NCBI RefSeq assembly: GCF_029855045.1
Contig: NZ_CP123228.1
Location: 1,426,001-1,490,000, forward strand
DNA length: 64,000 bases
Direction: 5' to 3'
Origin: Piscinibacter sp. XHJ-5
GTDB lineage: Bacteria; Pseudomonadota; Gammaproteobacteria; Burkholderiales; Burkholderiaceae_C
In this document: piece after piece, positions 1-64,000 of the stretch
How positions within the stretch are numbered: position 1 is the stretch's first letter
Layout: every line of letters starts with the position of its first letter
The notes under the pieces: generated by a model
The model's database searches: none
What the model saw: the letters and a program-made list of their open reading frames with translations, nothing else
Told to the model about the DNA's origin: nothing
Translations under genes and position numbers: made by a program

Positions 1-1
1 C

Positions 2-529
2 GTGGGCTGCTTCGTGTTCACCTCGTGGCCGCGCGAGGTGGTGGCGCTCACCGGCGCGGGCGTGCTGCTCACCAGCCGCAAGCTGCATTCGCGCAGCATG
101 CTGGGGCTGGTCGACTGGGAGCTGCTGGTGCTCTTCATGGGGCTGTTCGTCGTCAACCATGCGCTGCAGACCACCGGCCTGCCGGCGCGGCTGACCGCCG
201 ACCTCGCCGCCGCCGGCGTCGACCTGCGCCACCCGGGGCCGCTCTTCGGCGCCGCCTTCGTGTTGTCGAACGTCGTGTCCAACGTGCCCGCGGTGATGCT
301 GCTGCTGCCCGGCGCGGACCATGCCCTGGCCGGCGTCACGCTCGCGCTCGCCAGCACGCTGGCGGGCAATCTGTTCATCGTCGGCAGCATCGCCAACATC
401 ATCGTGGTCGACGCGGCGGCGCGGCGCGGCGTGGTGATCACGTGGCGCGAGCATGCGCGGGTGGGGGTGCCGGTGACATTGGCGACGCTGGCGGTGGCGG
501 GCGGGTATCTGGCGATTCGAATGGGTTGA
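2..529 (+). CDS. Anion permease (ArsB/NhaD/SLC13 type), C-terminal part
   Basis: This is the 3' end of an inner-membrane ion transporter cut by the window edge; the reading frame is open from base 2, and the GTG there is probably internal. About five hydrophobic segments are visible. The stretch SNVVSNVPAVMLLLP (near residues 88-102), followed by LAGNLFIVGSIANIIVVD, is the kind of polar, Asn/Pro-containing re-entrant motif seen in the C-terminal half of ArsB-like and SLC13-like anion transporters. Substrate cannot be told from this piece: arsenite, dicarboxylate, sulfate or sodium/proton exchange remain possible. The gene ends 20 bases before the convergent ClpP-like gene, with no obvious terminator between them. 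Confidence 0.7.
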   Translation: MGCFVFTSWPREVVALTGAGVLLTSRKLHSRSMLGLVDWELLVLFMGLFVVNHALQTTGLPARLTADLAAAGVDLRHPGPLFGAAFVLSNVVSNVPAVMLLLPGADHALAGVTLALASTLAGNLFIVGSIANIIVVDAAARRGVVITWREHARVGVPVTLATLAVAGGYLAIRMG

Positions 530-549
530 GTTCGACGTGGCACCAAGGC

Positions 550-1137
550 TCAGGATCGCGAACCCATGATCGCCGCCTGCCGCTCCACGATGCGCGACAC
601 CAGCCCGTAGTCCACCGCCTCCTCCGCCGACATCCACCGGTCGCGCTCGATGTCGGCCAGCACGCGCTCCAGTGGCCGGCCGGTCTCGCGCGCGATCACC
701 TGGGCGATGCGCTCGCGCGCACGCACGATCTCGCGCGCCTGGATCGCGATGTCGCTCGCCGGGCCGCCGGCGCCGCCACTGGGCTGGTGGATCAGGAAAC
801 GGGTGTGCGGCAGGCAGAAGCGGCGCTCCCGCGGCACCGCGAGGTACACGTGCGTGGCGGCGCTGCCCACCCAGCCGGTGCCGATCATGTTCACCGGCGC
901 GTCGATGAAGCGCACGATGTCGTGGATGGCGTCGCCCGATTCGAGGTGGCCGCCGGGCGAGGACACCAGCACGTGGATGGGCGCATCGGAATCGGCCGCA
1001 AGCGCGATGAGGCGGCGCGCGGTCTCGGCGGCGGTCGCATCGGTGATCGTGCCGAAGACGAACACGGTGCGTGACTTGAATGCCTTCTCCTCGAGAAAGG
1101 CGCTGCGCAGGTCGGTGGGCGGGAGAGGTTCTTCCAT
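550..1137 (-). CDS. ClpP-like serine protease (ClpP2-type)
   Basis: A 195-residue member of the ClpP/crotonase fold family, probably a cytosolic self-compartmentalising peptidase working with a Clp ATPase. The triad is intact on my alignment: Ser92 in GTGWVGSAATH, His117 in RFLIHQPSGG, and Asp162 in LADIERDRWMS. The ending SAEEAVDYGLVSRI is also typical. The Gly-Trp-Val-Gly-Ser nucleophile context differs from housekeeping ClpP (GQAASMG) and matches stand-alone accessory ClpP-like proteins. The start is the ATG giving MEEPLPP; longer reading upstream runs into the divergent sigma gene. No clpX or clpA lies beside it. The 66-base divergent spacer with the ECF sigma gene may hold a shared promoter region. 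Confidence 0.85.
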   Translation of the reverse strand: MEEPLPPTDLRSAFLEEKAFKSRTVFVFGTITDATAAETARRLIALAADSDAPIHVLVSSPGGHLESGDAIHDIVRFIDAPVNMIGTGWVGSAATHVYLAVPRERRFCLPHTRFLIHQPSGGAGGPASDIAIQAREIVRARERIAQVIARETGRPLERVLADIERDRWMSAEEAVDYGLVSRIVERQAAIMGSRS

Positions 1138-1203
1138 GGTCGTCGTCGAGGTGGTGGAACCCGTATGACGAACGGGCGCCCGGTTTCGTGACAAGCTCGC
1201 TCC

Positions 1204-2004
1204 ATGAACGACTCGTACACCGACCACGTCTTCCAGCCCGCCCGGCGCCGCCTGCTCGACCTCGCGCGCAGCGTGCTGGGCACCCAGGCCGACGCCGAGG
1301 ATGTCGTGCAGGATGCGTGGCTGCGCGTCCAGGGTGGAACGCCGCAGGAGCTGCGATCGGCCGAAGCCTGGCTGGCGACGGTGGTCAAGCACCTGGCCAT
1401 CGACCGCCTGCGAAGGCGACGGCTCGACGAGGAATCGCTGGCACGTCACGTCGATCCGGGCCATGACAGCGTCGCACCGTCGGCCGAGCATGTCGCGGGC
1501 CTGGCGCTGGACAGCGCCGCGGCGCTGCGCCGGCTCACCCGCGTGCTCACGCCGGTGGAGGTCGCGGCGCTGCTGCTGCGCGAGGTGTTCGAGATGGACT
1601 ATGCCGAGATCGCGCGCAGCGCACGCAAGGGCGAGGCCGCCTGCCGCCAGATCGTCCACCGCGCGCTGAAGCGCGCGAAGGGCGCAGCGGAACGCCGGAC
1701 CAGCGACGACGAGACCGCCGAGGCGCTGTTCCATGCCTGCTGGCGTGCCGTTGCGAGCGGCAACCCGGCGCCACTGCACGCGGTGCTCGGCTCGCCCGAA
1801 GTGGTCGCCGAGGCCCGCACCCTCGCACCGCGGGCCGCTTGCGCGGGTGCCGGCCGCATTCGCCAGGGGCTGGCGCAAGTCGGCGGGCGCCTCGCGGTGG
1901 TGGTGGTGATGGACGGCCAGGTGCTGTGCACGCTGCCCCTCGGCCTGCTGGCCGGCGAAGCTCAGCCGCCCACCACTTTCTCCTCGTCGACCGGCGTGAT
2001 CTGA
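1204..2004 (+). CDS. ECF sigma factor with C-terminal extension (SigJ/ECF41-like)
   Basis: A 266-residue extracytoplasmic-function sigma-70 factor. Region 2 covers about residues 10-75 (DAEDVVQDAWLRV, then EAWLATVVKHLAIDRLR) and region 4 about residues 105-160 (TPVEVAALLLREVFEMDYAEIA). About 90 further residues follow, in the place where ECF41-type factors carry a SnoaL-like domain that regulates core binding. Here that domain looks short and I cannot find the DGGGK motif, so it may be degenerate. No anti-sigma factor is adjacent, which fits sigma factors controlled by their own C-terminal domain. The 3' end overlaps the convergent DUF421 gene by 43 bases. Confidence 0.85.
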   Translation: MNDSYTDHVFQPARRRLLDLARSVLGTQADAEDVVQDAWLRVQGGTPQELRSAEAWLATVVKHLAIDRLRRRRLDEESLARHVDPGHDSVAPSAEHVAGLALDSAAALRRLTRVLTPVEVAALLLREVFEMDYAEIARSARKGEAACRQIVHRALKRAKGAAERRTSDDETAEALFHACWRAVASGNPAPLHAVLGSPEVVAEARTLAPRAACAGAGRIRQGLAQVGGRLAVVVVMDGQVLCTLPLGLLAGEAQPPTTFSSSTGVI

Positions 2005-2462
2005 CCGATCGGGTCGCCCGGCTTGCGCACCGGCACGATCGCGATGCGGCCGTCCGGCTCGAGGATGGCCCAGTCGACCTGGTCGAGCGTGACCAGCCCC
2101 GCCTTGTGCATCTCCCCGAACACCTCGTCGGCAGTGACGCGCGCGACGTTCATCGCGTCTTCCAGCAGCTTGCCGTGCCGCACCAGGATGGAAGACTCGC
2201 CGGCGATGACCGCCTCGGCCTTCTTGAAGCGGTGCATCAGCAGCGAGGTGCCGAACACCAGCACCAGCAGCGTCGCCACCCCGATCGCCGCATTGGTGAC
2301 GGAGTAGTCCTCGCCGGTCAGCGCCTGCGAGACGATCTCGGGGATCATCAGCAGCGTGACCAGCTCCAGCGGGGAGAGCTGGCCGAACTCGCGCTTGCCC
2401 ATCACGCGCAAGGCGGCGAAGACGATGAGGTAGATGGTTGCCACGCGCAACACGGTGTCCAT
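1962..2462 (-). CDS. DUF421 (YetF-type) membrane protein
   Basis: A 166-residue protein with about three N-terminal membrane helices (IYLIVFAALRVMG, LELVTLLMIPEIV, AAIGVATLLVLVFG) and a cytoplasmic C-terminal domain. The segments FGQLSPLELVTLLMI and ILVRHGKL are typical of the YetF/YcaP family, whose biochemical role is not established. The start is the ATG ten bases after the upstream gene's stop; an AGGA sits eight bases before it, so the two genes probably share a transcript. Its last 43 bases overlap the end of the convergent ECF sigma gene, so transcripts of the two would be antisense to each other. Confidence 0.85.
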   Translation of the reverse strand: MDTVLRVATIYLIVFAALRVMGKREFGQLSPLELVTLLMIPEIVSQALTGEDYSVTNAAIGVATLLVLVFGTSLLMHRFKKAEAVIAGESSILVRHGKLLEDAMNVARVTADEVFGEMHKAGLVTLDQVDWAILEPDGRIAIVPVRKPGDPIGQITPVDEEKVVGG

Positions 2463-2472
2463 GTCGCGATCC

Positions 2473-2976
2473 TCAGGGCAGCACGGTGGTGGTCCAGCGC
2501 ATGTCGAGCGCCGGCGCAGTGCCGTTGACGACGCGCAGGCTGGCGTCGAGCTGGCCGCTGCGATTCGCCTCCAGCCACGCGACCACCTCGCGCGTGTCGC
2601 CGGCGGGCAGCCGGTCCAGCACGACGCGGTAGTCGCGCTCGGTGATCTCGCGAGTGTCCGGCGTGACCTGCACGTCGTGGAAGTTGTCGAGGTAGCTGCG
2701 GCCGATCTGGACCTCCACGTTCTGAAGCGCCTGGGCGCCGGCATTGCGGATGCTGATCTCCAGCGGCAGCGAGGTCTTGTAGCGCAGGATGCGCGGGTAC
2801 TTCACATGCACCTCGAGCCCGGCGCCCGACGCGTTCGCCTCGCCGGTCCTGAGCCCCAGCAGCCCGGAGAGGGCCGCGATGACGACGAGGCACAGCACGC
2901 CGACGCCGATGCCCTGCACCCGGGCGATCAGGATTCTTCGCTGGAATGGAGGCGGTTGCGGCGGGTCGTGGGCCAT
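2473..2976 (-). CDS. Single-pass membrane protein of unknown function
   Basis: I do not recognise this 167-residue protein. It has a short basic cytoplasmic N-terminus, one strong hydrophobic helix (about residues 18-42, GIGVGVLCLVVIAALSGLLG), and an external domain of about 120 residues. That domain has beta-rich, Ig-like character (PLEISIRNAGAQALQNVEV, then DYRVVLDRLPAGDTREV), as in adhesion-like or DUF11-type folds. It sits directly upstream of the DUF421 gene with a 10-base gap, so the two may form one membrane unit. The start is the ATG of MAHDPPQ; the longer upstream frame would run into the palindromic repeat at 3.02 kb. Confidence 0.65.
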   Translation of the reverse strand: MAHDPPQPPPFQRRILIARVQGIGVGVLCLVVIAALSGLLGLRTGEANASGAGLEVHVKYPRILRYKTSLPLEISIRNAGAQALQNVEVQIGRSYLDNFHDVQVTPDTREITERDYRVVLDRLPAGDTREVVAWLEANRSGQLDASLRVVNGTAPALDMRWTTTVLP

Positions 2977-3015
2977 GGCTTGGTGCAGCAACCGCCGTGC
3001 CCAGCAGGGCCGTCG

Positions 3016-3046
3016 CCCCGACCCTCTCCCGCGAGCCGGAGAGGGA
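3016..3046. repeat. CCCTCTCCCGC-type palindromic repeat, copy 1
   Basis: The core CCCTCTCCCGC is followed after a few bases by the near-complement CCGGAGAGGG, preceded by CGCCCCGA. The same element recurs near 6.17, 37.48, 45.62 and 58.75 kb. It lies between the 3' end of a LysR gene and the start of an unknown membrane-protein gene on the same strand. Confidence 0.75.
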
Positions 3047-3079
3047 GAGCGTCCGGTTGCGGGGCTGACGCGTGCGCCG

Positions 3080-3976
3080 TCAAAGCGCTCCCGCCAGGAA
3101 TTCCACGAACGCACGCACCCGTGCCGAGGTCTGGTGCCGCTGCGCATAGACCGCATAGATGTCGGCATCCGGCGTGTCGTATTGCGGCAGCACCTGCACC
3201 AGCCGGCCGCTGCGCAGGTAGCGGGCCACGTCCCACTCGGCGCGCATGACGATGCCGTGGCCGTCGAGCGCCCAGTTGACCGCGATCTCGCCGTCGTTGG
3301 TGGCCAGGTTGCCGCGCGTCTTCACCGCCTCGGCACGCGGCTGGCGCCCGCGGGCCGGCGCCAGCCGCCACACACCGTAGGCCTCGTCGCCCTGGCGGAT
3401 GCCGATGCAGTTGTGCCGCGCCAGGTCGTGCGGCACGCGCGGCTCGCCATGCCGCGCCAGATAGGCCGGCGACGCGCACAGCACCCGCCGGTTCGGCGCG
3501 AGCAGGCGCGCGACGACGCGCGCGTCGGGCGGCGGGCCGAAGCGGATGCAGACATCGAAGGCATCGTCGGTCAGGGGCGGTGGATTGACCGACAGCTGCA
3601 GCTGGACCTCCACCTCCGGGTGCTTGCGCACGAAGCGCGAGATCAGCGGCGCGACGTGGCTGCGACCGAAGCCCAGCGTCGCGTTGACGCGCAGCAGCCC
3701 GGCCGGCTTGCCCCGGGTGCTGCCGAGCAGGTGCTCCAGGTCGTCGATGTCGGCAAGGATGCGCCGCGCATGCTCCAGGAAGGTCTCGCCTTCCGGCGTG
3801 AGGCTCATGCGGCGGGTGGTTCGGTTGACCAGGGCGACGCCCAGGCGGGATTCCATCTGTGCGAGACGCTTGCTGACCGCCGGCGTCGAGACGCCGAGCT
3901 CGCGCGCAGCGGCGCTCAGGCTGCCGGCGCCGGCCAGCGTGGAAAAGAAGCCCAGTTCGGTGGCGACGCTGGCCAT
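3080..3976 (-). CDS. LysR-family regulator (DmlR-like)
   Basis: A 298-residue transcription factor. The N-terminal winged helix-turn-helix covers about residues 1-60 (LAGAGSLSAAARELGVSTPAVSKRL), followed by the substrate-binding domain. It is divergent from the tartrate/D-malate dehydrogenase gene with a 111-base spacer, the usual place for a pathway-specific LysR activator such as DmlR. The start chosen is MASVATEL, which puts the HTH at the family's normal distance from the N-terminus; an ATG 42 bases upstream (MRSESIVN) is possible but lies within the likely operator. The inducer is inferred to be tartrate, D-malate or a related hydroxy-diacid. Confidence 0.85.
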   Translation of the reverse strand: MASVATELGFFSTLAGAGSLSAAARELGVSTPAVSKRLAQMESRLGVALVNRTTRRMSLTPEGETFLEHARRILADIDDLEHLLGSTRGKPAGLLRVNATLGFGRSHVAPLISRFVRKHPEVEVQLQLSVNPPPLTDDAFDVCIRFGPPPDARVVARLLAPNRRVLCASPAYLARHGEPRVPHDLARHNCIGIRQGDEAYGVWRLAPARGRQPRAEAVKTRGNLATNDGEIAVNWALDGHGIVMRAEWDVARYLRSGRLVQVLPQYDTPDADIYAVYAQRHQTSARVRAFVEFLAGAL

Positions 3977-4006
3977 GGCGATTGTTGAATGCAGGTTAAC
4001 GATGGA

Positions 4007-4023
4007 TTCACTTCGCACGTGAA
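4007..4023. promoter_or_regulatory. Putative LysR operator
   Basis: TTCAC-N7-GTGAA is an interrupted palindrome with perfect 5-base arms. It lies between the divergent LysR gene and the dehydrogenase gene, where such a regulator would bind. Binding is inferred from position and symmetry only. Confidence 0.45.
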
Positions 4024-4087
4024 ACGATACCCCGCATCGCTCCTACAGTCGACCGCAGACCAGCCACTTTCGTGAAGGAGACCCAGG

Positions 4088-5155
4088 ATGAAGACCTATC
4101 GCATCGCCACCATTCCCGGCGACGGCATCGGCAAGGAAGTCGTGCCGGCCGGACAGCAGGTGCTGCAAGTGATGGCGGCCGCCGACCCGTCGCTCGCATT
4201 CGAGTTCGAGAACTTCGATTGGGGCGGCGACCACTACCGCGCCCACGGCGTGATGATGCCGGACGACGGGCTGGACGCGCTGCGCGGCAAGGATGCAATC
4301 CTGTTCGGCTCGGCGGGCGACCCGCACATCCCCGACCACGTCACGCTGTGGGGCCTGCGCCTGAAGATCTGCCAGGGCTTCGACCAGTACGCCAACGTGC
4401 GGCCGACGCGCATCCTGCCGGGCATCGACGCCCCGCTCAAGCGCTGCACGCCGCAGCAGCTCGACTGGGTGATCGTGCGCGAGAACTCCGAAGGCGAATA
4501 CGCGGGGGTCGGCGGCCGCGTGCACCAGGGCCATCCGCTCGAGGCGGCGACCGACGTGTCGATGATGACCCGCGCCGGGGTCGAGCGCATCATGCGCTTC
4601 GCCTTCTCGCTGGCGCGCTCGCGGCCGCGCAAGTTGCTGACGGTGGTGACCAAGTCGAACGCGCAGCGCCATGCGATGGTGATGTGGGACCAGATCGCCG
4701 CCGAGGTTGCGGCCGAGTTTCCCGACGTCCGCTGGGACAAGGAGCTGGTCGACGCGGCGACGGCGCGCATGGTCAACCGCCCGGCATCGCTGGACACCCT
4801 CGTCGCGACCAATCTGCACGCCGACATCCTCAGCGACCTGGCGGCCGCGCTGGCCGGCAGCCTCGGCATCGCGCCCACCGGCAACATCGATCCCGAGCGC
4901 CGCTATCCGTCGATGTTCGAGCCGATCCACGGCTCGGCCTTCGACATCATGGGACAGGGGCTGGCCAACCCGATCGGCACCTTCTGGTCGGTGGTGATGA
5001 TGCTGGAGCACCTCGGCGAGACGGCCGCGGCCGGCCGGTTGATGCAGGCCATCGAGGAAGTGACGCGCAATCCGACCCTGCACACGCGCGATCTCGGCGG
5101 TACCGCGACCACCGCCGACGTCACCCACGCGGTCTGCAGGCGCCTGTCTTCGTAA
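4088..5155 (+). CDS. ttuC: Tartrate dehydrogenase / D-malate dehydrogenase (decarboxylating)
   Basis: A 355-residue member of the isocitrate/isopropylmalate dehydrogenase family that oxidises tartrate or D-malate with NAD+. Visible family features are PGDGIGKEV at the N-terminus, RENSEGEYAGVGG (about residues 138-150), the metal-binding TNLHADILSDLAAAL, and the nucleotide-binding EPIHGSAFDIMGQGLANP. The GxHxG and RENSEGEY details fit the tartrate/D-malate branch (TtuC/DmlA/YeaU) rather than LeuB. An AAGGAG ribosome site lies just before the ATG. The Bug-type solute receptor gene follows after 34 bases. Products would be glycerate or pyruvate, which feed the glycerate kinase of the downstream cluster. 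Confidence 0.9.
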   Translation: MKTYRIATIPGDGIGKEVVPAGQQVLQVMAAADPSLAFEFENFDWGGDHYRAHGVMMPDDGLDALRGKDAILFGSAGDPHIPDHVTLWGLRLKICQGFDQYANVRPTRILPGIDAPLKRCTPQQLDWVIVRENSEGEYAGVGGRVHQGHPLEAATDVSMMTRAGVERIMRFAFSLARSRPRKLLTVVTKSNAQRHAMVMWDQIAAEVAAEFPDVRWDKELVDAATARMVNRPASLDTLVATNLHADILSDLAAALAGSLGIAPTGNIDPERRYPSMFEPIHGSAFDIMGQGLANPIGTFWSVVMMLEHLGETAAAGRLMQAIEEVTRNPTLHTRDLGGTATTADVTHAVCRRLSS

Positions 5156-5189
5156 ATCGCGGCCCCACTCGACAAGCTCAGGAGACCTC

Positions 5190-6161
5190 ATGCAGTTCAT
5201 TTTGCGAACGGCCGCGATCGCGCTGGCCTTCACGGCGACCGGCGCCCTCGCGCAGCCAGGGCAGGCATGGCCTGCCAAGCCCATCACGCTGGTCGTTCCC
5301 TTTCCGCCCGGCGGCACCACCGACGTGCTGGCCCGTGCGCTGGCCGACAAGCTGTCGGCAGGCCTGGGCCAGACCGTGATCGTGGAGAGCAAGCCCGGCG
5401 CGGGCGCCACACTGGGCGCCGACTACGTCGCGAAGTCCAGGCCCGACGGCCACACGCTGCTGATGGGCGCGGTGCACCACACGATCGCCACCAGCGTCTA
5501 CAAGAAGCTGCCCTACGACTTCCAGAAGGACTTCGCGCCGGTCAGCACGGTGGCGCTGGTGCCCAACGTGCTGGTGGTCAACGCCGCGACGCCAATCACG
5601 AGCGTTCAGCAGCTGGTCGCGCAGGCCAAGGCCGATCCCGACAAGCTGGTGTACGGATCCAACGGCAACGGCACCGCCCAGCACCTCATCGGCACGCAGT
5701 TCCAGAACAGCACCGGCGTGCGCCTGCTGCACGTGCCCTACAAGGGCAGCGGCCCGCTCACCACCGACCTGCTGGGCGGCCAGATCACGATGTCCTTCGA
5801 CACCGTCACGCCGGTGCTGCCGCACATCAAGAGCGGCAAGCTGCGCCCCCTGGCCGTGACCACCGCCAGGCGCTCGTCGGCACTGCCCGAAGTGCCGACG
5901 CTGGACGAGGCGGGGCTCAAGGGCTTCGACATCGGCACGTGGTTCGGCGTGCTCGCGCCGGCGGCGACGCCGAAGGAGGTGGTGGAGAAGCTGCATGCCG
6001 AGATGGCCAAGGCGATCCAGTCGGCGGACTTCCGCAAGCGCATGGAGGAGATCGGCGCCGAGCCGGTGGGCAATACGCCGGCGCAGATGGGTGAGCAGAT
6101 CCGCAGCGACACGGAGAAGTTTGCGAAGCTGGTCAAGGAGGGCAAGGTCGCGATCGAGTGA
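5190..6161 (+). CDS. Tripartite tricarboxylate (Bug) substrate-binding protein
   Basis: A 323-residue periplasmic solute receptor of the Bug/TctC family. It has a signal peptide (about residues 1-21, cleavage after ALA) and the characteristic start of the mature domain, WPAKPITLVVPFPPGGTTD. Other family marks are DYVAKSRPDGHTLLMG, HVPYKGSGP and LPEVPTLDEAG. Many orphan Bug receptors lack adjacent TctAB permease genes; none is seen here. It follows the tartrate/D-malate dehydrogenase gene with a good AGGAG site, so its ligand is plausibly the same hydroxy-diacid. That ligand is inferred from context. Confidence 0.9.
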   Translation: MQFILRTAAIALAFTATGALAQPGQAWPAKPITLVVPFPPGGTTDVLARALADKLSAGLGQTVIVESKPGAGATLGADYVAKSRPDGHTLLMGAVHHTIATSVYKKLPYDFQKDFAPVSTVALVPNVLVVNAATPITSVQQLVAQAKADPDKLVYGSNGNGTAQHLIGTQFQNSTGVRLLHVPYKGSGPLTTDLLGGQITMSFDTVTPVLPHIKSGKLRPLAVTTARRSSALPEVPTLDEAGLKGFDIGTWFGVLAPAATPKEVVEKLHAEMAKAIQSADFRKRMEEIGAEPVGNTPAQMGEQIRSDTEKFAKLVKEGKVAIE

Positions 6162-6173
6162 AGCGGACGAGGC

Positions 6174-6200
6174 CCCCTCTCCCGCAAGCGGCAGAGCGAG
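6174..6200. repeat. Degenerate CCCTCTCCCGC-type repeat, copy 2
   Basis: The left arm CCCCCTCTCCCGC is intact, but the right arm reads GCGGCAGAGCGAG, with several mismatches. It sits between the converging ends of the Bug receptor gene and the second LysR gene, where such repeats are common. Confidence 0.55.
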
Positions 6201-6216
6201 TACGGAGCGAGCCGCG

Positions 6217-7119
6217 TCACGTTCGCCACCACTCCCCCACGAACTCGCGCTGAAGAAAGTCCACGAACCGGAGCACCTTCGACGGCACGAGCTTCGGTGA
6301 CGGGAACACCGCGTGGATCTCCTGCGACGGCAGCGCGTGTCCCTCGAGCACCGGCACCACCACGCCGTCCGTGACCGATGCATGCGCCACGTACCACGGC
6401 AGCGCCGCCAGCCCGAGGCCCGCACGGCACGCCGCCAGCACGGCCGACAGGTTGTTCGAGCGCAGAGGCCCCTTCACTGGAACCGACATCCCGGCGCCGC
6501 CGGGTGCCGTGAACTGCCACCGGTCGTCGCCCATCACGCTGCTGTAGACCAGGCAGGCGTGACGCGACAGGTCGGCGGGCGATTCCGGGGTGCCGGCGCG
6601 CGCCAGGTATCCGGGTGCGCCCACGAGCACCCAGGGATTGGTGCCGAGGTAGCGCGCGCCCAGCGACGAATCGGCCAGCCGTCCCATGCGGACCGCGAGG
6701 TCGATTCCCTGCTCGACCAGATTGGCGTAGCGGTCGTCGAAGCTCAGGTCGAGCGACAGCTCCGGATGCTCCTCCATGAAGCGCAAGGTGAGCGGCGTCA
6801 GCACGCGCCGCCCGAAGGCCACCGAGGTGCTGATGCGCAGCGTGCCGCCGACCTTGCTCTGCAGCAGCGCCGCCAGGTTGTCGGCCTCCTCGAGCTGGCG
6901 CTGGATCGCCTTGCATTTCTCGTAGTACAGCGCGCCGATCTCGGTCGGGCTCACGCCGCGGGTGTTGCGGTTGAGCAGGCGGGCGCCGAGCTGCGCTTCG
7001 AGCGCGGCCACGTGCTTGGTGGCGGTCGGCTGGGTCACGCCCAGATCGGCCGACGCCTTCGAGAAGCTGCCGGTCTCGACGATGCGGGCGAACAGCTGCA
7101 CGCCGGTGATGCGGTCCAT
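6217..7119 (-). CDS. LysR-family regulator of the glyoxylate carboligase cluster
   Basis: A 300-residue LysR protein with an N-terminal HTH ([21 protein letters not shown], split here as about residues 10-30) and a C-terminal co-inducer domain. It begins [10 protein letters not shown] and is of the CrgA/DmlR-like subgroup by its SYxxRRLG-type early helices. It diverges from gcl with a 135-base spacer that contains a perfect T-N11-A palindrome, so it very probably controls gcl-hyi-glxR-ttuD. The long open frame upstream of MDRIT is the complement of gcl and is not coding on this strand. The inducer (for example glyoxylate or allantoate breakdown products) is unknown. Confidence 0.85.
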
Positions 7120-7164
7120 CGTGGTCGTCTCCTGCCCGACATGATGGCCCGGTTCGCGCCGGCC

Positions 7165-7179
7165 ATTCCGCCACGGAAT
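7165..7179. promoter_or_regulatory. Putative LysR box (T-N11-A) upstream of gcl
   Basis: ATTCCG-CCA-CGGAAT is a perfect 6-base-arm palindrome containing the T-N11-A pattern of LysR-type operators. It lies centrally between the divergent LysR gene and gcl. Assignment rests on position and symmetry. Confidence 0.55.
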
Positions 7180-7254
7180 AGCACTTATCTCCTGACTGGG
7201 GTTCACGCAACGCCGCTGCGCCGCGACGATGGCGGCCTCAATCAAGGAGACACG

Positions 7255-9030
<1,776 letters not shown>

Positions 9031-9037
9031 GGTGTTT

Positions 9038-9123
9038 CCTTGAACCACGGAGCCACAGGGACACAGAGAAGGCGAAATGCAGCCCCTTCCTGTCTCCTGG
9101 TCTCGGTGGCTCTGTGGTTGAAG
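9038..9123. repeat. Imperfect inverted repeat between gcl and hyi
   Basis: The left arm reads TTGAACCACGGAGCCACAG and the right arm is the near-complement (TCGGTGGCTCTGTGGTTGAA), with GACACAGAG/CTCCTGTC-like inner segments. It could fold into a long hairpin in the gcl-hyi transcript. Its composition (CCACGGAG, ACACAGAG) is unlike the flanking genes and resembles dispersed palindromes found in many environmental proteobacteria. Confidence 0.8.
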
Positions 9124-9146
9124 CATTTGCTGCGCAGGAGCACGAC

Positions 9147-9932
9147 ATGCCGAAGTTCGCCGCCAACCTTTCCATGATGTTCACCGAGGTTCCCTTCCTC
9201 GACCGCTTCGAGCGCGCGGCGAAGGCCGGCTTCGAAGCCGTGGAATTCCAGTTCCCCTACGACCACGACGCCGCGGAGATTCGCGCGCGCATGGACGGCG
9301 CCGGCCTGGTGGCGGTGCTGCACAACCTGCCCCCGGGCGACTGGAATGCGGGCGAGCGCGGCATCGCCTGCCTGCCCGACCACCTCGATGAATTCCGCGA
9401 CAGCGTCGCGCAGGGCATCCACTACGCGACCACGCTGGGCGTGTCGCTCGTGCACTGCCTGTCCGGCAAGGTGCCGCTGGGCGCCACCGAGGCGACGCTG
9501 CGCAAGACGCTGGTCGGCAACCTGCGCTACGCCGCGGGCGAGTTCCGCAAGGCCGGACTCAAGTTGCTGGTCGAGCCGATCAACCTGCACGACATGCCGG
9601 GCTACTTCGTCACGCGCAGCGCGCAGGCGATCGCCATCCTCGACGAGGTCGACGCGCCCAATGCCTTCCTGCTGTACGACATCTACCACGCGCAGCGCAT
9701 GGAAGGCGAACTGGTCGCGACGATGCAGCGGCTGCTGCCGCGCATCGGGCACATCCAGCTCGCCGACAACCCCGGCCGGCACGAGCCCGGCAGTGGCGAG
9801 ATCGCCTGGGACTTCGTGCTGCCGCAGATCGACCGCATGGGCTACACGGGCTGGATCGGCTGCGAGTACAAGCCCGCCACCACCACCGAAGCGGGCCTCG
9901 GATGGCTCGCGGCACACACCACTGCACGATGA
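9147..9932 (+). CDS. hyi: Hydroxypyruvate isomerase
   Basis: A 261-residue TIM-barrel enzyme of the AP-endonuclease-2/xylose-isomerase-like family that interconverts hydroxypyruvate and tartronate semialdehyde. Supporting features are the N-terminal FAANLSMMFTEVPFLDRF, the substrate/metal region LLVEPINLHDMPGYF, DIYHAQRMEG and GHIQLADNPGRHEPGSGE. Length matches the family. It lies between gcl and glxR and overlaps the latter by ATGA, so the two are translationally coupled. An AGGAG precedes the ATG, just after the inverted repeat. Confidence 0.95.
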   Translation: MPKFAANLSMMFTEVPFLDRFERAAKAGFEAVEFQFPYDHDAAEIRARMDGAGLVAVLHNLPPGDWNAGERGIACLPDHLDEFRDSVAQGIHYATTLGVSLVHCLSGKVPLGATEATLRKTLVGNLRYAAGEFRKAGLKLLVEPINLHDMPGYFVTRSAQAIAILDEVDAPNAFLLYDIYHAQRMEGELVATMQRLLPRIGHIQLADNPGRHEPGSGEIAWDFVLPQIDRMGYTGWIGCEYKPATTTEAGLGWLAAHTTAR

Positions 9933-10828
9933 CATCACAACCTCTCAAGCTCGGCTTCATCGGCCTGGGCATCATGGGCGGCCCGATGGCCGCGCACCTG
10001 ATCGCGGCCGGCCATCAGCTGTTCGTGCACACGCGCGGCAGGCTGCCGGCGGCCATCGCGCAGAGCAGCGCCACGGTCTGCGTCAGCGCGCGCGGCGTGG
10101 CCGAGCGCGCCGACATCGTCTTCCTGATGCTGCCGGACACGCCGGACGTGGAGGCGGTGCTGTTCGGCGAGGCGGGGGTGGCCAGCGGGCTGAGCCGTGG
10201 CAAGGCGGTGGTGGACATGAGCTCGATCTCGCCGCTGGCGACCAAGGAGTACGCGCGGCGCATCGTGGAGCTCGGCTGCGAGTACCTGGACGCGCCGGTG
10301 TCCGGCGGGGAGGTGGGCGCCAAGGCGGGCTCGCTGACGATCATGGTGGGGGGCACGCCGGAGGGGTTCGAGCGGGTCAAGCCGCTGTTCGAGCTGATGG
10401 GCAAGAACATCACGCTGGTGGGCGGCCACGGCGACGGGCAGACCACGAAGGTGGCCAACCAGATCATCGTGGCGCTGAACATTGCGGCGGTGGGCGAGGC
10501 GCTGCTGTTCGCGAGCAAGGCGGGGGCGGATCCGGCCAAGGTGCGCCAGGCGCTGATGGGCGGGTTTGCGGCCAGCCGCATCCTGGAGGTGCACGGCGAG
10601 CGCATGATCCAGCGCACGTTCAACCCGGGGTTTCGCATCGGGCTGCACCAGAAGGACCTGAACCTGGCGCTGGCCGGGGCCAAGGCGATCGGCGTGGCGC
10701 TGCCGCAGACGGCCGGGGCGGCGCAGCTGATGCAGGCGTGCGCGGCCAACGGCTGGGACCAGCTCGATCACTCGGCGCTGGTCAAGGCGCTGGAGCTGAT
10801 GGCGCGGCACGAAGTGGCGCCGGGGTGA
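9929..10828 (+). CDS. glxR: 2-hydroxy-3-oxopropionate (tartronate semialdehyde) reductase
   Basis: A 299-residue beta-hydroxyacid dehydrogenase that reduces tartronate semialdehyde to D-glycerate. The Rossmann motif is GFIGLGIMGGPMAAHL (about residues 9-24), the substrate motif is DAPVSGGEVGAKAGSLTI, and the catalytic Lys lies in LHQKDLNLAL. The start is the ATG overlapping the hyi stop as ATGA; an upstream in-frame ATG lies inside hyi and is not needed. The paralogue GarR has the same activity, so glxR is chosen because of the gcl-hyi context. Confidence 0.94.
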   Translation: MTSQPLKLGFIGLGIMGGPMAAHLIAAGHQLFVHTRGRLPAAIAQSSATVCVSARGVAERADIVFLMLPDTPDVEAVLFGEAGVASGLSRGKAVVDMSSISPLATKEYARRIVELGCEYLDAPVSGGEVGAKAGSLTIMVGGTPEGFERVKPLFELMGKNITLVGGHGDGQTTKVANQIIVALNIAAVGEALLFASKAGADPAKVRQALMGGFAASRILEVHGERMIQRTFNPGFRIGLHQKDLNLALAGAKAIGVALPQTAGAAQLMQACAANGWDQLDHSALVKALELMARHEVAPG

Positions 10829-10871
10829 TGGGCGAGCCGCTGCGCCATCGTGGCGACAACCCTCCTATCTG

Positions 10872-12161
10872 ATGAAGTCGATCAATCCGCCCGAGTTGCT
10901 GCGCACGCTGTACGACGCGGCGGTGGCGCGGGCGCGGCCGGAGGTGGTGATGGGCGAGCACCTGCCGCCGCCACCGAAGGGTCGCACGCTGGTGCTGGGT
11001 GCGGGCAAGGCCGGCGGGGCGATGGCCGCGGCGGTCGATGCGCTGTGGCCGCGCGAGGCGCCGTTGAGCGGGCTGGTGGTCACGCGCTACGAGCACGTGC
11101 CGCCGGCGTACCGCGCGGCGCCCGGGCGCATCGAGGTGGTGGAGGCGGCGCACCCGGTGCCCGACGAGGCGGGGCGGCGCGCCGCGCAGCGCATCGTCGA
11201 GCTCACGCGGGGGCTGACGGCCGACGACCTGGTGCTGTGCCTGATCTCCGGGGGCGGCTCGGCGCTGCTGTCGCTGCCGGCCGAGGGGCTGACGCTGCAG
11301 GACAAGCGTGCGATCAACCAGGCGCTGCTGCACAGCGGGGCGGCCATCGACGAGATGAACTGCGTGCGCAAGCACCTGTCGGCGATCAAGGGCGGCCGCC
11401 TGGGCGCGCTGTGCGCGCCGGCCCAGGTGGTGACGCTGCTGATCAGCGACGTGCCGGGGGACGATCCGGCGGTGATCGCCAGCGGGCCGACGGTGGCTGA
11501 CCCGAGCAGCTGCGCCGATGCGCGGGCGATCCTGCAGCGCTACGGCATCGCGGTGCCGCAGGCGGCGCAGCGCGGGCTGGACAGCGGCGCGTTCGAGACG
11601 CCCAAGCCGGGCGACGCGCGGCTGGCCGGGCAGGTGGTCAAGCTGATCGCCACGCCGCAGCAGAGCCTGGAGGCGGCGGCCGCGCGGGCGCGCGCGGCGG
11701 GGCTTGGGGCGCACATCCTGAGCGACGAGATCGAGGGCGAGTCGCGCGAGGTGGGCAAGGTGCACGCGGCGCTGGCGCGGGCGGTGGCGCGGCGCGCGCA
11801 GCCGTTTGCCGCGCCGTGCGTGATCCTGTCGGGCGGGGAGACGACGGTGACGGTGCGCGCCGCGGGCGGGCGCGGCGGGCGGGCCACGGAGTTCCTGCTG
11901 GGCTGCACGCTGGCGCTGCAGGGCGAGCCGCGGGTGCATGTGCTGGCCGCCGACACCGACGGCATCGACGGGGTGCAGGACAACGCCGGGGCGGTGGCCG
12001 GGCCCGACACGCTGGCGCGCGCGCGGGCGCTGGGGCTGAACGCGCGCGACGCGCTGGAGCGCCACGACGCGTACCCGTTCTTCCAGGCGCTGGGCGACCT
12101 GGTGGTGACGGGGCCGACCTTCACCAACGTGAACGACTTCCGCGCGGTGCTGGTGCTGTAG
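10872..12161 (+). CDS. ttuD: Glycerate 2-kinase (MOFRL family)
   Basis: A 429-residue cytosolic kinase of the GckA/TtuD type that converts D-glycerate to 2-phosphoglycerate with ATP. The N-terminal domain has GRTLVLGAGKAGGAM and LISGGGSALL, and the C-terminal MOFRL domain has LSGGETTVTVR and ADTDGIDG. It follows glxR after 43 bases and completes the route from glyoxylate to lower glycolysis. It could also take glycerate made from tartrate by the dehydrogenase at 4.1 kb, which is why the tartrate-utilisation symbol is used; early annotations of this family as hydroxypyruvate reductase are unlikely here. Confidence 0.93.
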   Translation: MKSINPPELLRTLYDAAVARARPEVVMGEHLPPPPKGRTLVLGAGKAGGAMAAAVDALWPREAPLSGLVVTRYEHVPPAYRAAPGRIEVVEAAHPVPDEAGRRAAQRIVELTRGLTADDLVLCLISGGGSALLSLPAEGLTLQDKRAINQALLHSGAAIDEMNCVRKHLSAIKGGRLGALCAPAQVVTLLISDVPGDDPAVIASGPTVADPSSCADARAILQRYGIAVPQAAQRGLDSGAFETPKPGDARLAGQVVKLIATPQQSLEAAAARARAAGLGAHILSDEIEGESREVGKVHAALARAVARRAQPFAAPCVILSGGETTVTVRAAGGRGGRATEFLLGCTLALQGEPRVHVLAADTDGIDGVQDNAGAVAGPDTLARARALGLNARDALERHDAYPFFQALGDLVVTGPTFTNVNDFRAVLVL

Positions 12162-12170
12162 AAGCGGCCC

Positions 12171-13595
12171 TCACCCCGGCGGTGGAGGAGACCGCCAGGG
12201 GCCGAGCTCTCGTTCCAGGGCTTGCGCAAAGGCCAGCGTCGTGCGGTCCTCCAGGAACGGACCCACGATCTGCATGCCGATCGGCAGGCCCTCGTCGCCG
12301 AGCCCGATCGGCATGGTGGTGGACGGCAGGCCGGTCAGCGTGGCCAGCCCGAGCCACATCGACTGCTCGGTGTAGCGGATCGACTTCCCGTCGACCTCGA
12401 GGCGGCGCTGCTCCATCGGGCGGTGGTCGTGCACGAAAGCCGGCGTCGGCAGCACCGGGCACAGCAGCACATCCCACTCGCCGAAGAACTGCCGCCACTG
12501 GTGCGCGACGGCCACGCGTTCGCGGTCGGCGTGGATCCAGTCTCGATGGCTCATCGCCAGCGCGGCCGAGGGGTCGTCGCCGGCGGCGGACCTTGCGCGG
12601 CGGTAGTCGTCCTCGGGCATGTCGGCGCCGGAGAAGGCGAAGAGCAGGCGCGCCCACAGCGTGGTGACCTGCGCCACATCGGGCAGCAGGCCGCTCTGGC
12701 GGCCGATGCGTGCGCCCTGCTGCGCCAGCCGCTCGACGACACCGTCCAGCGCCGACCGCACGGCCTGCGAGGTCGGCACCATCGGATGCTGGTCGACGAC
12801 GAACACGCGGTGGTCCTTCAACGCATCGTGGCGAGGCGGCGGCAGGGCCAGCCGGTAGGCGACCGCCGGCTGCTCGTCGGGTCCGGCCAGCACGTCGAGC
12901 GCCAGCGCCAGGTCGGCGGCGCTGCGCGCCATCGGCCCCGCCACCGCGAGATCGACGTCGACGCCCACCGACAGCGAAGGCGTGCCCGGCGGCGCGAAGC
13001 CGCGCAGCGGCACCAGGCCATGGGTCGGCTTGTGCGCGAACACGCCGCAGCAGTGGGCCGGCACGCGCAGCGAGCCGGCGAGGTCGGAGCCCATCTCCAG
13101 CGACACGAAGCCCGCCGCCAGCGCCGCTGCGCCGCCGCCCGACGAGCCGCCCGGTGTGCGGCCTGGGTCCCACGGGTTGTTCGTGGTGCCGTAGACCTCG
13201 TTGGAGGTCTGCCAGTCGGCGAGCAGCAGCGCCACGTTGGTCTTGCCGAGCAGCACCGCGCCGGCCGCCTTGAGCCGCGCCACCGCGACCGCGTCCTCGT
13301 TCACCGGAATGTGCTGGGTGCCGGGGATGCCCCAGGTCGTCGGCAGGCCGGCGACGTTGAACGCCTCCTTGACGGTGATCGGCACGCCCAGCAAGGGCCG
13401 GCGCTCGCCGCGCGCCAGCGCCTGGTCGGCAGCGGCCGCAGCGGCACGTGCACGCACGAAGTCGCGCACCACGACGGCATTGATGCGCGCGTCATCGGCT
13501 TCGATTCGCGCGATGGCCTGCTCGACGAGCTGCATCGAAGACACCTGGCGCGACTGCAGCGCGGCGACGATCTCTCGGGTGGTGGGCATGTCCAT
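12171..13595 (-). CDS. Amidase (amidase-signature family)
   Basis: A 474-residue amidase-signature hydrolase. The Ser-cisSer-Lys triad is visible: Lys76 in GVPITVKEAFN, cis-Ser in RTPGGSSGGGAAAL (about residues 146-159), and the nucleophile Ser175 in GSDLAGSLRVPA. It is a catabolic or detoxifying amidase rather than GatA, because no gatB or gatC is adjacent and the C-terminal half is diverged. The start is MDMPTTRE; the MPTTRE ATG six bases later is equally possible. It converges on the glycerate kinase gene with only 9 bases between their ends. Substrate unknown. Confidence 0.88.
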   Translation of the reverse strand: MDMPTTREIVAALQSRQVSSMQLVEQAIARIEADDARINAVVVRDFVRARAAAAAADQALARGERRPLLGVPITVKEAFNVAGLPTTWGIPGTQHIPVNEDAVAVARLKAAGAVLLGKTNVALLLADWQTSNEVYGTTNNPWDPGRTPGGSSGGGAAALAAGFVSLEMGSDLAGSLRVPAHCCGVFAHKPTHGLVPLRGFAPPGTPSLSVGVDVDLAVAGPMARSAADLALALDVLAGPDEQPAVAYRLALPPPRHDALKDHRVFVVDQHPMVPTSQAVRSALDGVVERLAQQGARIGRQSGLLPDVAQVTTLWARLLFAFSGADMPEDDYRRARSAAGDDPSAALAMSHRDWIHADRERVAVAHQWRQFFGEWDVLLCPVLPTPAFVHDHRPMEQRRLEVDGKSIRYTEQSMWLGLATLTGLPSTTMPIGLGDEGLPIGMQIVGPFLEDRTTLAFAQALERELGPWRSPPPPG

Positions 13596-13775
13596 CCTGC
13601 GATCGTGCCGCCGCCGCGGCACTCGGCCTTGACGTGGCTTGCGGTCGGCTTGATGAATCTTGCGAAGACGGCTGCGGCGCGCCAATGGCCGCGTTCGCAG
13701 GCTGGTGGTGGGCCCGATCGAAGCCCCACGAGCACGGACCGCGCGATGATTCGGCTCGCTGCCGAGGAGACTGCG

Positions 13776-15284
13776 ATGAGCGACCCCGACCTCGCCGGAC
13801 CCGACCTCACCCAAGGCGTCGACCTTTCCATGCTGGCTCCCGACTCCATGCTGCTGGGCCACGCGGCCGGCGAGGCAGTGCTGCTCGCGCGTTGCGGCGA
13901 CGAGGTGCTTGCGGTCAGTGCGACCTGCACGCACTACAGCGGTCCGCTGGCCGAAGGCCTGCTGGTGGACGGCACCGTGCGCTGCCCGTGGCATCACGCC
14001 TGCTTCGACCTGCGCACCGGCGAGGCCCTGCGCGCGCCGGCGCTGAACCCGATTGGGTGCTGGCAGGTGGACCGGCGCGACGGCAAGGTATGGGTGCTGC
14101 ACAAGATCGACGCGACGCCGGCGCGCACGGCGCCCGCCGGCGCGCCGCAGCGCATCGTCATCGTGGGCGGCGGGGCCGCCGGCAACGCCGCGGCCGAGAT
14201 GCTGCGCCGCGAAGGCCACGCCGGATCGATCACGATGCTCAGCGCCGACGAGGCAGGGCCGGTCGACCGGCCCAATTTGTCGAAGAGCTATCTCGCGGGC
14301 AGCGCGCCGGAAGACTGGATTCCGCTGCGCCCCATGGAGTTCTACCGCGAGCACGACATCGATCTGCGCCTCGGCGTTCATGTCGACGCGCTGGACACGG
14401 CCAGGCGCGAGGTCGTGCTGGCCGACGGCAGTCGCCTGGGCTATGACGCGCTGCTGCTGGCCACCGGCGCAGAGCCGGTTCGCCTGGACCTGCCGGGCGC
14501 GAACCTGCCGCACGTGCACTACCTGCGCACGCTGGCCGACAGCCGCGCGCTCATTGCCGGTGCGCAGGGTGCGCGCAACGCGGTCGTGATCGGCGGCAGC
14601 TTCATCGGCCTGGAGGTCGCCGCGTCGCTGCGCGCGCGCGGCATCGACGTGCAGGTGGTCGCGCCCGAAGCGGTGCCGATGGAGAAGGTGCTCGGTCCGC
14701 AGATCGGCGCGCTGGTGCGCCGCACCCACGAGCAGCACGGCGTGCGCTTCCACCTCGGCACGACGGCCGTCGAGATCACGCCGCAACAGGTGGTGCTGAA
14801 GAACGGCGAGACGATCGAGGCCGACCTCGTGGTCATCGGCGTCGGCGTGAAGCCCGCGATCGCCCTGGCCCAGCAGGCCGGACTGGCGGTGGACCGCGGC
14901 GTGCGGGTCGACGAGTACCTGCAGACCAGCGCGGCCGGCGTGTTCGCCGCCGGCGACATCGCACGCTGGCCCGATCGCGTCAGCGGCGAGCCCGTGCGCA
15001 TCGAGCACTGGGTCGTTGCCGAGCGGCAGGGGCAGACGGCAGCGCGCAACATGCTCGGCCGGCACGAGCGCTTCGACCAGGTGCCGTTCTTCTGGACCGA
15101 GCAGTACGACCTGACGATCGCCTACGTCGGCCATGCCGAGCGCTGGGACGAGATCCGCATCGACGGAGACGTCGAGGCGCGCGATTGCCGGCTCACGTAC
15201 GTGCGCGACGGCAGGACGCTCGCCGTCGCCACGATCGGTCGCGATCTCGAGAGCCTGCGCGCCGAGCGCGCGCTCGAGGTCTGA
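13776..15284 (+). CDS. Rieske-domain FAD/NAD(P)-dependent oxidoreductase (AIFM3-like)
   Basis: A 502-residue fusion. Residues about 15-110 form a Rieske [2Fe-2S] domain with both ligand pairs (CTHYSGPL and CPWHHACF). Residues about 125-500 form a pyridine-nucleotide-disulfide oxidoreductase with two dinucleotide-binding motifs (IVIVGGGAAGNAAAEML and NAVVIGGSFIGLEVAASL) and the FAD-binding GVFAAGDIARW. This matches the AIF-like/ferredoxin-reductase group with an attached Rieske centre. The chosen ATG (MSDPDL) has GAGGAG just upstream; the earlier in-frame MIRLAAEE has no such site. No partner oxygenase is adjacent, so the electron acceptor is unknown. Confidence 0.9.
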   Translation: MSDPDLAGPDLTQGVDLSMLAPDSMLLGHAAGEAVLLARCGDEVLAVSATCTHYSGPLAEGLLVDGTVRCPWHHACFDLRTGEALRAPALNPIGCWQVDRRDGKVWVLHKIDATPARTAPAGAPQRIVIVGGGAAGNAAAEMLRREGHAGSITMLSADEAGPVDRPNLSKSYLAGSAPEDWIPLRPMEFYREHDIDLRLGVHVDALDTARREVVLADGSRLGYDALLLATGAEPVRLDLPGANLPHVHYLRTLADSRALIAGAQGARNAVVIGGSFIGLEVAASLRARGIDVQVVAPEAVPMEKVLGPQIGALVRRTHEQHGVRFHLGTTAVEITPQQVVLKNGETIEADLVVIGVGVKPAIALAQQAGLAVDRGVRVDEYLQTSAAGVFAAGDIARWPDRVSGEPVRIEHWVVAERQGQTAARNMLGRHERFDQVPFFWTEQYDLTIAYVGHAERWDEIRIDGDVEARDCRLTYVRDGRTLAVATIGRDLESLRAERALEV

Positions 15285-15292
15285 GCGGCGCT

Positions 15293-15325
15293 GCCGGGCA
15301 CGCTCCGCGTGGCCCACCCTACGCG
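15293..15325. repeat. Fragment of a GTAGGGTGGGC-type intergenic repeat
   Basis: On the minus strand this segment reads CGTAGGGTGGGCCACGCGGA followed by GCGTGCCCGG, so GGGC..GCCC arms flank ACGCGGAGCGT. The motif resembles a short dispersed intergenic element familiar from many proteobacterial genomes. Only this one copy is seen in the window. Confidence 0.4.
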
Positions 15326-15381
15326 GGATGTCGCCGCTGTCCTACAGGCGCCGGCCGTGACCCCAACTACCTTAGAAGGGC

Positions 15382-15726
15382 ATGGAACCGACGACCATCC
15401 GTCCGATGGCCATCGCCGATGCCAGGGCCGTTGCTGTGCTCGCGCAGCAGGCCGGCTATCGCACGACAGGCGACGAGATCGCTCGCCGTCACGCCGCGGT
15501 GATGAGCCTTCCACACAGCATGCTCTACGTCGCTCACGCAGCCGACGACATCATCGGCTGGGCTCACGTGCACGGCATCTTCGACCTCCTGAGCGACAGC
15601 TACGCTGCGGTGCTCGGGCTGGGGGTGCGTGCCGATCTGCGCGGGCGGGGAGTGGGCCGCGCCCTGATCGACGAGTGCCGGCGCTGGGCGCACGCGAACG
15701 GGTTTCCCGACCTGCGCCTGCCTTAG
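15382..15726 (+). CDS. GNAT acetyltransferase, apparently truncated
   Basis: A 114-residue GNAT-fold protein. The acetyl-CoA pyrophosphate-binding motif A is clear (LGLGVRADLRGRGVGRALIDECRRWA, about residues 78-103). It then ends abruptly at GFPDLRLP, exactly where family members continue into motif B (typically R-N, then A-H-x-FY). Typical members have about 140-150 residues, so the last strand and helix are absent. The sequence after the stop does not resume the domain in an obvious way. It may be a C-terminally truncated, possibly inactive gene. Alternatively the stop is a sequencing artefact. Confidence 0.6.
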   Translation: MEPTTIRPMAIADARAVAVLAQQAGYRTTGDEIARRHAAVMSLPHSMLYVAHAADDIIGWAHVHGIFDLLSDSYAAVLGLGVRADLRGRGVGRALIDECRRWAHANGFPDLRLP

Positions 15727-15789
15727 GTCACGCCGAGGTACGGTCGTTGCTTGCAACATCGTGCCTTCCCGACCGTTCGAGGAGCCGCC

Positions 15790-17280
15790 ATGACCCCGCG
15801 CATTCATCCGGTGGACGAGAAGCTGCCCGCTGTGCGCCTGGCCGCGCTCGGCGTGCAGCATGTGCTGGTGATGTATGCCGGGGCGGTCGCGGTGCCGCTC
15901 ATCGTCGGGCGTGCGCTCAAGCTCTCGCCCGAGCAGGTGGCGCTGCTGATCTCGGCCGACCTGTTCGCCTGCGGCATCGTCACGCTGATCCAGTCGCTGG
16001 GCGTCACGCGCTGGTTCGGCATCCGGCTGCCAGTGATGATGGGGGTGACCTTCGCGGCCGTCGGTCCGATGGTGGCCTTTGCCAACGCCATGCCCGGCGT
16101 CGACGGGGCGCGAGCGATCTTCGGCGCCATCATCGGCGCGGGCCTGGTGTCCATGCTGCTGGCGCCCCTCGTCGGCAAGCTGCTGCGCTTCTTCCCGCCG
16201 GTGGTCACGGGCACCATCATCGCGATCATCGGCATCAGTCTCATGCGCGTCGGCGTCGGCTGGGCGATGGGCGGCCCGCCCAACCTGGCGCAGAGCGTCG
16301 ACGTGCCCAGGCTGATCGCGATGGTCGACAGCGCCAAGGCCGCAGCAGCGGCCCCGGTCGCGCCCGGCGCGTCGGCGCCGGTGCCCAGGCTTGCGGGCCC
16401 GATCCCGATGGTCGACAACGCCCAGTACGGTGCGCTGGACAACATGGCCATCGCCGGGGCGGTGCTCGCGTTCATCCTGCTGCTGGTGAAGTACGCGAAG
16501 GGCTTCGTCGCGAACATCTCGGTGCTGCTCGGCATCGTCGGCGGCTGCGCCGTCGCTGCCGCGTTGGGCAAGATGAGCTTCGACAAGGTCGCCAAGGCGC
16601 AGTGGTTCGACCTGGTGACGCCCTTCGCCTTCGGCATGCCCACCTTCGATGCGGTGATGATCCTCACCATGGTGCTCGTCATGGTGGTCGTCATGATCGA
16701 GTCGACCGGGATGTTCCTGGCGCTGTCCGAGATCACCGGCAAGCAGATCGATGCGCCGTCGCTGTCGGCCGGCTTGCGCACCGACGGCCTGGGCACCCTG
16801 ATCGGCGGCATCTTCAACACCTTTCCGTACACCAGCTTCTCGCAGAACGTCGGCCTCGTGGGCGTGACCGGCGTGAAGAGCCGCTACGTCTGCGTGGCGG
16901 GCGGCGTGATCATGATGGTGCTCGGCCTGCTGCCCAAGATGGCCGCCTTCGTCGAGGCGATTCCACCCTTCGTGCTGGGCGGTGCGGGCCTGGTGATGTT
17001 CGGCATGGTGGCCGCGACCGGCATACGCATCCTGTCGACGGTCGACTTCAAGGGCAACCGCCACAACCTCTACATCGTCGCGCTGTCGATCGGCTTCGGC
17101 CTCATCCCGCTGGTGGCGCCGCGCTGGACCCAGCAGATGGCGCATGGCCTGCATCCGCTGCTGGAAAGCGGGATCCTGCTGACGGCCTTCGCGGCCGTCG
17201 TGCTGAACCTCTTCTTCAACGGGGCACGCGGCGACCGGGCCGCGGCAGTCGAAGCCGCCCGGACCTCGGAAGTGCACTGA
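15790..17280 (+). CDS. Nucleobase:cation symporter-2 (xanthine/uracil permease)
   Basis: A 496-residue NCS2 transporter with about 12-14 hydrophobic segments. It carries the family signature FNTFPYTSFSQNVGLV, followed by GVKSRYVCVAGG, and the conserved MVVVMIESTGMFLALSEI. A longer Ala/Pro-rich hydrophilic loop (about residues 175-215) interrupts the helices. Sequence character fits the xanthine/purine branch rather than UraA, but specificity is not certain. The start is the ATG preceded by GAGGAG. It is about 23 kb from the xanthine dehydrogenase genes in this window, yet a role in purine uptake is plausible. Confidence 0.9.
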   Translation: MTPRIHPVDEKLPAVRLAALGVQHVLVMYAGAVAVPLIVGRALKLSPEQVALLISADLFACGIVTLIQSLGVTRWFGIRLPVMMGVTFAAVGPMVAFANAMPGVDGARAIFGAIIGAGLVSMLLAPLVGKLLRFFPPVVTGTIIAIIGISLMRVGVGWAMGGPPNLAQSVDVPRLIAMVDSAKAAAAAPVAPGASAPVPRLAGPIPMVDNAQYGALDNMAIAGAVLAFILLLVKYAKGFVANISVLLGIVGGCAVAAALGKMSFDKVAKAQWFDLVTPFAFGMPTFDAVMILTMVLVMVVVMIESTGMFLALSEITGKQIDAPSLSAGLRTDGLGTLIGGIFNTFPYTSFSQNVGLVGVTGVKSRYVCVAGGVIMMVLGLLPKMAAFVEAIPPFVLGGAGLVMFGMVAATGIRILSTVDFKGNRHNLYIVALSIGFGLIPLVAPRWTQQMAHGLHPLLESGILLTAFAAVVLNLFFNGARGDRAAAVEAARTSEVH

Positions 17281-17371
17281 CCGCGGGGCAGGCCCAAGCA
17301 CGCCTCGCCGGGATGAATCGCGGCGCGCCGTGCGTACTCCGACCATTCCACCGCAAGACGAAAGGCCTTCC

Positions 17372-17866
17372 ATGAAAAGCTTCCGCCTCACCGTCACGGT
17401 GTGCGCCTGTGCGGCGCTGGGCGCGTGCGCGACGCGCTACGGCCCTCAATCGCTCGACAAGGGCGCGACGCGAGCGCAGGTCGAGCAAGCGCTCGGCACG
17501 CCGACGGGGCGCTATCCCGGACAGGCGGCCGAGCGCCTCGAGTACGCGAGGGGACCGGCCGGCCGGCACACCTACATGCTCGACTTCGGCGCGGACGGCA
17601 AGCTGCTCGGCTGGGAGCAGGTGCTGACCGAAGGCCGATTCGATCAGCTGCGCGCCGGCATGTCCCGCGATGAGCTGCTGGCCGCGGTGGGACATCCGTC
17701 CGAAGTCACGCGGCTGCCGTGGCAGCGCCAGGAACTGTGGTCGTACCGCTACGAGACGCCGTTCTGCCGCTGGTTCCAGTTGGCTCTCGATCCGGCCGGG
17801 AGCGTCGTCGACACCAGCTACGGCCCGGATCCCCTGTGCACCGGCAAGCCCTCTGCATCGCCGTGA
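17372..17866 (+). CDS. BamE/SmpA-like lipoprotein with two tandem modules
   Basis: A 164-residue exported lipoprotein. Signal peptide and lipobox end at Cys19 (CAALGAC). The mature part contains two similar units: KGATRAQVEQALGTPTG followed by a YMLDFGADGKL strand, and RAGMSRDELLAAVGHPSE followed by FQLALDPAGSV. The pattern of a helix beginning G-x-[ST]-R-x-[QE]-[VL], a G-x-P turn and later beta strands is that of the SmpA/OmlA fold. It is not BamE itself, which is shorter with one module. The function is unknown; an outer-membrane periplasmic location is inferred. Confidence 0.65.
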   Translation: MKSFRLTVTVCACAALGACATRYGPQSLDKGATRAQVEQALGTPTGRYPGQAAERLEYARGPAGRHTYMLDFGADGKLLGWEQVLTEGRFDQLRAGMSRDELLAAVGHPSEVTRLPWQRQELWSYRYETPFCRWFQLALDPAGSVVDTSYGPDPLCTGKPSASP

Positions 17867-17973
17867 TCGATGCGGGCTGCCGAAGCGGCCTGCGAGGCGT
17901 CCCATTCGTGTGGAGTGGCGACGGCGCTCGGCGTAGGATCGGACGAGGGCCGAGCGCCCCGCCGGAACGCGCG

Positions 17974-18648
17974 ATGAGCGACGAAGAGTTTGCGGAACTG
18001 CGCCAGGGCATGCTCGCGGAGATCGCGGCGCAGGCGATCTATGCCTGCGCCCGTCTGGGCAAGGCTGCCTTGAGCCCGCGCGTGCTCGAGGCCCTCGCCA
18101 AGGTGCCGCGCCACGAGTTCGTGCCTGTCGAGCTGCGGCCTTACGCCTACGCCGATTCGCCCCTGCCCATCGGGTTCGGCAAGTCGATCTCGCAGCCCTT
18201 CGTCGTCGCCGTCATGACCGACCTGCTCGACGTTCGTCCCACCGACCGCGTGCTGGAGATCGGCACCGGGCTGGGCTACCAGGCGGCCATCCTGGCCGAG
18301 CTGGCCCAGCGCGTGTACAGCGTGGAGCTGCTTGCCGAGCTGGCGGAGCAGGCGCGCCGGCGTCTGATGCGGCAGGGGCATGCCAACGTGCAGGTCATCG
18401 TCGGCAACGGCTGCCATGGATGCCCCGAGCACGCGCCGTTCGACAAGATCGTGGTGACCGCTGCGCCGGACCTGATCCCGCCGGCGCTGATCTACCAGCT
18501 GAAGCCCGGAGGCCGGATGGTGCTGCCGGCGGGCCTGCCCGACGACCAGCAGCTGATCCTGGTCGAAAAGAGTGCTGACGGCGTCGTGTCGACCCGCGAC
18601 ATCTTCGCCGTGCGCTTCTCGCTGCTCGAGGACACGGAGCCCGACTGA
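17974..18648 (+). CDS. pcm: Protein-L-isoaspartate O-methyltransferase
   Basis: A 224-residue cytosolic SAM-dependent repair enzyme that methylates isoaspartyl residues in damaged proteins. It contains SAM motif I (VLEIGTGLGYQAAILAELA, about residues 88-106), the substrate-side LPIGFGKSISQPF, and DKIVVTAAPDLIPPALIYQL. Length fits Pcm. The acylphosphatase gene follows after 5 bases, so the two are likely co-transcribed. In many relatives pcm sits with surE, nlpD and rpoS; here it does not, so this could be a second copy in the genome. Confidence 0.92.
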   Translation: MSDEEFAELRQGMLAEIAAQAIYACARLGKAALSPRVLEALAKVPRHEFVPVELRPYAYADSPLPIGFGKSISQPFVVAVMTDLLDVRPTDRVLEIGTGLGYQAAILAELAQRVYSVELLAELAEQARRRLMRQGHANVQVIVGNGCHGCPEHAPFDKIVVTAAPDLIPPALIYQLKPGGRMVLPAGLPDDQQLILVEKSADGVVSTRDIFAVRFSLLEDTEPD

Positions 18649-18653
18649 ACGCG

Positions 18654-18962
18654 ATGGACAGCGACAGCCGTCAAGCAGCGATCGAAACCCGGCTGGTGCG
18701 GGTGCACGGCCGCGTGCAGGGCGTCGGCTACCGGTACGCCTGCGTGCAGCAGGCACGCGTGCTCGGCCTGACGGGCTGGGTGCGAAACCGCATGGACGAT
18801 TCCGTGGAGGCCATGCTGCAGGGAACGCCCGGGCAGCTGGCGCGCATGTGCGACTGGATGCGGGACGACATGCCCGCGGCGCTGGTCGAGAGAATGGACG
18901 TCAGCGACGTGCCCGCACCGTTTCCGCGCTTCGACCGGTTCGAGCAGCGGCCGACGCTGTAG
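18654..18962 (+). CDS. Acylphosphatase
   Basis: A 102-residue small hydrolase that cleaves acyl phosphates. The catalytic signature GRVQGVGYRYA contains the phosphate-binding Arg, and the catalytic Asn lies in GWVRNRMDDSVEA. The fold is complete through DMPAALVERMDV and the terminal FDRFEQRPTL. It lies five bases after pcm; translation is probably coupled. About ten extra N-terminal residues precede the usual start of the domain. Its physiological substrate is not known. Confidence 0.93.
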   Translation: MDSDSRQAAIETRLVRVHGRVQGVGYRYACVQQARVLGLTGWVRNRMDDSVEAMLQGTPGQLARMCDWMRDDMPAALVERMDVSDVPAPFPRFDRFEQRPTL

Positions 18963-18975
18963 GGGCGGCGCACGC

Positions 18976-19299
18976 TCAGTCGACGAAGGTCGCTCTCACC
19001 AGGCGCCACTCCTGCGGGCCGGTCAGGCTGCGCGAGCATCCCAGCGGCTCGGGCTCCGCACCGGGCTTGAGGTCGGATCGCGAGCGGTCACCGGTGCCCA
19101 CGCCCATGTGGTAGCGGTCCAGCCAGACACGAAGCGTGCGGCTGGGATGCGCGTTGCGCACGAGGATCTGCACGCCGTCGCGGGAGACGCAGGTGGAGGT
19201 CGGTTCCTCGACGAAGCGCACGAAGGTCGAGGGGTCGTCGGCTGCGACGATGCAGGGCGAGGCCAGCGCGCCGATGAGGAGCAGGGTCACCCGGAACAT
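18976..19299 (-). CDS. Small exported protein of unknown function
   Basis: A 107-residue protein with a clear N-terminal signal peptide (MFRVTLLLIGALASPCIVAAD, cleavage near residue 19-20). The mature part has two cysteines (STCVSRDG and LGCSRSL) that could form a disulfide and a beta-rich pattern (GVQILVRNAHPSRTLRVWL). I do not recognise the family. The start MFRVTLL is chosen because it begins the signal peptide; a longer reading adds a charged extension. It converges on the acylphosphatase gene with 13 bases between ends. Confidence 0.6.
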   Translation of the reverse strand: MFRVTLLLIGALASPCIVAADDPSTFVRFVEEPTSTCVSRDGVQILVRNAHPSRTLRVWLDRYHMGVGTGDRSRSDLKPGAEPEPLGCSRSLTGPQEWRLVRATFVD

Positions 19300-19380
19300 C
19301 GCAAGATGATCGCATGTCGCCAGCCCGGGACCTGAACGAGGACGCGGCAAATCCTGACCCGGGTGAGGGTGGGCGCCGCT

Positions 19381-20517
19381 TCAGCGCACGCCTTCCCACC
19401 ACGAGGTCGACCGGAACTCCAGGTCGGCGTTCACCCACTCGCCCAGGCGTGGCGTGACCAGCTCGACCCCGGTGCGGCGGGCTTCCGCCACCGCGCGGCG
19501 GATCGGCTCGTCCCAGTCGTGGTATGCGAGATTGAAGGTCGACCAGTGCACCGGAAACATGCGCTTGCCCCGCACGTCGCGGTGGACTTGCACGGCTTGC
19601 TCCGGCGGCATGTGAATGTCGACCCAGGAGGCACCGGGACCGTAGGCGCCGATCTTGATGAAGGCGATGTCGAACGGTCCGAGGCGCGCGCCGATCTCCT
19701 TGAAGTGCGCGGAGTAGCCGGTGTCGCCGCTGTAGAAGAACCGGTGCCGCGGACCGACCACCGACCAGCTGGACCACAGGGTGGCACTGCGGTCGGACAA
19801 CCCCCGGCCGGAGTAGTGGCGTGTCGGGGTGCAGACGAACTGCACGCCGCCCAGGGTCCGCTGCTGCCACCACTCCAGCTCCTCGATCTGGGCGGGCGCG
19901 ATTCCCCACCGTTCCAGGTGGGCACCGATGCCCAGTGGAACGAAGAACCGGGTTCCGCGCGCGCCGAGGTGGCGCACGGTGTCCATGTCCAGGTGGTCGT
20001 AGTGATCGTGCGAGATGAGCACGGCGTCGATCGGGGGCAGGTCGGCCAGCGCGATCGGCGGCCGGTGGAAGCGCCGCGGCCCGACGGGCAAGGGCGACAC
20101 CTGCTCCGCGAACACCGGGTCGATCAGCAGGCGCAGACCGTCGAGCTCGACATAGACACTCGCGTGGCCGATCCAGAACGCGCGCAGTGCGTCCGGTGCC
20201 GGCGCCGCCAGCGTTGCCTTGTCGACCGCCAATACCGGCACCGGCCCGGGAGGCTCGCGCACCTCGTCGCCGGAGAACTGGCGGACCACGTAGTCGCCCA
20301 GCGATGCCAGGCTGGTCGGCGCCTCGGGCTGCAGGTTGATGAAGCGGCCATCCCGGTATTGCGGATTGGCCATCGCGCGCTCCAGCCGGGCACCGCTCAT
20401 GCGGGCGCCGAACTGCGGCTGCGACAACACGGCCCAGGCCGCCGCGGTCAGTACCACGGCCACCGCTGCCAGCACGACGAGGCTGCGCACCAGCCAGCGT
20501 GCGACACGGGATCGCAT
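19381..20517 (-). CDS. Metallo-beta-lactamase-fold hydrolase (NAPE-PLD/UlaG-like), membrane-anchored
   Basis: A 378-residue protein with an N-terminal membrane anchor or uncleaved signal (about residues 12-32, VVLAAVAVVLTAAAWAVL). It carries the dinuclear-zinc motif HxHxDH at 170-175 (ISHDHYDHLD), PTRHYSGRGL (zinc His), FYSGDTGYS (bridging Asp) and FPVHWSTFNL. The segment GARGTRFFVPLG and the WxGHAS start of the domain match the bacterial NAPE-phospholipase-D-like subgroup. Substrate is unknown; phospholipid-type or lactone substrates are possible from family knowledge. It begins 11 bases after the upstream unknown gene on the same strand and may share its transcript. Confidence 0.87.
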   Translation of the reverse strand: MRSRVARWLVRSLVVLAAVAVVLTAAAWAVLSQPQFGARMSGARLERAMANPQYRDGRFINLQPEAPTSLASLGDYVVRQFSGDEVREPPGPVPVLAVDKATLAAPAPDALRAFWIGHASVYVELDGLRLLIDPVFAEQVSPLPVGPRRFHRPPIALADLPPIDAVLISHDHYDHLDMDTVRHLGARGTRFFVPLGIGAHLERWGIAPAQIEELEWWQQRTLGGVQFVCTPTRHYSGRGLSDRSATLWSSWSVVGPRHRFFYSGDTGYSAHFKEIGARLGPFDIAFIKIGAYGPGASWVDIHMPPEQAVQVHRDVRGKRMFPVHWSTFNLAYHDWDEPIRRAVAEARRTGVELVTPRLGEWVNADLEFRSTSWWEGVR

Positions 20518-20528
20518 CCGGTCGTGCC

Positions 20529-21317
20529 TCAGTTCGGCTCGCCGGCCCTGCGGCCGCTGGCCGCGCGGTGATCATGGCGCGACCCCACGCGAATCAGGCG
20601 CGGCTCGGCGCCGGCGGCATCGGCCGCAGACACCTGCCGCTGCACCTGCTCCGCCACCGTGCGCGCCCACTGCGTCCGCTCCAGCGCTTCCTGGGCGCGG
20701 ACGATCTCTCGCATGAGAATGCAATCGGCCCCGCGAAGCGGCCCGCGGTCGCGCAGCACCTGCTGCCGGTACTTGTCTGCCGACGGATTGCGCGCTGCCG
20801 CCATGCTGTCGTAGAGCCACGGATGCTGCTCGTTCAGCTGCCCGACGTAGAGCCCCACGGTGCCGTGGGCAAGCTCGAGATGCAGCGTGCCGAAGCCGGC
20901 GTAGGCGCCCGCGACCAGCGCACACACGCCTGCCAGCACGCAGGCCATGCTCAACAGCTGCGTCACCCGATAGGCACCATCGCCGAAACCCACGGTCAGT
21001 GCCTGAAGCGCGAGGCAGAAGCCACCGACGGTCACCAGGACTGCGCCGAGCCGGAAGGCATGGCGCAAGCGATCCGATCTGGGGCGAACCGGGCTGCGCT
21101 CGAACTCGGCCTCGAGCGTGCAAAGCTCGGCATCCGACAGGCCCGCGATTTCCCGGGCGCTGCCGAGCTCGGTCTGCACGGCCACGCGTTCGGTCCACCG
21201 GGCAAAGGCCAGCTGCGGGGTGATGACGCTGCTGTGGGGCGAGTAGAACTGACGGGCCTGCATCAGGCGCTGCCTGCTCACGAGTGAACCGTCGAGGATC
21301 TGTTGAAGTAGCGACAC
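20529..21317 (-). CDS. Two-helix membrane protein of unknown function
   Basis: A 262-residue protein I do not recognise. Two adjacent hydrophobic helices (about residues 89-110 and 118-142, AFRLGAVLVTVGGFCLALQAL and LLSMACVLAGVCALVAGAYAGF) divide an acidic, helix-rich N-terminal region from a charged C-terminal region (NPSADKYRQQVLRDRGPLRGAD, given here as about residues 180-201). The C-terminus ends in a basic, low-complexity tail (HDHRAASGRRAGEPN). It lies upstream of the metallo-hydrolase on the same strand with 11 bases between. An internal ATG and GTG exist, but MSLLQQILDG is preceded by open spacer and is used. Confidence 0.6.
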   Translation of the reverse strand: MSLLQQILDGSLVSRQRLMQARQFYSPHSSVITPQLAFARWTERVAVQTELGSAREIAGLSDAELCTLEAEFERSPVRPRSDRLRHAFRLGAVLVTVGGFCLALQALTVGFGDGAYRVTQLLSMACVLAGVCALVAGAYAGFGTLHLELAHGTVGLYVGQLNEQHPWLYDSMAAARNPSADKYRQQVLRDRGPLRGADCILMREIVRAQEALERTQWARTVAEQVQRQVSAADAAGAEPRLIRVGSRHDHRAASGRRAGEPN

Positions 21318-21391
21318 AGCCGTTCCCTTTGATCGCCCGGCATCGGGTCCGGGCTTGGGCCTAGCTTGTCAGCACTGCGGCACGCCAACCA

Positions 21392-21422
21392 CCCCCGATC
21401 CGTTGGGCCTTCAGATCGGGGG
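21392..21422. terminator. Strong hairpin, possible terminator
   Basis: CCCCCGATC and GATCGGGGG form perfect 9-base arms around a 13-base loop. It lies in the 236-base spacer between the short DHFR gene's 3' end and the start of the unknown membrane gene, both on the minus strand. There is no T-tract, so factor-independent termination is uncertain. I see no other signal in this spacer. Confidence 0.45.
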
Positions 21423-21553
21423 ATGCCCGACCGCCAGGGAGCCCGAGCGCGCGAGCGCTGTGCCTGCCCGCGAAGTCAGTGATCACGCGCCGCCCCCGAT
21501 GAAACGGGCACTGGCGGCAGACTGACGCGCCGGCGCAACTCTCGCCGCGTGCT

Positions 21554-21949
21554 TCACCGCGCCACCAGCCACTCCGGATTGAACCAGCGGTCGGCATCGC
21601 CGTCATACGGCAGCCGGGTGATGTCCCAATGCCGGATGAAGCGCGCGTAGGCGTCCCACACCGGCGGCCCGCCGCCGATGAACACCACGCGGCCCTCGTA
21701 GCGGGCAAGGACGTCCTGCGGACGCTCGCCCGAACGGATGGCGACCACGGTGCGATCGGCCTTGGCGAAAGCGGGAACGCTCGCCACCGTGCGCGGACCC
21801 GCGAGCAGCACATGGCCTTGCGTGATCGCGAAGAAGCGCTCGACGTCCGCCACGTACTCCCGCTCGCGGCATCCTTCCCACGGCAGGCGGCCGGCCAAGC
21901 CGAGTTGACCGCGCCGTCCGATGGCGCAGATCGACCGCACGTCGATCAT
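21554..21949 (-). CDS. Short dihydrofolate-reductase-like protein
   Basis: A 131-residue protein of the DHFR fold. It shows ICAIGRRGQLGLAGRLPWEG (substrate/NADPH loop with Pro-Trp), ADVERFF (Asp at the position of the folate-binding acid), GHVLLAGPRT and VFIGGGPPVW (NADPH glycine motif). Chromosomal FolA has about 160 residues; here the final two strands after DRWFNPEWLVAR are missing. It could be a compact accessory reductase or a truncated copy. The start MIDVRS is chosen by homology; the frame continues upstream through the small repeat-protein gene but without DHFR likeness. A repeat-containing small gene ends 26 bases upstream. Confidence 0.7.
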   Translation of the reverse strand: MIDVRSICAIGRRGQLGLAGRLPWEGCREREYVADVERFFAITQGHVLLAGPRTVASVPAFAKADRTVVAIRSGERPQDVLARYEGRVVFIGGGPPVWDAYARFIRHWDITRLPYDGDADRWFNPEWLVAR

Positions 21950-21975
21950 GACCGGCTCACCGGCCGCACCCGGCG

Positions 21976-22227
21976 CTAGGACCGGCCGCGTTGGTCGCGC
22001 GTGTCTTCCGCGTCCTTGTCGATCTCGGAGCCGATGTCGGCGTCCGGACGGGGCGACATCGCGCCGGCGCCTTGGTCGAGGTTCGGCTTGCGCTGTTGCT
22101 TGCCGGCGGCGTCGGGCCGCTGCGACATTGCGCCGGCGCCCTGACTGAGGTTCGGCTTGCGCTGGGAGGCGGCTTGATCCTTGGAAGGACTCGAGCCCTT
22201 GCCACTGCCTTGCTTGTGCTGTGCCAT
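21976..22227 (-). CDS. Small disordered protein with a tandem 20-residue repeat
   Basis: An 83-residue Gln/Gly/Pro/charged-rich protein with no hydrophobic core. It contains two near-identical units: QRKPNLSQGAGAMSQRPDA and QRKPNLDQGAGAMSPRPDA. They are also repeated at DNA level. The N-terminus (MAQHKQGSGKGSS) and C-terminus (KDAEDTRDQRGRS) are charged. The ATG has AAGGAG seven bases before it, a good ribosome site, which supports real expression. I do not know a function; such short disordered proteins are often stress-linked, but nothing here proves that. It precedes the short DHFR gene by 26 bases. Confidence 0.6.
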   Translation of the reverse strand: MAQHKQGSGKGSSPSKDQAASQRKPNLSQGAGAMSQRPDAAGKQQRKPNLDQGAGAMSPRPDADIGSEIDKDAEDTRDQRGRS

Positions 22228-22350
22228 GGATCTTCTCCTTCATGTGAATGAATCGAGCTCACGAATGGCGCCTGCACGCCTGCTCGATCCGCTCGACTCG
22301 GCGCGCGCCGGCCGGCTCATGCCCCCGGCGCGGTTTGCGGGAGCGATGCG

Positions 22351-22692
22351 TTATTGCGAGGGCGCCGACGCCGCTGACTTGGATTTCTTGAAGTCGTCCT
22401 CGGCCTTCTTGAGGCAATCGCGTTGCGCCGCTTCGCCCGACATGTTCTTGCAGGCCTGCTGGGCCTCGGCCAGCGATCCGCCCTTCTTGCTGCGCGCCCC
22501 GGCCGCCGCCGCGTCGTCCGGCGTCGTGGTCGGCGTCTCGCGCAAGGTGGGATGGGTGGGCGGCGTCGAGGGCGACGGGGCGGTCTGGGCGGAGGGCTGA
22601 GCCTGCGTGGCGGGTGTCGTTTGTGCAACGACCGCAGTCGCCGCTCCTGCCAACAGCAATGCACCGATCGTGCAAGCAGTGTGAGGTTTCAT
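22351..22692 (-). CDS. Small exported Thr/Pro-rich protein
   Basis: A 113-residue protein with a signal peptide (about residues 1-23, cleavage after AVVAQ). A low-complexity linker rich in Thr, Pro, Ala and Gln follows (residues about 24-62), then a charged helical C-terminus with two cysteines (QQACKNMSGEAAQRDCLKKAEDDFKK, residues about 80-105). The CKxMSG..xRDCL pattern is found at the ends of small exported betaproteobacterial proteins. Two consecutive ATGs occur; the second (MKPHTA) has better spacing to AGAGG. It lies 60 bases beyond the TRAP permease stop on the same strand. Function unknown. Confidence 0.6.
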   Translation of the reverse strand: MKPHTACTIGALLLAGAATAVVAQTTPATQAQPSAQTAPSPSTPPTHPTLRETPTTTPDDAAAAGARSKKGGSLAEAQQACKNMSGEAAQRDCLKKAEDDFKKSKSAASAPSQ

Positions 22693-22752
22693 CATGGACC
22701 TCTCGTAGTACGGATGGGAGCAGAAAGCGGGCAATTGCCGTTCCCGCATGGA

Positions 22753-25320
22753 TCAGGCCGATGCGGGTTGCCAAGCCGGACGGCGTCCCTGCCGCCACCA
22801 CACCGCCAGCGCCACCAGCGCCGCCGGGATGAAGACCCAGTTCGGCGAAGGTCGCTGCGGGTTCGGCAGCTTGAGCTCGACGATGCGATAGCCCTGCTCG
22901 ACGCCCAGCTTGCGCGCGCGGCTGCCGAACTTGACGGCGGCGATCTCGATGTCGCTGCCCAGCTGGCTCAGCGTGACGCCTGCGTCGCGCAGCCGCTCGC
23001 GGCCGTTGACGCCGCGGCCCATCGGAAGGGCCACGGTCTTGTTCTGTGCATCGCCGGCCAGCGTCTCGCCGGCGATGCCGACCACCAGCCAGTCGTCCTC
23101 CTCCAGCGTGTCGGCCACCTTGTAGAGATCGGCAGCGGGTGCGCTCACGTAGCGCGGCGCGATGCGGTCGATCACCCAGTCGGGCCGGAAGAACAGGAAG
23201 GTCGCGACGAGCAGCGCGGCGACCTCGAGCCAGCTGCAGCGCGCGCGGAACCAGCGCATCGTGGCGGCCGCGAAGAGCAGCGAGGCCACCGTGCCGGTGA
23301 TGCAGACCACGACCACCTGGGCCCAGGAGTGCACGCCGATGAACAGGATCTGCGGATTGAAGATGAAGACGAAGGGCAGCACGGTGGTGCGCAGGCTGTA
23401 CCAGGTGGCCTGCATGCCGGTCTGGTTGGGATCGGCGCCCGAGATCGCCGCCGCCGCATACGAGGCCAGTCCGACCGGCGGCGTCACGTCGGCGAGGATG
23501 CCGAAGTAGAAGACGAACAGGTGCACCGCGATCAGCGGGATCACCAGCCCGGAGCGCGCACCCAGCTCGACGATCACCGGCGCCATCAGCGTTGCCACCA
23601 GGATGTAGTTGGCGGTGGTCGGCACGCCGGCGCCGATGATGAGGCAGATGATCGCGGTGAGGACGAGCATCACCAGCACGTTGCCCGCGGACACCAGCTC
23701 GACGAAGTCCGTCATCATCAAGCCCATGCCGGTGAGCGTGATCACGCCGACGATGAGCCCGGCGCTGGCGCACGCGACCCCGATGCCGATCATGTTGCGC
23801 GCGCCCAGCACGAGCCCTCTCCACAAATCGGCCAGGCCCTGGCGCCACGCGCGTTGCAGCGGGGCCTTGCTGAAGAGGGCGAGCATCACCGGTTGCAGCG
23901 GCACCATCGCCATCACGGTCACGGTGGCCCAGAAGGCGGACAGTCCTGGCGACAGCTCTTCGACCATCAGGCACCACAGCAGCACGACGATGGGAATCAT
24001 GAAGTGCAGGCCGGCGCGCACGGTGGGCCACGGCTCGGGCAGGTGCACGTCGGCGGCCAGCGGGTCGTCCACCGGCACCGGCGGATGGCGCGACGCGTAG
24101 GCCATCAGCATCACATAGGCCAGCGCCGTGAGCGCGGCCAGCACCCAGCCGGCCGCCGACCCGGTGAGCGCCTGCACGCCGGTGATCAGCGCGTAGATCG
24201 CGCCCAGCGCGACCAGCGTTCCCGATACGCCGAGGCCCCAGCCGAGCAGGCGCTCCCGCCACGCCGGTATGCGGCTGCGCACCAGCGGCTTCAGGTCGTG
24301 CTTCAGCGCCTCCAGGTGCACGATGTAGAACAGCGCGACGTACGAGATGACGGCCGGCAGCGCGGCATGCTTGATGATCTCCGCGTAAGGGATGCCGACG
24401 TACTCCACCATCAGGAAGGCGGCCGCGCCCATCACCGGCGGCATGATCTGGCCATTGATCGACGACGCGGCCTCGATCGCGCCGGCCTTCACCCCCGAGT
24501 AGCCGGTGCGCTTCATCAGCGGGATGGTGAAGATGCCGCCCGACACCACGTTGGACACCGACGAGCCCGACACCACGCCGTTGAGCGCGGAGGACACCAC
24601 CGCCACCTTGGCCGGTCCGCCGCGAAGGTGCCCGAGCAGCGCCAGCGACACCTGCAGCATGTAGTTGCCGGCCCCGGCGATGTCGAGCAGGGTGCCGAAC
24701 AGCACGAACAGGAAGATGAACTGCACCGAGACGCCCAGCGCGACGCCGTACACGCCTTCGGTGGTGAGCCACATGTGCGAGATGAAGCGCGACAGCGACG
24801 CGCCGCGGTGCTGGATCACCTCGGGCATGTAGGGGCCGGCGAACACGTACAGCATGAACAGGCCGGTCGTCACCAGCATGCCGAAGCCCATCGCCCGGCG
24901 CGTGGCCTCGAGCATGATCAGCACGCCGGCGATGCCCACGACGATGTCCATGCGCGTGGGCGAGCCGGGCCGCTGTGCGAGCTCCTTGTAGAACAGGAAC
25001 AGGTAGGCCGCGCAGAACGCCCCGACCAGCGCCAGCAGCCAGTCGGTCCAGGGAATCACGCGGCGCGACGAGCGCTGGAAGGCGGGGAAGGCGCAGAACG
25101 CCAGGAACACCGCGAAGGCCAGGTGGATGGCGCGCGCTTCCGTGTCGTTCAGGATGCCGAAGCCGAAGGTGAAGGGCAGCGGCGATGCATACCAGAACTG
25201 GAACAGCGACCACGCGCCGGCGATCAGCGCGAGCGCCGCGCCGACCGCCCCGGCAGGCTCGCGTCCGCCGAGGTCGGCTTCCTTGACGAGCTGGTCGAGG
25301 TCGGGGGTGGCGGTGGCCAT
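22753..25320 (-). CDS. TRAP transporter permease, fused 4TM/12TM (DctQM type)
   Basis: An 855-residue inner-membrane protein joining the small (DctQ-like, about residues 20-170) and large (DctM-like, about 170-690) TRAP permease subunits, as usual for TAXI-TRAP systems. Characteristic stretches are GSSVSNVVSGGIFTIPLMK, INGQIMPPVMGAAAFLM, GAGVPTTANYILVATLMAP and ADVTPPVGLASYAAAAI. A C-terminal soluble part of about 130 residues (DTLEEDDWLVVGIAGE onwards) and a last helix resemble the DUF3394 extension seen in this subgroup. The TAXI receptor gene ends 5 bases upstream. Energy coupling is by an ion gradient; the substrate is unknown. Confidence 0.93.
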   Translation of the reverse strand: MATATPDLDQLVKEADLGGREPAGAVGAALALIAGAWSLFQFWYASPLPFTFGFGILNDTEARAIHLAFAVFLAFCAFPAFQRSSRRVIPWTDWLLALVGAFCAAYLFLFYKELAQRPGSPTRMDIVVGIAGVLIMLEATRRAMGFGMLVTTGLFMLYVFAGPYMPEVIQHRGASLSRFISHMWLTTEGVYGVALGVSVQFIFLFVLFGTLLDIAGAGNYMLQVSLALLGHLRGGPAKVAVVSSALNGVVSGSSVSNVVSGGIFTIPLMKRTGYSGVKAGAIEAASSINGQIMPPVMGAAAFLMVEYVGIPYAEIIKHAALPAVISYVALFYIVHLEALKHDLKPLVRSRIPAWRERLLGWGLGVSGTLVALGAIYALITGVQALTGSAAGWVLAALTALAYVMLMAYASRHPPVPVDDPLAADVHLPEPWPTVRAGLHFMIPIVVLLWCLMVEELSPGLSAFWATVTVMAMVPLQPVMLALFSKAPLQRAWRQGLADLWRGLVLGARNMIGIGVACASAGLIVGVITLTGMGLMMTDFVELVSAGNVLVMLVLTAIICLIIGAGVPTTANYILVATLMAPVIVELGARSGLVIPLIAVHLFVFYFGILADVTPPVGLASYAAAAISGADPNQTGMQATWYSLRTTVLPFVFIFNPQILFIGVHSWAQVVVVCITGTVASLLFAAATMRWFRARCSWLEVAALLVATFLFFRPDWVIDRIAPRYVSAPAADLYKVADTLEEDDWLVVGIAGETLAGDAQNKTVALPMGRGVNGRERLRDAGVTLSQLGSDIEIAAVKFGSRARKLGVEQGYRIVELKLPNPQRPSPNWVFIPAALVALAVWWRQGRRPAWQPASA

Positions 25321-25325
25321 GGACC

Positions 25326-26297
25326 TCAGTTCACCCAGCCCTTCTCCTTGTAGTACCTCAATGCGCCCTCGTGCATCGGCGCGCTCAGCCCGTCCTTCAC
25401 CATGCTCTCCGGCTTCAGGTTCACCAACGCCGGATGCAGCTTCTTGAACTCGTCGAAGTTGTCGAACACCGCTTTCACGACCGCATACACCTGGTCGGCA
25501 GGCGCCTTGGACGAGGTGACCACCGTGGCCAGCACGCCGTAGGTCTGCGTGGGCTCGGGGTTGTTGGGGTACAGGCCGCCGGGGATGGTGGCGCGCGCGT
25601 AGTAGGGCTTGTCGGCGACCAGCTTGTCGACCGCGGAGCCGGTGAGCGAGACCAGCCTGGCGCCGCAGGAGGTGGTGGGGTCCTGGATGTTGGCCGACGG
25701 ATGGCCCACGCCGTAGAAGAAGCCGTCGATCTTGCCGTCGCACAGCGCCGGCCCGTGCTCGTCGGCCTTCAGCTCCGAGGCGAGCGAGAAGTCGCCGAGC
25801 TTCCATCCCATGGCCGCGAGCAGCTCTTCCATCGAGGCGCGCGTGCCGGATCCCGGGTTGCCGACGTTGAAGCGCTTGCCCTTGAAGTCGGCGAAGGTCT
25901 TGACGTTGGCTTCCTTGCGCGCCAGCACGGTGAAGGGCTCGGGGTGCACCGAGAACACCGCGCGCAGGTCACCGTAGGCGCCGCCGTCCTTGAACTGCGC
26001 GAGGCCCTTGACCGCGTTGTACTGCACGTCCGACTGCGTGAACCCGAGGTCGAGCTCCCCCGCCTTGATGGTGTTGACGTTGAACACCGAGCCGCCGGTC
26101 GATTCGACCGAGCAGCGAATGCCGTGCTTGGCGCGGTCCTTGTTGACCAGCCGGCAGATGGCGCCGCCGGCCGCGTAGTAGACGCCGGTGACGCCGCCCG
26201 TGCCGATGGTGACGAACTTCTGCTGCGCGGCGGCCGGTGCGCTGGAGAGGGCGGCGGCCAGGAGTGCCGCGGCGCTGGCGAGGGGTCGGATGCTCAT
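25326..26297 (-). CDS. TAXI-type TRAP solute-binding protein
   Basis: A 323-residue periplasmic receptor with a signal peptide (about residues 1-24, cleavage after PAAAQ). The mature N-terminus [25 protein letters not shown] is diagnostic of the TAXI family. Other marks are [27 protein letters not shown] and [19 protein letters not shown]. It precedes the fused permease gene by 5 bases and follows the aminotransferase gene by 12, so the three form an operon. Known TAXI receptors bind glutamate, sialic-acid-like or 2-oxo acids in few cases; here the aminotransferase suggests an amino or oxo acid, as inference. Confidence 0.93.
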
Positions 26298-26309
26298 CGG
26301 TCGAAATCC

Positions 26310-27638
26310 TCAGGTGTTGATGGAACGGTCGAGGGCTGCCGCGAAACGCTCGACGATGACGGCGAGTTCGGCGTCGCTCACGATGAAGGGCGGCGCCAGC
26401 AGCACGTGGTCACCATACCGCCCGTCGACCGTGCCGCCCATCGGGTAAAGCATGAGACCCGCGGCCATGGCCTCGGCCTTGATGCGCGCATGCAGCCTGC
26501 GGGAAGGATCGAACGGCTGCTTCGTCGCGCGGTCCTGCACCAGCTCCACACCCCAGAACAGTCCGCGCCCGCGGATGTCACCCACGTGCGCATGCTCCCC
26601 CAGCGCCGCGCGCAGCATCGCCTCGAACGATGCACCACGGGCCCGCACCGCCTCGAGCAGCCCGTCGCGCTCGATCACCTGCTGCACCGCGAGCGACGCC
26701 GCGCAGGCCACCGGGTGGCCCAGGTAGGTGTGGCCATGCTGGAAGAAGCCGCTGCCGTCGCTCATCGCATCGACGACGCGCGCCTGTGCCAGGACCGCGC
26801 CGATGGGCTGGTAGCCCCCGCCGAGACCTTTCGCGATGGCGATCAGGTCGGGCGTCACGCCTTCCTGCTCGCAGGCGTGCAGCGTGCCGGTGCGGCCCAT
26901 GCCGCACATCACCTCGTCGAGGATCAGCAGCACGCCGTGGCGGTCGCACACCTCGCGGACGGCGCGGAAGTAGCCCGGCACCGGCGTCAGCACGCCGGCG
27001 GTGGCGCCGCCCACCGTCTCGGCGACGAAGGCGATCACGCTGTCGGCGCCGAGCGCAACGATGGTCTGGTCCAGCTCCTCGGCCAGGCGCAGGCCGTAGT
27101 GCACGGCGGTTTCGCCGGGCAGCTGCTCGCGGTACGGATAGCAGGGCGAGACGTGGGTGGCCGCGATGAGCATCGGCGCGAAGGGCGCGCGCCGCCACGC
27201 GTTGCCGCCGATCGACAGGGCGCCCAGCGTGTTGCCGTGATAGCTCTGGCGGCGGGCGATGAAGCGGCTGCGCTGCGGCTGTCCGGTCTCGACGAAGTAC
27301 TGCCGCGCCATCTTGAGCGCCGCTTCCATCGCCTCGGAGCCGCCGCTCACGAAATACGCGTGGCTGATCCCCGCCGGTGCCGTCTTCACGAGCTGATCGG
27401 CCAGCGCCTCGGCCACGTCGGTGGTGAAGAAGCTGGTGTGGGCATAGGCCAGGCGGTCGATCTGCGCGTGCATGGCGGCCAGCACGTCCGGATGGCCGTG
27501 GCCCAGGCAGGACACGGCCGCGCCGCCCGACGCGTCGAGGTAGCGCCGGCCCTGCGCATCGGTGAGCCACACGCCCTGGCCGGTCACGGCAACAGGCGGG
27601 TGATGGTGCAAGTGGCGGTGAAGCACATGGGTGGTCAT
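26310..27638 (-). CDS. Class III aminotransferase (omega-amino acid/amine type)
   Basis: A 442-residue PLP enzyme. The Schiff-base Lys is Lys270 in PDLIAIAKGLGGGYQPIGA; the PLP-binding Asp is Asp241 in LLILDEVMCGMGRTG; the phosphate cup is SGGSEAMEAALKMARQY (about residues 98-114). It is shorter at the N-terminus than BioA and fits the broad aspartate-aminotransferase-family/omega-transaminase group. It heads the operon with the TAXI-TRAP genes, so it may transaminate the imported compound or its product. The spacer of 113 bases to the divergent 2OG oxygenase gene is the likely promoter region. Confidence 0.9.
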   Translation of the reverse strand: MTTHVLHRHLHHHPPVAVTGQGVWLTDAQGRRYLDASGGAAVSCLGHGHPDVLAAMHAQIDRLAYAHTSFFTTDVAEALADQLVKTAPAGISHAYFVSGGSEAMEAALKMARQYFVETGQPQRSRFIARRQSYHGNTLGALSIGGNAWRRAPFAPMLIAATHVSPCYPYREQLPGETAVHYGLRLAEELDQTIVALGADSVIAFVAETVGGATAGVLTPVPGYFRAVREVCDRHGVLLILDEVMCGMGRTGTLHACEQEGVTPDLIAIAKGLGGGYQPIGAVLAQARVVDAMSDGSGFFQHGHTYLGHPVACAASLAVQQVIERDGLLEAVRARGASFEAMLRAALGEHAHVGDIRGRGLFWGVELVQDRATKQPFDPSRRLHARIKAEAMAAGLMLYPMGGTVDGRYGDHVLLAPPFIVSDAELAVIVERFAAALDRSINT

Positions 27639-27751
27639 GCAAACCCTTCATTCAGGCGGTCGGCGCGTGTAGAAACGACACGCGCTCGCGCCTCCTGGCT
27701 ATATTCACGAAGTGCCGGCGGAACCGCAAGCGGCGAGGGGAGTGGGGGAAG

Positions 27752-28633
27752 ATGAGCTCCATCATCGAGGAGGATTCGGCGGCGCTCGACAAGGCGGCCG
27801 GTGCGCGCGACTGCGTCACCATCCGCGGCGTCACGCTGCCGCTCGACGGCCTGGTGCAGCCGGAGCGCCTGCTGCCGGCGTCGGTGAGCGCGCTGAAGCA
27901 GGCCTTCGCCGGCGCCGAGCCGTTTGCGCATCTGGTGGTCGACGGCCTGTTCGATGCGCGCCTGCTCGAGCTGGTGGCCGAGGAGTTCGACCTGCTCGAG
28001 GCCTCGCGCTGGCGGCGTTCGCAGGATGGGCTGCACGAGGTGACCCTGCGCTCGCTGCCCTCCACGCGGCTCGGCCGCGCGGCGGAGCTCTACTTCGCCA
28101 CCCTGCATTCAGGCTGGTTCGTCGACTTCCTGCAGCAGGTGACCGGGGTGGATCGCCTCATCGCCGACCCCGCGCTGTGGAACGGCGGCTTTCACGAAGC
28201 GCGCAACGGCGGGCGCTTTCGCATCCACACCGACTTCAACAAGCATGCGCACACCGGCCTGGACAACGAGATGGTGCTGATCACCTACCTCAACCGCGAC
28301 TGGAACGCCGAGTGGGGCGGCGCGCTCGAGCTGTGGCGGGCCAAGCCCCGCGAATGCGTGCGCCGCATCGAGCCGGCGTTCGGCCGCACGGTGCTGATGC
28401 GCCACAGCGACGTGAGCTTCCATGGCCATCCGGTGCCCCTGGCCATGCCGCCGGGGCAGGTGCGCCGATCGGTGGCGGCGTACTTCTACAGCAACCGCGC
28501 GGACCAGCGCGGGGTCGCGCCGCACGCGTCGCGGTACATGGACAGCAGCGTGCTGCGATGGATGCGCATCGCCGGGCGGGAAGTCGTTCCACCGGTGGTG
28601 TGGAAGGCGGCGAAGAAGCTCGTGCGGCGGTGA
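27752..28633 (+). CDS. 2-oxoglutarate/Fe(II)-dependent oxygenase (prolyl-4-hydroxylase-like)
   Basis: A 293-residue non-haem iron oxygenase. The HxD...H triad is seen at His159/Asp161 (FRIHTDFN) and His224 (DVSFHGHPVP), and the 2-oxoglutarate-binding Arg follows at 238-239 (GQVRRSVAAYFYS). The spacing of about 63 residues between HxD and the distal His matches the P4H/2OG-FeII_Oxy_3 family. About 120 residues precede the catalytic barrel. No substrate partner is adjacent; it converges on the ATP-citrate-lyase-like gene with 12 bases between them and diverges from the aminotransferase gene. Confidence 0.85.
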   Translation: MSSIIEEDSAALDKAAGARDCVTIRGVTLPLDGLVQPERLLPASVSALKQAFAGAEPFAHLVVDGLFDARLLELVAEEFDLLEASRWRRSQDGLHEVTLRSLPSTRLGRAAELYFATLHSGWFVDFLQQVTGVDRLIADPALWNGGFHEARNGGRFRIHTDFNKHAHTGLDNEMVLITYLNRDWNAEWGGALELWRAKPRECVRRIEPAFGRTVLMRHSDVSFHGHPVPLAMPPGQVRRSVAAYFYSNRADQRGVAPHASRYMDSSVLRWMRIAGREVVPPVVWKAAKKLVRR

Positions 28634-28645
28634 AAGCCCTCACGC

Positions 28646-31342
28646 TCACGCCACGAACCGGCACTGCGACGCCACCGTCCGCGTGTCCATGTTGCGACCT
28701 CGATTCAGGTGATCGTCGATCTCCGCCGCGCAGCCCAGCATGCGCGGGTACAGGAAGATCGTGAAGGCTGCGGTCTCCAGGTCGCGCTCGCCGATCTCCC
28801 CGCGCTGCAGCGGCTGCCACAAGAGCTTGAGCAGCAGCGCCGCGATGACCGCATCGACGTTCACGCAGTACACGTTGCGCGACACGCCGGCGTCGAACAG
28901 CGCCTGCACCAGCTCCCGGTAGAAGGCGTGGAAGACGTTGGTTTCGCCGCGTCGCTCGAACAGCTCGGCGATGAACACTTCGCGAGGGTCGTGGTTCACC
29001 GGCTTGTCCTTGAACACCGGATGGTTCACGCCCGGCAGCTTGGCGATGTCGAGGCTGCCGACATGCTTCTGCCGGCTCTTGTAGGCCGCGTACTGATCCA
29101 CCGCGCGCGCCGCCAGCGCCTTCAGGTCGAGTCCGTGCGCGCGTGAAGCCGGATCGGCCAGGCCGCTGTCGCGGAACTGCTCCATCAGGAAGGCGATGCC
29201 CTCGTAGCCGTTGCCGCCGTGGGTGTAGCCGGTGTGCGTGAGAAAGCCCATCAGCGCCTTGTTGAGCTGAACGCGCTCCGGCGACTCGGGACCGTCGGCC
29301 GAGACGGCGCCCTTGGCGCCTTGCGCCGAGATGGCGCCCGGGCCGTTGGTGAGCAGCAGGCCGATCAAGGTCTGGAACGCGAACAGGTCGTTGACCGTCG
29401 GCACGCGGCCGAACAGCGCCGCGTAGCCGATCTCGGTGAGGCTCAGCTCGGTGAGCATCGCCTGCGTGGTGAAGCCGCAGAAGCGATCCGCCTCGTGTCG
29501 CGACGCATCGGCCGAAGCGCCGATCAGCGTGCCGAAGAGCTGCATCCACCACGGCAGGCTCTCGGCCGTCAGGCGCGAGATGCGCTTGCGCATCAGGGGT
29601 CCCCAGGCCATCGAGGTGGTGATGGCCGCGAGCACCGCGTCGGCCGTGGGATTTCCCAGCGCGGCGAGCCAGCGAACGAACACCGATCGGATCCCGCGCG
29701 CCTTCAGTCCCGCCAGCATGGCCTCGGCGCGCGGATCGCTTTGGGCGGCTGTCAGCGACTCGGCGCCGTCGCGATCGACACGGGCCAGGTCGAAGCCTTC
29801 GTCGAACGCATCGGCCAGACCTGCGGCGGCGAAGCGCTCGATCATCAGCCGGGCCGCGCGCCGCGCGGCCTCCTGGCGCTTGGGGCCGACGATGGAGGCC
29901 GCGGCGGCGAGCACCGCGTTCGGCGCATTGCCGGCTTCCCGGCTGGCCTGCGCCGCGGCGAGCTCGGGCATGCCACGCAGGTTGACGAAGGCGGCGACGG
30001 CCACGTTGATGAGCTGGCGGTCGATCTCGCCGCCGGCCTCGTGCAGCAGCGCCAGCCCGACGTTCGCCTCCAGCGGGTACTGCGCCGCCTGCAGCATGGA
30101 CACGCCGTGCAGGCTGCTCACCTGCGTGGTGGGATCCATCTGCGATGCGCCGGACGCATCCTTGAGCGCCTGGCGCGGCACCGTGCAGCCGATCTGCCGG
30201 TTCAGCAGCGCGATCTGCTCGTTGTACGGCGCGACGGCGGCGACCACGGGCAGCGCCAGCTCGGGGGGCAGCGCAAGCCCTTGGTCGGACCCGAACCACG
30301 GCTTCAGCGCGAGGCTGCCTTCCGGCTCGAAGTCGGGCATCGTCGCGTTGGCGCGCATCACGGCAGTGAGCGCCGCCGGGATGTGCGCGATGTTGGTCAC
30401 CACGGCGCCGCGCGACGAGAACACCGGCTGGTCGGGCGTGAAGATGCCGTCCACGCCGAACTTGTCCATGAACCAGCGTTCTTTGGCCAGCGCATCGTCG
30501 CTGCCTCCGGCCATCGCGCCGGCGTGGCCGACGGCGCGCGTGAGCTTGCTCTTCCAGCGGCCGACCACGCAGGCCACGACCGGCTTGGTGAAGTGCGCAT
30601 CGAGCTCGTAGTAGCCGCCCGGCTCGCAGTACAGCACCGCCGCCTTGCTGCGCGCGTCGTTGGCCAGCGCAAAGGCGAACTCCGGCGCCGCGTAGTGGAT
30701 GTAGACATCCTTGCCGCTGGAGATCACGGTGGTCGTGCCCCAGCCGGCCATGCGCAGGTACTGCGCGATGGTGGTGGAGAAGCCGCCCGAGTTGGAGAAG
30801 ATGGCGATCGAGCCGCGGCGCAGGGTGTCGCCCGGGTTGTCGCCGCCCAGCGCGCCGCCGATGCGCACCTGGTTCCAGGAGTCGGCCACGCCGAGGCCGT
30901 TGGCGCCGAAGATGTCGACGCGGTTCGCCTGTCCCATGGCGCGGATCTCGCGCGCGTCGTGCACCGCGATCTTCTCGGTGATGATGAAGACCTTGCGCAG
31001 ATCGGAATTGACGCGGATCAGCTCGGCCACGCCGTCGCGCGCCGCCGCCGGCGGCAGGTACACCACGCCGCAGTTGAAGCGGTGTCCCGCCTCCAGGCCT
31101 TCCTTGACGCTGTTGTAGACCGGCACGTTGCCGATGGGCGTGGGCAGCGTCTGGCCGCCCTTGCCGGGCGCGGTGCCGAACACCACGTTGCCGCCGGAGT
31201 AGGCATGGCTCACCGGCGTGACATCGCTCGATTCGCCGCCCAGGATGTTGAGCACGCAGACGCGGTCCTCACGCGAGGCGATCTGCGTCAGCGAGCTGAT
31301 GCCGACGTGGTACTTGAAGTCGCCGACGGATTGTCTTGGCAT
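28646..31342 (-). CDS. ATP-citrate-lyase-like large subunit (SCS-alpha + citrate-synthase-like)
   Basis: An 898-residue CoA-dependent ligase/lyase subunit. Residues about 1-340 match the succinyl-CoA-synthetase alpha-type region of ATP-citrate lyase, with the phosphoacceptor His273 in RAVGHAGAMAGGSDDA. Residues about 580-898 match the citrate-synthase-homology domain: GPGAIS at 667, His774 in LPGVNHPVFK, Asp830 in VNVDAVIAALL. Where classical enzymes read TADHGPAVSG, this protein reads LTNGPGAIS, so the first catalytic His appears to be Asn666. Residues about 350-580 are an extra region; classical AclA has about 610 residues. It follows its partner by 10 bases. Not certainly citrate-specific: another tri- or dicarboxylate is possible. 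Confidence 0.75.
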   Translation of the reverse strand: MPRQSVGDFKYHVGISSLTQIASREDRVCVLNILGGESSDVTPVSHAYSGGNVVFGTAPGKGGQTLPTPIGNVPVYNSVKEGLEAGHRFNCGVVYLPPAAARDGVAELIRVNSDLRKVFIITEKIAVHDAREIRAMGQANRVDIFGANGLGVADSWNQVRIGGALGGDNPGDTLRRGSIAIFSNSGGFSTTIAQYLRMAGWGTTTVISSGKDVYIHYAAPEFAFALANDARSKAAVLYCEPGGYYELDAHFTKPVVACVVGRWKSKLTRAVGHAGAMAGGSDDALAKERWFMDKFGVDGIFTPDQPVFSSRGAVVTNIAHIPAALTAVMRANATMPDFEPEGSLALKPWFGSDQGLALPPELALPVVAAVAPYNEQIALLNRQIGCTVPRQALKDASGASQMDPTTQVSSLHGVSMLQAAQYPLEANVGLALLHEAGGEIDRQLINVAVAAFVNLRGMPELAAAQASREAGNAPNAVLAAAASIVGPKRQEAARRAARLMIERFAAAGLADAFDEGFDLARVDRDGAESLTAAQSDPRAEAMLAGLKARGIRSVFVRWLAALGNPTADAVLAAITTSMAWGPLMRKRISRLTAESLPWWMQLFGTLIGASADASRHEADRFCGFTTQAMLTELSLTEIGYAALFGRVPTVNDLFAFQTLIGLLLTNGPGAISAQGAKGAVSADGPESPERVQLNKALMGFLTHTGYTHGGNGYEGIAFLMEQFRDSGLADPASRAHGLDLKALAARAVDQYAAYKSRQKHVGSLDIAKLPGVNHPVFKDKPVNHDPREVFIAELFERRGETNVFHAFYRELVQALFDAGVSRNVYCVNVDAVIAALLLKLLWQPLQRGEIGERDLETAAFTIFLYPRMLGCAAEIDDHLNRGRNMDTRTVASQCRFVA

Positions 31343-31352
31343 GGTGGTCTCC

Positions 31353-32639
31353 TCAGGCGGCTGCCGGTGTGGAAATGCCCAGTCGCGCAGCGACCTGCTG
31401 CCGACCGCCGGACTTCATCCACGCGTCGGCCTTCTTCGCGTACTGGATGACCTCGCTCATGTCGGAGTCGAAGCCGAAGAGGCGGTACGGCAGCCCCAGC
31501 GCGTCGCAGGTGTCGCGCAGCGCGCCCATGCCGCGCACGAGGTTCGGGCCGCCGCGGCCCAGCACGACGTACAGCGGCGTGGGGCCGTAGCGGCTGAAGT
31601 GCTCGCGCAGCGCGTCGGCCATCGCGCGCAGCGTTTCATGGATGTCGGTGTTGTTCGACTTGCCGCCGATGATGAACAGCACGTTCGACTGCTTCAGCCA
31701 GTGCTTGAAGCAGATGCGCGCGACCTCCTTCATCTTCTCGTACGGCGGGTTGCCGCCGAAGTCGGACGAGATGATCGCGTCGTCGCCGAGCATCTCGGTG
31801 ACCAGCGAATTGGCGCCGCCGCCGAAGGTCGGCGCGAGCACGGTGCCGCGCTCGTTGATGACGTAGACGTCGCTCTGGCCCTGGTGCGTGCGCAGCGTGT
31901 TGATCTCCTGCTCGAAGTCGGAGTAGTCGGCGGCGAACAGGTGCGGCGGCAGCCCGAGGCGGGCCCAGCGCGGGTCATCGCGGTCGAAGCCGCACTTGAA
32001 GTCGCAGGCGACCGGCGTGAGCCGGCCCTTCGCGTCCTCGCGCATGCGGATCGGGTTGAGCTCCAGCGTCGTCATGCCGAAGTCGTGGAACAGCTCCCAC
32101 AGCTTCGGCAGCTGCTGCACCAGCGGCGAGATGATTTCCTTGGGCGCCCCGATCTCGGTGAGCGCGTTGGCCACGACGAAAGCCTTCAGCCCGGTGAGCG
32201 GGTCGAACGGCACCATCGCCACCTGCTTCCTGTCGACCTCCTCGATGTCCATGCCGCCCACGTGCGTCAAGGTCATCGTCGGGGCGCGGAAATGCGTCGA
32301 GTCGGTGATCGAGAAATACACCTCGTGGCGCGCCGGCACGCCGGCCTCGAAGGTGACGCCATTGGCCTTGGCGCGCACGTGGCCCACGCGGTGCTCGGCG
32401 AAGTAAAGCCGCTCCTTCTCGGCCAGCGCGGTCTTCAGGTCGCCGGCGCGGCCGAGCAGCCCGGCCTTGCCCTTCTTGCCGATGCCGCCCTTGAAGACCG
32501 GCTTGATGAAGACCTGCTTGTGACGGTCGATCAGCGACTTGATCTCTTCCTCGCTGGCCGCCGGGCCGAGCACCTCGGTGGCGGGAAAGCCGACGAACTG
32601 AAGCAGGCGCGCGCCGTGAAGCATGCCGGTGATTTGCAT
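31353..32639 (-). CDS. ATP-citrate-lyase-like small subunit (ATP-grasp + citrate-binding domain)
   Basis: A 428-residue partner of the downstream large subunit. The N-terminal ATP-grasp part has VFIKPVFKGGIGKKGKAGLL and MTTLELNPIRM (metal/ATP site). The C-terminal half matches the citrate-binding domain: GGGANSLVTEM, LFIIGGKSNNTDIHETL and YVVLGRGGPNLVRGM, aligning with the IANFTN and RRGGPN elements that bind citrate in ATP-citrate lyase. The Asn, Thr and Arg contacts seem kept. Length agrees with the classical small subunit (about 400). The gene order, small then large with 10 bases between, indicates one operon with promoter in the 168-base spacer shared with the divergent amidohydrolase. 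Confidence 0.8.
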   Translation of the reverse strand: MQITGMLHGARLLQFVGFPATEVLGPAASEEEIKSLIDRHKQVFIKPVFKGGIGKKGKAGLLGRAGDLKTALAEKERLYFAEHRVGHVRAKANGVTFEAGVPARHEVYFSITDSTHFRAPTMTLTHVGGMDIEEVDRKQVAMVPFDPLTGLKAFVVANALTEIGAPKEIISPLVQQLPKLWELFHDFGMTTLELNPIRMREDAKGRLTPVACDFKCGFDRDDPRWARLGLPPHLFAADYSDFEQEINTLRTHQGQSDVYVINERGTVLAPTFGGGANSLVTEMLGDDAIISSDFGGNPPYEKMKEVARICFKHWLKQSNVLFIIGGKSNNTDIHETLRAMADALREHFSRYGPTPLYVVLGRGGPNLVRGMGALRDTCDALGLPYRLFGFDSDMSEVIQYAKKADAWMKSGGRQQVAARLGISTPAAA

Positions 32640-32728
32640 GGCGTTGTCTCCTCTGGTGCAGCGATGCTCGGCAACGGGGCTGTCGATCTGCTTTCAACGG
32701 GGGCAGGGGAAACCATCGAAGTTGCGGC

Positions 32729-32757
32729 TTGACTTTGCAACCGGCCGGTTCTATGGG
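32729..32757 (+). promoter_or_regulatory. Candidate sigma-70 promoter for the amidohydrolase gene
   Basis: TTGACT, a 17-base spacer and TATGGG lie 50-80 bases before the amidohydrolase ATG, in the divergent spacer. The -35 is good and the -10 is weak. A CCGGCCGG palindrome lies in the spacer. Confidence 0.4.
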
Positions 32758-32764
32758 AGTTGTT

Positions 32765-32787
32765 TGGGGGTTGCGCTTCGCCCCCCA
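32765..32787 (+). promoter_or_regulatory. Hairpin in the 5' leader of the amidohydrolase gene
   Basis: TGGGGG and CCCCCC/A can pair around TTGCGCTTCG, ending about 20 bases before the start codon. If the promoter just upstream is real, this is at the extreme 5' end of the mRNA, where it could stabilise the transcript. Confidence 0.35.
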
Positions 32788-32807
32788 CGAACCACGGTGA
32801 CCGCCGC

Positions 32808-34238
32808 ATGACCCCACGCCTGCCCATCAAGCTCGACACCACCTCGAACGGCGAATTCGCCCCGGTGCCGCTGGCCGCCCCCGCATTGCACGCTCGCGAG
32901 CTGGCCCGCGACGCCATCGAGGACGCCGCCAGGCGCATCGGCCTGGACCGCCGCCGCTACCTCATCGGCGCCCTCGGCGCGGCCGCCACGCTGGGCGCCT
33001 TCAACCGCGCGTTCGCGGCCGCCGGCAAGACAGGCGGCCGCTATGCGCTGGCGCCCGAGGCGCCGTTCGAGCTCGCCGCCGCGCAGGCGGCGGTGGGCGG
33101 CGACGAGTTCATCTTCGACGTGCAGCTCCACCACGTGAACCCGAAGGGCGCGTGGCGGCAGAAGGCGGGGCCGGAGGCGTTCAAGGGCATGCCCAACAGC
33201 CGCTGCGGCCAGCAGGATCACATCGAGTGCTTCTCCAGCGGCGCCTTGCTGAAGGACGTGTTCCTCGACAGCGACACCGCGATGGGCGTGCTGTCGCACG
33301 TTCCGGGCGGCCTGGACACCAACCCGCTCGACTTCGAGGCCGCGGGGGCCACGCGCGAAGCGGCGAATGCGCTCGACGGCACCGAGCGGCTGCTGCTGCA
33401 CGGCCGCTGCATGCCGACGCTGCCCGGCGAGCTCGAGGGCATGGAGGCGCAGGCGGCGCGCTACAAGCTGTCGGCCTTCAAGACCTACACGCAATTCGGT
33501 CCACGTGACGGTGCCGCCGGCTTCTTCCTCGACGACGATCGCCACGGCACGCCCTTCATCGAGCGCGCGCGCAAGCTGGGCGTGCGCAACATCGCCGTCC
33601 ACAAGGGCCTGGCCTTCGGCGCGCGCGGCTACGAGTACTCCAGCGCGCGCGACATCGGTCCGGCGGCCCGGCGCCATCCGGACATGAACTTCCTCATCTA
33701 CCACTCGGGCTTCGACACGGCGGTGAAGGAAGGCCCCTACGACGCCAGGGCGCAGGCGGGTGCCGACGTGCTGGTGCGCTCCATGCTCGAGGCGGGCAGC
33801 CCCCGCAACGTCTATGCCGAGCTCGGCAGCACCTGGCGCTTCGTGATGCGCGATCCCGACCAGGCGGCGCACCTGCTCGGCAAGCTGCTGAAGACCTTCG
33901 GCGAGGATCACGTGCTGTGGGGCACCGACTCCATCTGGTACGGCAGCCCGCAAGACCAGATCCAGGCCTTTCGCGCCTTCGAGATCAGCCGCGAGTTCCA
34001 GGAGAAGTACGGCTACCCGGCGCTCACGCCGGCGATCAAGCGCAAGGTGTTCGGGCTCAACGCGGCGAGGGTGTACGGGCTGGCGCCGCAGGACATGCGC
34101 AAGAAGCTGGCCAAGGATGGCGTGCAGAAGAAGAAGGCCGAATACATGAACGATCCGCGGCCCTCGTTCGCCACCTACGGGCCGCGGGATCGGGCGGAGT
34201 TCCTCGCATTTCGGCGCTGGCAGGGGGAGATGCCCTAG
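32808..34238 (+). CDS. Tat-exported amidohydrolase (PF04909-type)
   Basis: A 476-residue TIM-barrel hydrolase or decarboxylase of the amidohydrolase-2 family. An unusually long N-region (about 45 residues) precedes a twin-arginine signal (GLDRRRYLIGALGAAATLGA, then FNRAFAAA), implying export to the periplasm folded, with metal. In the mature domain, FIDV-like FDVQLHHV replaces the usual HxH metal pair; later marks are VHKGLAFGARG, YHSGFD, VYAELGSTW and LWGTDSIWYGSPQDQI. The missing canonical N-terminal HxH should be checked. It diverges from the ATP-citrate-lyase-like operon and may supply or share its metabolite. A terminator-like hairpin overlaps its stop codon. Confidence 0.8.
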   Translation: MTPRLPIKLDTTSNGEFAPVPLAAPALHARELARDAIEDAARRIGLDRRRYLIGALGAAATLGAFNRAFAAAGKTGGRYALAPEAPFELAAAQAAVGGDEFIFDVQLHHVNPKGAWRQKAGPEAFKGMPNSRCGQQDHIECFSSGALLKDVFLDSDTAMGVLSHVPGGLDTNPLDFEAAGATREAANALDGTERLLLHGRCMPTLPGELEGMEAQAARYKLSAFKTYTQFGPRDGAAGFFLDDDRHGTPFIERARKLGVRNIAVHKGLAFGARGYEYSSARDIGPAARRHPDMNFLIYHSGFDTAVKEGPYDARAQAGADVLVRSMLEAGSPRNVYAELGSTWRFVMRDPDQAAHLLGKLLKTFGEDHVLWGTDSIWYGSPQDQIQAFRAFEISREFQEKYGYPALTPAIKRKVFGLNAARVYGLAPQDMRKKLAKDGVQKKKAEYMNDPRPSFATYGPRDRAEFLAFRRWQGEMP

Positions 34239-34258
34239 TGGCCGTTACAGGCCACTAG
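34235..34258. terminator. Hairpin over the amidohydrolase stop codon
   Basis: CTAGTGGCC and GGCCACTAG form perfect 9-base arms around GTTACA; the amidohydrolase TAG is inside the left arm. It stands between convergent genes and could act in both directions. No T-run follows on either strand. Confidence 0.5.
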
Positions 34259-34271
34259 CAGGCTCCCGGGA

Positions 34272-35135
34272 TCAGTCGGGCGCGAAAGCTCCCCACCGCG
34301 TGCGGGCCGCCGCGAGCTCCACGTCCGGCATGTGCTCGGCCACCAGGTCGAGCACCTCGCGCTCCAGCGCATGCAGGGCGCCGAAGGCCTCGCGGTGCGG
34401 CGCCGACAGCAGCGTGTCGATGCGCCCGGCGAGCTGCGGCGGGGCGATCTCGAGCCTTGACGCGAGCCGCTGCATGCGCTTGACCTGGAAGCGCGTGAAG
34501 TAGCGGCGGTTCAAGCCGCTGAGGATCAGCAGGTGGCGATAGCACGCATCCACCTGGATCTCGCGGCACCACAGCCCCGCGTCGCGGTGCAGCAGCTGCG
34601 AGACGCCCCGCCATGAGACCGGCCCGATGAGCCCGTGAACGACCATGGCGCGGCCAAGCTTCGGCGGAAATTCGGCGAGGCGTCGCTGCAGTGCCGCGAG
34701 CCGATCGGCGCCGGCCAGCGGCATCGACTTGAGGATGCCTTCGGCGAGCTTGTGGTTGGGCGTGTCGGGGTTGTGCCGGACCAGCACCTCGTCCAGGTCG
34801 GCGATCAATCCGGCTTCGCTGTTGTAGCCGATCTGCACCTCCACGCCGTCGACGCGGAACGAGACCACCAGGCCCTCGGTCACGTTGCCCGCGCTCCAGA
34901 ACCAGTCGCCGCCGGCGCGCCTGCACGCGTCGCGCAGGACCGCCTCGTCCGGCAGCTTCGCGAAGACCACGCTCATGTCGACATCGGAGCGGGCATCGGC
35001 AATGTTGTCGACGGTGGAGCCCGAGACGCACGACATCAGCGAGGCATCGTCGATGCCGAGGTGCGCGTCGGCGACGCGCTGGGCGATGGCGAGGAGCCGG
35101 CGGGCGGGGGCGTCAAGGTCGGGGTCGGCGGGCAT
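34272..35135 (-). CDS. Nucleotidyltransferase-like protein
   Basis: A 287-residue protein. The N-terminal region has a pol-beta-type nucleotidyltransferase pattern: SCVSGSTVDNIADARSDVDMSVVF (about residues 34-57), a glycine-serine turn followed by D-x-D, and a further acidic strand (VSFRVDGVEVQIGY). The C-terminal half (about residues 150-287) is helical and unassigned. Such proteins may modify antibiotics, nucleotides or RNA; none is indicated by neighbours. It lies 24 bases downstream of the SDR gene on the same strand, so they may be co-transcribed. Start ATG gives MPADPDLDAP. Confidence 0.65.
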   Translation of the reverse strand: MPADPDLDAPARRLLAIAQRVADAHLGIDDASLMSCVSGSTVDNIADARSDVDMSVVFAKLPDEAVLRDACRRAGGDWFWSAGNVTEGLVVSFRVDGVEVQIGYNSEAGLIADLDEVLVRHNPDTPNHKLAEGILKSMPLAGADRLAALQRRLAEFPPKLGRAMVVHGLIGPVSWRGVSQLLHRDAGLWCREIQVDACYRHLLILSGLNRRYFTRFQVKRMQRLASRLEIAPPQLAGRIDTLLSAPHREAFGALHALEREVLDLVAEHMPDVELAAARTRWGAFAPD

Positions 35136-35159
35136 GGTGTGTCTCCAACTCAGGCCGCC

Positions 35160-35948
35160 CTAGACCACCATCGGCGTGGCGGCGCCATCCAGCGACACGA
35201 CTGCCCCGCTCACGTACCCGGCCCGCGGCGACGCGAGGAAGACCACCACGTCGGCGATGTCGCGCGGCTCGGCGATGCGTCCCATCGGCGTCGTGCGCAG
35301 CCGCTGCTGGAGCACCTCCTCGACCGGCCGGCCGGCCAGCCGCGCCTCGGCCGCCAGCCCTTCCTGCATGCGCTCGGTCGCCGTCATGCCCGGGTTCACG
35401 ACGTTGACCCGCACGCCCTGGGCCGCATATGCATTCGCCAGGCCGCTGCTCGCCAGCATCAGCGCCGCGTTGGCGGAGCCGCCCGGCAGGTGCACCGGCG
35501 ACGCGAGCTTGCCGCCCATGCCGACGATGTTGACGATGGCGCCGGCGCGCCGCCCTGCCATGCCCGGCAGCACCGCGTCGATCGCGTGGATGTAGGTGAA
35601 GAACTTCGCCTGCATCGCGGCATGCCAATGCGCCGCGGTGAGCTCGGACGCCGGGGTGCGCTTTGCAGCCCCTGCCGAGTTGACGAGGACGTCGATCGGC
35701 CCCAGCTGCTGCTCGACCTCGCGCACCATGCGCGCCGCCTGCGTCGGGTCGGCGAGGTCGGCCTCGACGGTCACCGCGGCGATGCCGTCCGATTTCAATG
35801 CGGCGGTGGCCGCGGCGAGGTTGGCCGGATCGCGCGACGCGATCGCCAGGCGCGCGCCTTCGCCAGCGAAGGCGCGCGCGCAGGCCAGTCCGATGCCCTT
35901 GCTGCCGCCGGTGACCAGCACGACGGCATTCGCGAGTTCAAGGTCCAT
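35160..35948 (-). CDS. Short-chain dehydrogenase/reductase family protein lacking the usual Tyr-Lys
   Basis: A 262-residue Rossmann protein with the N-terminal cofactor motif VVLVTGGSKGIGLACARAF, NSAG at about residue 90, and the C-terminal GRIAEPRDIADVVVFLAS and YVSGAVVSLDGA. Where active SDRs have Y-x-x-x-K this one reads HLPGGSANAALMLASSGLA, so by alignment Tyr is Gly and Lys is Asn. It may be a diverged subgroup using other residues, or a non-catalytic binder. Neighbours (nucleotidyltransferase-like gene downstream, DUF456 upstream) give no pathway. Confidence 0.85.
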   Translation of the reverse strand: MDLELANAVVLVTGGSKGIGLACARAFAGEGARLAIASRDPANLAAATAALKSDGIAAVTVEADLADPTQAARMVREVEQQLGPIDVLVNSAGAAKRTPASELTAAHWHAAMQAKFFTYIHAIDAVLPGMAGRRAGAIVNIVGMGGKLASPVHLPGGSANAALMLASSGLANAYAAQGVRVNVVNPGMTATERMQEGLAAEARLAGRPVEEVLQQRLRTTPMGRIAEPRDIADVVVFLASPRAGYVSGAVVSLDGAATPMVV

Positions 35949-35962
35949 GTGCTTGCTCCTCG

Positions 35963-36448
35963 TCAGAACAGCAGGGCGACGACGAAGACGCCGATCATCA
36001 CGAACGCAATGCCGACCTTGGCCGCCATGCCGATCAGGATGCCCAGCCAGGTGGCCACGCCCACCTTCATCGCACGCTGCTCGTCGCGCCGCGCCAGGTA
36101 CTCGCCGGCCGCCGCACCCACCAGCGGCATGAAGAGCACGCCGACGAAGCCCATGAACAGGCCGACGACGGTGCCGACGGCCGCGCCGATCAGCGCCTGG
36201 TTGCTCGCGCCGGCCTTCTTCGCGCCCATCAGGCCCGAGACGTAGTCGAGCACCCAGGCGATGACGGCGAGCGCGGCCAGCACGCCGACCGTCAGGCCGC
36301 TCACGCGCGTGAAGCCATCGATCCAGGCGCCCAGCACCATGCCGGCGAGGATCAGCGCAGTGCCGGGCAGCACCGGCAGCACGGTGCCGGCCACGCCGGC
36401 CAGGATCAGCGCGGCGCTGAGCAACCAGAGCAGCGTGTCGCTCGTCAT
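35963..36448 (-). CDS. DUF456 membrane protein
   Basis: A 161-residue integral membrane protein with about five hydrophobic segments and short loops. The segments LILAGVAGTVLPVLPGTALILAG, here residues about 14-36, and VVGLFMGFVGVLFMPLVGAAAGEYL (two short helices) are characteristic of the DUF456 family, whose role is unknown. Its ATG overlaps the stop of the upstream glycerophosphodiesterase gene by ATGA, so translation is coupled. The SDR gene follows after 14 bases, extending the possible operon. Confidence 0.88.
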   Translation of the reverse strand: MTSDTLLWLLSAALILAGVAGTVLPVLPGTALILAGMVLGAWIDGFTRVSGLTVGVLAALAVIAWVLDYVSGLMGAKKAGASNQALIGAAVGTVVGLFMGFVGVLFMPLVGAAAGEYLARRDEQRAMKVGVATWLGILIGMAAKVGIAFVMIGVFVVALLF

Positions 36449-37419
36449 GGGGCCACCGGCGTCGCGGCCGGCAGCGGCAGGCCCCGGCGCTTCATCTCTT
36501 CGCGAACCAGGTCGGGCCGGTCGCTGACGATGCCGTCGACGCCGAGATCGAGCATGCGCGCGATCTGGCGCGGCTCGTTGACTGTCCAGGCCAGCACCTG
36601 CAGTCCGAGCGTGTGGGCTTCGCCGACCTTGGCGGCGTCGAGGTCGCCGAAGAACGAGGACCAGATGCGCCCGCCGGCGGCCTTGACCATCCTGGGCACC
36701 GAGCCGTGCTGGTTGAACTGCACGCCGGCCGTCCATGCCGAGCCCTCGGGCCTGCCCGCGGCCACGTTGTCCAGCCACTGCTGCTGCGCGGTGAGGTACA
36801 CGGTCGGGATCTCGGGCGCGATCTTCTGCACCACGGCCAGCGTGCGCCAGTCGAAGGAGAGGATGGTCGAGCGCGAGGCCATGCCCGCGTCCCGGATGGC
36901 GGCGACCACGGCGCGGGCGAAAGGCTCGGGCGCCAGCGTCTCGTCGGGCGCGGTCGGTGTGAGCTTGGTCTCGATGGCGAAGCGCACCTGCTCGTTGCCC
37001 GACTTGCGGACCAGCGCGAAGAGTTCCGACAGCCGCGGGATGCGCGAGCCGTCGATGGGCTTCTGCTCGGGATAGCGGCCGGCGTAGTTGGTTCCGGGCT
37101 TGAGCCGGCCCACGTCATAGCGCGACAGCTCGTCGAAGGCGATCTGGCGAATGACCGGCCCGCGCGCGGCCAGGAACTGGCCGTCGGGGCCGCGCGTGAT
37201 GTCGGGATTGAGGGCGGGGTCGTGGGAGATCACCAGCACGTCGTCACGCGTGACCGCGATGTCGAGCTCGAGCGTCGTCACGCCGACGGCCAGCGCCCGC
37301 GCGAAGCCCGCCAGCGTGTTCTCGGGCGCGAGGCCGCGCGCGCCGCGGTGTCCTTGCAGGTCCAGCGCCGCTGCCAGCGGCGCGATGAGGGCGAGGCAGA
37401 CAGCGATGATCCAGTGCAT
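36445..37419 (-). CDS. Glycerophosphodiester phosphodiesterase, exported
   Basis: A 324-residue GDPD-family enzyme that releases glycerol-3-phosphate from deacylated phospholipids. The catalytic start QGHRGARGLAPENTLAGF (His-Arg, Glu-Asn) is near residue 22, after a signal peptide (MHWIIAVCLALIAPLAAA). Further family marks are TTLELDIAVTRDDVLVISHD, AIETKL and LGVDGIVSDRPDLV. The signal peptide indicates a periplasmic GlpQ-like location rather than cytosolic UgpQ. The start used begins the signal peptide; an upstream ATG adds a Pro-rich stretch. It overlaps the DUF456 gene by four bases. Confidence 0.92.
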   Translation of the reverse strand: MHWIIAVCLALIAPLAAALDLQGHRGARGLAPENTLAGFARALAVGVTTLELDIAVTRDDVLVISHDPALNPDITRGPDGQFLAARGPVIRQIAFDELSRYDVGRLKPGTNYAGRYPEQKPIDGSRIPRLSELFALVRKSGNEQVRFAIETKLTPTAPDETLAPEPFARAVVAAIRDAGMASRSTILSFDWRTLAVVQKIAPEIPTVYLTAQQQWLDNVAAGRPEGSAWTAGVQFNQHGSVPRMVKAAGGRIWSSFFGDLDAAKVGEAHTLGLQVLAWTVNEPRQIARMLDLGVDGIVSDRPDLVREEMKRRGLPLPAATPVAP

Positions 37420-37470
37420 GGGGAGTCTCGGCGGCGGGGCGGGGGAATGGATCGTAGCGGGCATTCGGCT

Positions 37471-39360
37471 CTACCCCGACTCTCTCCCGCGAGCGGGAGA
37501 GGGGGGCGCCATCGTCGCCCGCAGCTCGCACTGCGGCCCTTCGTCGATCAGGGCGATCAGCCTCAGCTGCAGCTCGCTGCCGGGCTCGAGCAGGCGGTCT
37601 TCCCGGCACCAGGCGTCCTGCGTCCGGTCCCAGGTCCAGCCCTGCGGCTCCAGCACGTCGGCGTCGACGCGCGCCAGCACCTCCCAGCCGGCGAGCGCTG
37701 CCTTGAGGCCGCGCGCGTTGCTCGAGACCAGCTGCGCGCGGTGTTCATGCTCGCCGCGGCGCCAGACCAGGCGCCGCTTCAGCCTTTCCCATGGGTAGCG
37801 GCTCGCCTGCCGGGCGGCGCGGGCGCGCGCCGACAGATGTTCCGACAGCGCCGCGTCCGCTTCGATGGCCTCGCCCAGCAGCAGCCGGTGCACGACCAGG
37901 TCGGCGTAGCGCCGGATCGGGCTGGTGAAGTGCGTGTAGGCGCGAAAGCCGAGCGAGAAGTGCGTGCTGTGCGCGTCGTCGTAGATGGCCGGCGTCATCG
38001 CCTGGCGGATGCGGAACTCCACCTGCGGGCGGATCGCCGCGCCCATGCCCACGCCGGCCAGCAGCGCGCGCAGGTCGGACAAGGTGGGCAGCGCCGGCGC
38101 CGCAATGCCGCGTGCCACCAGCCAGCGGCGTGTCTGCTCCCAGCGTTGGGTGTCCAGGCCCTCCTGGTGGCGGAACAGCAGGCCCGCGCCGAGCAGCGTG
38201 AGGTGGGCGGCCGCGGCGCGGTTGGCGGCCAGCATCGCTTCCTCGACCAGCTCGTTGGAGCGTGCCGGGCTGACCCACTCGATGTCGTAGGCGCCGTCGT
38301 CGCGGATCACCAGGCGCGGCTCGGCGCTGCGGTACTCCAGCAGACCGCGCTGCGCGCGTGCGGCCTGCTGCGTCTCGAACCAGGCCCACAGGTCGCGCAT
38401 CATGGGCTGCACCGCCGCCGGGACATCGCCTGCGGCGACCTGCCCGTAGGTGAGGCGCGCCGCCGAGCGGATCAGCGCGCGGGCGAACGAATAGCCCGTC
38501 GGCTGGCCGGCGGGCGAGTAGCGCAGCGAGCACACCAGCGCATGGCGCAGGGCGCCGGGGTTCAGCGAGCACAGGCCGTTGGACAGCTCGGGCGGCAGCA
38601 TCGGCAGGCTGCGGTCGGGCAGGTAGACGCTGGTGCCGCGCGCACGGGCCTGCGCGTCCAGCGGCGTGCCGGGCGCGACGTAGCGCGAGACGTCGGCGAT
38701 CGCGACGTGCAGCGTGCGCTGGGCGCCGTCGTCGACCAGGCACACGGCGTCGTCGAAGTCGCGCGTGCTCTCGCCGTCGATGGTGACGAAAGGCAGCTGC
38801 GTGAGGTCCTCCAGGCCGACCTCGCGGGCCTGCGCCAGCGAAGGTTCGGCACAGGCGCGCGCCTGCTGCAGGGCGTCGTCGCCGAAGGCTTCGGGCAGGC
38901 GCCACTTCGCGATGGCGTAGCGCACGTCGAAATCGCGGTCGTTGCGCGGTCCGAGATTGGCAACCAAGCTTGCCGGCACCATCGGCTGGCCGACGCCCGC
39001 GCCTTCGGCGATGCGCAGCTGCACCACCTCGTCGGGCAACACCGTCGCGGTCGGGCTCACGACGACGGGCGCGTGCAGCGGATCGTCCGCCCGCAGGCGA
39101 TGGCCGCCCTCGGCCGGTTCCAGCTGCCCCAGCCAGAAGGTCTCGGGTCGTCGCAGCACCTCCTGCACCACCGCGCTCGGCGGCTGCTGCCCGCGTCCGG
39201 GGATCAGGCCGAAGCGCACGCGGTCGCCGGGCACCAGCGACCGCATCTGCGGCGGCGAGACGAAGTAGGACTCGCCGCCGTCCTGCTCGACGAAGCCGAA
39301 GCCGCGCGGGTGGGCGCTGACGACGCCTTCCATGAGGTTGTCGGGGGGAAGCAGGGTCAT
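37471..39360 (-). CDS. RNB-domain exoribonuclease (RNase II/R family)
   Basis: A 629-residue 3'-5' exoribonuclease. An N-terminal cold-shock-type OB fold (GVVSAHPRGFGFVEQD) precedes the RNB domain, whose active site reads TIDGESTRDFDDAVCLV with the expected aspartates; later RNB marks are RGTSVYLPDRSLPMLPPELSN and YTHFTSPIRRYADLVVHRLL. The S1 region is short compared with RNase R (over 750 residues), so it is closer to RNase II in size. The last dozen codons (ending SPARGRESG) lie inside a CCCTCTCCCGC palindrome that also provides the stop, a sign that the native C-terminus was replaced or extended. Confidence 0.92.
   Translation of the reverse strand: MTLLPPDNLMEGVVSAHPRGFGFVEQDGGESYFVSPPQMRSLVPGDRVRFGLIPGRGQQPPSAVVQEVLRRPETFWLGQLEPAEGGHRLRADDPLHAPVVVSPTATVLPDEVVQLRIAEGAGVGQPMVPASLVANLGPRNDRDFDVRYAIAKWRLPEAFGDDALQQARACAEPSLAQAREVGLEDLTQLPFVTIDGESTRDFDDAVCLVDDGAQRTLHVAIADVSRYVAPGTPLDAQARARGTSVYLPDRSLPMLPPELSNGLCSLNPGALRHALVCSLRYSPAGQPTGYSFARALIRSAARLTYGQVAAGDVPAAVQPMMRDLWAWFETQQAARAQRGLLEYRSAEPRLVIRDDGAYDIEWVSPARSNELVEEAMLAANRAAAAHLTLLGAGLLFRHQEGLDTQRWEQTRRWLVARGIAAPALPTLSDLRALLAGVGMGAAIRPQVEFRIRQAMTPAIYDDAHSTHFSLGFRAYTHFTSPIRRYADLVVHRLLLGEAIEADAALSEHLSARARAARQASRYPWERLKRRLVWRRGEHEHRAQLVSSNARGLKAALAGWEVLARVDADVLEPQGWTWDRTQDAWCREDRLLEPGSELQLRLIALIDEGPQCELRATMAPPSPARGRESG
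37475..37506. repeat. CCCTCTCCCGC-type palindromic repeat, copy 3
   Basis: TCTCTCCCGC and GCGGGAGAGGG-like arms flank a two-base loop, preceded by CCCCGAC. It overlaps the 3' end of the RNB nuclease gene, contributing its last codons. Confidence 0.8.
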
Positions 39361-39458
39361 GGTGATGTCCAGGCCGCGGCAAGGCGCGTGCCGGCGCCCG
39401 GATGTCCGGGAACGTTTGCGCTCATCGCCAACCTACACTGGAAGCAAAGGAGCCGAGC

Positions 39459-39803
39459 ATGAACCGCTTCAGCCGCGTTTGCCTTGTCGCCCTCCTGACC
39501 GCCATCGGCCTGCCGGCCGCCGCCGAAAGCCTGCAATGCAACGGGCAGAGCGCCACGGAAGGCGACTCGAAGGTGTCGGTCCTCTACAAGTGCGGCCAGC
39601 CGCTGCTCGCCGACCGCTACTGCGCGCCGGTGTACTACGTCCCCACGCTGCAGCCGGTGCCGGAGCCGATCGCCGGCATCGTCGTGCCGTGCCAGCCCAT
39701 CGAGGAATGGCTGTACGAGCGCGGGCCCGGCAACATGGTCGCCACGGTGCGGTTCCGCTCGGGGGTGGTGCAGTCGATCAGCTACGGCCGCTCGCCGAGG
39801 TGA
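39459..39803 (+). CDS. DUF2845 exported protein
   Basis: A 114-residue periplasmic protein with a signal peptide (about residues 1-22, cleavage after PAAAE). The mature part matches DUF2845 in pattern: LQCNGQSATEGDSKVSVLYKCGQPLLADRYC, here about residues 25-55, and IEEWLYERGPGN. Four cysteines suggest disulfides. The function is unknown; the KCGxPxxxxxY pattern is like the SmpA/BamE-type turn. The start is MNRFSR, with AAAGGAG before it. Its 3' end overlaps the convergent xdhC gene by 26 bases. Confidence 0.82.
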   Translation: MNRFSRVCLVALLTAIGLPAAAESLQCNGQSATEGDSKVSVLYKCGQPLLADRYCAPVYYVPTLQPVPEPIAGIVVPCQPIEEWLYERGPGNMVATVRFRSGVVQSISYGRSPR

Positions 39804-40620
39804 CGCGCTGCGGCGCGACCTGCAGCAGCTGCGCCACGGCGGCCACCGCGATCACGGCCGGCTCCTTGCCCTCGATGCCCTCGATGCCGATGGGGCAGGT
39901 CATGCGCGCGATGGCCTCGCTCGAGATCCCGCGTTGCTCGAATCGATGGATGAAGCGCTGGCGCTTCGTCTCCGAGCCGATGAGCCCGCAGAACGCGAAG
40001 TCGCCGCGCCGCAGCACGGCTTCGGTGATGCGCAGGTCGAGGTCGTGCTGGTGCGTGAGCACGAGGAAGTACGCGCCGGGCGGCGCATGCCGCACTTCGT
40101 CCTCCACCGCATCCACGCACAGCCTGCGGATGTGCGCGGGCCAGGGCTGGCCCGGGACCACGGTGTCGGGGAACTCGTCTTCGCGCTCGTCGATCCAGTC
40201 GACCTCCACGTCGAGCGTGGCCAGCAGCGCCGCGATCGCGCGGCCGACGTGCCCGGCGCCGTACAGCTGCAGATGGAAACGCGGCGGCACGGCCGGCCAG
40301 CGTGCCAGCGCCGCCGCATCCAGCGGCTCGTAGCGCAGGTCCACCGCCCCGCCGCAGCACTGGCCGAGCGAAGGGCCCAGCGCGTAGTGCTCGCCGCGGG
40401 GCGCGAGCTCGCGGGTGCGAAGCATCTCGCGCGCCGTCTGGATCGCCTTCAGCTCCAGGTGGCCGCCGCCTATCGTGCCCAGCGTCTCGCTCGCGCCGAC
40501 CAGCATGCGCGTGCCGCGCTCGCGAGGCGCCGAGCCCAGCGCCTCGCTGACCTCGACGACGACGGCCGGCGCGCCGGCGGCGAGCCAGCGTTGCGCGGCG
40601 GCGCGGGTGTCTCGCTCCAT
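39778..40620 (-). CDS. xdhC: Xanthine dehydrogenase accessory protein
   Basis: A 280-residue XdhC-family chaperone that binds molybdenum cofactor, promotes its sulfuration and inserts it into XdhB. Evidence is the N-terminal VVVEVSEALGSAPRERGTRMLV, GTIGGGHLELKAI, the CCGG motif (SLGQCCGGAVDL), the Rossmann-like LQLYGAGHVGRAIAALLA, and CGLIGSETKRQRF. It starts 4 bases after the xdhB stop, giving the usual xdhABC order. The 3' end overlaps the DUF2845 gene in antisense by 26 bases. Confidence 0.94.
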   Translation of the reverse strand: MERDTRAAAQRWLAAGAPAVVVEVSEALGSAPRERGTRMLVGASETLGTIGGGHLELKAIQTAREMLRTRELAPRGEHYALGPSLGQCCGGAVDLRYEPLDAAALARWPAVPPRFHLQLYGAGHVGRAIAALLATLDVEVDWIDEREDEFPDTVVPGQPWPAHIRRLCVDAVEDEVRHAPPGAYFLVLTHQHDLDLRITEAVLRRGDFAFCGLIGSETKRQRFIHRFEQRGISSEAIARMTCPIGIEGIEGKEPAVIAVAAVAQLLQVAPQRVTSASGRS

Positions 40621-40624
40621 CGCT

Positions 40625-44493
<3,869 letters not shown>

Positions 44494-44561
44494 GGGCATG
44501 ACGGGCTCGGTAGATACCCGAAAGGTACCGCTTTGCGCCCCGAGGTGTATACGATCCGGGC

Positions 44562-44574
44562 GATATTGCATATC
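44562..44574. promoter_or_regulatory. Putative LysR operator between xdhA and LysR
   Basis: GATAT-TGC-ATATC is a perfect 5-base-arm palindrome just before the LysR start codon; a GTATAC palindrome lies ten bases further toward xdhA. This A/T-rich patch stands out in G+C-rich surroundings and probably holds both promoters and operators. Confidence 0.45.
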
Positions 44575-44585
44575 AGGATGAAGAT

Positions 44586-45572
44586 ATGACGCAGCGGGCG
44601 GATTTCGACAAGATCGAGCTCTACCTCATCCGGGTCCTGCACACCTTGATCACCGAACGCAGCGTCTCGCGGGCCGCCTTGCAACTGCAAAGCTCGCAAC
44701 CCGCCGTCAGCGCCCAGCTCCGCCGCCTGCGCGAGCTGACCGGCGATCCGCTGCTGGTGCGCGCGGGCAACGGCATGACGCCGACGCAGGTGGCGCTGCA
44801 GCTGGTGCAGCCGGCCGCCAGCATGCTGCAGGAAGCCGAGCGCCTGTTCAGCCCCAAGATCCGCCAGCGCGGCTTCGATGCGCCGACCAGCGAGGCCACC
44901 TTTCGCATCGCCGCCAGCGACTACCTCGATCCGCTGTTCCTCCCGGAGCTGGTGGCCAAGCTGAAGCACGAGGCGCCGCAGGTGCGGCTGGAGCTGCTGC
45001 CGCTGTCGGGCGACTTCGACTACCGGCGCGGGCTGGCGGCCGGCGATGTGGACCTGGTGGTCGGCAACTGGCTCGAGCCGCCCGGCGAGCTGCACCTGGG
45101 CCGCCTGATGAGCGACGAGATCGTCTGCCTGGTCGCCGAGGACCATCCCGCCGTGCGCCTGTCGAGCGGGCGCGGCTGGACGGTGGAGAAGTACCTCGAT
45201 TGCGAGCACGTCGCGCCGACGCCCACCTTCCGCGGCGCACGTGGCGTCATCGACGACCACCTCGAAGGCCTGGGCGTCAGCCGCGACATCATGGTGCGCA
45301 GCGCGCACTTCAGCCTGATCCCGCTGATGGTGGCGCAAAGCCTGCTGGTGCTCACGACCGGGCGCCTGTTCTGCTCGCGCTACGTCGACAGCCTGCCGGT
45401 GCGCATCGTGCGCTGCCCCGTGGCATTCCCGCCGCTGACCTATTTCCAGCTGTGGCACGACCTCACGCATGCCTCGGCGGGCATGCGCTGGCTGCGAGAG
45501 CAGGTGCGCGACGTCGCGCGCGGGCTGGTGACGCATGGGTTGCCGCAACGTTCCAAGGGGAGAGCGGCATGA
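44586..45572 (+). CDS. LysR-family regulator of the purine locus
   Basis: A 328-residue LysR protein. HTH residues about 20-60 (ERSVSRAALQLQSSQPAVSAQL); the effector domain begins near residue 95 (ATFRIAASDYLDPLFLPEL). The N-terminal pattern DKIELYLIRVLHTLITERSV is like the NodD/PcpR-type branch. It is divergent from xdhA and 175 bases upstream of guaD, with a repeat between, so it probably controls one or both purine gene sets. The C-terminus is about 20 residues longer than typical (VTHGLPQRSKGRAA). Effector unknown. Confidence 0.87.
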   Translation: MTQRADFDKIELYLIRVLHTLITERSVSRAALQLQSSQPAVSAQLRRLRELTGDPLLVRAGNGMTPTQVALQLVQPAASMLQEAERLFSPKIRQRGFDAPTSEATFRIAASDYLDPLFLPELVAKLKHEAPQVRLELLPLSGDFDYRRGLAAGDVDLVVGNWLEPPGELHLGRLMSDEIVCLVAEDHPAVRLSSGRGWTVEKYLDCEHVAPTPTFRGARGVIDDHLEGLGVSRDIMVRSAHFSLIPLMVAQSLLVLTTGRLFCSRYVDSLPVRIVRCPVAFPPLTYFQLWHDLTHASAGMRWLREQVRDVARGLVTHGLPQRSKGRAA

Positions 45573-45616
45573 GCGACTGGCGTTTCAGCACAGAGGGAAA
45601 CGGATCGACCGCGCGG

Positions 45617-45711
45617 CTCCCTCTCCCGCTTGCGGGAGAGGGTCGGGGTGAGGGGCGCCGGCTCGCGCGCGGCCCTCACCCCTGCCCCTCTCCCGCAAGC
45701 GGGAGAGGGGA
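45617..45711. repeat. Composite CCCTCTCCCGC repeat, two hairpins (copy 4)
   Basis: Two perfect hairpins: CCCTCTCCCGC-TT-GCGGGAGAGGG and CCCCTCTCCCGC-AA-GCGGGAGAGGGG. Between them, GTCGGGGTGAGGGGCGCCGG faces CGGCCCTCACCCC, so the whole unit is also one larger inverted repeat. It lies between the LysR and guaD genes. Confidence 0.9.
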
Positions 45712-45747
45712 CTTGTTCCACCTACGGCCATCACGGGTCCGCATTGC

Positions 45748-47088
45748 ATGAATGCCAACGACATCGCGCCGCAAGGCGCCCCGCTTCAGCGCATCGCCCT
45801 GCGCGGCGACCTGCTCGACTTCACCAGCGCGCCGGAATGGGGCGCCGTCGACTCGAAGGCCGTGCGCTTTCGCGAGGACCACTGGCTGCTGATCGAGAAC
45901 GGCCGCATCGCCGGCGCGCAGCCGGGGGACCAGCTGCCGGACGACAGCTGGACGCAGCGCGATCACCGCGGGCGGCTCATCCTGCCGGGTTTCATCGACA
46001 CCCATGTGCACAGCCCGCAGCTGGACGTGATCGCCAGCCACGGCACCGCGCTGCTCGACTGGCTGGACACCTACACCTTCCCGGCCGAGCGCCGCTATGC
46101 CGACGTGCTGGAGGCGCAGGCCGGCGCGGCGCGCTTTCTCGACGCGCTGCTGGCGCACGGCACCACCAGCGCGGTGGTGTTTCCCACGGTGCACAAGGTC
46201 AGCGCCGACACGCTGTTCGCCGCGGCCCACGAGCGCGGCATGCGGCTGGTTGCGGGCAAGGTGCTGATGGACCGGCATGCGCCCGACGGCCTGCGCGACG
46301 AGGCGCCCGACCGCGGCGCGCGCGATTGCGTCGACCTGATCGACCGGTGGCATGGCAAGGGGCGCCTGGCCTACGCCGTGACGGTCCGCTTTGCACCGAC
46401 GAGCACGCCCGAGCAGCTCGCCATGGCGGGGCAGCTCTGCACCGCCTATCCGGGCGTGTACATGCAGACGCACCTGGCCGAGAACCGCGACGAGGTCGCG
46501 TGGGTGCACCGGCTGTTCCCCGAAGCGCGCAGCTACCTCGACGTGTACGACCGTGCCGGCCTGCTCAATGCGCGCGGCGTCTTCGCGCACGGCATCTGGC
46601 TGGACGACGAGGACCGCGCGGCCCTGCGCGACGCCTGCGCGCAGATCGCCCACAGCCCGTCGTCCAACCTCTTCCTCGGCAGCGGCCTGTTCGGCTGGCG
46701 GGCCGCCGAAGACGCCGGCGTGCGGGTCAGCGTCGCCACCGACGTCGGTGGCGGCACCAGCCTGTCGATGCAGCGCACGCTGGCCGACGCCTACAAGGTG
46801 CAGGCGCTGGCCGGGGAGCGGCTCACCGCATGGAAGGCCCTGCATGCCGCGACGCTGGGCGCCGCGGCGGCGCTGGGACTGGGCGACGAGATCGGCTCGC
46901 TGAGCACCGGCTGCGTCGCCGATCTGTGCATCTGGGACTGGGCCCGCGGCCCGGTCGCCGAACGGCGCTTCGAAGTGGCGCGCAGCTTGCATGAACGTGT
47001 GTTCGCATGGATGACCTTGTCGGACGAGCGCAATCTCGTGGCGACCTTGGTCGAAGGCAACGTGAGGTACCCACATGGCCGTGACTGA
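45748..47088 (+). CDS. guaD: Guanine deaminase
   Basis: A 446-residue amidohydrolase that deaminates guanine to xanthine. Metal ligands are in PGFIDTHVHSPQ (about residues 80-91), MQTHLAENRDE (about 243-253) and FAHGIWL; the catalytic Asp is in ATDVGGGTSLSM. The 9xxxPGFVDTHVHxPQ signature separates guanine deaminases from related chlorohydrolases. The product, xanthine, is the substrate of XdhAB encoded just upstream on the other strand. The transporter ATPase gene follows, with an in-frame alternative start overlapping this gene's end. Confidence 0.95.
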   Translation: MNANDIAPQGAPLQRIALRGDLLDFTSAPEWGAVDSKAVRFREDHWLLIENGRIAGAQPGDQLPDDSWTQRDHRGRLILPGFIDTHVHSPQLDVIASHGTALLDWLDTYTFPAERRYADVLEAQAGAARFLDALLAHGTTSAVVFPTVHKVSADTLFAAAHERGMRLVAGKVLMDRHAPDGLRDEAPDRGARDCVDLIDRWHGKGRLAYAVTVRFAPTSTPEQLAMAGQLCTAYPGVYMQTHLAENRDEVAWVHRLFPEARSYLDVYDRAGLLNARGVFAHGIWLDDEDRAALRDACAQIAHSPSSNLFLGSGLFGWRAAEDAGVRVSVATDVGGGTSLSMQRTLADAYKVQALAGERLTAWKALHAATLGAAAALGLGDEIGSLSTGCVADLCIWDWARGPVAERRFEVARSLHERVFAWMTLSDERNLVATLVEGNVRYPHGRD

Positions 47089-47179
47089 TCTGCAGAGCAT
47101 CGCCGTGGCACGCCGGCCACTAGACTGGCGGCTTGCCGACCCTCACCCGCCGGCGGCGCCGAGCGCGTCGACAGGCGTC

Positions 47180-48712
47180 ATGCCGATGCTGCGCCTCGAA
47201 CTCGTCGACATCTCCAAGCAATACCCGGCGGTCAAGGCCAACGACCGCGTGAGCCTGCGGGTGAAGCCGGGCGAGATCCATGCGGTGCTCGGCGAGAACG
47301 GCGCCGGCAAGTCGACGCTGATGAAGATCATCTACGGCGCGGTGCGACCCGACGAAGGCGAGGTGCGCTGGAACGGCGAGACCGTCGCCATTCGCAACCC
47401 GCACGAGGCGCGCGAGCTGGGCATCAGCATGGTGTTCCAGCACTTCAGCCTGTTCGACACGCTGACCGCGGCGGAGAACGTCTGGCTGGGGCTGGACAAG
47501 TCCTACTCGCTGGCCGACGTCACGCAGCGCATCACGCAGGTCGCGCACGCCTATGGCCTCGACGTCGATCCGCTGCGGCCGGTGCACACGCTGTCGGTCG
47601 GCGAGCGCCAGCGCGTGGAGATCGTGCGTGCGCTGCTGACGCAGCCCAAGCTGCTGATCCTCGACGAGCCCACCTCGGTGCTCACGCCTCAGGCGGTGGA
47701 GAAGCTCTTCGTCACGCTGCGCCAGCTGGCCGCCGAGGGCTGCAGCATCCTGTACATCAGCCACAAGCTCGACGAGATCCGCGCGCTGTGCCACCACTGC
47801 ACGGTGCTGCGCGGCGGGCGCGTCACCGGCGAGGTCGATCCGACGAAGGAGAGCAACGCCAGCCTGTCGCGGCTGATGATCGGCGCCGAGCCGCCGCAGC
47901 TGCAGCACCAGCAGGCGCAGGCCGGCGAAGTGGTGCTCGGCGTGCGCGGACTGACGCTGCCCAAGCAGGACCATTTCGGCATGAGCCTCGCCGACGTCCG
48001 GTTCGAGGTGCGTTCCGGCGAGATCGTCGGCATCGCCGGCGTCTCGGGCAACGGGCAGCAGGAGCTGATGGCCGCGCTGTCCGGCGAGGACACGCGCGCC
48101 TCGTCCGACAGCATCCAGCTGTTCGACCATCCGATCGGCAGGCTGTCGCCGGCCGCGCGGCGCCGCCGCGGCCTGCATTTCGTTCCGGAGGAACGGCTGG
48201 GCCGCGGCGCGGTGCCCACGCTGTCGCTGGCGCAGAACACGCTGCTCACGCGCGCCGAGCTGGTGTCGCGCTCGGGCTGGATCCGCACCGCCGCGGTGGT
48301 CGAGCTCACCCGTTCACTGATCGCGCGCTTCAACGTGAAGGCCGGCGGCCCCGACGCGACGGCCAAGAGCCTGTCCGGCGGCAACCTGCAGAAGTTCATC
48401 GTCGGGCGCGAGATCGATGCGCAGCCGCGCCTGCTGATCGTCTCGCAGCCGACCTGGGGCGTGGACGTCGGCGCCGCCGCGCAGATCCGCGGCGAGCTGC
48501 TGAAGCTGCGCGATGCGAGCTGCGCCGTGCTCGTCGTCAGCGAGGAGCTCGACGAGCTGTTCGAGATCACCGACCGGCTGCACGTGATCGCGCAGGGCCG
48601 GCTGTCGCCGTCGATCGCGACCTCGCAGGCGACGGTGGAGATGATCGGGCAGTGGATGAGCGGCTTGTGGGGCGCGGCCCCGTCACCCGCCACCGACCCG
48701 TCCGACGCATGA
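47180..48712 (+). CDS. ABC transporter ATPase, nucleoside/purine type (tandem domains)
   Basis: A 510-residue cytoplasmic ATPase with two ABC domains, as in NupA/YufO and RbsA types. First domain: Walker A GENGAGKST (38-46), signature LSVGERQRVEI, Walker B LLILDEPTS. Second domain: degenerate Walker A region (GVSGNGQQE), signature LSGGNLQKFIV and LLIVSQPTWGVD, where SQPT replaces the usual Walker-B-type DEPT. Start MPMLRL is used by homology; an earlier ATG at 47075 overlaps guaD and would add 35 unrelated residues. It is followed by two permease genes and BmpA receptor genes. Confidence 0.93.
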   Translation: MPMLRLELVDISKQYPAVKANDRVSLRVKPGEIHAVLGENGAGKSTLMKIIYGAVRPDEGEVRWNGETVAIRNPHEARELGISMVFQHFSLFDTLTAAENVWLGLDKSYSLADVTQRITQVAHAYGLDVDPLRPVHTLSVGERQRVEIVRALLTQPKLLILDEPTSVLTPQAVEKLFVTLRQLAAEGCSILYISHKLDEIRALCHHCTVLRGGRVTGEVDPTKESNASLSRLMIGAEPPQLQHQQAQAGEVVLGVRGLTLPKQDHFGMSLADVRFEVRSGEIVGIAGVSGNGQQELMAALSGEDTRASSDSIQLFDHPIGRLSPAARRRRGLHFVPEERLGRGAVPTLSLAQNTLLTRAELVSRSGWIRTAAVVELTRSLIARFNVKAGGPDATAKSLSGGNLQKFIVGREIDAQPRLLIVSQPTWGVDVGAAAQIRGELLKLRDASCAVLVVSEELDELFEITDRLHVIAQGRLSPSIATSQATVEMIGQWMSGLWGAAPSPATDPSDA

Positions 48713-48722
48713 GGTGCCCGCC

Positions 48723-49823
48723 ATGCTGAAACTCGAATCCCGTCCCGCCCCCAGCAAGCTGATGTCCGTCGCATCGCCCGTGCTCGCGCTGGCGATCACC
48801 GTCGTGCTCGGCGTGATCCTCTTCATGCTGCTCGGCAAGGACCCGCTGCGCGGGCTGCAGGTGTTCTTCATCGAGCCGGTGAAGAGCGGCTATGCGCTGT
48901 CCGAGCTGGCCCTGAAGGCGACCCCGCTGCTGCTGATCGCGCTGGGCCTGTCGCTGTGCTTTCGCTCCAACGTGTGGAACATCGGCGCCGAAGGCCAGTA
49001 CATCATCGGCGCCATTGCCGCGGGCGGCGTCGCGATGATGGCCGACAAGGACACGAGCCGCGCGATCGTGCTCGCCATCCTCGCCGCCGGCGTGCTGGGC
49101 GGCATGGCGTGGGCCGGCATCGTCGCCTTCCTGCGCGACAAGGCCAACGCCAACGAGATCCTGGTGAGCCTGATGCTGGTGTACGTGGCCGAGATGGTGC
49201 TGAGCTACCTCGTCTACGGGCCCTGGAAGGATCCCGCCGGCTACAACTTCCCGCAGACCATCAGCTTCCTCGACCCGACCAAGATCCCGCGGCTCGTCAC
49301 CGGGTGGCGCGTCAACATCGGGGCGGTCATCGCGCTGCTCGCGGTGGCGGCGTTCTGGCTGTTCCTGTTCCGCGTCTATGCGGGGTTCCAGCTCCAGGTG
49401 GGCGGGCTCGCGCCGATGGCGGCGCGCTACGCCGGCTTCTCGTCGCGCAGGGCGCTGTGGATGGCCATGCTCGGCTCGGGCGGCATGGCCGGCCTGGCCG
49501 GCGCGCTGGAAGCGGCCGGACCGCTCGGCCAGCTGACGCCGCACGTGCCGGCGGGCTACGGCTTCGCCGCCATCATCGTCGCCTTCGTGGGCCGGCTGCA
49601 TCCGGTGGGCGTGGTCTTCTCGGCCATCCTGATGAGCATGTTCTACATCGGCGGCGAGCTCGCGCAGTCGCGCCTGGGCCTGCCCAAGTCGCTGACCGGC
49701 GTGTTCCAGGGCCTGCTGCTGTTCACGTTGCTGGCCTGCGACACGCTCATCTACTACCGCCTGCGGTGGCAGTCCGCGCCGCGCGGCCATGCCGTCGCGC
49801 CTGCCGTCGCCAAGGGAGCATGA
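48723..49823 (+). CDS. ABC transporter permease 1, nucleoside/purine type
   Basis: A 366-residue inner-membrane permease of the BPD_transp_2 family (NupB/YufP-like), with about nine hydrophobic segments. Family marks are LCFRSNVWNIGAEGQYIIGAI (about residues 79-99), VSLMLVYVAEM and GYGFAAIIVAFVGRLHPVG. The start ATG follows GAGGTG with correct spacing; a GTG nine bases earlier is possible. It lies 10 bases after the ATPase gene and 1 base before the second permease gene, so all three are co-translated parts of one importer. Confidence 0.93.
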   Translation: MLKLESRPAPSKLMSVASPVLALAITVVLGVILFMLLGKDPLRGLQVFFIEPVKSGYALSELALKATPLLLIALGLSLCFRSNVWNIGAEGQYIIGAIAAGGVAMMADKDTSRAIVLAILAAGVLGGMAWAGIVAFLRDKANANEILVSLMLVYVAEMVLSYLVYGPWKDPAGYNFPQTISFLDPTKIPRLVTGWRVNIGAVIALLAVAAFWLFLFRVYAGFQLQVGGLAPMAARYAGFSSRRALWMAMLGSGGMAGLAGALEAAGPLGQLTPHVPAGYGFAAIIVAFVGRLHPVGVVFSAILMSMFYIGGELAQSRLGLPKSLTGVFQGLLLFTLLACDTLIYYRLRWQSAPRGHAVAPAVAKGA

Positions 49824-49824
49824 G

Positions 49825-50745
49825 ATGGAACAGCTCGCCCTGCTCATCGCCGCCACGCTGAACGCGGGCACCGTGCTGGCCTTCGCCGCACTCGGCCTGC
49901 TGATCAACGAACGCGCCGGCATCGTCAACCTCGGCGCCGAAGGGATCATGCTGGTCGCCGCGATCGCCGGCTTCGCGACCTGCGCGCACACCGGCAACGA
50001 CTGGCTCTCGTTCGCGGCCGGCATGGGCGCCGGCGCGCTGCTCGCGCTCGTCTTCGGCTGGCTGGTGATCTGGCTCAACACCAACCAGTACGCGAGCGGC
50101 CTGGCGCTGGCCCTCTTCGGCGCCGGCTTCTCGGCCTTCGTCGGCATCTCGTACACGCAGGCCAAGCTGCCGGAGCGGGTGCACTACCAGATCGCGGGCC
50201 TCGCCGACATTCCCTTCATCGGGCCGGCGCTGTTCAAGCAGCATCCGATGGTGTATCTCGCGATCGCCCTGACGGTGGGCCTTGCCTGGTTCTTCAACCG
50301 CTCGCGCGCCGGACTGGTGCTGCGCGCCGTCGGCGAGTCGCCCGACTCGGCGCATGCGCTGGGCTATCCGGTGCGCCGCATCCGGCTGCTGGCGGTGGTC
50401 GTCGGCGGGGCGCTGTGCGGGCTGTCGGGCGCCTACATCTCGGTGATCTACACGCCGCTGTGGGTCGAAGGCATGGTCGCCGGCAAGGGCTGGATCGCGC
50501 TGGCGCTGACGACCTTCGCGACCTGGCGTCCGGCCCGCGTCCTGCTGGGCGCCTACCTGTTCGGCGGCGTGACGATGCTGCAGTTCCACCTGCAAGGCGA
50601 AGGCGTCGAAGTGTCCAGCCAGCTGCTGACCATGCTGCCGTACCTGGCGACCATCGTCGTGCTGGTGCTGATCTCGCGCAATGCGACTTGGATACGCGTC
50701 AATATGCCGGCTTCCCTCGGGAAGCCATTTTTCCCGGGTTCATGA
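49825..50745 (+). CDS. ABC transporter permease 2, nucleoside/purine type
   Basis: A 306-residue permease partner (NupC/YufQ-like) with about eight helices. Marks are AALGLLINERAGIVNLGAEGI (residues about 20-40), SGLALALFGAGFSAFVGI and GKGWIALALTTFATWRP. It begins one base after permease 1 ends. Its last 13 residues, MPASLGKPFFPGS, are encoded by a 42-base element repeated 74 bases downstream with almost only synonymous differences; the element also folds as a hairpin over the stop region. Confidence 0.93.
   Translation: MEQLALLIAATLNAGTVLAFAALGLLINERAGIVNLGAEGIMLVAAIAGFATCAHTGNDWLSFAAGMGAGALLALVFGWLVIWLNTNQYASGLALALFGAGFSAFVGISYTQAKLPERVHYQIAGLADIPFIGPALFKQHPMVYLAIALTVGLAWFFNRSRAGLVLRAVGESPDSAHALGYPVRRIRLLAVVVGGALCGLSGAYISVIYTPLWVEGMVAGKGWIALALTTFATWRPARVLLGAYLFGGVTMLQFHLQGEGVEVSSQLLTMLPYLATIVVLVLISRNATWIRVNMPASLGKPFFPGS
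50704..50745 (+). repeat. 42-base coding-hairpin element, copy A
   Basis: This is the 3' end of permease 2: codons for MPASLGKPFFPGS and TGA. CTCGGGAA (50716-50723) pairs with TTCCCGGG (50731-50738) around a 7-base loop. Copy B lies at 50820-50861. Confidence 0.85.
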
Positions 50746-50778
50746 GCCCGGGCGACGAGCCGCCTCTAGCCCGGGCTC
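50744..50778. terminator. Strong GC hairpin after permease 2
   Basis: GAGCCCGGGC and GCCCGGGCTC form perfect 10-base arms around a 15-base loop, beginning in the permease stop codon. A second hairpin, CCCCCTCGGGGGG, follows at about 50781-50793. No T-run is present. They may attenuate transcription between permeases and the receptor gene. Confidence 0.5.
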
Positions 50779-50819
50779 AGCCCCCTCGGGGGGCGCCTTG
50801 GCGGGGGCCTCGTTGTTTC

Positions 50820-50861
50820 ATGCCGGCGTCGCTGGGGAAGCCGTTTTTCCCCGGCTCATAA
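50820..50861 (+). repeat. 42-base coding-hairpin element, copy B
   Basis: It reads ATG to TAA and again encodes MPASLGKPFFPGS, but with different third bases from copy A. GCTGGGGAA (50831-50839) pairs with TTCCCCGGC (50847-50855). It ends 32 bases before the BmpA start codon and could be a 13-codon leader ORF or a gene remnant. No ribosome site of good quality is seen before its ATG. Confidence 0.8.
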
Positions 50862-50893
50862 TCTCGCTCGCTCTCAACCTCGGAGATCACAAG

Positions 50894-52048
50894 ATGACCT
50901 GTTCGAAGCTCACGGCCTGGGCTGCCGTCGCTGCCGTGGCCGCGCTCGCGGGCTGCGGCAAGAAGGAGGAAGCTCCCACCACCACCGCCCAGGCGCCTGC
51001 GCCGGCCGCGTCGGCGGCCGCGCCTGCCAAAGCCGAGAAGCTCAAGATCGCCTTCGCCTACATCGGCCCGGTGGGCGACGGCGGCTGGACCTTCGCGCAC
51101 GACAACGGCCGCAAGGCGGTCGAGAAGGAATTCGGCGACAAGGTCGTCACCAGCTTCACCGAGAGCGTGCCCGAGGGCCCGGACGCCGAGCGCGTCATCC
51201 GCGACATGGTGGGGCAGGGCAACAAGCTGATCTTCGGCACCACCTTCGGCTACATGGACTACATGCTGAAGGTCGCCGGCGACGCCAAGGACGTGAAGTT
51301 CGAGCACTCCACCGGCTACAAGACCGCGGAGAACCTGCGCACCTACGACAGCCGCACCTACGAAGGAGCCTACATGGCAGGCGTGATCGCCGGCGGCATG
51401 ACCAAGACCAACGTGCTGGGCGTCGTCGGCTCGGTGCCCATCCCGGAGGTGGTGCGCAACATCAACAGCTTCACGCTGGGCGCGCAGTCGGTGAACCCGA
51501 AGATCAAGACCAAGGTGGTGTGGGTCAACAAGTGGTTCGACCCGCCCAAGGAGACCGAGGCCGCGCAGTCGCTGCTCAACGGCGGCGCCGACGTGCTGAT
51601 GCAGAACACCGACTCCAAGGCGGTGCTGCAGACGGCCGAGAAGGCCGGCAAGTACGCCTTCGGCTGGGACAGCGACATGACCGCCTACGGCCCGAAGGCG
51701 CACCTCGCGTCGGCCGTCATCAACTGGGCCCCGTACTACATCAAGGCCACGCGCGACGCGCTCGAAGGCACCTGGAAGACCGGCCAGGCGTGGTGGGGCG
51801 TCAAGGAAGGCGCGATCGACCTCGTGTCGATCTCCGACCAGGTCCCGGCCGACCTGAAGACCAAGGTCCAGGGCGTCAAGGCCGGCCTGAAGGATGGCAG
51901 CTACGTCATCTGGAAGGGCCCCATCGTCGACAACACCGGCAAGGAAGTGCTGAAGAAGGACGAGGCCGCCGACGACAAGTTCCTGGGCGGCATCAACTTC
52001 TTCGTCAAGGGCGTCGAAGGCAAGGTGCCGGGCGGGGACAAGAAGTAG
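50894..52048 (+). CDS. BmpA-family nucleoside-binding lipoprotein
   Basis: A 384-residue periplasmic receptor of the BmpA/PnrA family (Bmp domain), anchored through Cys21 of a lipobox (ALAGC). A Pro/Ala/Thr linker (residues about 27-46) leads to the ligand domain: AFAYIGPVGDGGWTFAHDNG, FGTTFGYMDYM, FEHSTGYKTAENL and GVVGSVPIPEVVRNIN. These proteins bind nucleosides or purines for the ABC permeases encoded upstream. A GGAG precedes the ATG. A terminator-like hairpin follows the stop, so downstream genes may be expressed less or separately. Confidence 0.93.
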   Translation: MTCSKLTAWAAVAAVAALAGCGKKEEAPTTTAQAPAPAASAAAPAKAEKLKIAFAYIGPVGDGGWTFAHDNGRKAVEKEFGDKVVTSFTESVPEGPDAERVIRDMVGQGNKLIFGTTFGYMDYMLKVAGDAKDVKFEHSTGYKTAENLRTYDSRTYEGAYMAGVIAGGMTKTNVLGVVGSVPIPEVVRNINSFTLGAQSVNPKIKTKVVWVNKWFDPPKETEAAQSLLNGGADVLMQNTDSKAVLQTAEKAGKYAFGWDSDMTAYGPKAHLASAVINWAPYYIKATRDALEGTWKTGQAWWGVKEGAIDLVSISDQVPADLKTKVQGVKAGLKDGSYVIWKGPIVDNTGKEVLKKDEAADDKFLGGINFFVKGVEGKVPGGDKK

Positions 52049-52070
52049 ACGCTGCCGGATCGACCACGGC

Positions 52071-53218
<1,148 letters not shown>

Positions 53219-53282
53219 AGTTCACGGCGCACGGCGTGCCCCCGCCGTGTGCTCTCCTCCAGGGGCCATGTAGAGGAACACC

Positions 53283-54308
53283 ATGCTTCAAAACCTCGCC
53301 CGCGGCAGCATCGCCGCGTTGCTCGCGGCGCTCGCCGCACTCCCGGTCCACGGCGCGCCCCTGAAAGTCGGCTTCGTCTACGTCTCGCCGATCGGCGAGG
53401 CCGGCTGGACCTACCAGCACGACCTGGGGCGGCGCGCGATGCAGCAGGCCCTCGGCGACCAGGCGGAGGTCACCGTGGTCGAGGCGGTGGCCGAGGGCCC
53501 CGACTCGGAGCGCGTGATGCGCGACCTTGCGGCACAGGGCCATGGCCTCGTCTTCGCGACCAGCTTCGGCTACCTGGAGCCTGCGCTGCGTGTCGCGGCG
53601 CAGTTTCCCGAGGTGAAGTTCGAGCATGCCGGCGGCTACAAGACCGCGCCCAACCTCAACACCTACAACGCCCGCTACTACGAGGCGCGCTACCTCGCCG
53701 GCCTGCTGGCCGGCAAGACGAGCAAGGGCGGCATCGCGGGCTATGTGGCCGGCTTCCCGGTCCCCGAGGTCATCCAGGGCATCAACGCCTTCGCCATCGG
53801 CATGCGTGAAGCGAATCCCCAGGCCCAGGTGAAGGTGCTGTGGCTCAACTCCTGGTTCGATCCGGCGCGTGAGCGCGAGGCGGCGCTGACGCTGATCCAC
53901 CAGGGCGCCGACGTGCTGACCAACCACAGCGGATCGCCGGCGGTGGCGCAGACCGCGCAGGAGCAGGGCGTGAAGCTCGTCGCGTACCAAAGCGACATGC
54001 GCCGCTTCGCGCCGCAGGCGCAGCTCACCGCCATCGTCCACCAATGGGGCGGCTACTACACCCGGGCGGCCCGCGCCGTGATCGCGGGCACCTGGAAGCC
54101 GCAGCCGGTGTGGGGCGGGCTGAAGGACGGGTTCATCACGCTGGCGCCCTATGGCGCGGACGTGCCGAAGGACGTGGTCGCGCTGGTCGAAGCGAAGCGC
54201 CGGGCGATCGTCGAGGGCAGCTTCAAGCCCTTCGGCAAGCTGAGCGATGCGCAGATCGCGGCAATGGATTCGTTCGTGCCGGGGGTGTCGGGCGCGGTGC
54301 CCAAGTAG
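53283..54308 (+). CDS. Second BmpA-like periplasmic binding protein
   Basis: A 341-residue Bmp-domain protein with a cleavable signal peptide (about residues 1-24, LAALPVHGA) but no lipobox cysteine, unlike the first receptor. Ligand-domain marks parallel it: GFVYVSPIGEAGWTYQHDLG, FATSFGYLEPAL, FEHAGGYKTAPNL and GYVAGFPVPEVIQGIN. It is only moderately similar to the first receptor, so it probably brings another purine-type ligand to the same permeases. It follows the deaminase gene after 64 bases. Confidence 0.92.
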   Translation: MLQNLARGSIAALLAALAALPVHGAPLKVGFVYVSPIGEAGWTYQHDLGRRAMQQALGDQAEVTVVEAVAEGPDSERVMRDLAAQGHGLVFATSFGYLEPALRVAAQFPEVKFEHAGGYKTAPNLNTYNARYYEARYLAGLLAGKTSKGGIAGYVAGFPVPEVIQGINAFAIGMREANPQAQVKVLWLNSWFDPAREREAALTLIHQGADVLTNHSGSPAVAQTAQEQGVKLVAYQSDMRRFAPQAQLTAIVHQWGGYYTRAARAVIAGTWKPQPVWGGLKDGFITLAPYGADVPKDVVALVEAKRRAIVEGSFKPFGKLSDAQIAAMDSFVPGVSGAVPK

Positions 54309-54331
54309 GAGGAATGGCGCCGACGCGAGCG

Positions 54332-54907
54332 TCACGGCACGCTGATGAACTGCCGATTCACCAGCGCGTTGAGCACATGGTCGCGCCATGCGCCGTCGAT
54401 GAACAGATAGTCCCGCGAGACGCCTATGCGCTCGAAGCCCAGCGCGGCGAGCACGGCGGCACTGCGGCTGTTCTCCGGGCGATGCGCCGCCTGCAGGCGA
54501 TGCAGGTGCACGCGCGGCGAGAACATCTCGGCGATGCCCGCCTGCAGCGCTTCGCGCATCAGCCCCTGGCCTTCGAGCGCCTGATCGATCTGGTAGCCGA
54601 GCATCGCGCTCTGGAAGGCACCGCGCACGATGGACGAGAAGTGCACCTGGCCCACGACGCCGGCCGGATCCTCGCGCAGTCGCAGCCAGTAGCGCACCGC
54701 GGTGCCGGCGCGGAACTCCTGCATGCCGCGCAGCAGGCGGGCGCGCTGCAGGCGCAGCGTGAAGAAGTCGGCCGGCGCCGGCGGATCCCAGCGTGCGAAG
54801 TGAGCCTGGTTGCGCCACAGGAAGTCGAGCACCTCCGGCGCCAGCGCCGCATCGGGCGCCTGCAGCAGCAGGCGGGCCGTGACCAGCCGGGACGCGGCGC
54901 GCAGCAT
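54332..54907 (-). CDS. GNAT acetyltransferase (RimJ-like)
   Basis: A 191-residue N-acetyltransferase of the RimJ/RimL type. Motif A is MLGYQIDQALEGQGLMREAL (about residues 102-121), followed by HRLQAAHRPENSRSAAVLAALGFERIG, here residues about 135-160, where PENSRSAAVLxxxGF is diagnostic. The N-terminus LVTARLLLQAPDAAL also fits. The substrate may be a ribosomal protein N-terminus or a small amine. The start ATG lies 11 bases after the OmpA-type gene's stop, and it may share that operon. Confidence 0.88.
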   Translation of the reverse strand: MLRAASRLVTARLLLQAPDAALAPEVLDFLWRNQAHFARWDPPAPADFFTLRLQRARLLRGMQEFRAGTAVRYWLRLREDPAGVVGQVHFSSIVRGAFQSAMLGYQIDQALEGQGLMREALQAGIAEMFSPRVHLHRLQAAHRPENSRSAAVLAALGFERIGVSRDYLFIDGAWRDHVLNALVNRQFISVP

Positions 54908-54918
54908 GCGCGGAAGCG

Positions 54919-56142
54919 TCACCCGCAAGGCACGATCTTGAACTCGACGCGCCGATCGAGCGCGTCGACGACGTTGTCGGTGCCGCTGCCGACGATGTTC
55001 TCGCGAAACCCCATGCCCTGCGCCTTGGTGCGCCCGGCCAGCTCGGCGGCCTCGCTGGCGAGGCGCTGCTTGATGTACGTGGCCCGCTGCAGCGACAGCG
55101 CATCGTTGACCGGCTCGGAGCCGGTGCGGCTGGTGTGGCCGACGATGCTCATGCACACCTTCGCGGCAGTGCTCTCGCGCGCGATCTGCCGCAGCCACAT
55201 GCCGTAGGCGGAACTCACCTTGGGGTCGGACCAGAACTCCGTGCCGCCGGGGTTGAACAGGAACTTCACCCCGAGCTGGTTGTACGCGATGCCCAGCGCC
55301 ACCACCTTGCCGAAGGCCTGCTCGGCCTCGGTCATGCGGCCGAGCTTGACGTTGTTGAGATAGATGCCGTTGAGCACGCGCATCTGCTCGCCGGCCGGCG
55401 TGGACAGCGCCTGGCGGTACTGGGTCAGCGAGTCCTGGTAGCGCTCGCCGTTGTAGAGCGTGGTTGCTTCATCGATCAGCGCGGCGGTCGACACGCGCTC
55501 GAAGTACACCGGGTCGGCGCGCTGGCCGGCGGCGGAGGCGGCGGTGCGGACGTAGCCCTCGACGACCTTGTCCTTCACGAGGATCGGGCTGTCGCGCCAA
55601 TAGGCGAGCGGGCTGTTGTCCAGGCCGCTGTCGGCCGCGAGCGCCGACGACTGCGCGAGCACCGTGCCGGCCTTCAGGTCGACCAGCGCGAGGTTGATGC
55701 GCAGGGGACTGCGCGGGCGGTCGGTCTGCGCGCGCGTCAGCGTGCCGGTCAGCAGCAGCTGCGCCTTCGCGATGCCGGCGGCGCGAAAGGGAAGGACCTC
55801 GAACTGCTCGTGCTGGGATGCGATGCGTTCCATGACGCGCTTTTCCAGCTGCTGCGTGAGGGCGGTCTGCTGACCGGTGGCCCCTTCGAGCATCGGGTCG
55901 ATGACGAGGCCGCGCTTGAGGAGCTTCGACTCGACCTTGGCGAGGAAGGCGGGCATTTTCTGCGTCTGCGCCACCAGCGCGTCGGTGGCTGCCATCGCCG
56001 CCTGATCGAAGGGAAGCTCGTTGCCCGAGGGCGCGGCCGCGGGAGGTGCCGCGCAGCCGGCGCAGAGCGCGGCGACCAGCGCGGCAGAGGCCCAGAAAAA
56101 TGCGCACCGAAGTGCGCGCAGCGTCGATGTGGTCGGCATCAT
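54919..56142 (-). CDS. OmpA-domain lipoprotein coupled to a Ser/Thr kinase
   Basis: A 407-residue outer-membrane-type lipoprotein. Lipobox ends at Cys30 (ALCAGC). The middle (about residues 40-270) resembles FlgO/curli-CsgG-like repeats of secretion accessory proteins (LLLTGTLTRAQ, INLALVDLKAGTVLAQS) followed by TPR-like helices. The C-terminal OmpA-like peptidoglycan-binding part has SIVGHTSRTGSEPVNDALSLQRA (about residues 325-347), GMGFRENIVGSGTDN and DALDRRVEFKIV. Its ATG overlaps the kinase stop by ATGA, so both are made together. A GAGGAGGGAG site precedes it inside the kinase gene. Confidence 0.8.
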   Translation of the reverse strand: MMPTTSTLRALRCAFFWASAALVAALCAGCAAPPAAAPSGNELPFDQAAMAATDALVAQTQKMPAFLAKVESKLLKRGLVIDPMLEGATGQQTALTQQLEKRVMERIASQHEQFEVLPFRAAGIAKAQLLLTGTLTRAQTDRPRSPLRINLALVDLKAGTVLAQSSALAADSGLDNSPLAYWRDSPILVKDKVVEGYVRTAASAAGQRADPVYFERVSTAALIDEATTLYNGERYQDSLTQYRQALSTPAGEQMRVLNGIYLNNVKLGRMTEAEQAFGKVVALGIAYNQLGVKFLFNPGGTEFWSDPKVSSAYGMWLRQIARESTAAKVCMSIVGHTSRTGSEPVNDALSLQRATYIKQRLASEAAELAGRTKAQGMGFRENIVGSGTDNVVDALDRRVEFKIVPCG

Positions 56143-57776
56143 CTGCACTCCCTCCTCAAGAACGCTGCCTCGTCGGCCGTCAGGGGCTCGAGAGAGGCCT
56201 TTTGCAGAATATCACTGCACTGCGCGGGCCTCGCCTTCATCGTAGGGGGTGCGGCGGCGGTGACGCGCGCACTGCGCCGAGGTGCTTCGCGCGGCCTCGC
56301 GGCGGCGGCCGCGGACGCCGGCAGGCCGAGGGCTTCGGCGGCTGCGGTGGTCGCGTCCGGGGGGACGTTTCCCGGCGCTTCGGCGGTGCCGGCAGCGGCC
56401 GTCGGCGTGACGGGCTCCACTGGCGCCGGCACCGGCTCGGGGACCGCCACCGCCGGGGCGGGCGCGGGCGGCGCTGCGGCCTCGATCACTGATGCCGGCG
56501 TTGCGGCCGAGGGCTCGACCCTCGGTGTCGGCGCGGGCGCGGGCGCGGCTGCGGCAGGCGCCGCACTGTCGCTCGTCGCGCCATCGATGCGCACCATCAG
56601 CATCGGCGCCGCTGTCAACAGGACCACGCCGCCCGCACCGCCGAGCCACAGGGCACGATGGCCGGTCAGCCATGACAGCGCACGCAAGGACCTCTCGCCC
56701 ACCACGGTCGTGCCGTCGCTCCATGGCGAGGCCGCGGCGGGTGCGGCGGCCGGTGCGGCCGGCAGCGGCCGCGGCGGCACCGAGGCGATGACGCTCACGT
56801 CCCGGGACGGCCTGGCCGGCGCCCGCCGGCCGGCGTCGAGCAGCGCGCGAAACTGCGCGACGTCCTGCGGCCGGTCCTTCGGCAGGATCGCCAGCGCCTT
56901 GTCGATCGCGCTCAGGAAGCCTGCGCTGTAGCGGCCGTGCGCCACGCGCGACAGCGGCTCGAGCGCGTCGCCGGTCATCATGCGCTCCACCGACGACATC
57001 GGCGTGCGGCCGGTGACGGCGTAGTAGACGACACAGGCCAGCGCGTACAGGTCGGTCCACGCGCCTTGCTGCATGTGCGGCGTGTCGCCGTACTGCTCGA
57101 TCGGCGCGTAGCCCGGCTTGAGCACCACCGTCAGCGCATGCGTCATGTCGCCGATGACGCGCCGCGCGGCGCCGAAGTCGAGCAGCAGCGGACCGTCGCG
57201 CGTGAGCAGGATGTTGTCCGGCGCGATGTCGCGGTGGAAGCAGCTCGCCTGGTGCATCACCGTCAGCGCGTCCAGCAGCGGCATCAGCCATTCGCGCAGC
57301 CGCTCCTCCTCGGGCGGCTGGGGCATCGCCGCCAGCGTGGCCTTCAGCGTCATGCCTTCGTAGTAGGGCATCGCCATGTAGGCCGTGCCGTTGGCCTGCC
57401 AGAAGCGATAGACCTTCAGCAGCGAGGGATGGTCGAACCTGGCGAGCAGCCGTGCCTCGTTGACGAAGCTCCTGAGGCCGGCTTCGAAGGTCTCGCGGTG
57501 GCGCTCGGACTTCACCGTGACGTCCTGGGAGCCGGTCGCACGCGAGGCCAGCGAGGACGGCATGTACTCCTTGACGGCGACCTCGCGCTGCAGCGACTCG
57601 TCGTAGGCGAGGTAGACGATGCCGAAGCCGCCTTCGCCGATCAGGCCGGTGATCTGCAGCCCGCCGATGCGTGTGCCCTCGGGCAGCGTATGGCCGAGAA
57701 ACGACGAGCTGCCGACGAACTGTCCGTGTTCGCCCGGGCGCGCTTGGCGCGAAGCGGTGGGAGGCCCCTCAGCCAT
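56139..57776 (-). CDS. Transmembrane Ser/Thr protein kinase with Ala/Pro-rich periplasmic tail
   Basis: A 545-residue kinase. Catalytic features: GEGGFGIVYLA (48-58), Lys69 in VAVKEY, His-Arg-Asp 181-183 and Asn188 (HRDIAPDN, with Ala where most kinases have Lys), Asp200 in LDFGAAR. A membrane helix lies near residues 376-395. The tail is very rich in Ala and Pro (about residues 400-500), ending in a short module with two cysteines (CSDILQKASLEPLTADEAAF, then LRREC). It is probably a sensor kinase spanning to the periplasm, acting with the OmpA-type lipoprotein encoded next. Confidence 0.9.
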   Translation of the reverse strand: MAEGPPTASRQARPGEHGQFVGSSSFLGHTLPEGTRIGGLQITGLIGEGGFGIVYLAYDESLQREVAVKEYMPSSLASRATGSQDVTVKSERHRETFEAGLRSFVNEARLLARFDHPSLLKVYRFWQANGTAYMAMPYYEGMTLKATLAAMPQPPEEERLREWLMPLLDALTVMHQASCFHRDIAPDNILLTRDGPLLLDFGAARRVIGDMTHALTVVLKPGYAPIEQYGDTPHMQQGAWTDLYALACVVYYAVTGRTPMSSVERMMTGDALEPLSRVAHGRYSAGFLSAIDKALAILPKDRPQDVAQFRALLDAGRRAPARPSRDVSVIASVPPRPLPAAPAAAPAAASPWSDGTTVVGERSLRALSWLTGHRALWLGGAGGVVLLTAAPMLMVRIDGATSDSAAPAAAAPAPAPTPRVEPSAATPASVIEAAAPPAPAPAVAVPEPVPAPVEPVTPTAAAGTAEAPGNVPPDATTAAAEALGLPASAAAAARPREAPRRSARVTAAAPPTMKARPAQCSDILQKASLEPLTADEAAFLRRECR

Positions 57777-57829
57777 GGCGCGATTGTGCGCGCCGTGGCA
57801 GCGGATGCGACCCCTTGCGCGTGGGATGC

Positions 57830-58651
57830 CTAGGCCAGCGCCGCTGCTTGCTCCCCGAACGCGTACATGTCCATTCCCAGCGACCCGTGCGTCACGCTGT
57901 CGTGCAGCCGGACCGGCGTGCTGTCGCGCCCGCCTGCGCCGGCGGCGACGAACCAGGGCAGCAGGTGCTCGTCGGTCGGGTGCATGTCGACGGCGTAGGG
58001 CGCGCGCCGGCGGTAGTCGAACAGCGCCTCCCAGTCGCGCACGCTGGCCTGGCCCAGCATCCAGTCGCGGAAGGCAGCGCTCTCGGGGATCTCGGGCTGG
58101 TCCGCCGGCGACCGCAGGCCGCCGGCGAAGACCCGGCGCAGGTTGTGGGTGATGCTGCCGGTGCCGAGCACGAGCACGCCTTCCCGGCGCAGCGGCGCCA
58201 GCGCTTCGCCGAGGCGGAACTGCTGCGCAGGCGACTGCGTCGCCACGAAGGCGAGCGGCAGCACCGGGATGTCGGCCTCGGGAAACAGGTAGCGCAGCGA
58301 AGTCCAGATGCCGTGGTCCAGGCCGGCCTCGTCCAGCACGTGCGCCGGCAGGTCCGCCGCCTGCAGCAGGTCGGCGACCCGCGGCGCCAGCGCCGGCGCG
58401 CCGGGCGCGTCGTAGCGCAGGGTGAACAGCTTGGGATCGAAGCCGCCGAAGTCGTACACCGCCTGGTGCTGCGCCCCGGCCAGGAGCAGCGGCTCGCGCG
58501 CCGTGGTGTGGGCCGAGATCGCGACGATGGCGTCGGGTCGGCCCAGCCGGCGGCCGAGGCGCTCCATGAACGCGCCGGCCTCGCGGGGCTCCAGCGCGAT
58601 CATCGGCGAGCCGTGGGAGACGAAGATGGACGGAAGGGTGGTCGTGGCCAT
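57830..58651 (-). CDS. LigB-family extradiol dioxygenase (4,5-DOPA dioxygenase-like)
   Basis: A 273-residue non-haem iron enzyme of the YgiD/DODA branch. Iron-binding and catalytic marks are FVSHGSPMIALE (His13), ISAHTTAREP (His near 48), LDHGIWTSLRYLFPEADIPV with His near 113, and THNLRRVF; the C-terminal VDMHPTDEHLLPWFVA is typical. It would cleave catechol-type rings between C4 and C5; the true substrate in bacteria is uncertain. No ring-degradation genes are adjacent. It lies 54 bases upstream of the kinase gene on the same strand. Confidence 0.9.
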   Translation of the reverse strand: MATTTLPSIFVSHGSPMIALEPREAGAFMERLGRRLGRPDAIVAISAHTTAREPLLLAGAQHQAVYDFGGFDPKLFTLRYDAPGAPALAPRVADLLQAADLPAHVLDEAGLDHGIWTSLRYLFPEADIPVLPLAFVATQSPAQQFRLGEALAPLRREGVLVLGTGSITHNLRRVFAGGLRSPADQPEIPESAAFRDWMLGQASVRDWEALFDYRRRAPYAVDMHPTDEHLLPWFVAAGAGGRDSTPVRLHDSVTHGSLGMDMYAFGEQAAALA

Positions 58652-58746
58652 AAGGCCATTGGACCACCCGGTGAGCCGGCCGACGTTCGAGGGGTTTGCA
58701 GTCAGCGCTGAAGGAGGGTGAACTGGCACCGGAGTGCGGATGCTCT

Positions 58747-58829
58747 CCCTCTCCCGCCCGGCGGGAGAGGGTCGGGGTGAGGGCCCCGGGTGGCCCTCAC
58801 CCGTGGCCCTCCGCCAGCGGGAGAGGGGA
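58747..58829. repeat. Composite CCCTCTCCCGC repeat, two hairpins (copy 5)
   Basis: The left hairpin CCCTCTCCCGC-CCG-GCGGGAGAGGG is perfect; the right one (CCCTCCGC-CA-GCGGGAGAGGG) has lost bases. GTCGGGGTGAGGGCC faces GGCCCTCACCC between them, as in copy 4. It overlaps the alaC 3' end and supplies its final codons and stop. Confidence 0.88.
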
Positions 58830-60032
58830 TGCCCTGCTCGCGTCCGCGCGGAACATGGCCTTGATCCCCCGGACCCCCTGCCGGATGCGCGCTTCGTTCT
58901 CGATGAGGGCGAAGCGCACGTACTCGTCGCCGTGGTCGCCGAAGCCGATGCCGGGCGACACCGACACCTTGCCCTGCGCGAGCAGCGCCTTGGCGAATTC
59001 CAGCGAGCCCAGGCGGCGGTACGGCTCGGGAATGCGCGCCCAGATGTACATCGAGGCCTTCGGCACATCGACCGGCCAGCCGGCCTCCTGCAGGCCCTTG
59101 CACAGCACGTCGCGACGGCGGCGATAGGTCTCGGCGATGTCCTTCACGCACTGCTGGTCGCCTTCGAGCGCCGCGATCGCCGCCACCTGCAGCGGCGTGA
59201 AGGTGCCGTAGTCGTGATAGCTCTTGATGCGCGCCAGCGCCGCCACCAGCTCGGCGTTGCCCACCATGAAGCCGATGCGCCAGCCGGCCATGTTGTAGCT
59301 CTTGGACAGCGTGAAGAACTCGACGGCGACGTCCTTGGCGCCCGGCACCTGCATGATCGACGGTGCCTTCCAGCCGTCGTACACGATGTCGGCGTAGGCG
59401 AGGTCGTGCACCACCAGGATGTCGTGCTGCTTCGCCAGCGCGATGACGCGCTCGAAGAAGTCCAGCTCCACGCACTGCGCCGTCGGATTCGACGGAAAGC
59501 CCAGCACGATCATCTTCGGCTTGGGGTAGCTGCCGCGGATCGCGGCCTCCAGCTCGGAGAAGAAATCGACGCCCGGCACGAGCGGTACCGAGCGGATGTC
59601 GGCGCCGGCGATGACCGCGCCCCACAGGTGGATCGGATAGCTGGGATTGGGCACCAGCACGGTGTCGCCGCGCTCCAGCGTGGCGAGCATCAGGTGGGCC
59701 AGCCCCTCCTTGGAGCCGATGGTCACGATCGCCTCGCGGTCGGGATCGATCTCCACCGCGTAGCGGTCGCGGTACCAGTGGGAGATGGCCCGGCGCAGGC
59801 GCGGGATGCCCTTGGAGGTCGAGTAGCCGTGGGTCTCCGGCCGCTGCGCCACCTCGACCAGCTTGGCGACGATGTGCGGCGGCGTCGCCCCGTCGGGGTT
59901 GCCCATGCTCATGTCGATGATGTCCTCGCCGCGGCGCCGCGCGGCCATGCGCAGCTCGGCGGTGATGTTGAAGACGTAGGGGGGCAGTCGGTCGATGCGC
60001 GCGAAGCGGCGCTTCGGCTGGGAGTCAGCCAT
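58797..60032 (-). CDS. alaC: Alanine transaminase, AlaC type
   Basis: A 411-residue class I/II PLP aminotransferase that makes alanine from pyruvate and glutamate. Marks are [21 protein letters not shown] (N-terminus, about residues 17-37), [25 protein letters not shown] [25 protein letters not shown] and [17 protein letters not shown] with the PLP Lys. The order of these fits AlaC/YfdZ. The last dozen codons (ending [10 protein letters not shown]) are read from a palindromic repeat. The gene is monocistronic by appearance; a 135-base spacer separates it from the divergent sigma factor gene. Confidence 0.92.
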
Positions 60033-60167
60033 GGGGATCCTTCACGTGAGCGCCCGGAACCGTCCGAGCGACGTGGCCCGCCGGGAGCGGGCCGGCCGCG
60101 ATCGTAGGGGGGTGGAAGCCGTCTTGTCCAGCGCACAATTGACGGCCGGACGGAGCCGAGGGGCGGC

Positions 60168-60743
60168 ATGACGGAACTCACAGACCAGGACGAACTGCGG
60201 GCGATCGGATCGACGCTGCAGGCCGCCGAGCGGGGCGATGTCGCCGCCACCGCCGAGCTGTTCAGCGCGCTGTACCGCGAGCTGCACCGGCTGGCGCGCC
60301 GCCAGCTCCACGTCAATGCGTCCGGCGTGACGCTGGGCGCGACGACGCTGCTGCACGAGGCCTACCTCGATCTCAGCCAGCGCGGGCTGGCCTTCCCCGA
60401 CCGGGCGCGCTTCTTCGCCTACGCCGCGCGGGCGATGCGCGGCCTCATCATCGACTACGTGCGCGAGCACCGCGCCATCAAGCGCGGCGGCCAGTTCCAC
60501 CTCACCACGCTGGACACCGCCACCGCCGAATCGGTGCCGCAGCTCGACGAGCTGGGGTCGCTGGGCCTCGCGGTCGACGAGCTGGCCGCCGCCGAGCCGG
60601 CGCTGGCCGAACTGGTCGAGCTGAAGTTCTTCTGCGGCTTCGACTTCGGGGAGATCGCCGCGATGCGCGGCGTGTCGGAGCGCACCGTGCAGCGCGACTG
60701 GGCCAAGGCGCGGATGTTCCTGCGCAGCGCGCTGCAGGACTGA
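60168..60743 (+). CDS. ECF-type sigma-70 factor (kinase-associated class)
   Basis: A 191-residue sigma factor of the ECF-like class found beside TPR-kinase genes. Region 2 is LYRELHRLARRQLHVN ... LLHEAYLDL with FFAYAARAMRGLIIDYVREH (about residues 35-105), and region 4 is FDFGEIAAMRGVSERTVQRDWAKAR (about 160-184). The phrase RAMRRILVD-like RAMRGLIIDYVR is typical of this class. The kinase gene begins 12 bases downstream, and no anti-sigma gene is present; phosphorylation by the kinase could be the switch, as inference. Confidence 0.9.
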   Translation: MTELTDQDELRAIGSTLQAAERGDVAATAELFSALYRELHRLARRQLHVNASGVTLGATTLLHEAYLDLSQRGLAFPDRARFFAYAARAMRGLIIDYVREHRAIKRGGQFHLTTLDTATAESVPQLDELGSLGLAVDELAAAEPALAELVELKFFCGFDFGEIAAMRGVSERTVQRDWAKARMFLRSALQD

Positions 60744-60755
60744 GGAGCTGCCGGC

Positions 60756-63458
<2,703 letters not shown>

Positions 63459-63547
63459 GTCGTCGGCCTCCGGCGGCGTCGTCTTTCGCCGCCGTCCTCC
63501 GATCTCTCCAGCACGACGGTTCGCATTCGCGGACCGCAGGAGGGTCC

Positions 63548-64000
63548 ATGGGACGCATGCAGGTCGGCGGCGTGAGCGTCGATTGGCTCGAGCAAGGCAG
63601 CGGGGAGCCGGTGGTGCTGCTGCACAGCACCGGCGCGTCGGGCGCGCAGTGGCGCGCCCTGGTCGAGCGGCTGGCGCAGCGCCATCACGTGCTCGTGCCC
63701 GATCTGCTCGGCTACGGCGCCACCGGCGACTGGGGCGGCAACGGTGCGTTCTCGCTGGCCCACGAAGGGGCGATCGTCGCCGCACTGCTCGACCGCGTGC
63801 ACGAGCCCGCGCACCTGGTCGGCCATTCGTACGGCGGCGCGGTGGCGCTGCACGTCGCCCGCGCGCAGCCGCAGCGCGTGCGCTCGCTGGCGCTGTTCGA
63901 GCCGGTGGCCTTCCACCTGCTGCGCACCGGCGATCCGCTCGACGAGGCAGCGCTGCGCGAGGTCAGCGAGGCCGCTGCCTTCGTCGCCCATGCGCATGCC
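63548..64000 (+). CDS. Alpha/beta hydrolase, 5' part
   Basis: The first 151 codons of an alpha/beta-hydrolase-fold protein, cut by the window end. Beginning MGRMQVGGVSVDWLEQG, it shows the oxyanion strand VVLLHSTGASGAQW, the acid-strand start HVLVPDLLGYGATG, and the nucleophile elbow GHSYGG, in which Ser is followed by YGGAVALHVA. The start has AGGAGG upstream. Substrate is unknown. It lies 89 bases after the kinase gene, with no clear terminator between. Confidence 0.88.
   Translation, partial: MGRMQVGGVSVDWLEQGSGEPVVLLHSTGASGAQWRALVERLAQRHHVLVPDLLGYGATGDWGGNGAFSLAHEGAIVAALLDRVHEPAHLVGHSYGGAVALHVARAQPQRVRSLALFEPVAFHLLRTGDPLDEAALREVSEAAAFVAHAHA

What the first reader, a model, noticed from the sequence alone, without database searches (positions are those of the whole stretch)
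28646..32639. ATP-citrate-lyase-like enzyme with an altered catalytic His and a long insertion
The sequence shows two adjacent subunits that align with both halves of ATP-citrate lyase: ATP-grasp plus citrate-binding elements in the small subunit, and SCS-alpha plus citrate-synthase-like domains in the large one. The phospho-His (His273) and the later His774 and Asp830 are kept, but the first citrate-synthase-type His (DHGP context in classical enzymes) aligns with Asn666. The large subunit is about 290 residues longer than classical AclA. No other reductive-TCA genes are nearby. I infer a ligase/lyase working on a citrate-like acid other than citrate, or with a changed lyase step.
Basis: partly seen in the sequence, partly recalled or inferred. 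Interest (0 to 1): 0.7.

Follow-up and report, generated by a model that had tools for sequence, protein, structure and literature searches.

The report
Type II ATP-citrate lyase pair
The two genes encode a known but little-studied bacterial version of ATP-citrate lyase: its odd active-site residue is shared by every relative examined, its extra length is a worn second copy of its own citrate-splitting domain, and its branch of the family often sits beside citrate-type uptake genes instead of reverse-Krebs-cycle genes.

The parts
31353..32639 (-). small subunit (428 aa): ATP-grasp plus citrate-binding domain
   Evidence: Pfam PF08442 and PF16114; best solved relatives: citryl-CoA synthetase large subunit 6hxq_B, E 4.9e-31, and 6hxi_A, listed as 'Citrate lyase, subunit 1'
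31647..31655 (-). Asn329-Asn330-Thr331, aligned with NNT of citryl-CoA synthetase 6hxq_B and NFT of 6hxi_A
   Evidence: alignments; invariant in 74 of 74 small subunits; codons checked. That this stretch contacts citrate is recalled from ACLY structures
31554..31556 (-). Arg362 of the GRGGPN motif
   Evidence: 74 of 74; aligned with RRGGPN of 6hxi_A
28646..31342 (-). large subunit (898 aa)
   Evidence: the only full-length match in the genome, the other three being 29-34% identical partial ones; end-to-end structural match to AclA 6hxj_D, 531 residues aligned, model 19-898, rmsd 19.9
30338..31342 (-). succinyl-CoA-synthetase-alpha-like domain, residues 1-335 (limits approximate)
30524..30526 (-). 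phospho-His273
   Evidence: 409 of 411 rows (1 Asn, 1 gap); codon checked
29507..30190 (-). degenerate second citryl-CoA-lyase-like domain, residues 385-612 (the 'insertion')
28646..29506 (-). C-terminal citryl-CoA-lyase-like domain, residues 613-898, with stop
   Evidence: NCBIfam NF004869 at 617-890; hhalign pieces to citrate synthases
29345..29347 (-). Asn666 at the place of the first catalytic His
   Evidence: 411 of 411 rows; codon AAC
29021..29023 (-). His774, aligned with the His of GFGHRVYK in citrate synthases
   Evidence: 411 of 411
28982..28984 (-). Arg787 (DPR motif)
   Evidence: 411 of 411
28853..28855 (-).
   Evidence: 411 of 411

Best explanation
This is a type II ATP-citrate lyase. 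The small subunit binds ATP and citrate; the phosphoryl group passes through His273 to make citryl-phosphate, then citryl-CoA on the synthetase half; citryl-CoA is split to acetyl-CoA and oxaloacetate with the help of the C-terminal lyase domain, in which Asn666 stands where other enzymes have His, with His774, Arg787 and Asp830 kept. Residues 385-612 are a worn tandem copy of that domain, probably structural: a built-in partner in the lyase core, which is a homotetramer in human ACLY. In the window's branch the enzyme most likely serves citrate breakdown or acetyl-CoA supply, not the reductive TCA cycle. Shown: family resemblance, domain duplication, residue conservation, genomic settings. 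Inferred: substrate, reaction, role.
For: 26 of 39 loci outside the window's branch have Kor, monomeric IDH or aconitase beside the pair, the cluster that PMC6315080 gives for type II ACL (passages read). The two type II ACL primers of PMC3522073 (passages read) find their best site of the large-subunit gene at the same aligned place in 76 (forward), 56 (reverse) and 51 (both) of 82 rows. C-terminal active-site residues are in 411 of 411 while those of the worn copy drift (Asp568 in 299 of 411). NNT and Arg362 in 74 of 74 small subunits. Window branch: TctA, 2HCT or TcuC-type carriers beside 17 of 43 loci, a sensor-kinase cluster beside 17 of 43; 10 loci with TctA against 0.44 expected.
Against: No assay of a purified type II ACL was met in the papers searched. 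The window's pair has no citrate carrier, aconitase or malic enzyme recognised beside it; the genome's 7 TctA genes all lie more than 100 kb away, and in a same-genus relative no such gene was recognised by eye among 17 predicted ORFs. 26 of 43 branch loci have none of the three carriers. TctA and TcuC types also carry other acids (recalled). PrpF-type genes stand beside 4 of 43, the one scanned matching 4-oxalomesaconate tautomerase. The window's genome has a RuBisCO-family gene and a 2-oxoacid:acceptor oxidoreductase alpha-like gene, so a tie to CO2 fixation is not excluded. Asn for His might weaken cleavage in that domain.
Confidence: 0.7

Rival explanations
1. In the window's branch the enzyme acts on a citrate-like acid other than citrate (for example methylcitrate, citramalate, or an acid related to tricarballylate or oxalomesaconate), while the rTCA branch acts on citrate.
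For: The branches are separate in the tree with different neighbours. Residues next to the key ones differ between the sets: 670 is Ala in 118 of 120 of the window's nearest relatives and Thr in 120 of 120 of the L008 set, 665 Thr against Ser; in the small subunit 328 is mostly Ser against Ala and 335 mostly Glu against Val. Neighbours include a TcuC (tricarballylate/proton symporter) match over its cut-off and a 2HCT carrier below the citrate-symporter cut-off, and a 4-oxalomesaconate tautomerase match over its cut-off.
Against: NNT and Arg362 of the small subunit and Asn666, His774, Arg787, Asp830 of the large one are the same in both branches.
Confidence: 0.15
2. The lyase domain has lost its chemistry: the pair makes citryl-CoA and either stops there or cleaves it in the synthetase half, the lyase domains being structural or allosteric.
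For: Asn replaces the first catalytic His in every row, and the second copy has no counterpart of the His774 loop in the profile alignment. PMC10115795 (abstract and passages read) argues that in human ACLY the citrate synthase homology domain is allosteric and cleavage occurs in the synthetase half; Glu240, presumed counterpart of its E599 (equivalence recalled), is in 409 of 411.
Against: His774, Arg787, Asp830 and Arg881 are in 411 of 411, as expected of a working site; I recognised no separate lyase among the recurrent neighbours, though not all of the 52 clusters were scanned.
Confidence: 0.12
3. An ordinary succinyl-CoA synthetase paralogue.
For: Source names such as 'succinyl-CoA synthetase alpha subunit'.
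Against: Citrate_bind domain, two lyase domains, scores far below the SCS cut-offs.
Confidence: 0.02

Closest known systems
Type II ATP-citrate lyase of tubeworm symbionts and Thioflavicoccus (PMC3522073, PMC6315080)
   Same: Primer places and, in the sister branch, the aclAB-acn-idh-kor-tfr-hdr gene order
   Different: The window's branch has no rTCA genes beside it; its records include Paraburkholderia, Caballeronia, Cupriavidus, Variovorax, Microvirga, Halomonas, Amaricoccus and others. The reference proteins themselves were not in hand
Classical ATP-citrate lyase (Chlorobium limicola AclBA, human ACLY)
   Same: Same domain order at both ends; end-to-end structural match
Citryl-CoA synthetase plus citryl-CoA lyase of Hydrogenobacter thermophilus
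   Same: Closest solved sequences: 6hxq_A E 2.2e-34, 6hxq_B E 4.9e-31; lyase fold of 6hxp
   Different: There the lyase is a separate 268-aa chain with His

Membership tests
ATP-citrate lyase (broad) | ATP-grasp plus citrate-binding domain in one subunit, SCS-alpha plus lyase domain in the other | tested here: met
ATP-citrate lyase (broad) | phosphorylatable His in the SCS-alpha part | tested here: met
   His273 present; 409 of 411 relatives
ATP-citrate lyase (broad) | ATP- and CoA-dependent cleavage of citrate to acetyl-CoA and oxaloacetate | not testable with these tools
   needs an assay
Classical (type I) ATP-citrate lyase | catalytic His (DHG) in the lyase domain | tested here: not met
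   Asn666 by sequence alignment
Classical (type I) ATP-citrate lyase | large subunit of about 610 aa with one lyase domain | tested here: not met
   898 aa, two lyase domains
Type II ATP-citrate lyase | sites of the acl2F1 and acl2R1 primers (PMC3522073) in the large-subunit gene | tested here: met
   Window gene: reverse site 3 mismatches of 21 (0 of 300 shuffles as good), forward site 7 of 22 (27 of 300 shuffles as good or better, so weak alone), both the gene's best site and at the common aligned place. Over 82 rows: forward 76, reverse 56, both 51
Type II ATP-citrate lyase | direct sequence match to a tubeworm-symbiont or Thioflavicoccus protein | not tested
   those records were not recovered by name
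Type II ATP-citrate lyase | rTCA gene cluster (acn, idh, kor, frd/tfr, hdr) beside the pair | tested here: not met
   26 of 39 loci outside the window's branch, 0 of 43 in it, the window included; I read this as a property of the sister branch, not a condition of the enzyme family
Succinyl-CoA synthetase | score over the curated cut-off for alpha and beta subunits | tested here: not met
   115.8 against 336 and 57.4 against 370 bits

The most novel reading that the evidence does not exclude
ATP-citrate lyase of a second architecture, with two tandem lyase domains (one worn out) and Asn for the first catalytic His, works as a citrate-utilisation enzyme outside the reductive TCA cycle in many proteobacteria, and cleaves citryl-CoA by chemistry that does not use that His.
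Probability: 0.45. Interest if true: 0.7.

Novelty: new variant of a known kind. Interest (0 to 1): 0.52.

Why it matters
Bacterial ATP-citrate lyase is used as a marker gene of the reductive TCA cycle (for example PMC12894919, passages read); a branch that stands beside citrate-type uptake genes and without rTCA genes would make that marker misleading and points to an ATP-driven route of citrate use. The natural Asn at the His position and the doubled lyase domain bear on an open dispute about whether the lyase domain of ACLY performs the cleavage or acts allosterically (PMC10115795): enzymes without that His can be assayed.

Tried and rejected
Rejected: plain succinyl-CoA synthetase; an active-site loss peculiar to this protein (Asn in 240 of 240, 82 of 82 and 411 of 411 rows); insertion of an unrelated domain. 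In viral contigs 8 stretches matched a pattern and none encoded a relative.

Led nowhere: a sequence match of the C-terminal domain to classical ACL in the PDB (only weak hits, best 6hxp E 1.1); a direct profile match of the middle domain to citrate synthases (prob 0.9), settled by comparison with the C-terminal domain and by structure. Literature: searches showed nothing on type II ACL outside rTCA organisms or on a doubled lyase domain in the titles and abstract starts listed; several lists were capped (for example 10 of 52) and only open-licence papers are held. Hugler and Sievert 2011, Markert 2007 and the 2019 ACL structure paper were not read; PMC3522073 cites enzymatic data for the Riftia symbiont.

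Weaknesses: the 80 named loci are the best 80 of 495 relatives, ranked against an rTCA-branch sequence; the 330 proteins are the best 120 of 3049, 3057 and 3102 hits in three searches, with overlaps. Gene calls are mechanical, contigs unequal. Only representatives of neighbour clusters were scanned; KorB, KorG, FrdA, HdrA and 2HCT representatives scored below their curated cut-offs. The 20 genomes of the TctA control were chosen by me knowing which loci had TctA, and fragments count as matches; five of the ten TctA loci are Microvirga and two more are sisters, so five or six are independent (P for six or more about 7e-6). The tree labels include broad kinase and regulator clusters. L045, with TctA and a PrpF-type gene, L048, with malic enzyme, L051 and L054 fit neither main group cleanly; L046 was too short for the tree.

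Mended on checking: the RuBisCO search came out positive, so 'heterotroph' was dropped for the window's organism and two odds were lowered slightly; primer figures now rest.
Full report
What is there. The window carries, on the minus strand, a 428-aa gene (31353-32639) and, 10 bp on, an 898-aa gene (28646-31342). Pfam finds ATP-grasp_2 and the ATP-citrate-lyase citrate-binding domain in the first and CoA_binding and Succ_CoA_lig in the second; NCBIfam adds a citryl-CoA lyase match at residues 617-890 (1.7e-7, below its cut-off). The closest solved sequences are the two subunits of Hydrogenobacter citryl-CoA synthetase. In a 6.65-Mb one-contig genome the large subunit has one full-length match, itself, and the genome also has an ordinary citrate synthase. 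The gene is patchily spread: 3 of 5 genomes of the genus, 2 of 200 of the order, 2 of 185 of the class, the own genome counted each time.

The Asn. A profile of the C-terminal domain aligns ISNGPG with VIDHGIAP of citryl-CoA lyase (weak, E 1.1), and that stretch aligns with the 'DHE' of citrate synthases. His774 and Arg787 align with GFGHRVYK..DPR of citrate synthases. So Asn666 does stand at the first catalytic His, by sequence. It is not a peculiarity of this protein: 240 of 240 proteins, 82 of 82 rows made of 80 named loci, L008 and the window, and 411 of 411 rows made of 330 proteins and 81 loci, partly overlapping, have Asn. His774, Arg787 and Asp830 are 411 of 411, His273 409 of 411.

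Which family. PMC3522073 (passages read) describes a 'type II ACL' of tubeworm symbionts and gives primers. Over 82 rows the forward primer finds its best site of the gene at one aligned place in 76, the reverse in 56, both in 51; for the window's gene the reverse site is clear (3 mismatches, 0 of 300 shuffles) and the forward one weak (7 mismatches, 27 of 300 shuffles as good or better). For the rTCA-side rows L008, L012 and L014 the forward site fits (5, 5 and 7 mismatches) and the reverse does not (10 each). PMC6315080 (passages read) gives the cluster: aclAB with acn, idh, korABCD, tfrAB and flx-hdr. Of the 39 rows outside the window's branch 26 have Kor, monomeric IDH or aconitase beside the pair, 20 an Hdr-type gene and 10 a Frd-type gene (representatives named). 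That is the same cluster.

The window's branch. The tree of 81 large subunits puts rTCA-context rows on one side and 43 rows including the window on the other, with one change between the two context labels. In those 43 none of the Kor, IDH, aconitase, Hdr or Frd clusters occurs in the stretches held; TctA stands beside 10, a 2HCT carrier beside 3, a TcuC-type symporter beside 4 (17 distinct), a sensor-kinase cluster (representative with 2CSK_N) beside 17, malic enzyme beside 7. At the density of TctA in 20 such genomes (95 matches in 134.6 Mb) 0.44 would be expected; ten seen, five or six of them independent. Outside the branch one of 39, L045, also has TctA. The window itself shows none of this; in a same-genus relative none was recognised by eye; the own genome has 7 TctA, all more than 100 kb away, and only distant relatives of the TcuC-type symporter (32% or less over most of its length).

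Reading. The simplest account is one activity, ATP-driven citrate cleavage, in two settings. NNT and Arg362 of the small subunit are the same in both branches, 74 of 74, though neighbouring residues differ. Shown: domain make-up, conservation, branch split, neighbours. Inferred: substrate, reaction, role. Whether the window's organism is a heterotroph is open: its genome has a RuBisCO-family gene (443.9 bits) and a 2-oxoacid:acceptor oxidoreductase alpha-like gene. PMC10115795 (abstract and passages) reports that in human ACLY the citrate synthase homology domain may be allosteric, with H900, R1065 and D1026 at the CoA site; a natural family with Asn at the place of that His (equivalence recalled) is a test case.

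Noticed in passing
window 3080-12161: A block with a LysR-type regulator (by eye), an isocitrate/isopropylmalate-type dehydrogenase, a TctC receptor, a hydroxyisobutyrate-type dehydrogenase and a MOFRL glycerate-kinase-like gene: perhaps tartrate or glycerate use (Pfam; pathway recalled).
   Followed up: partly
window 42970-54308: Purine-related block: molybdopterin dehydrogenase subunit, amidohydrolase, ABC transporter with PnrA-like receptor, adenosine deaminase.
   Followed up: partly
window 22753-26297: TAXI-type TRAP receptor and a DctM/DUF3394 permease frame, the only transporter recognised near the pair; substrate unknown.
   Followed up: no
G000:C1:4545426-4546346: A RuBisCO large-chain family gene in the own genome, 443.9 bits, over the cut-off; whether it is a true RuBisCO with a Calvin cycle was not looked at.
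   Followed up: no
G000:C1:6282205-6282702 (L009): A 619-aa 2-oxoacid:acceptor oxidoreductase alpha-like gene in the own genome, far from the pair.
   Followed up: no
G000:C1:5093860-5094576 (L006, L007): A second, diverged citrate-synthase-domain gene in a 580-aa open frame; a relative's frame (L109) begins like a DNA-binding protein, by eye.
   Followed up: no
L046: The large subunit is split into two open frames, the second 518 aa; could be an assembly error.
   Followed up: no
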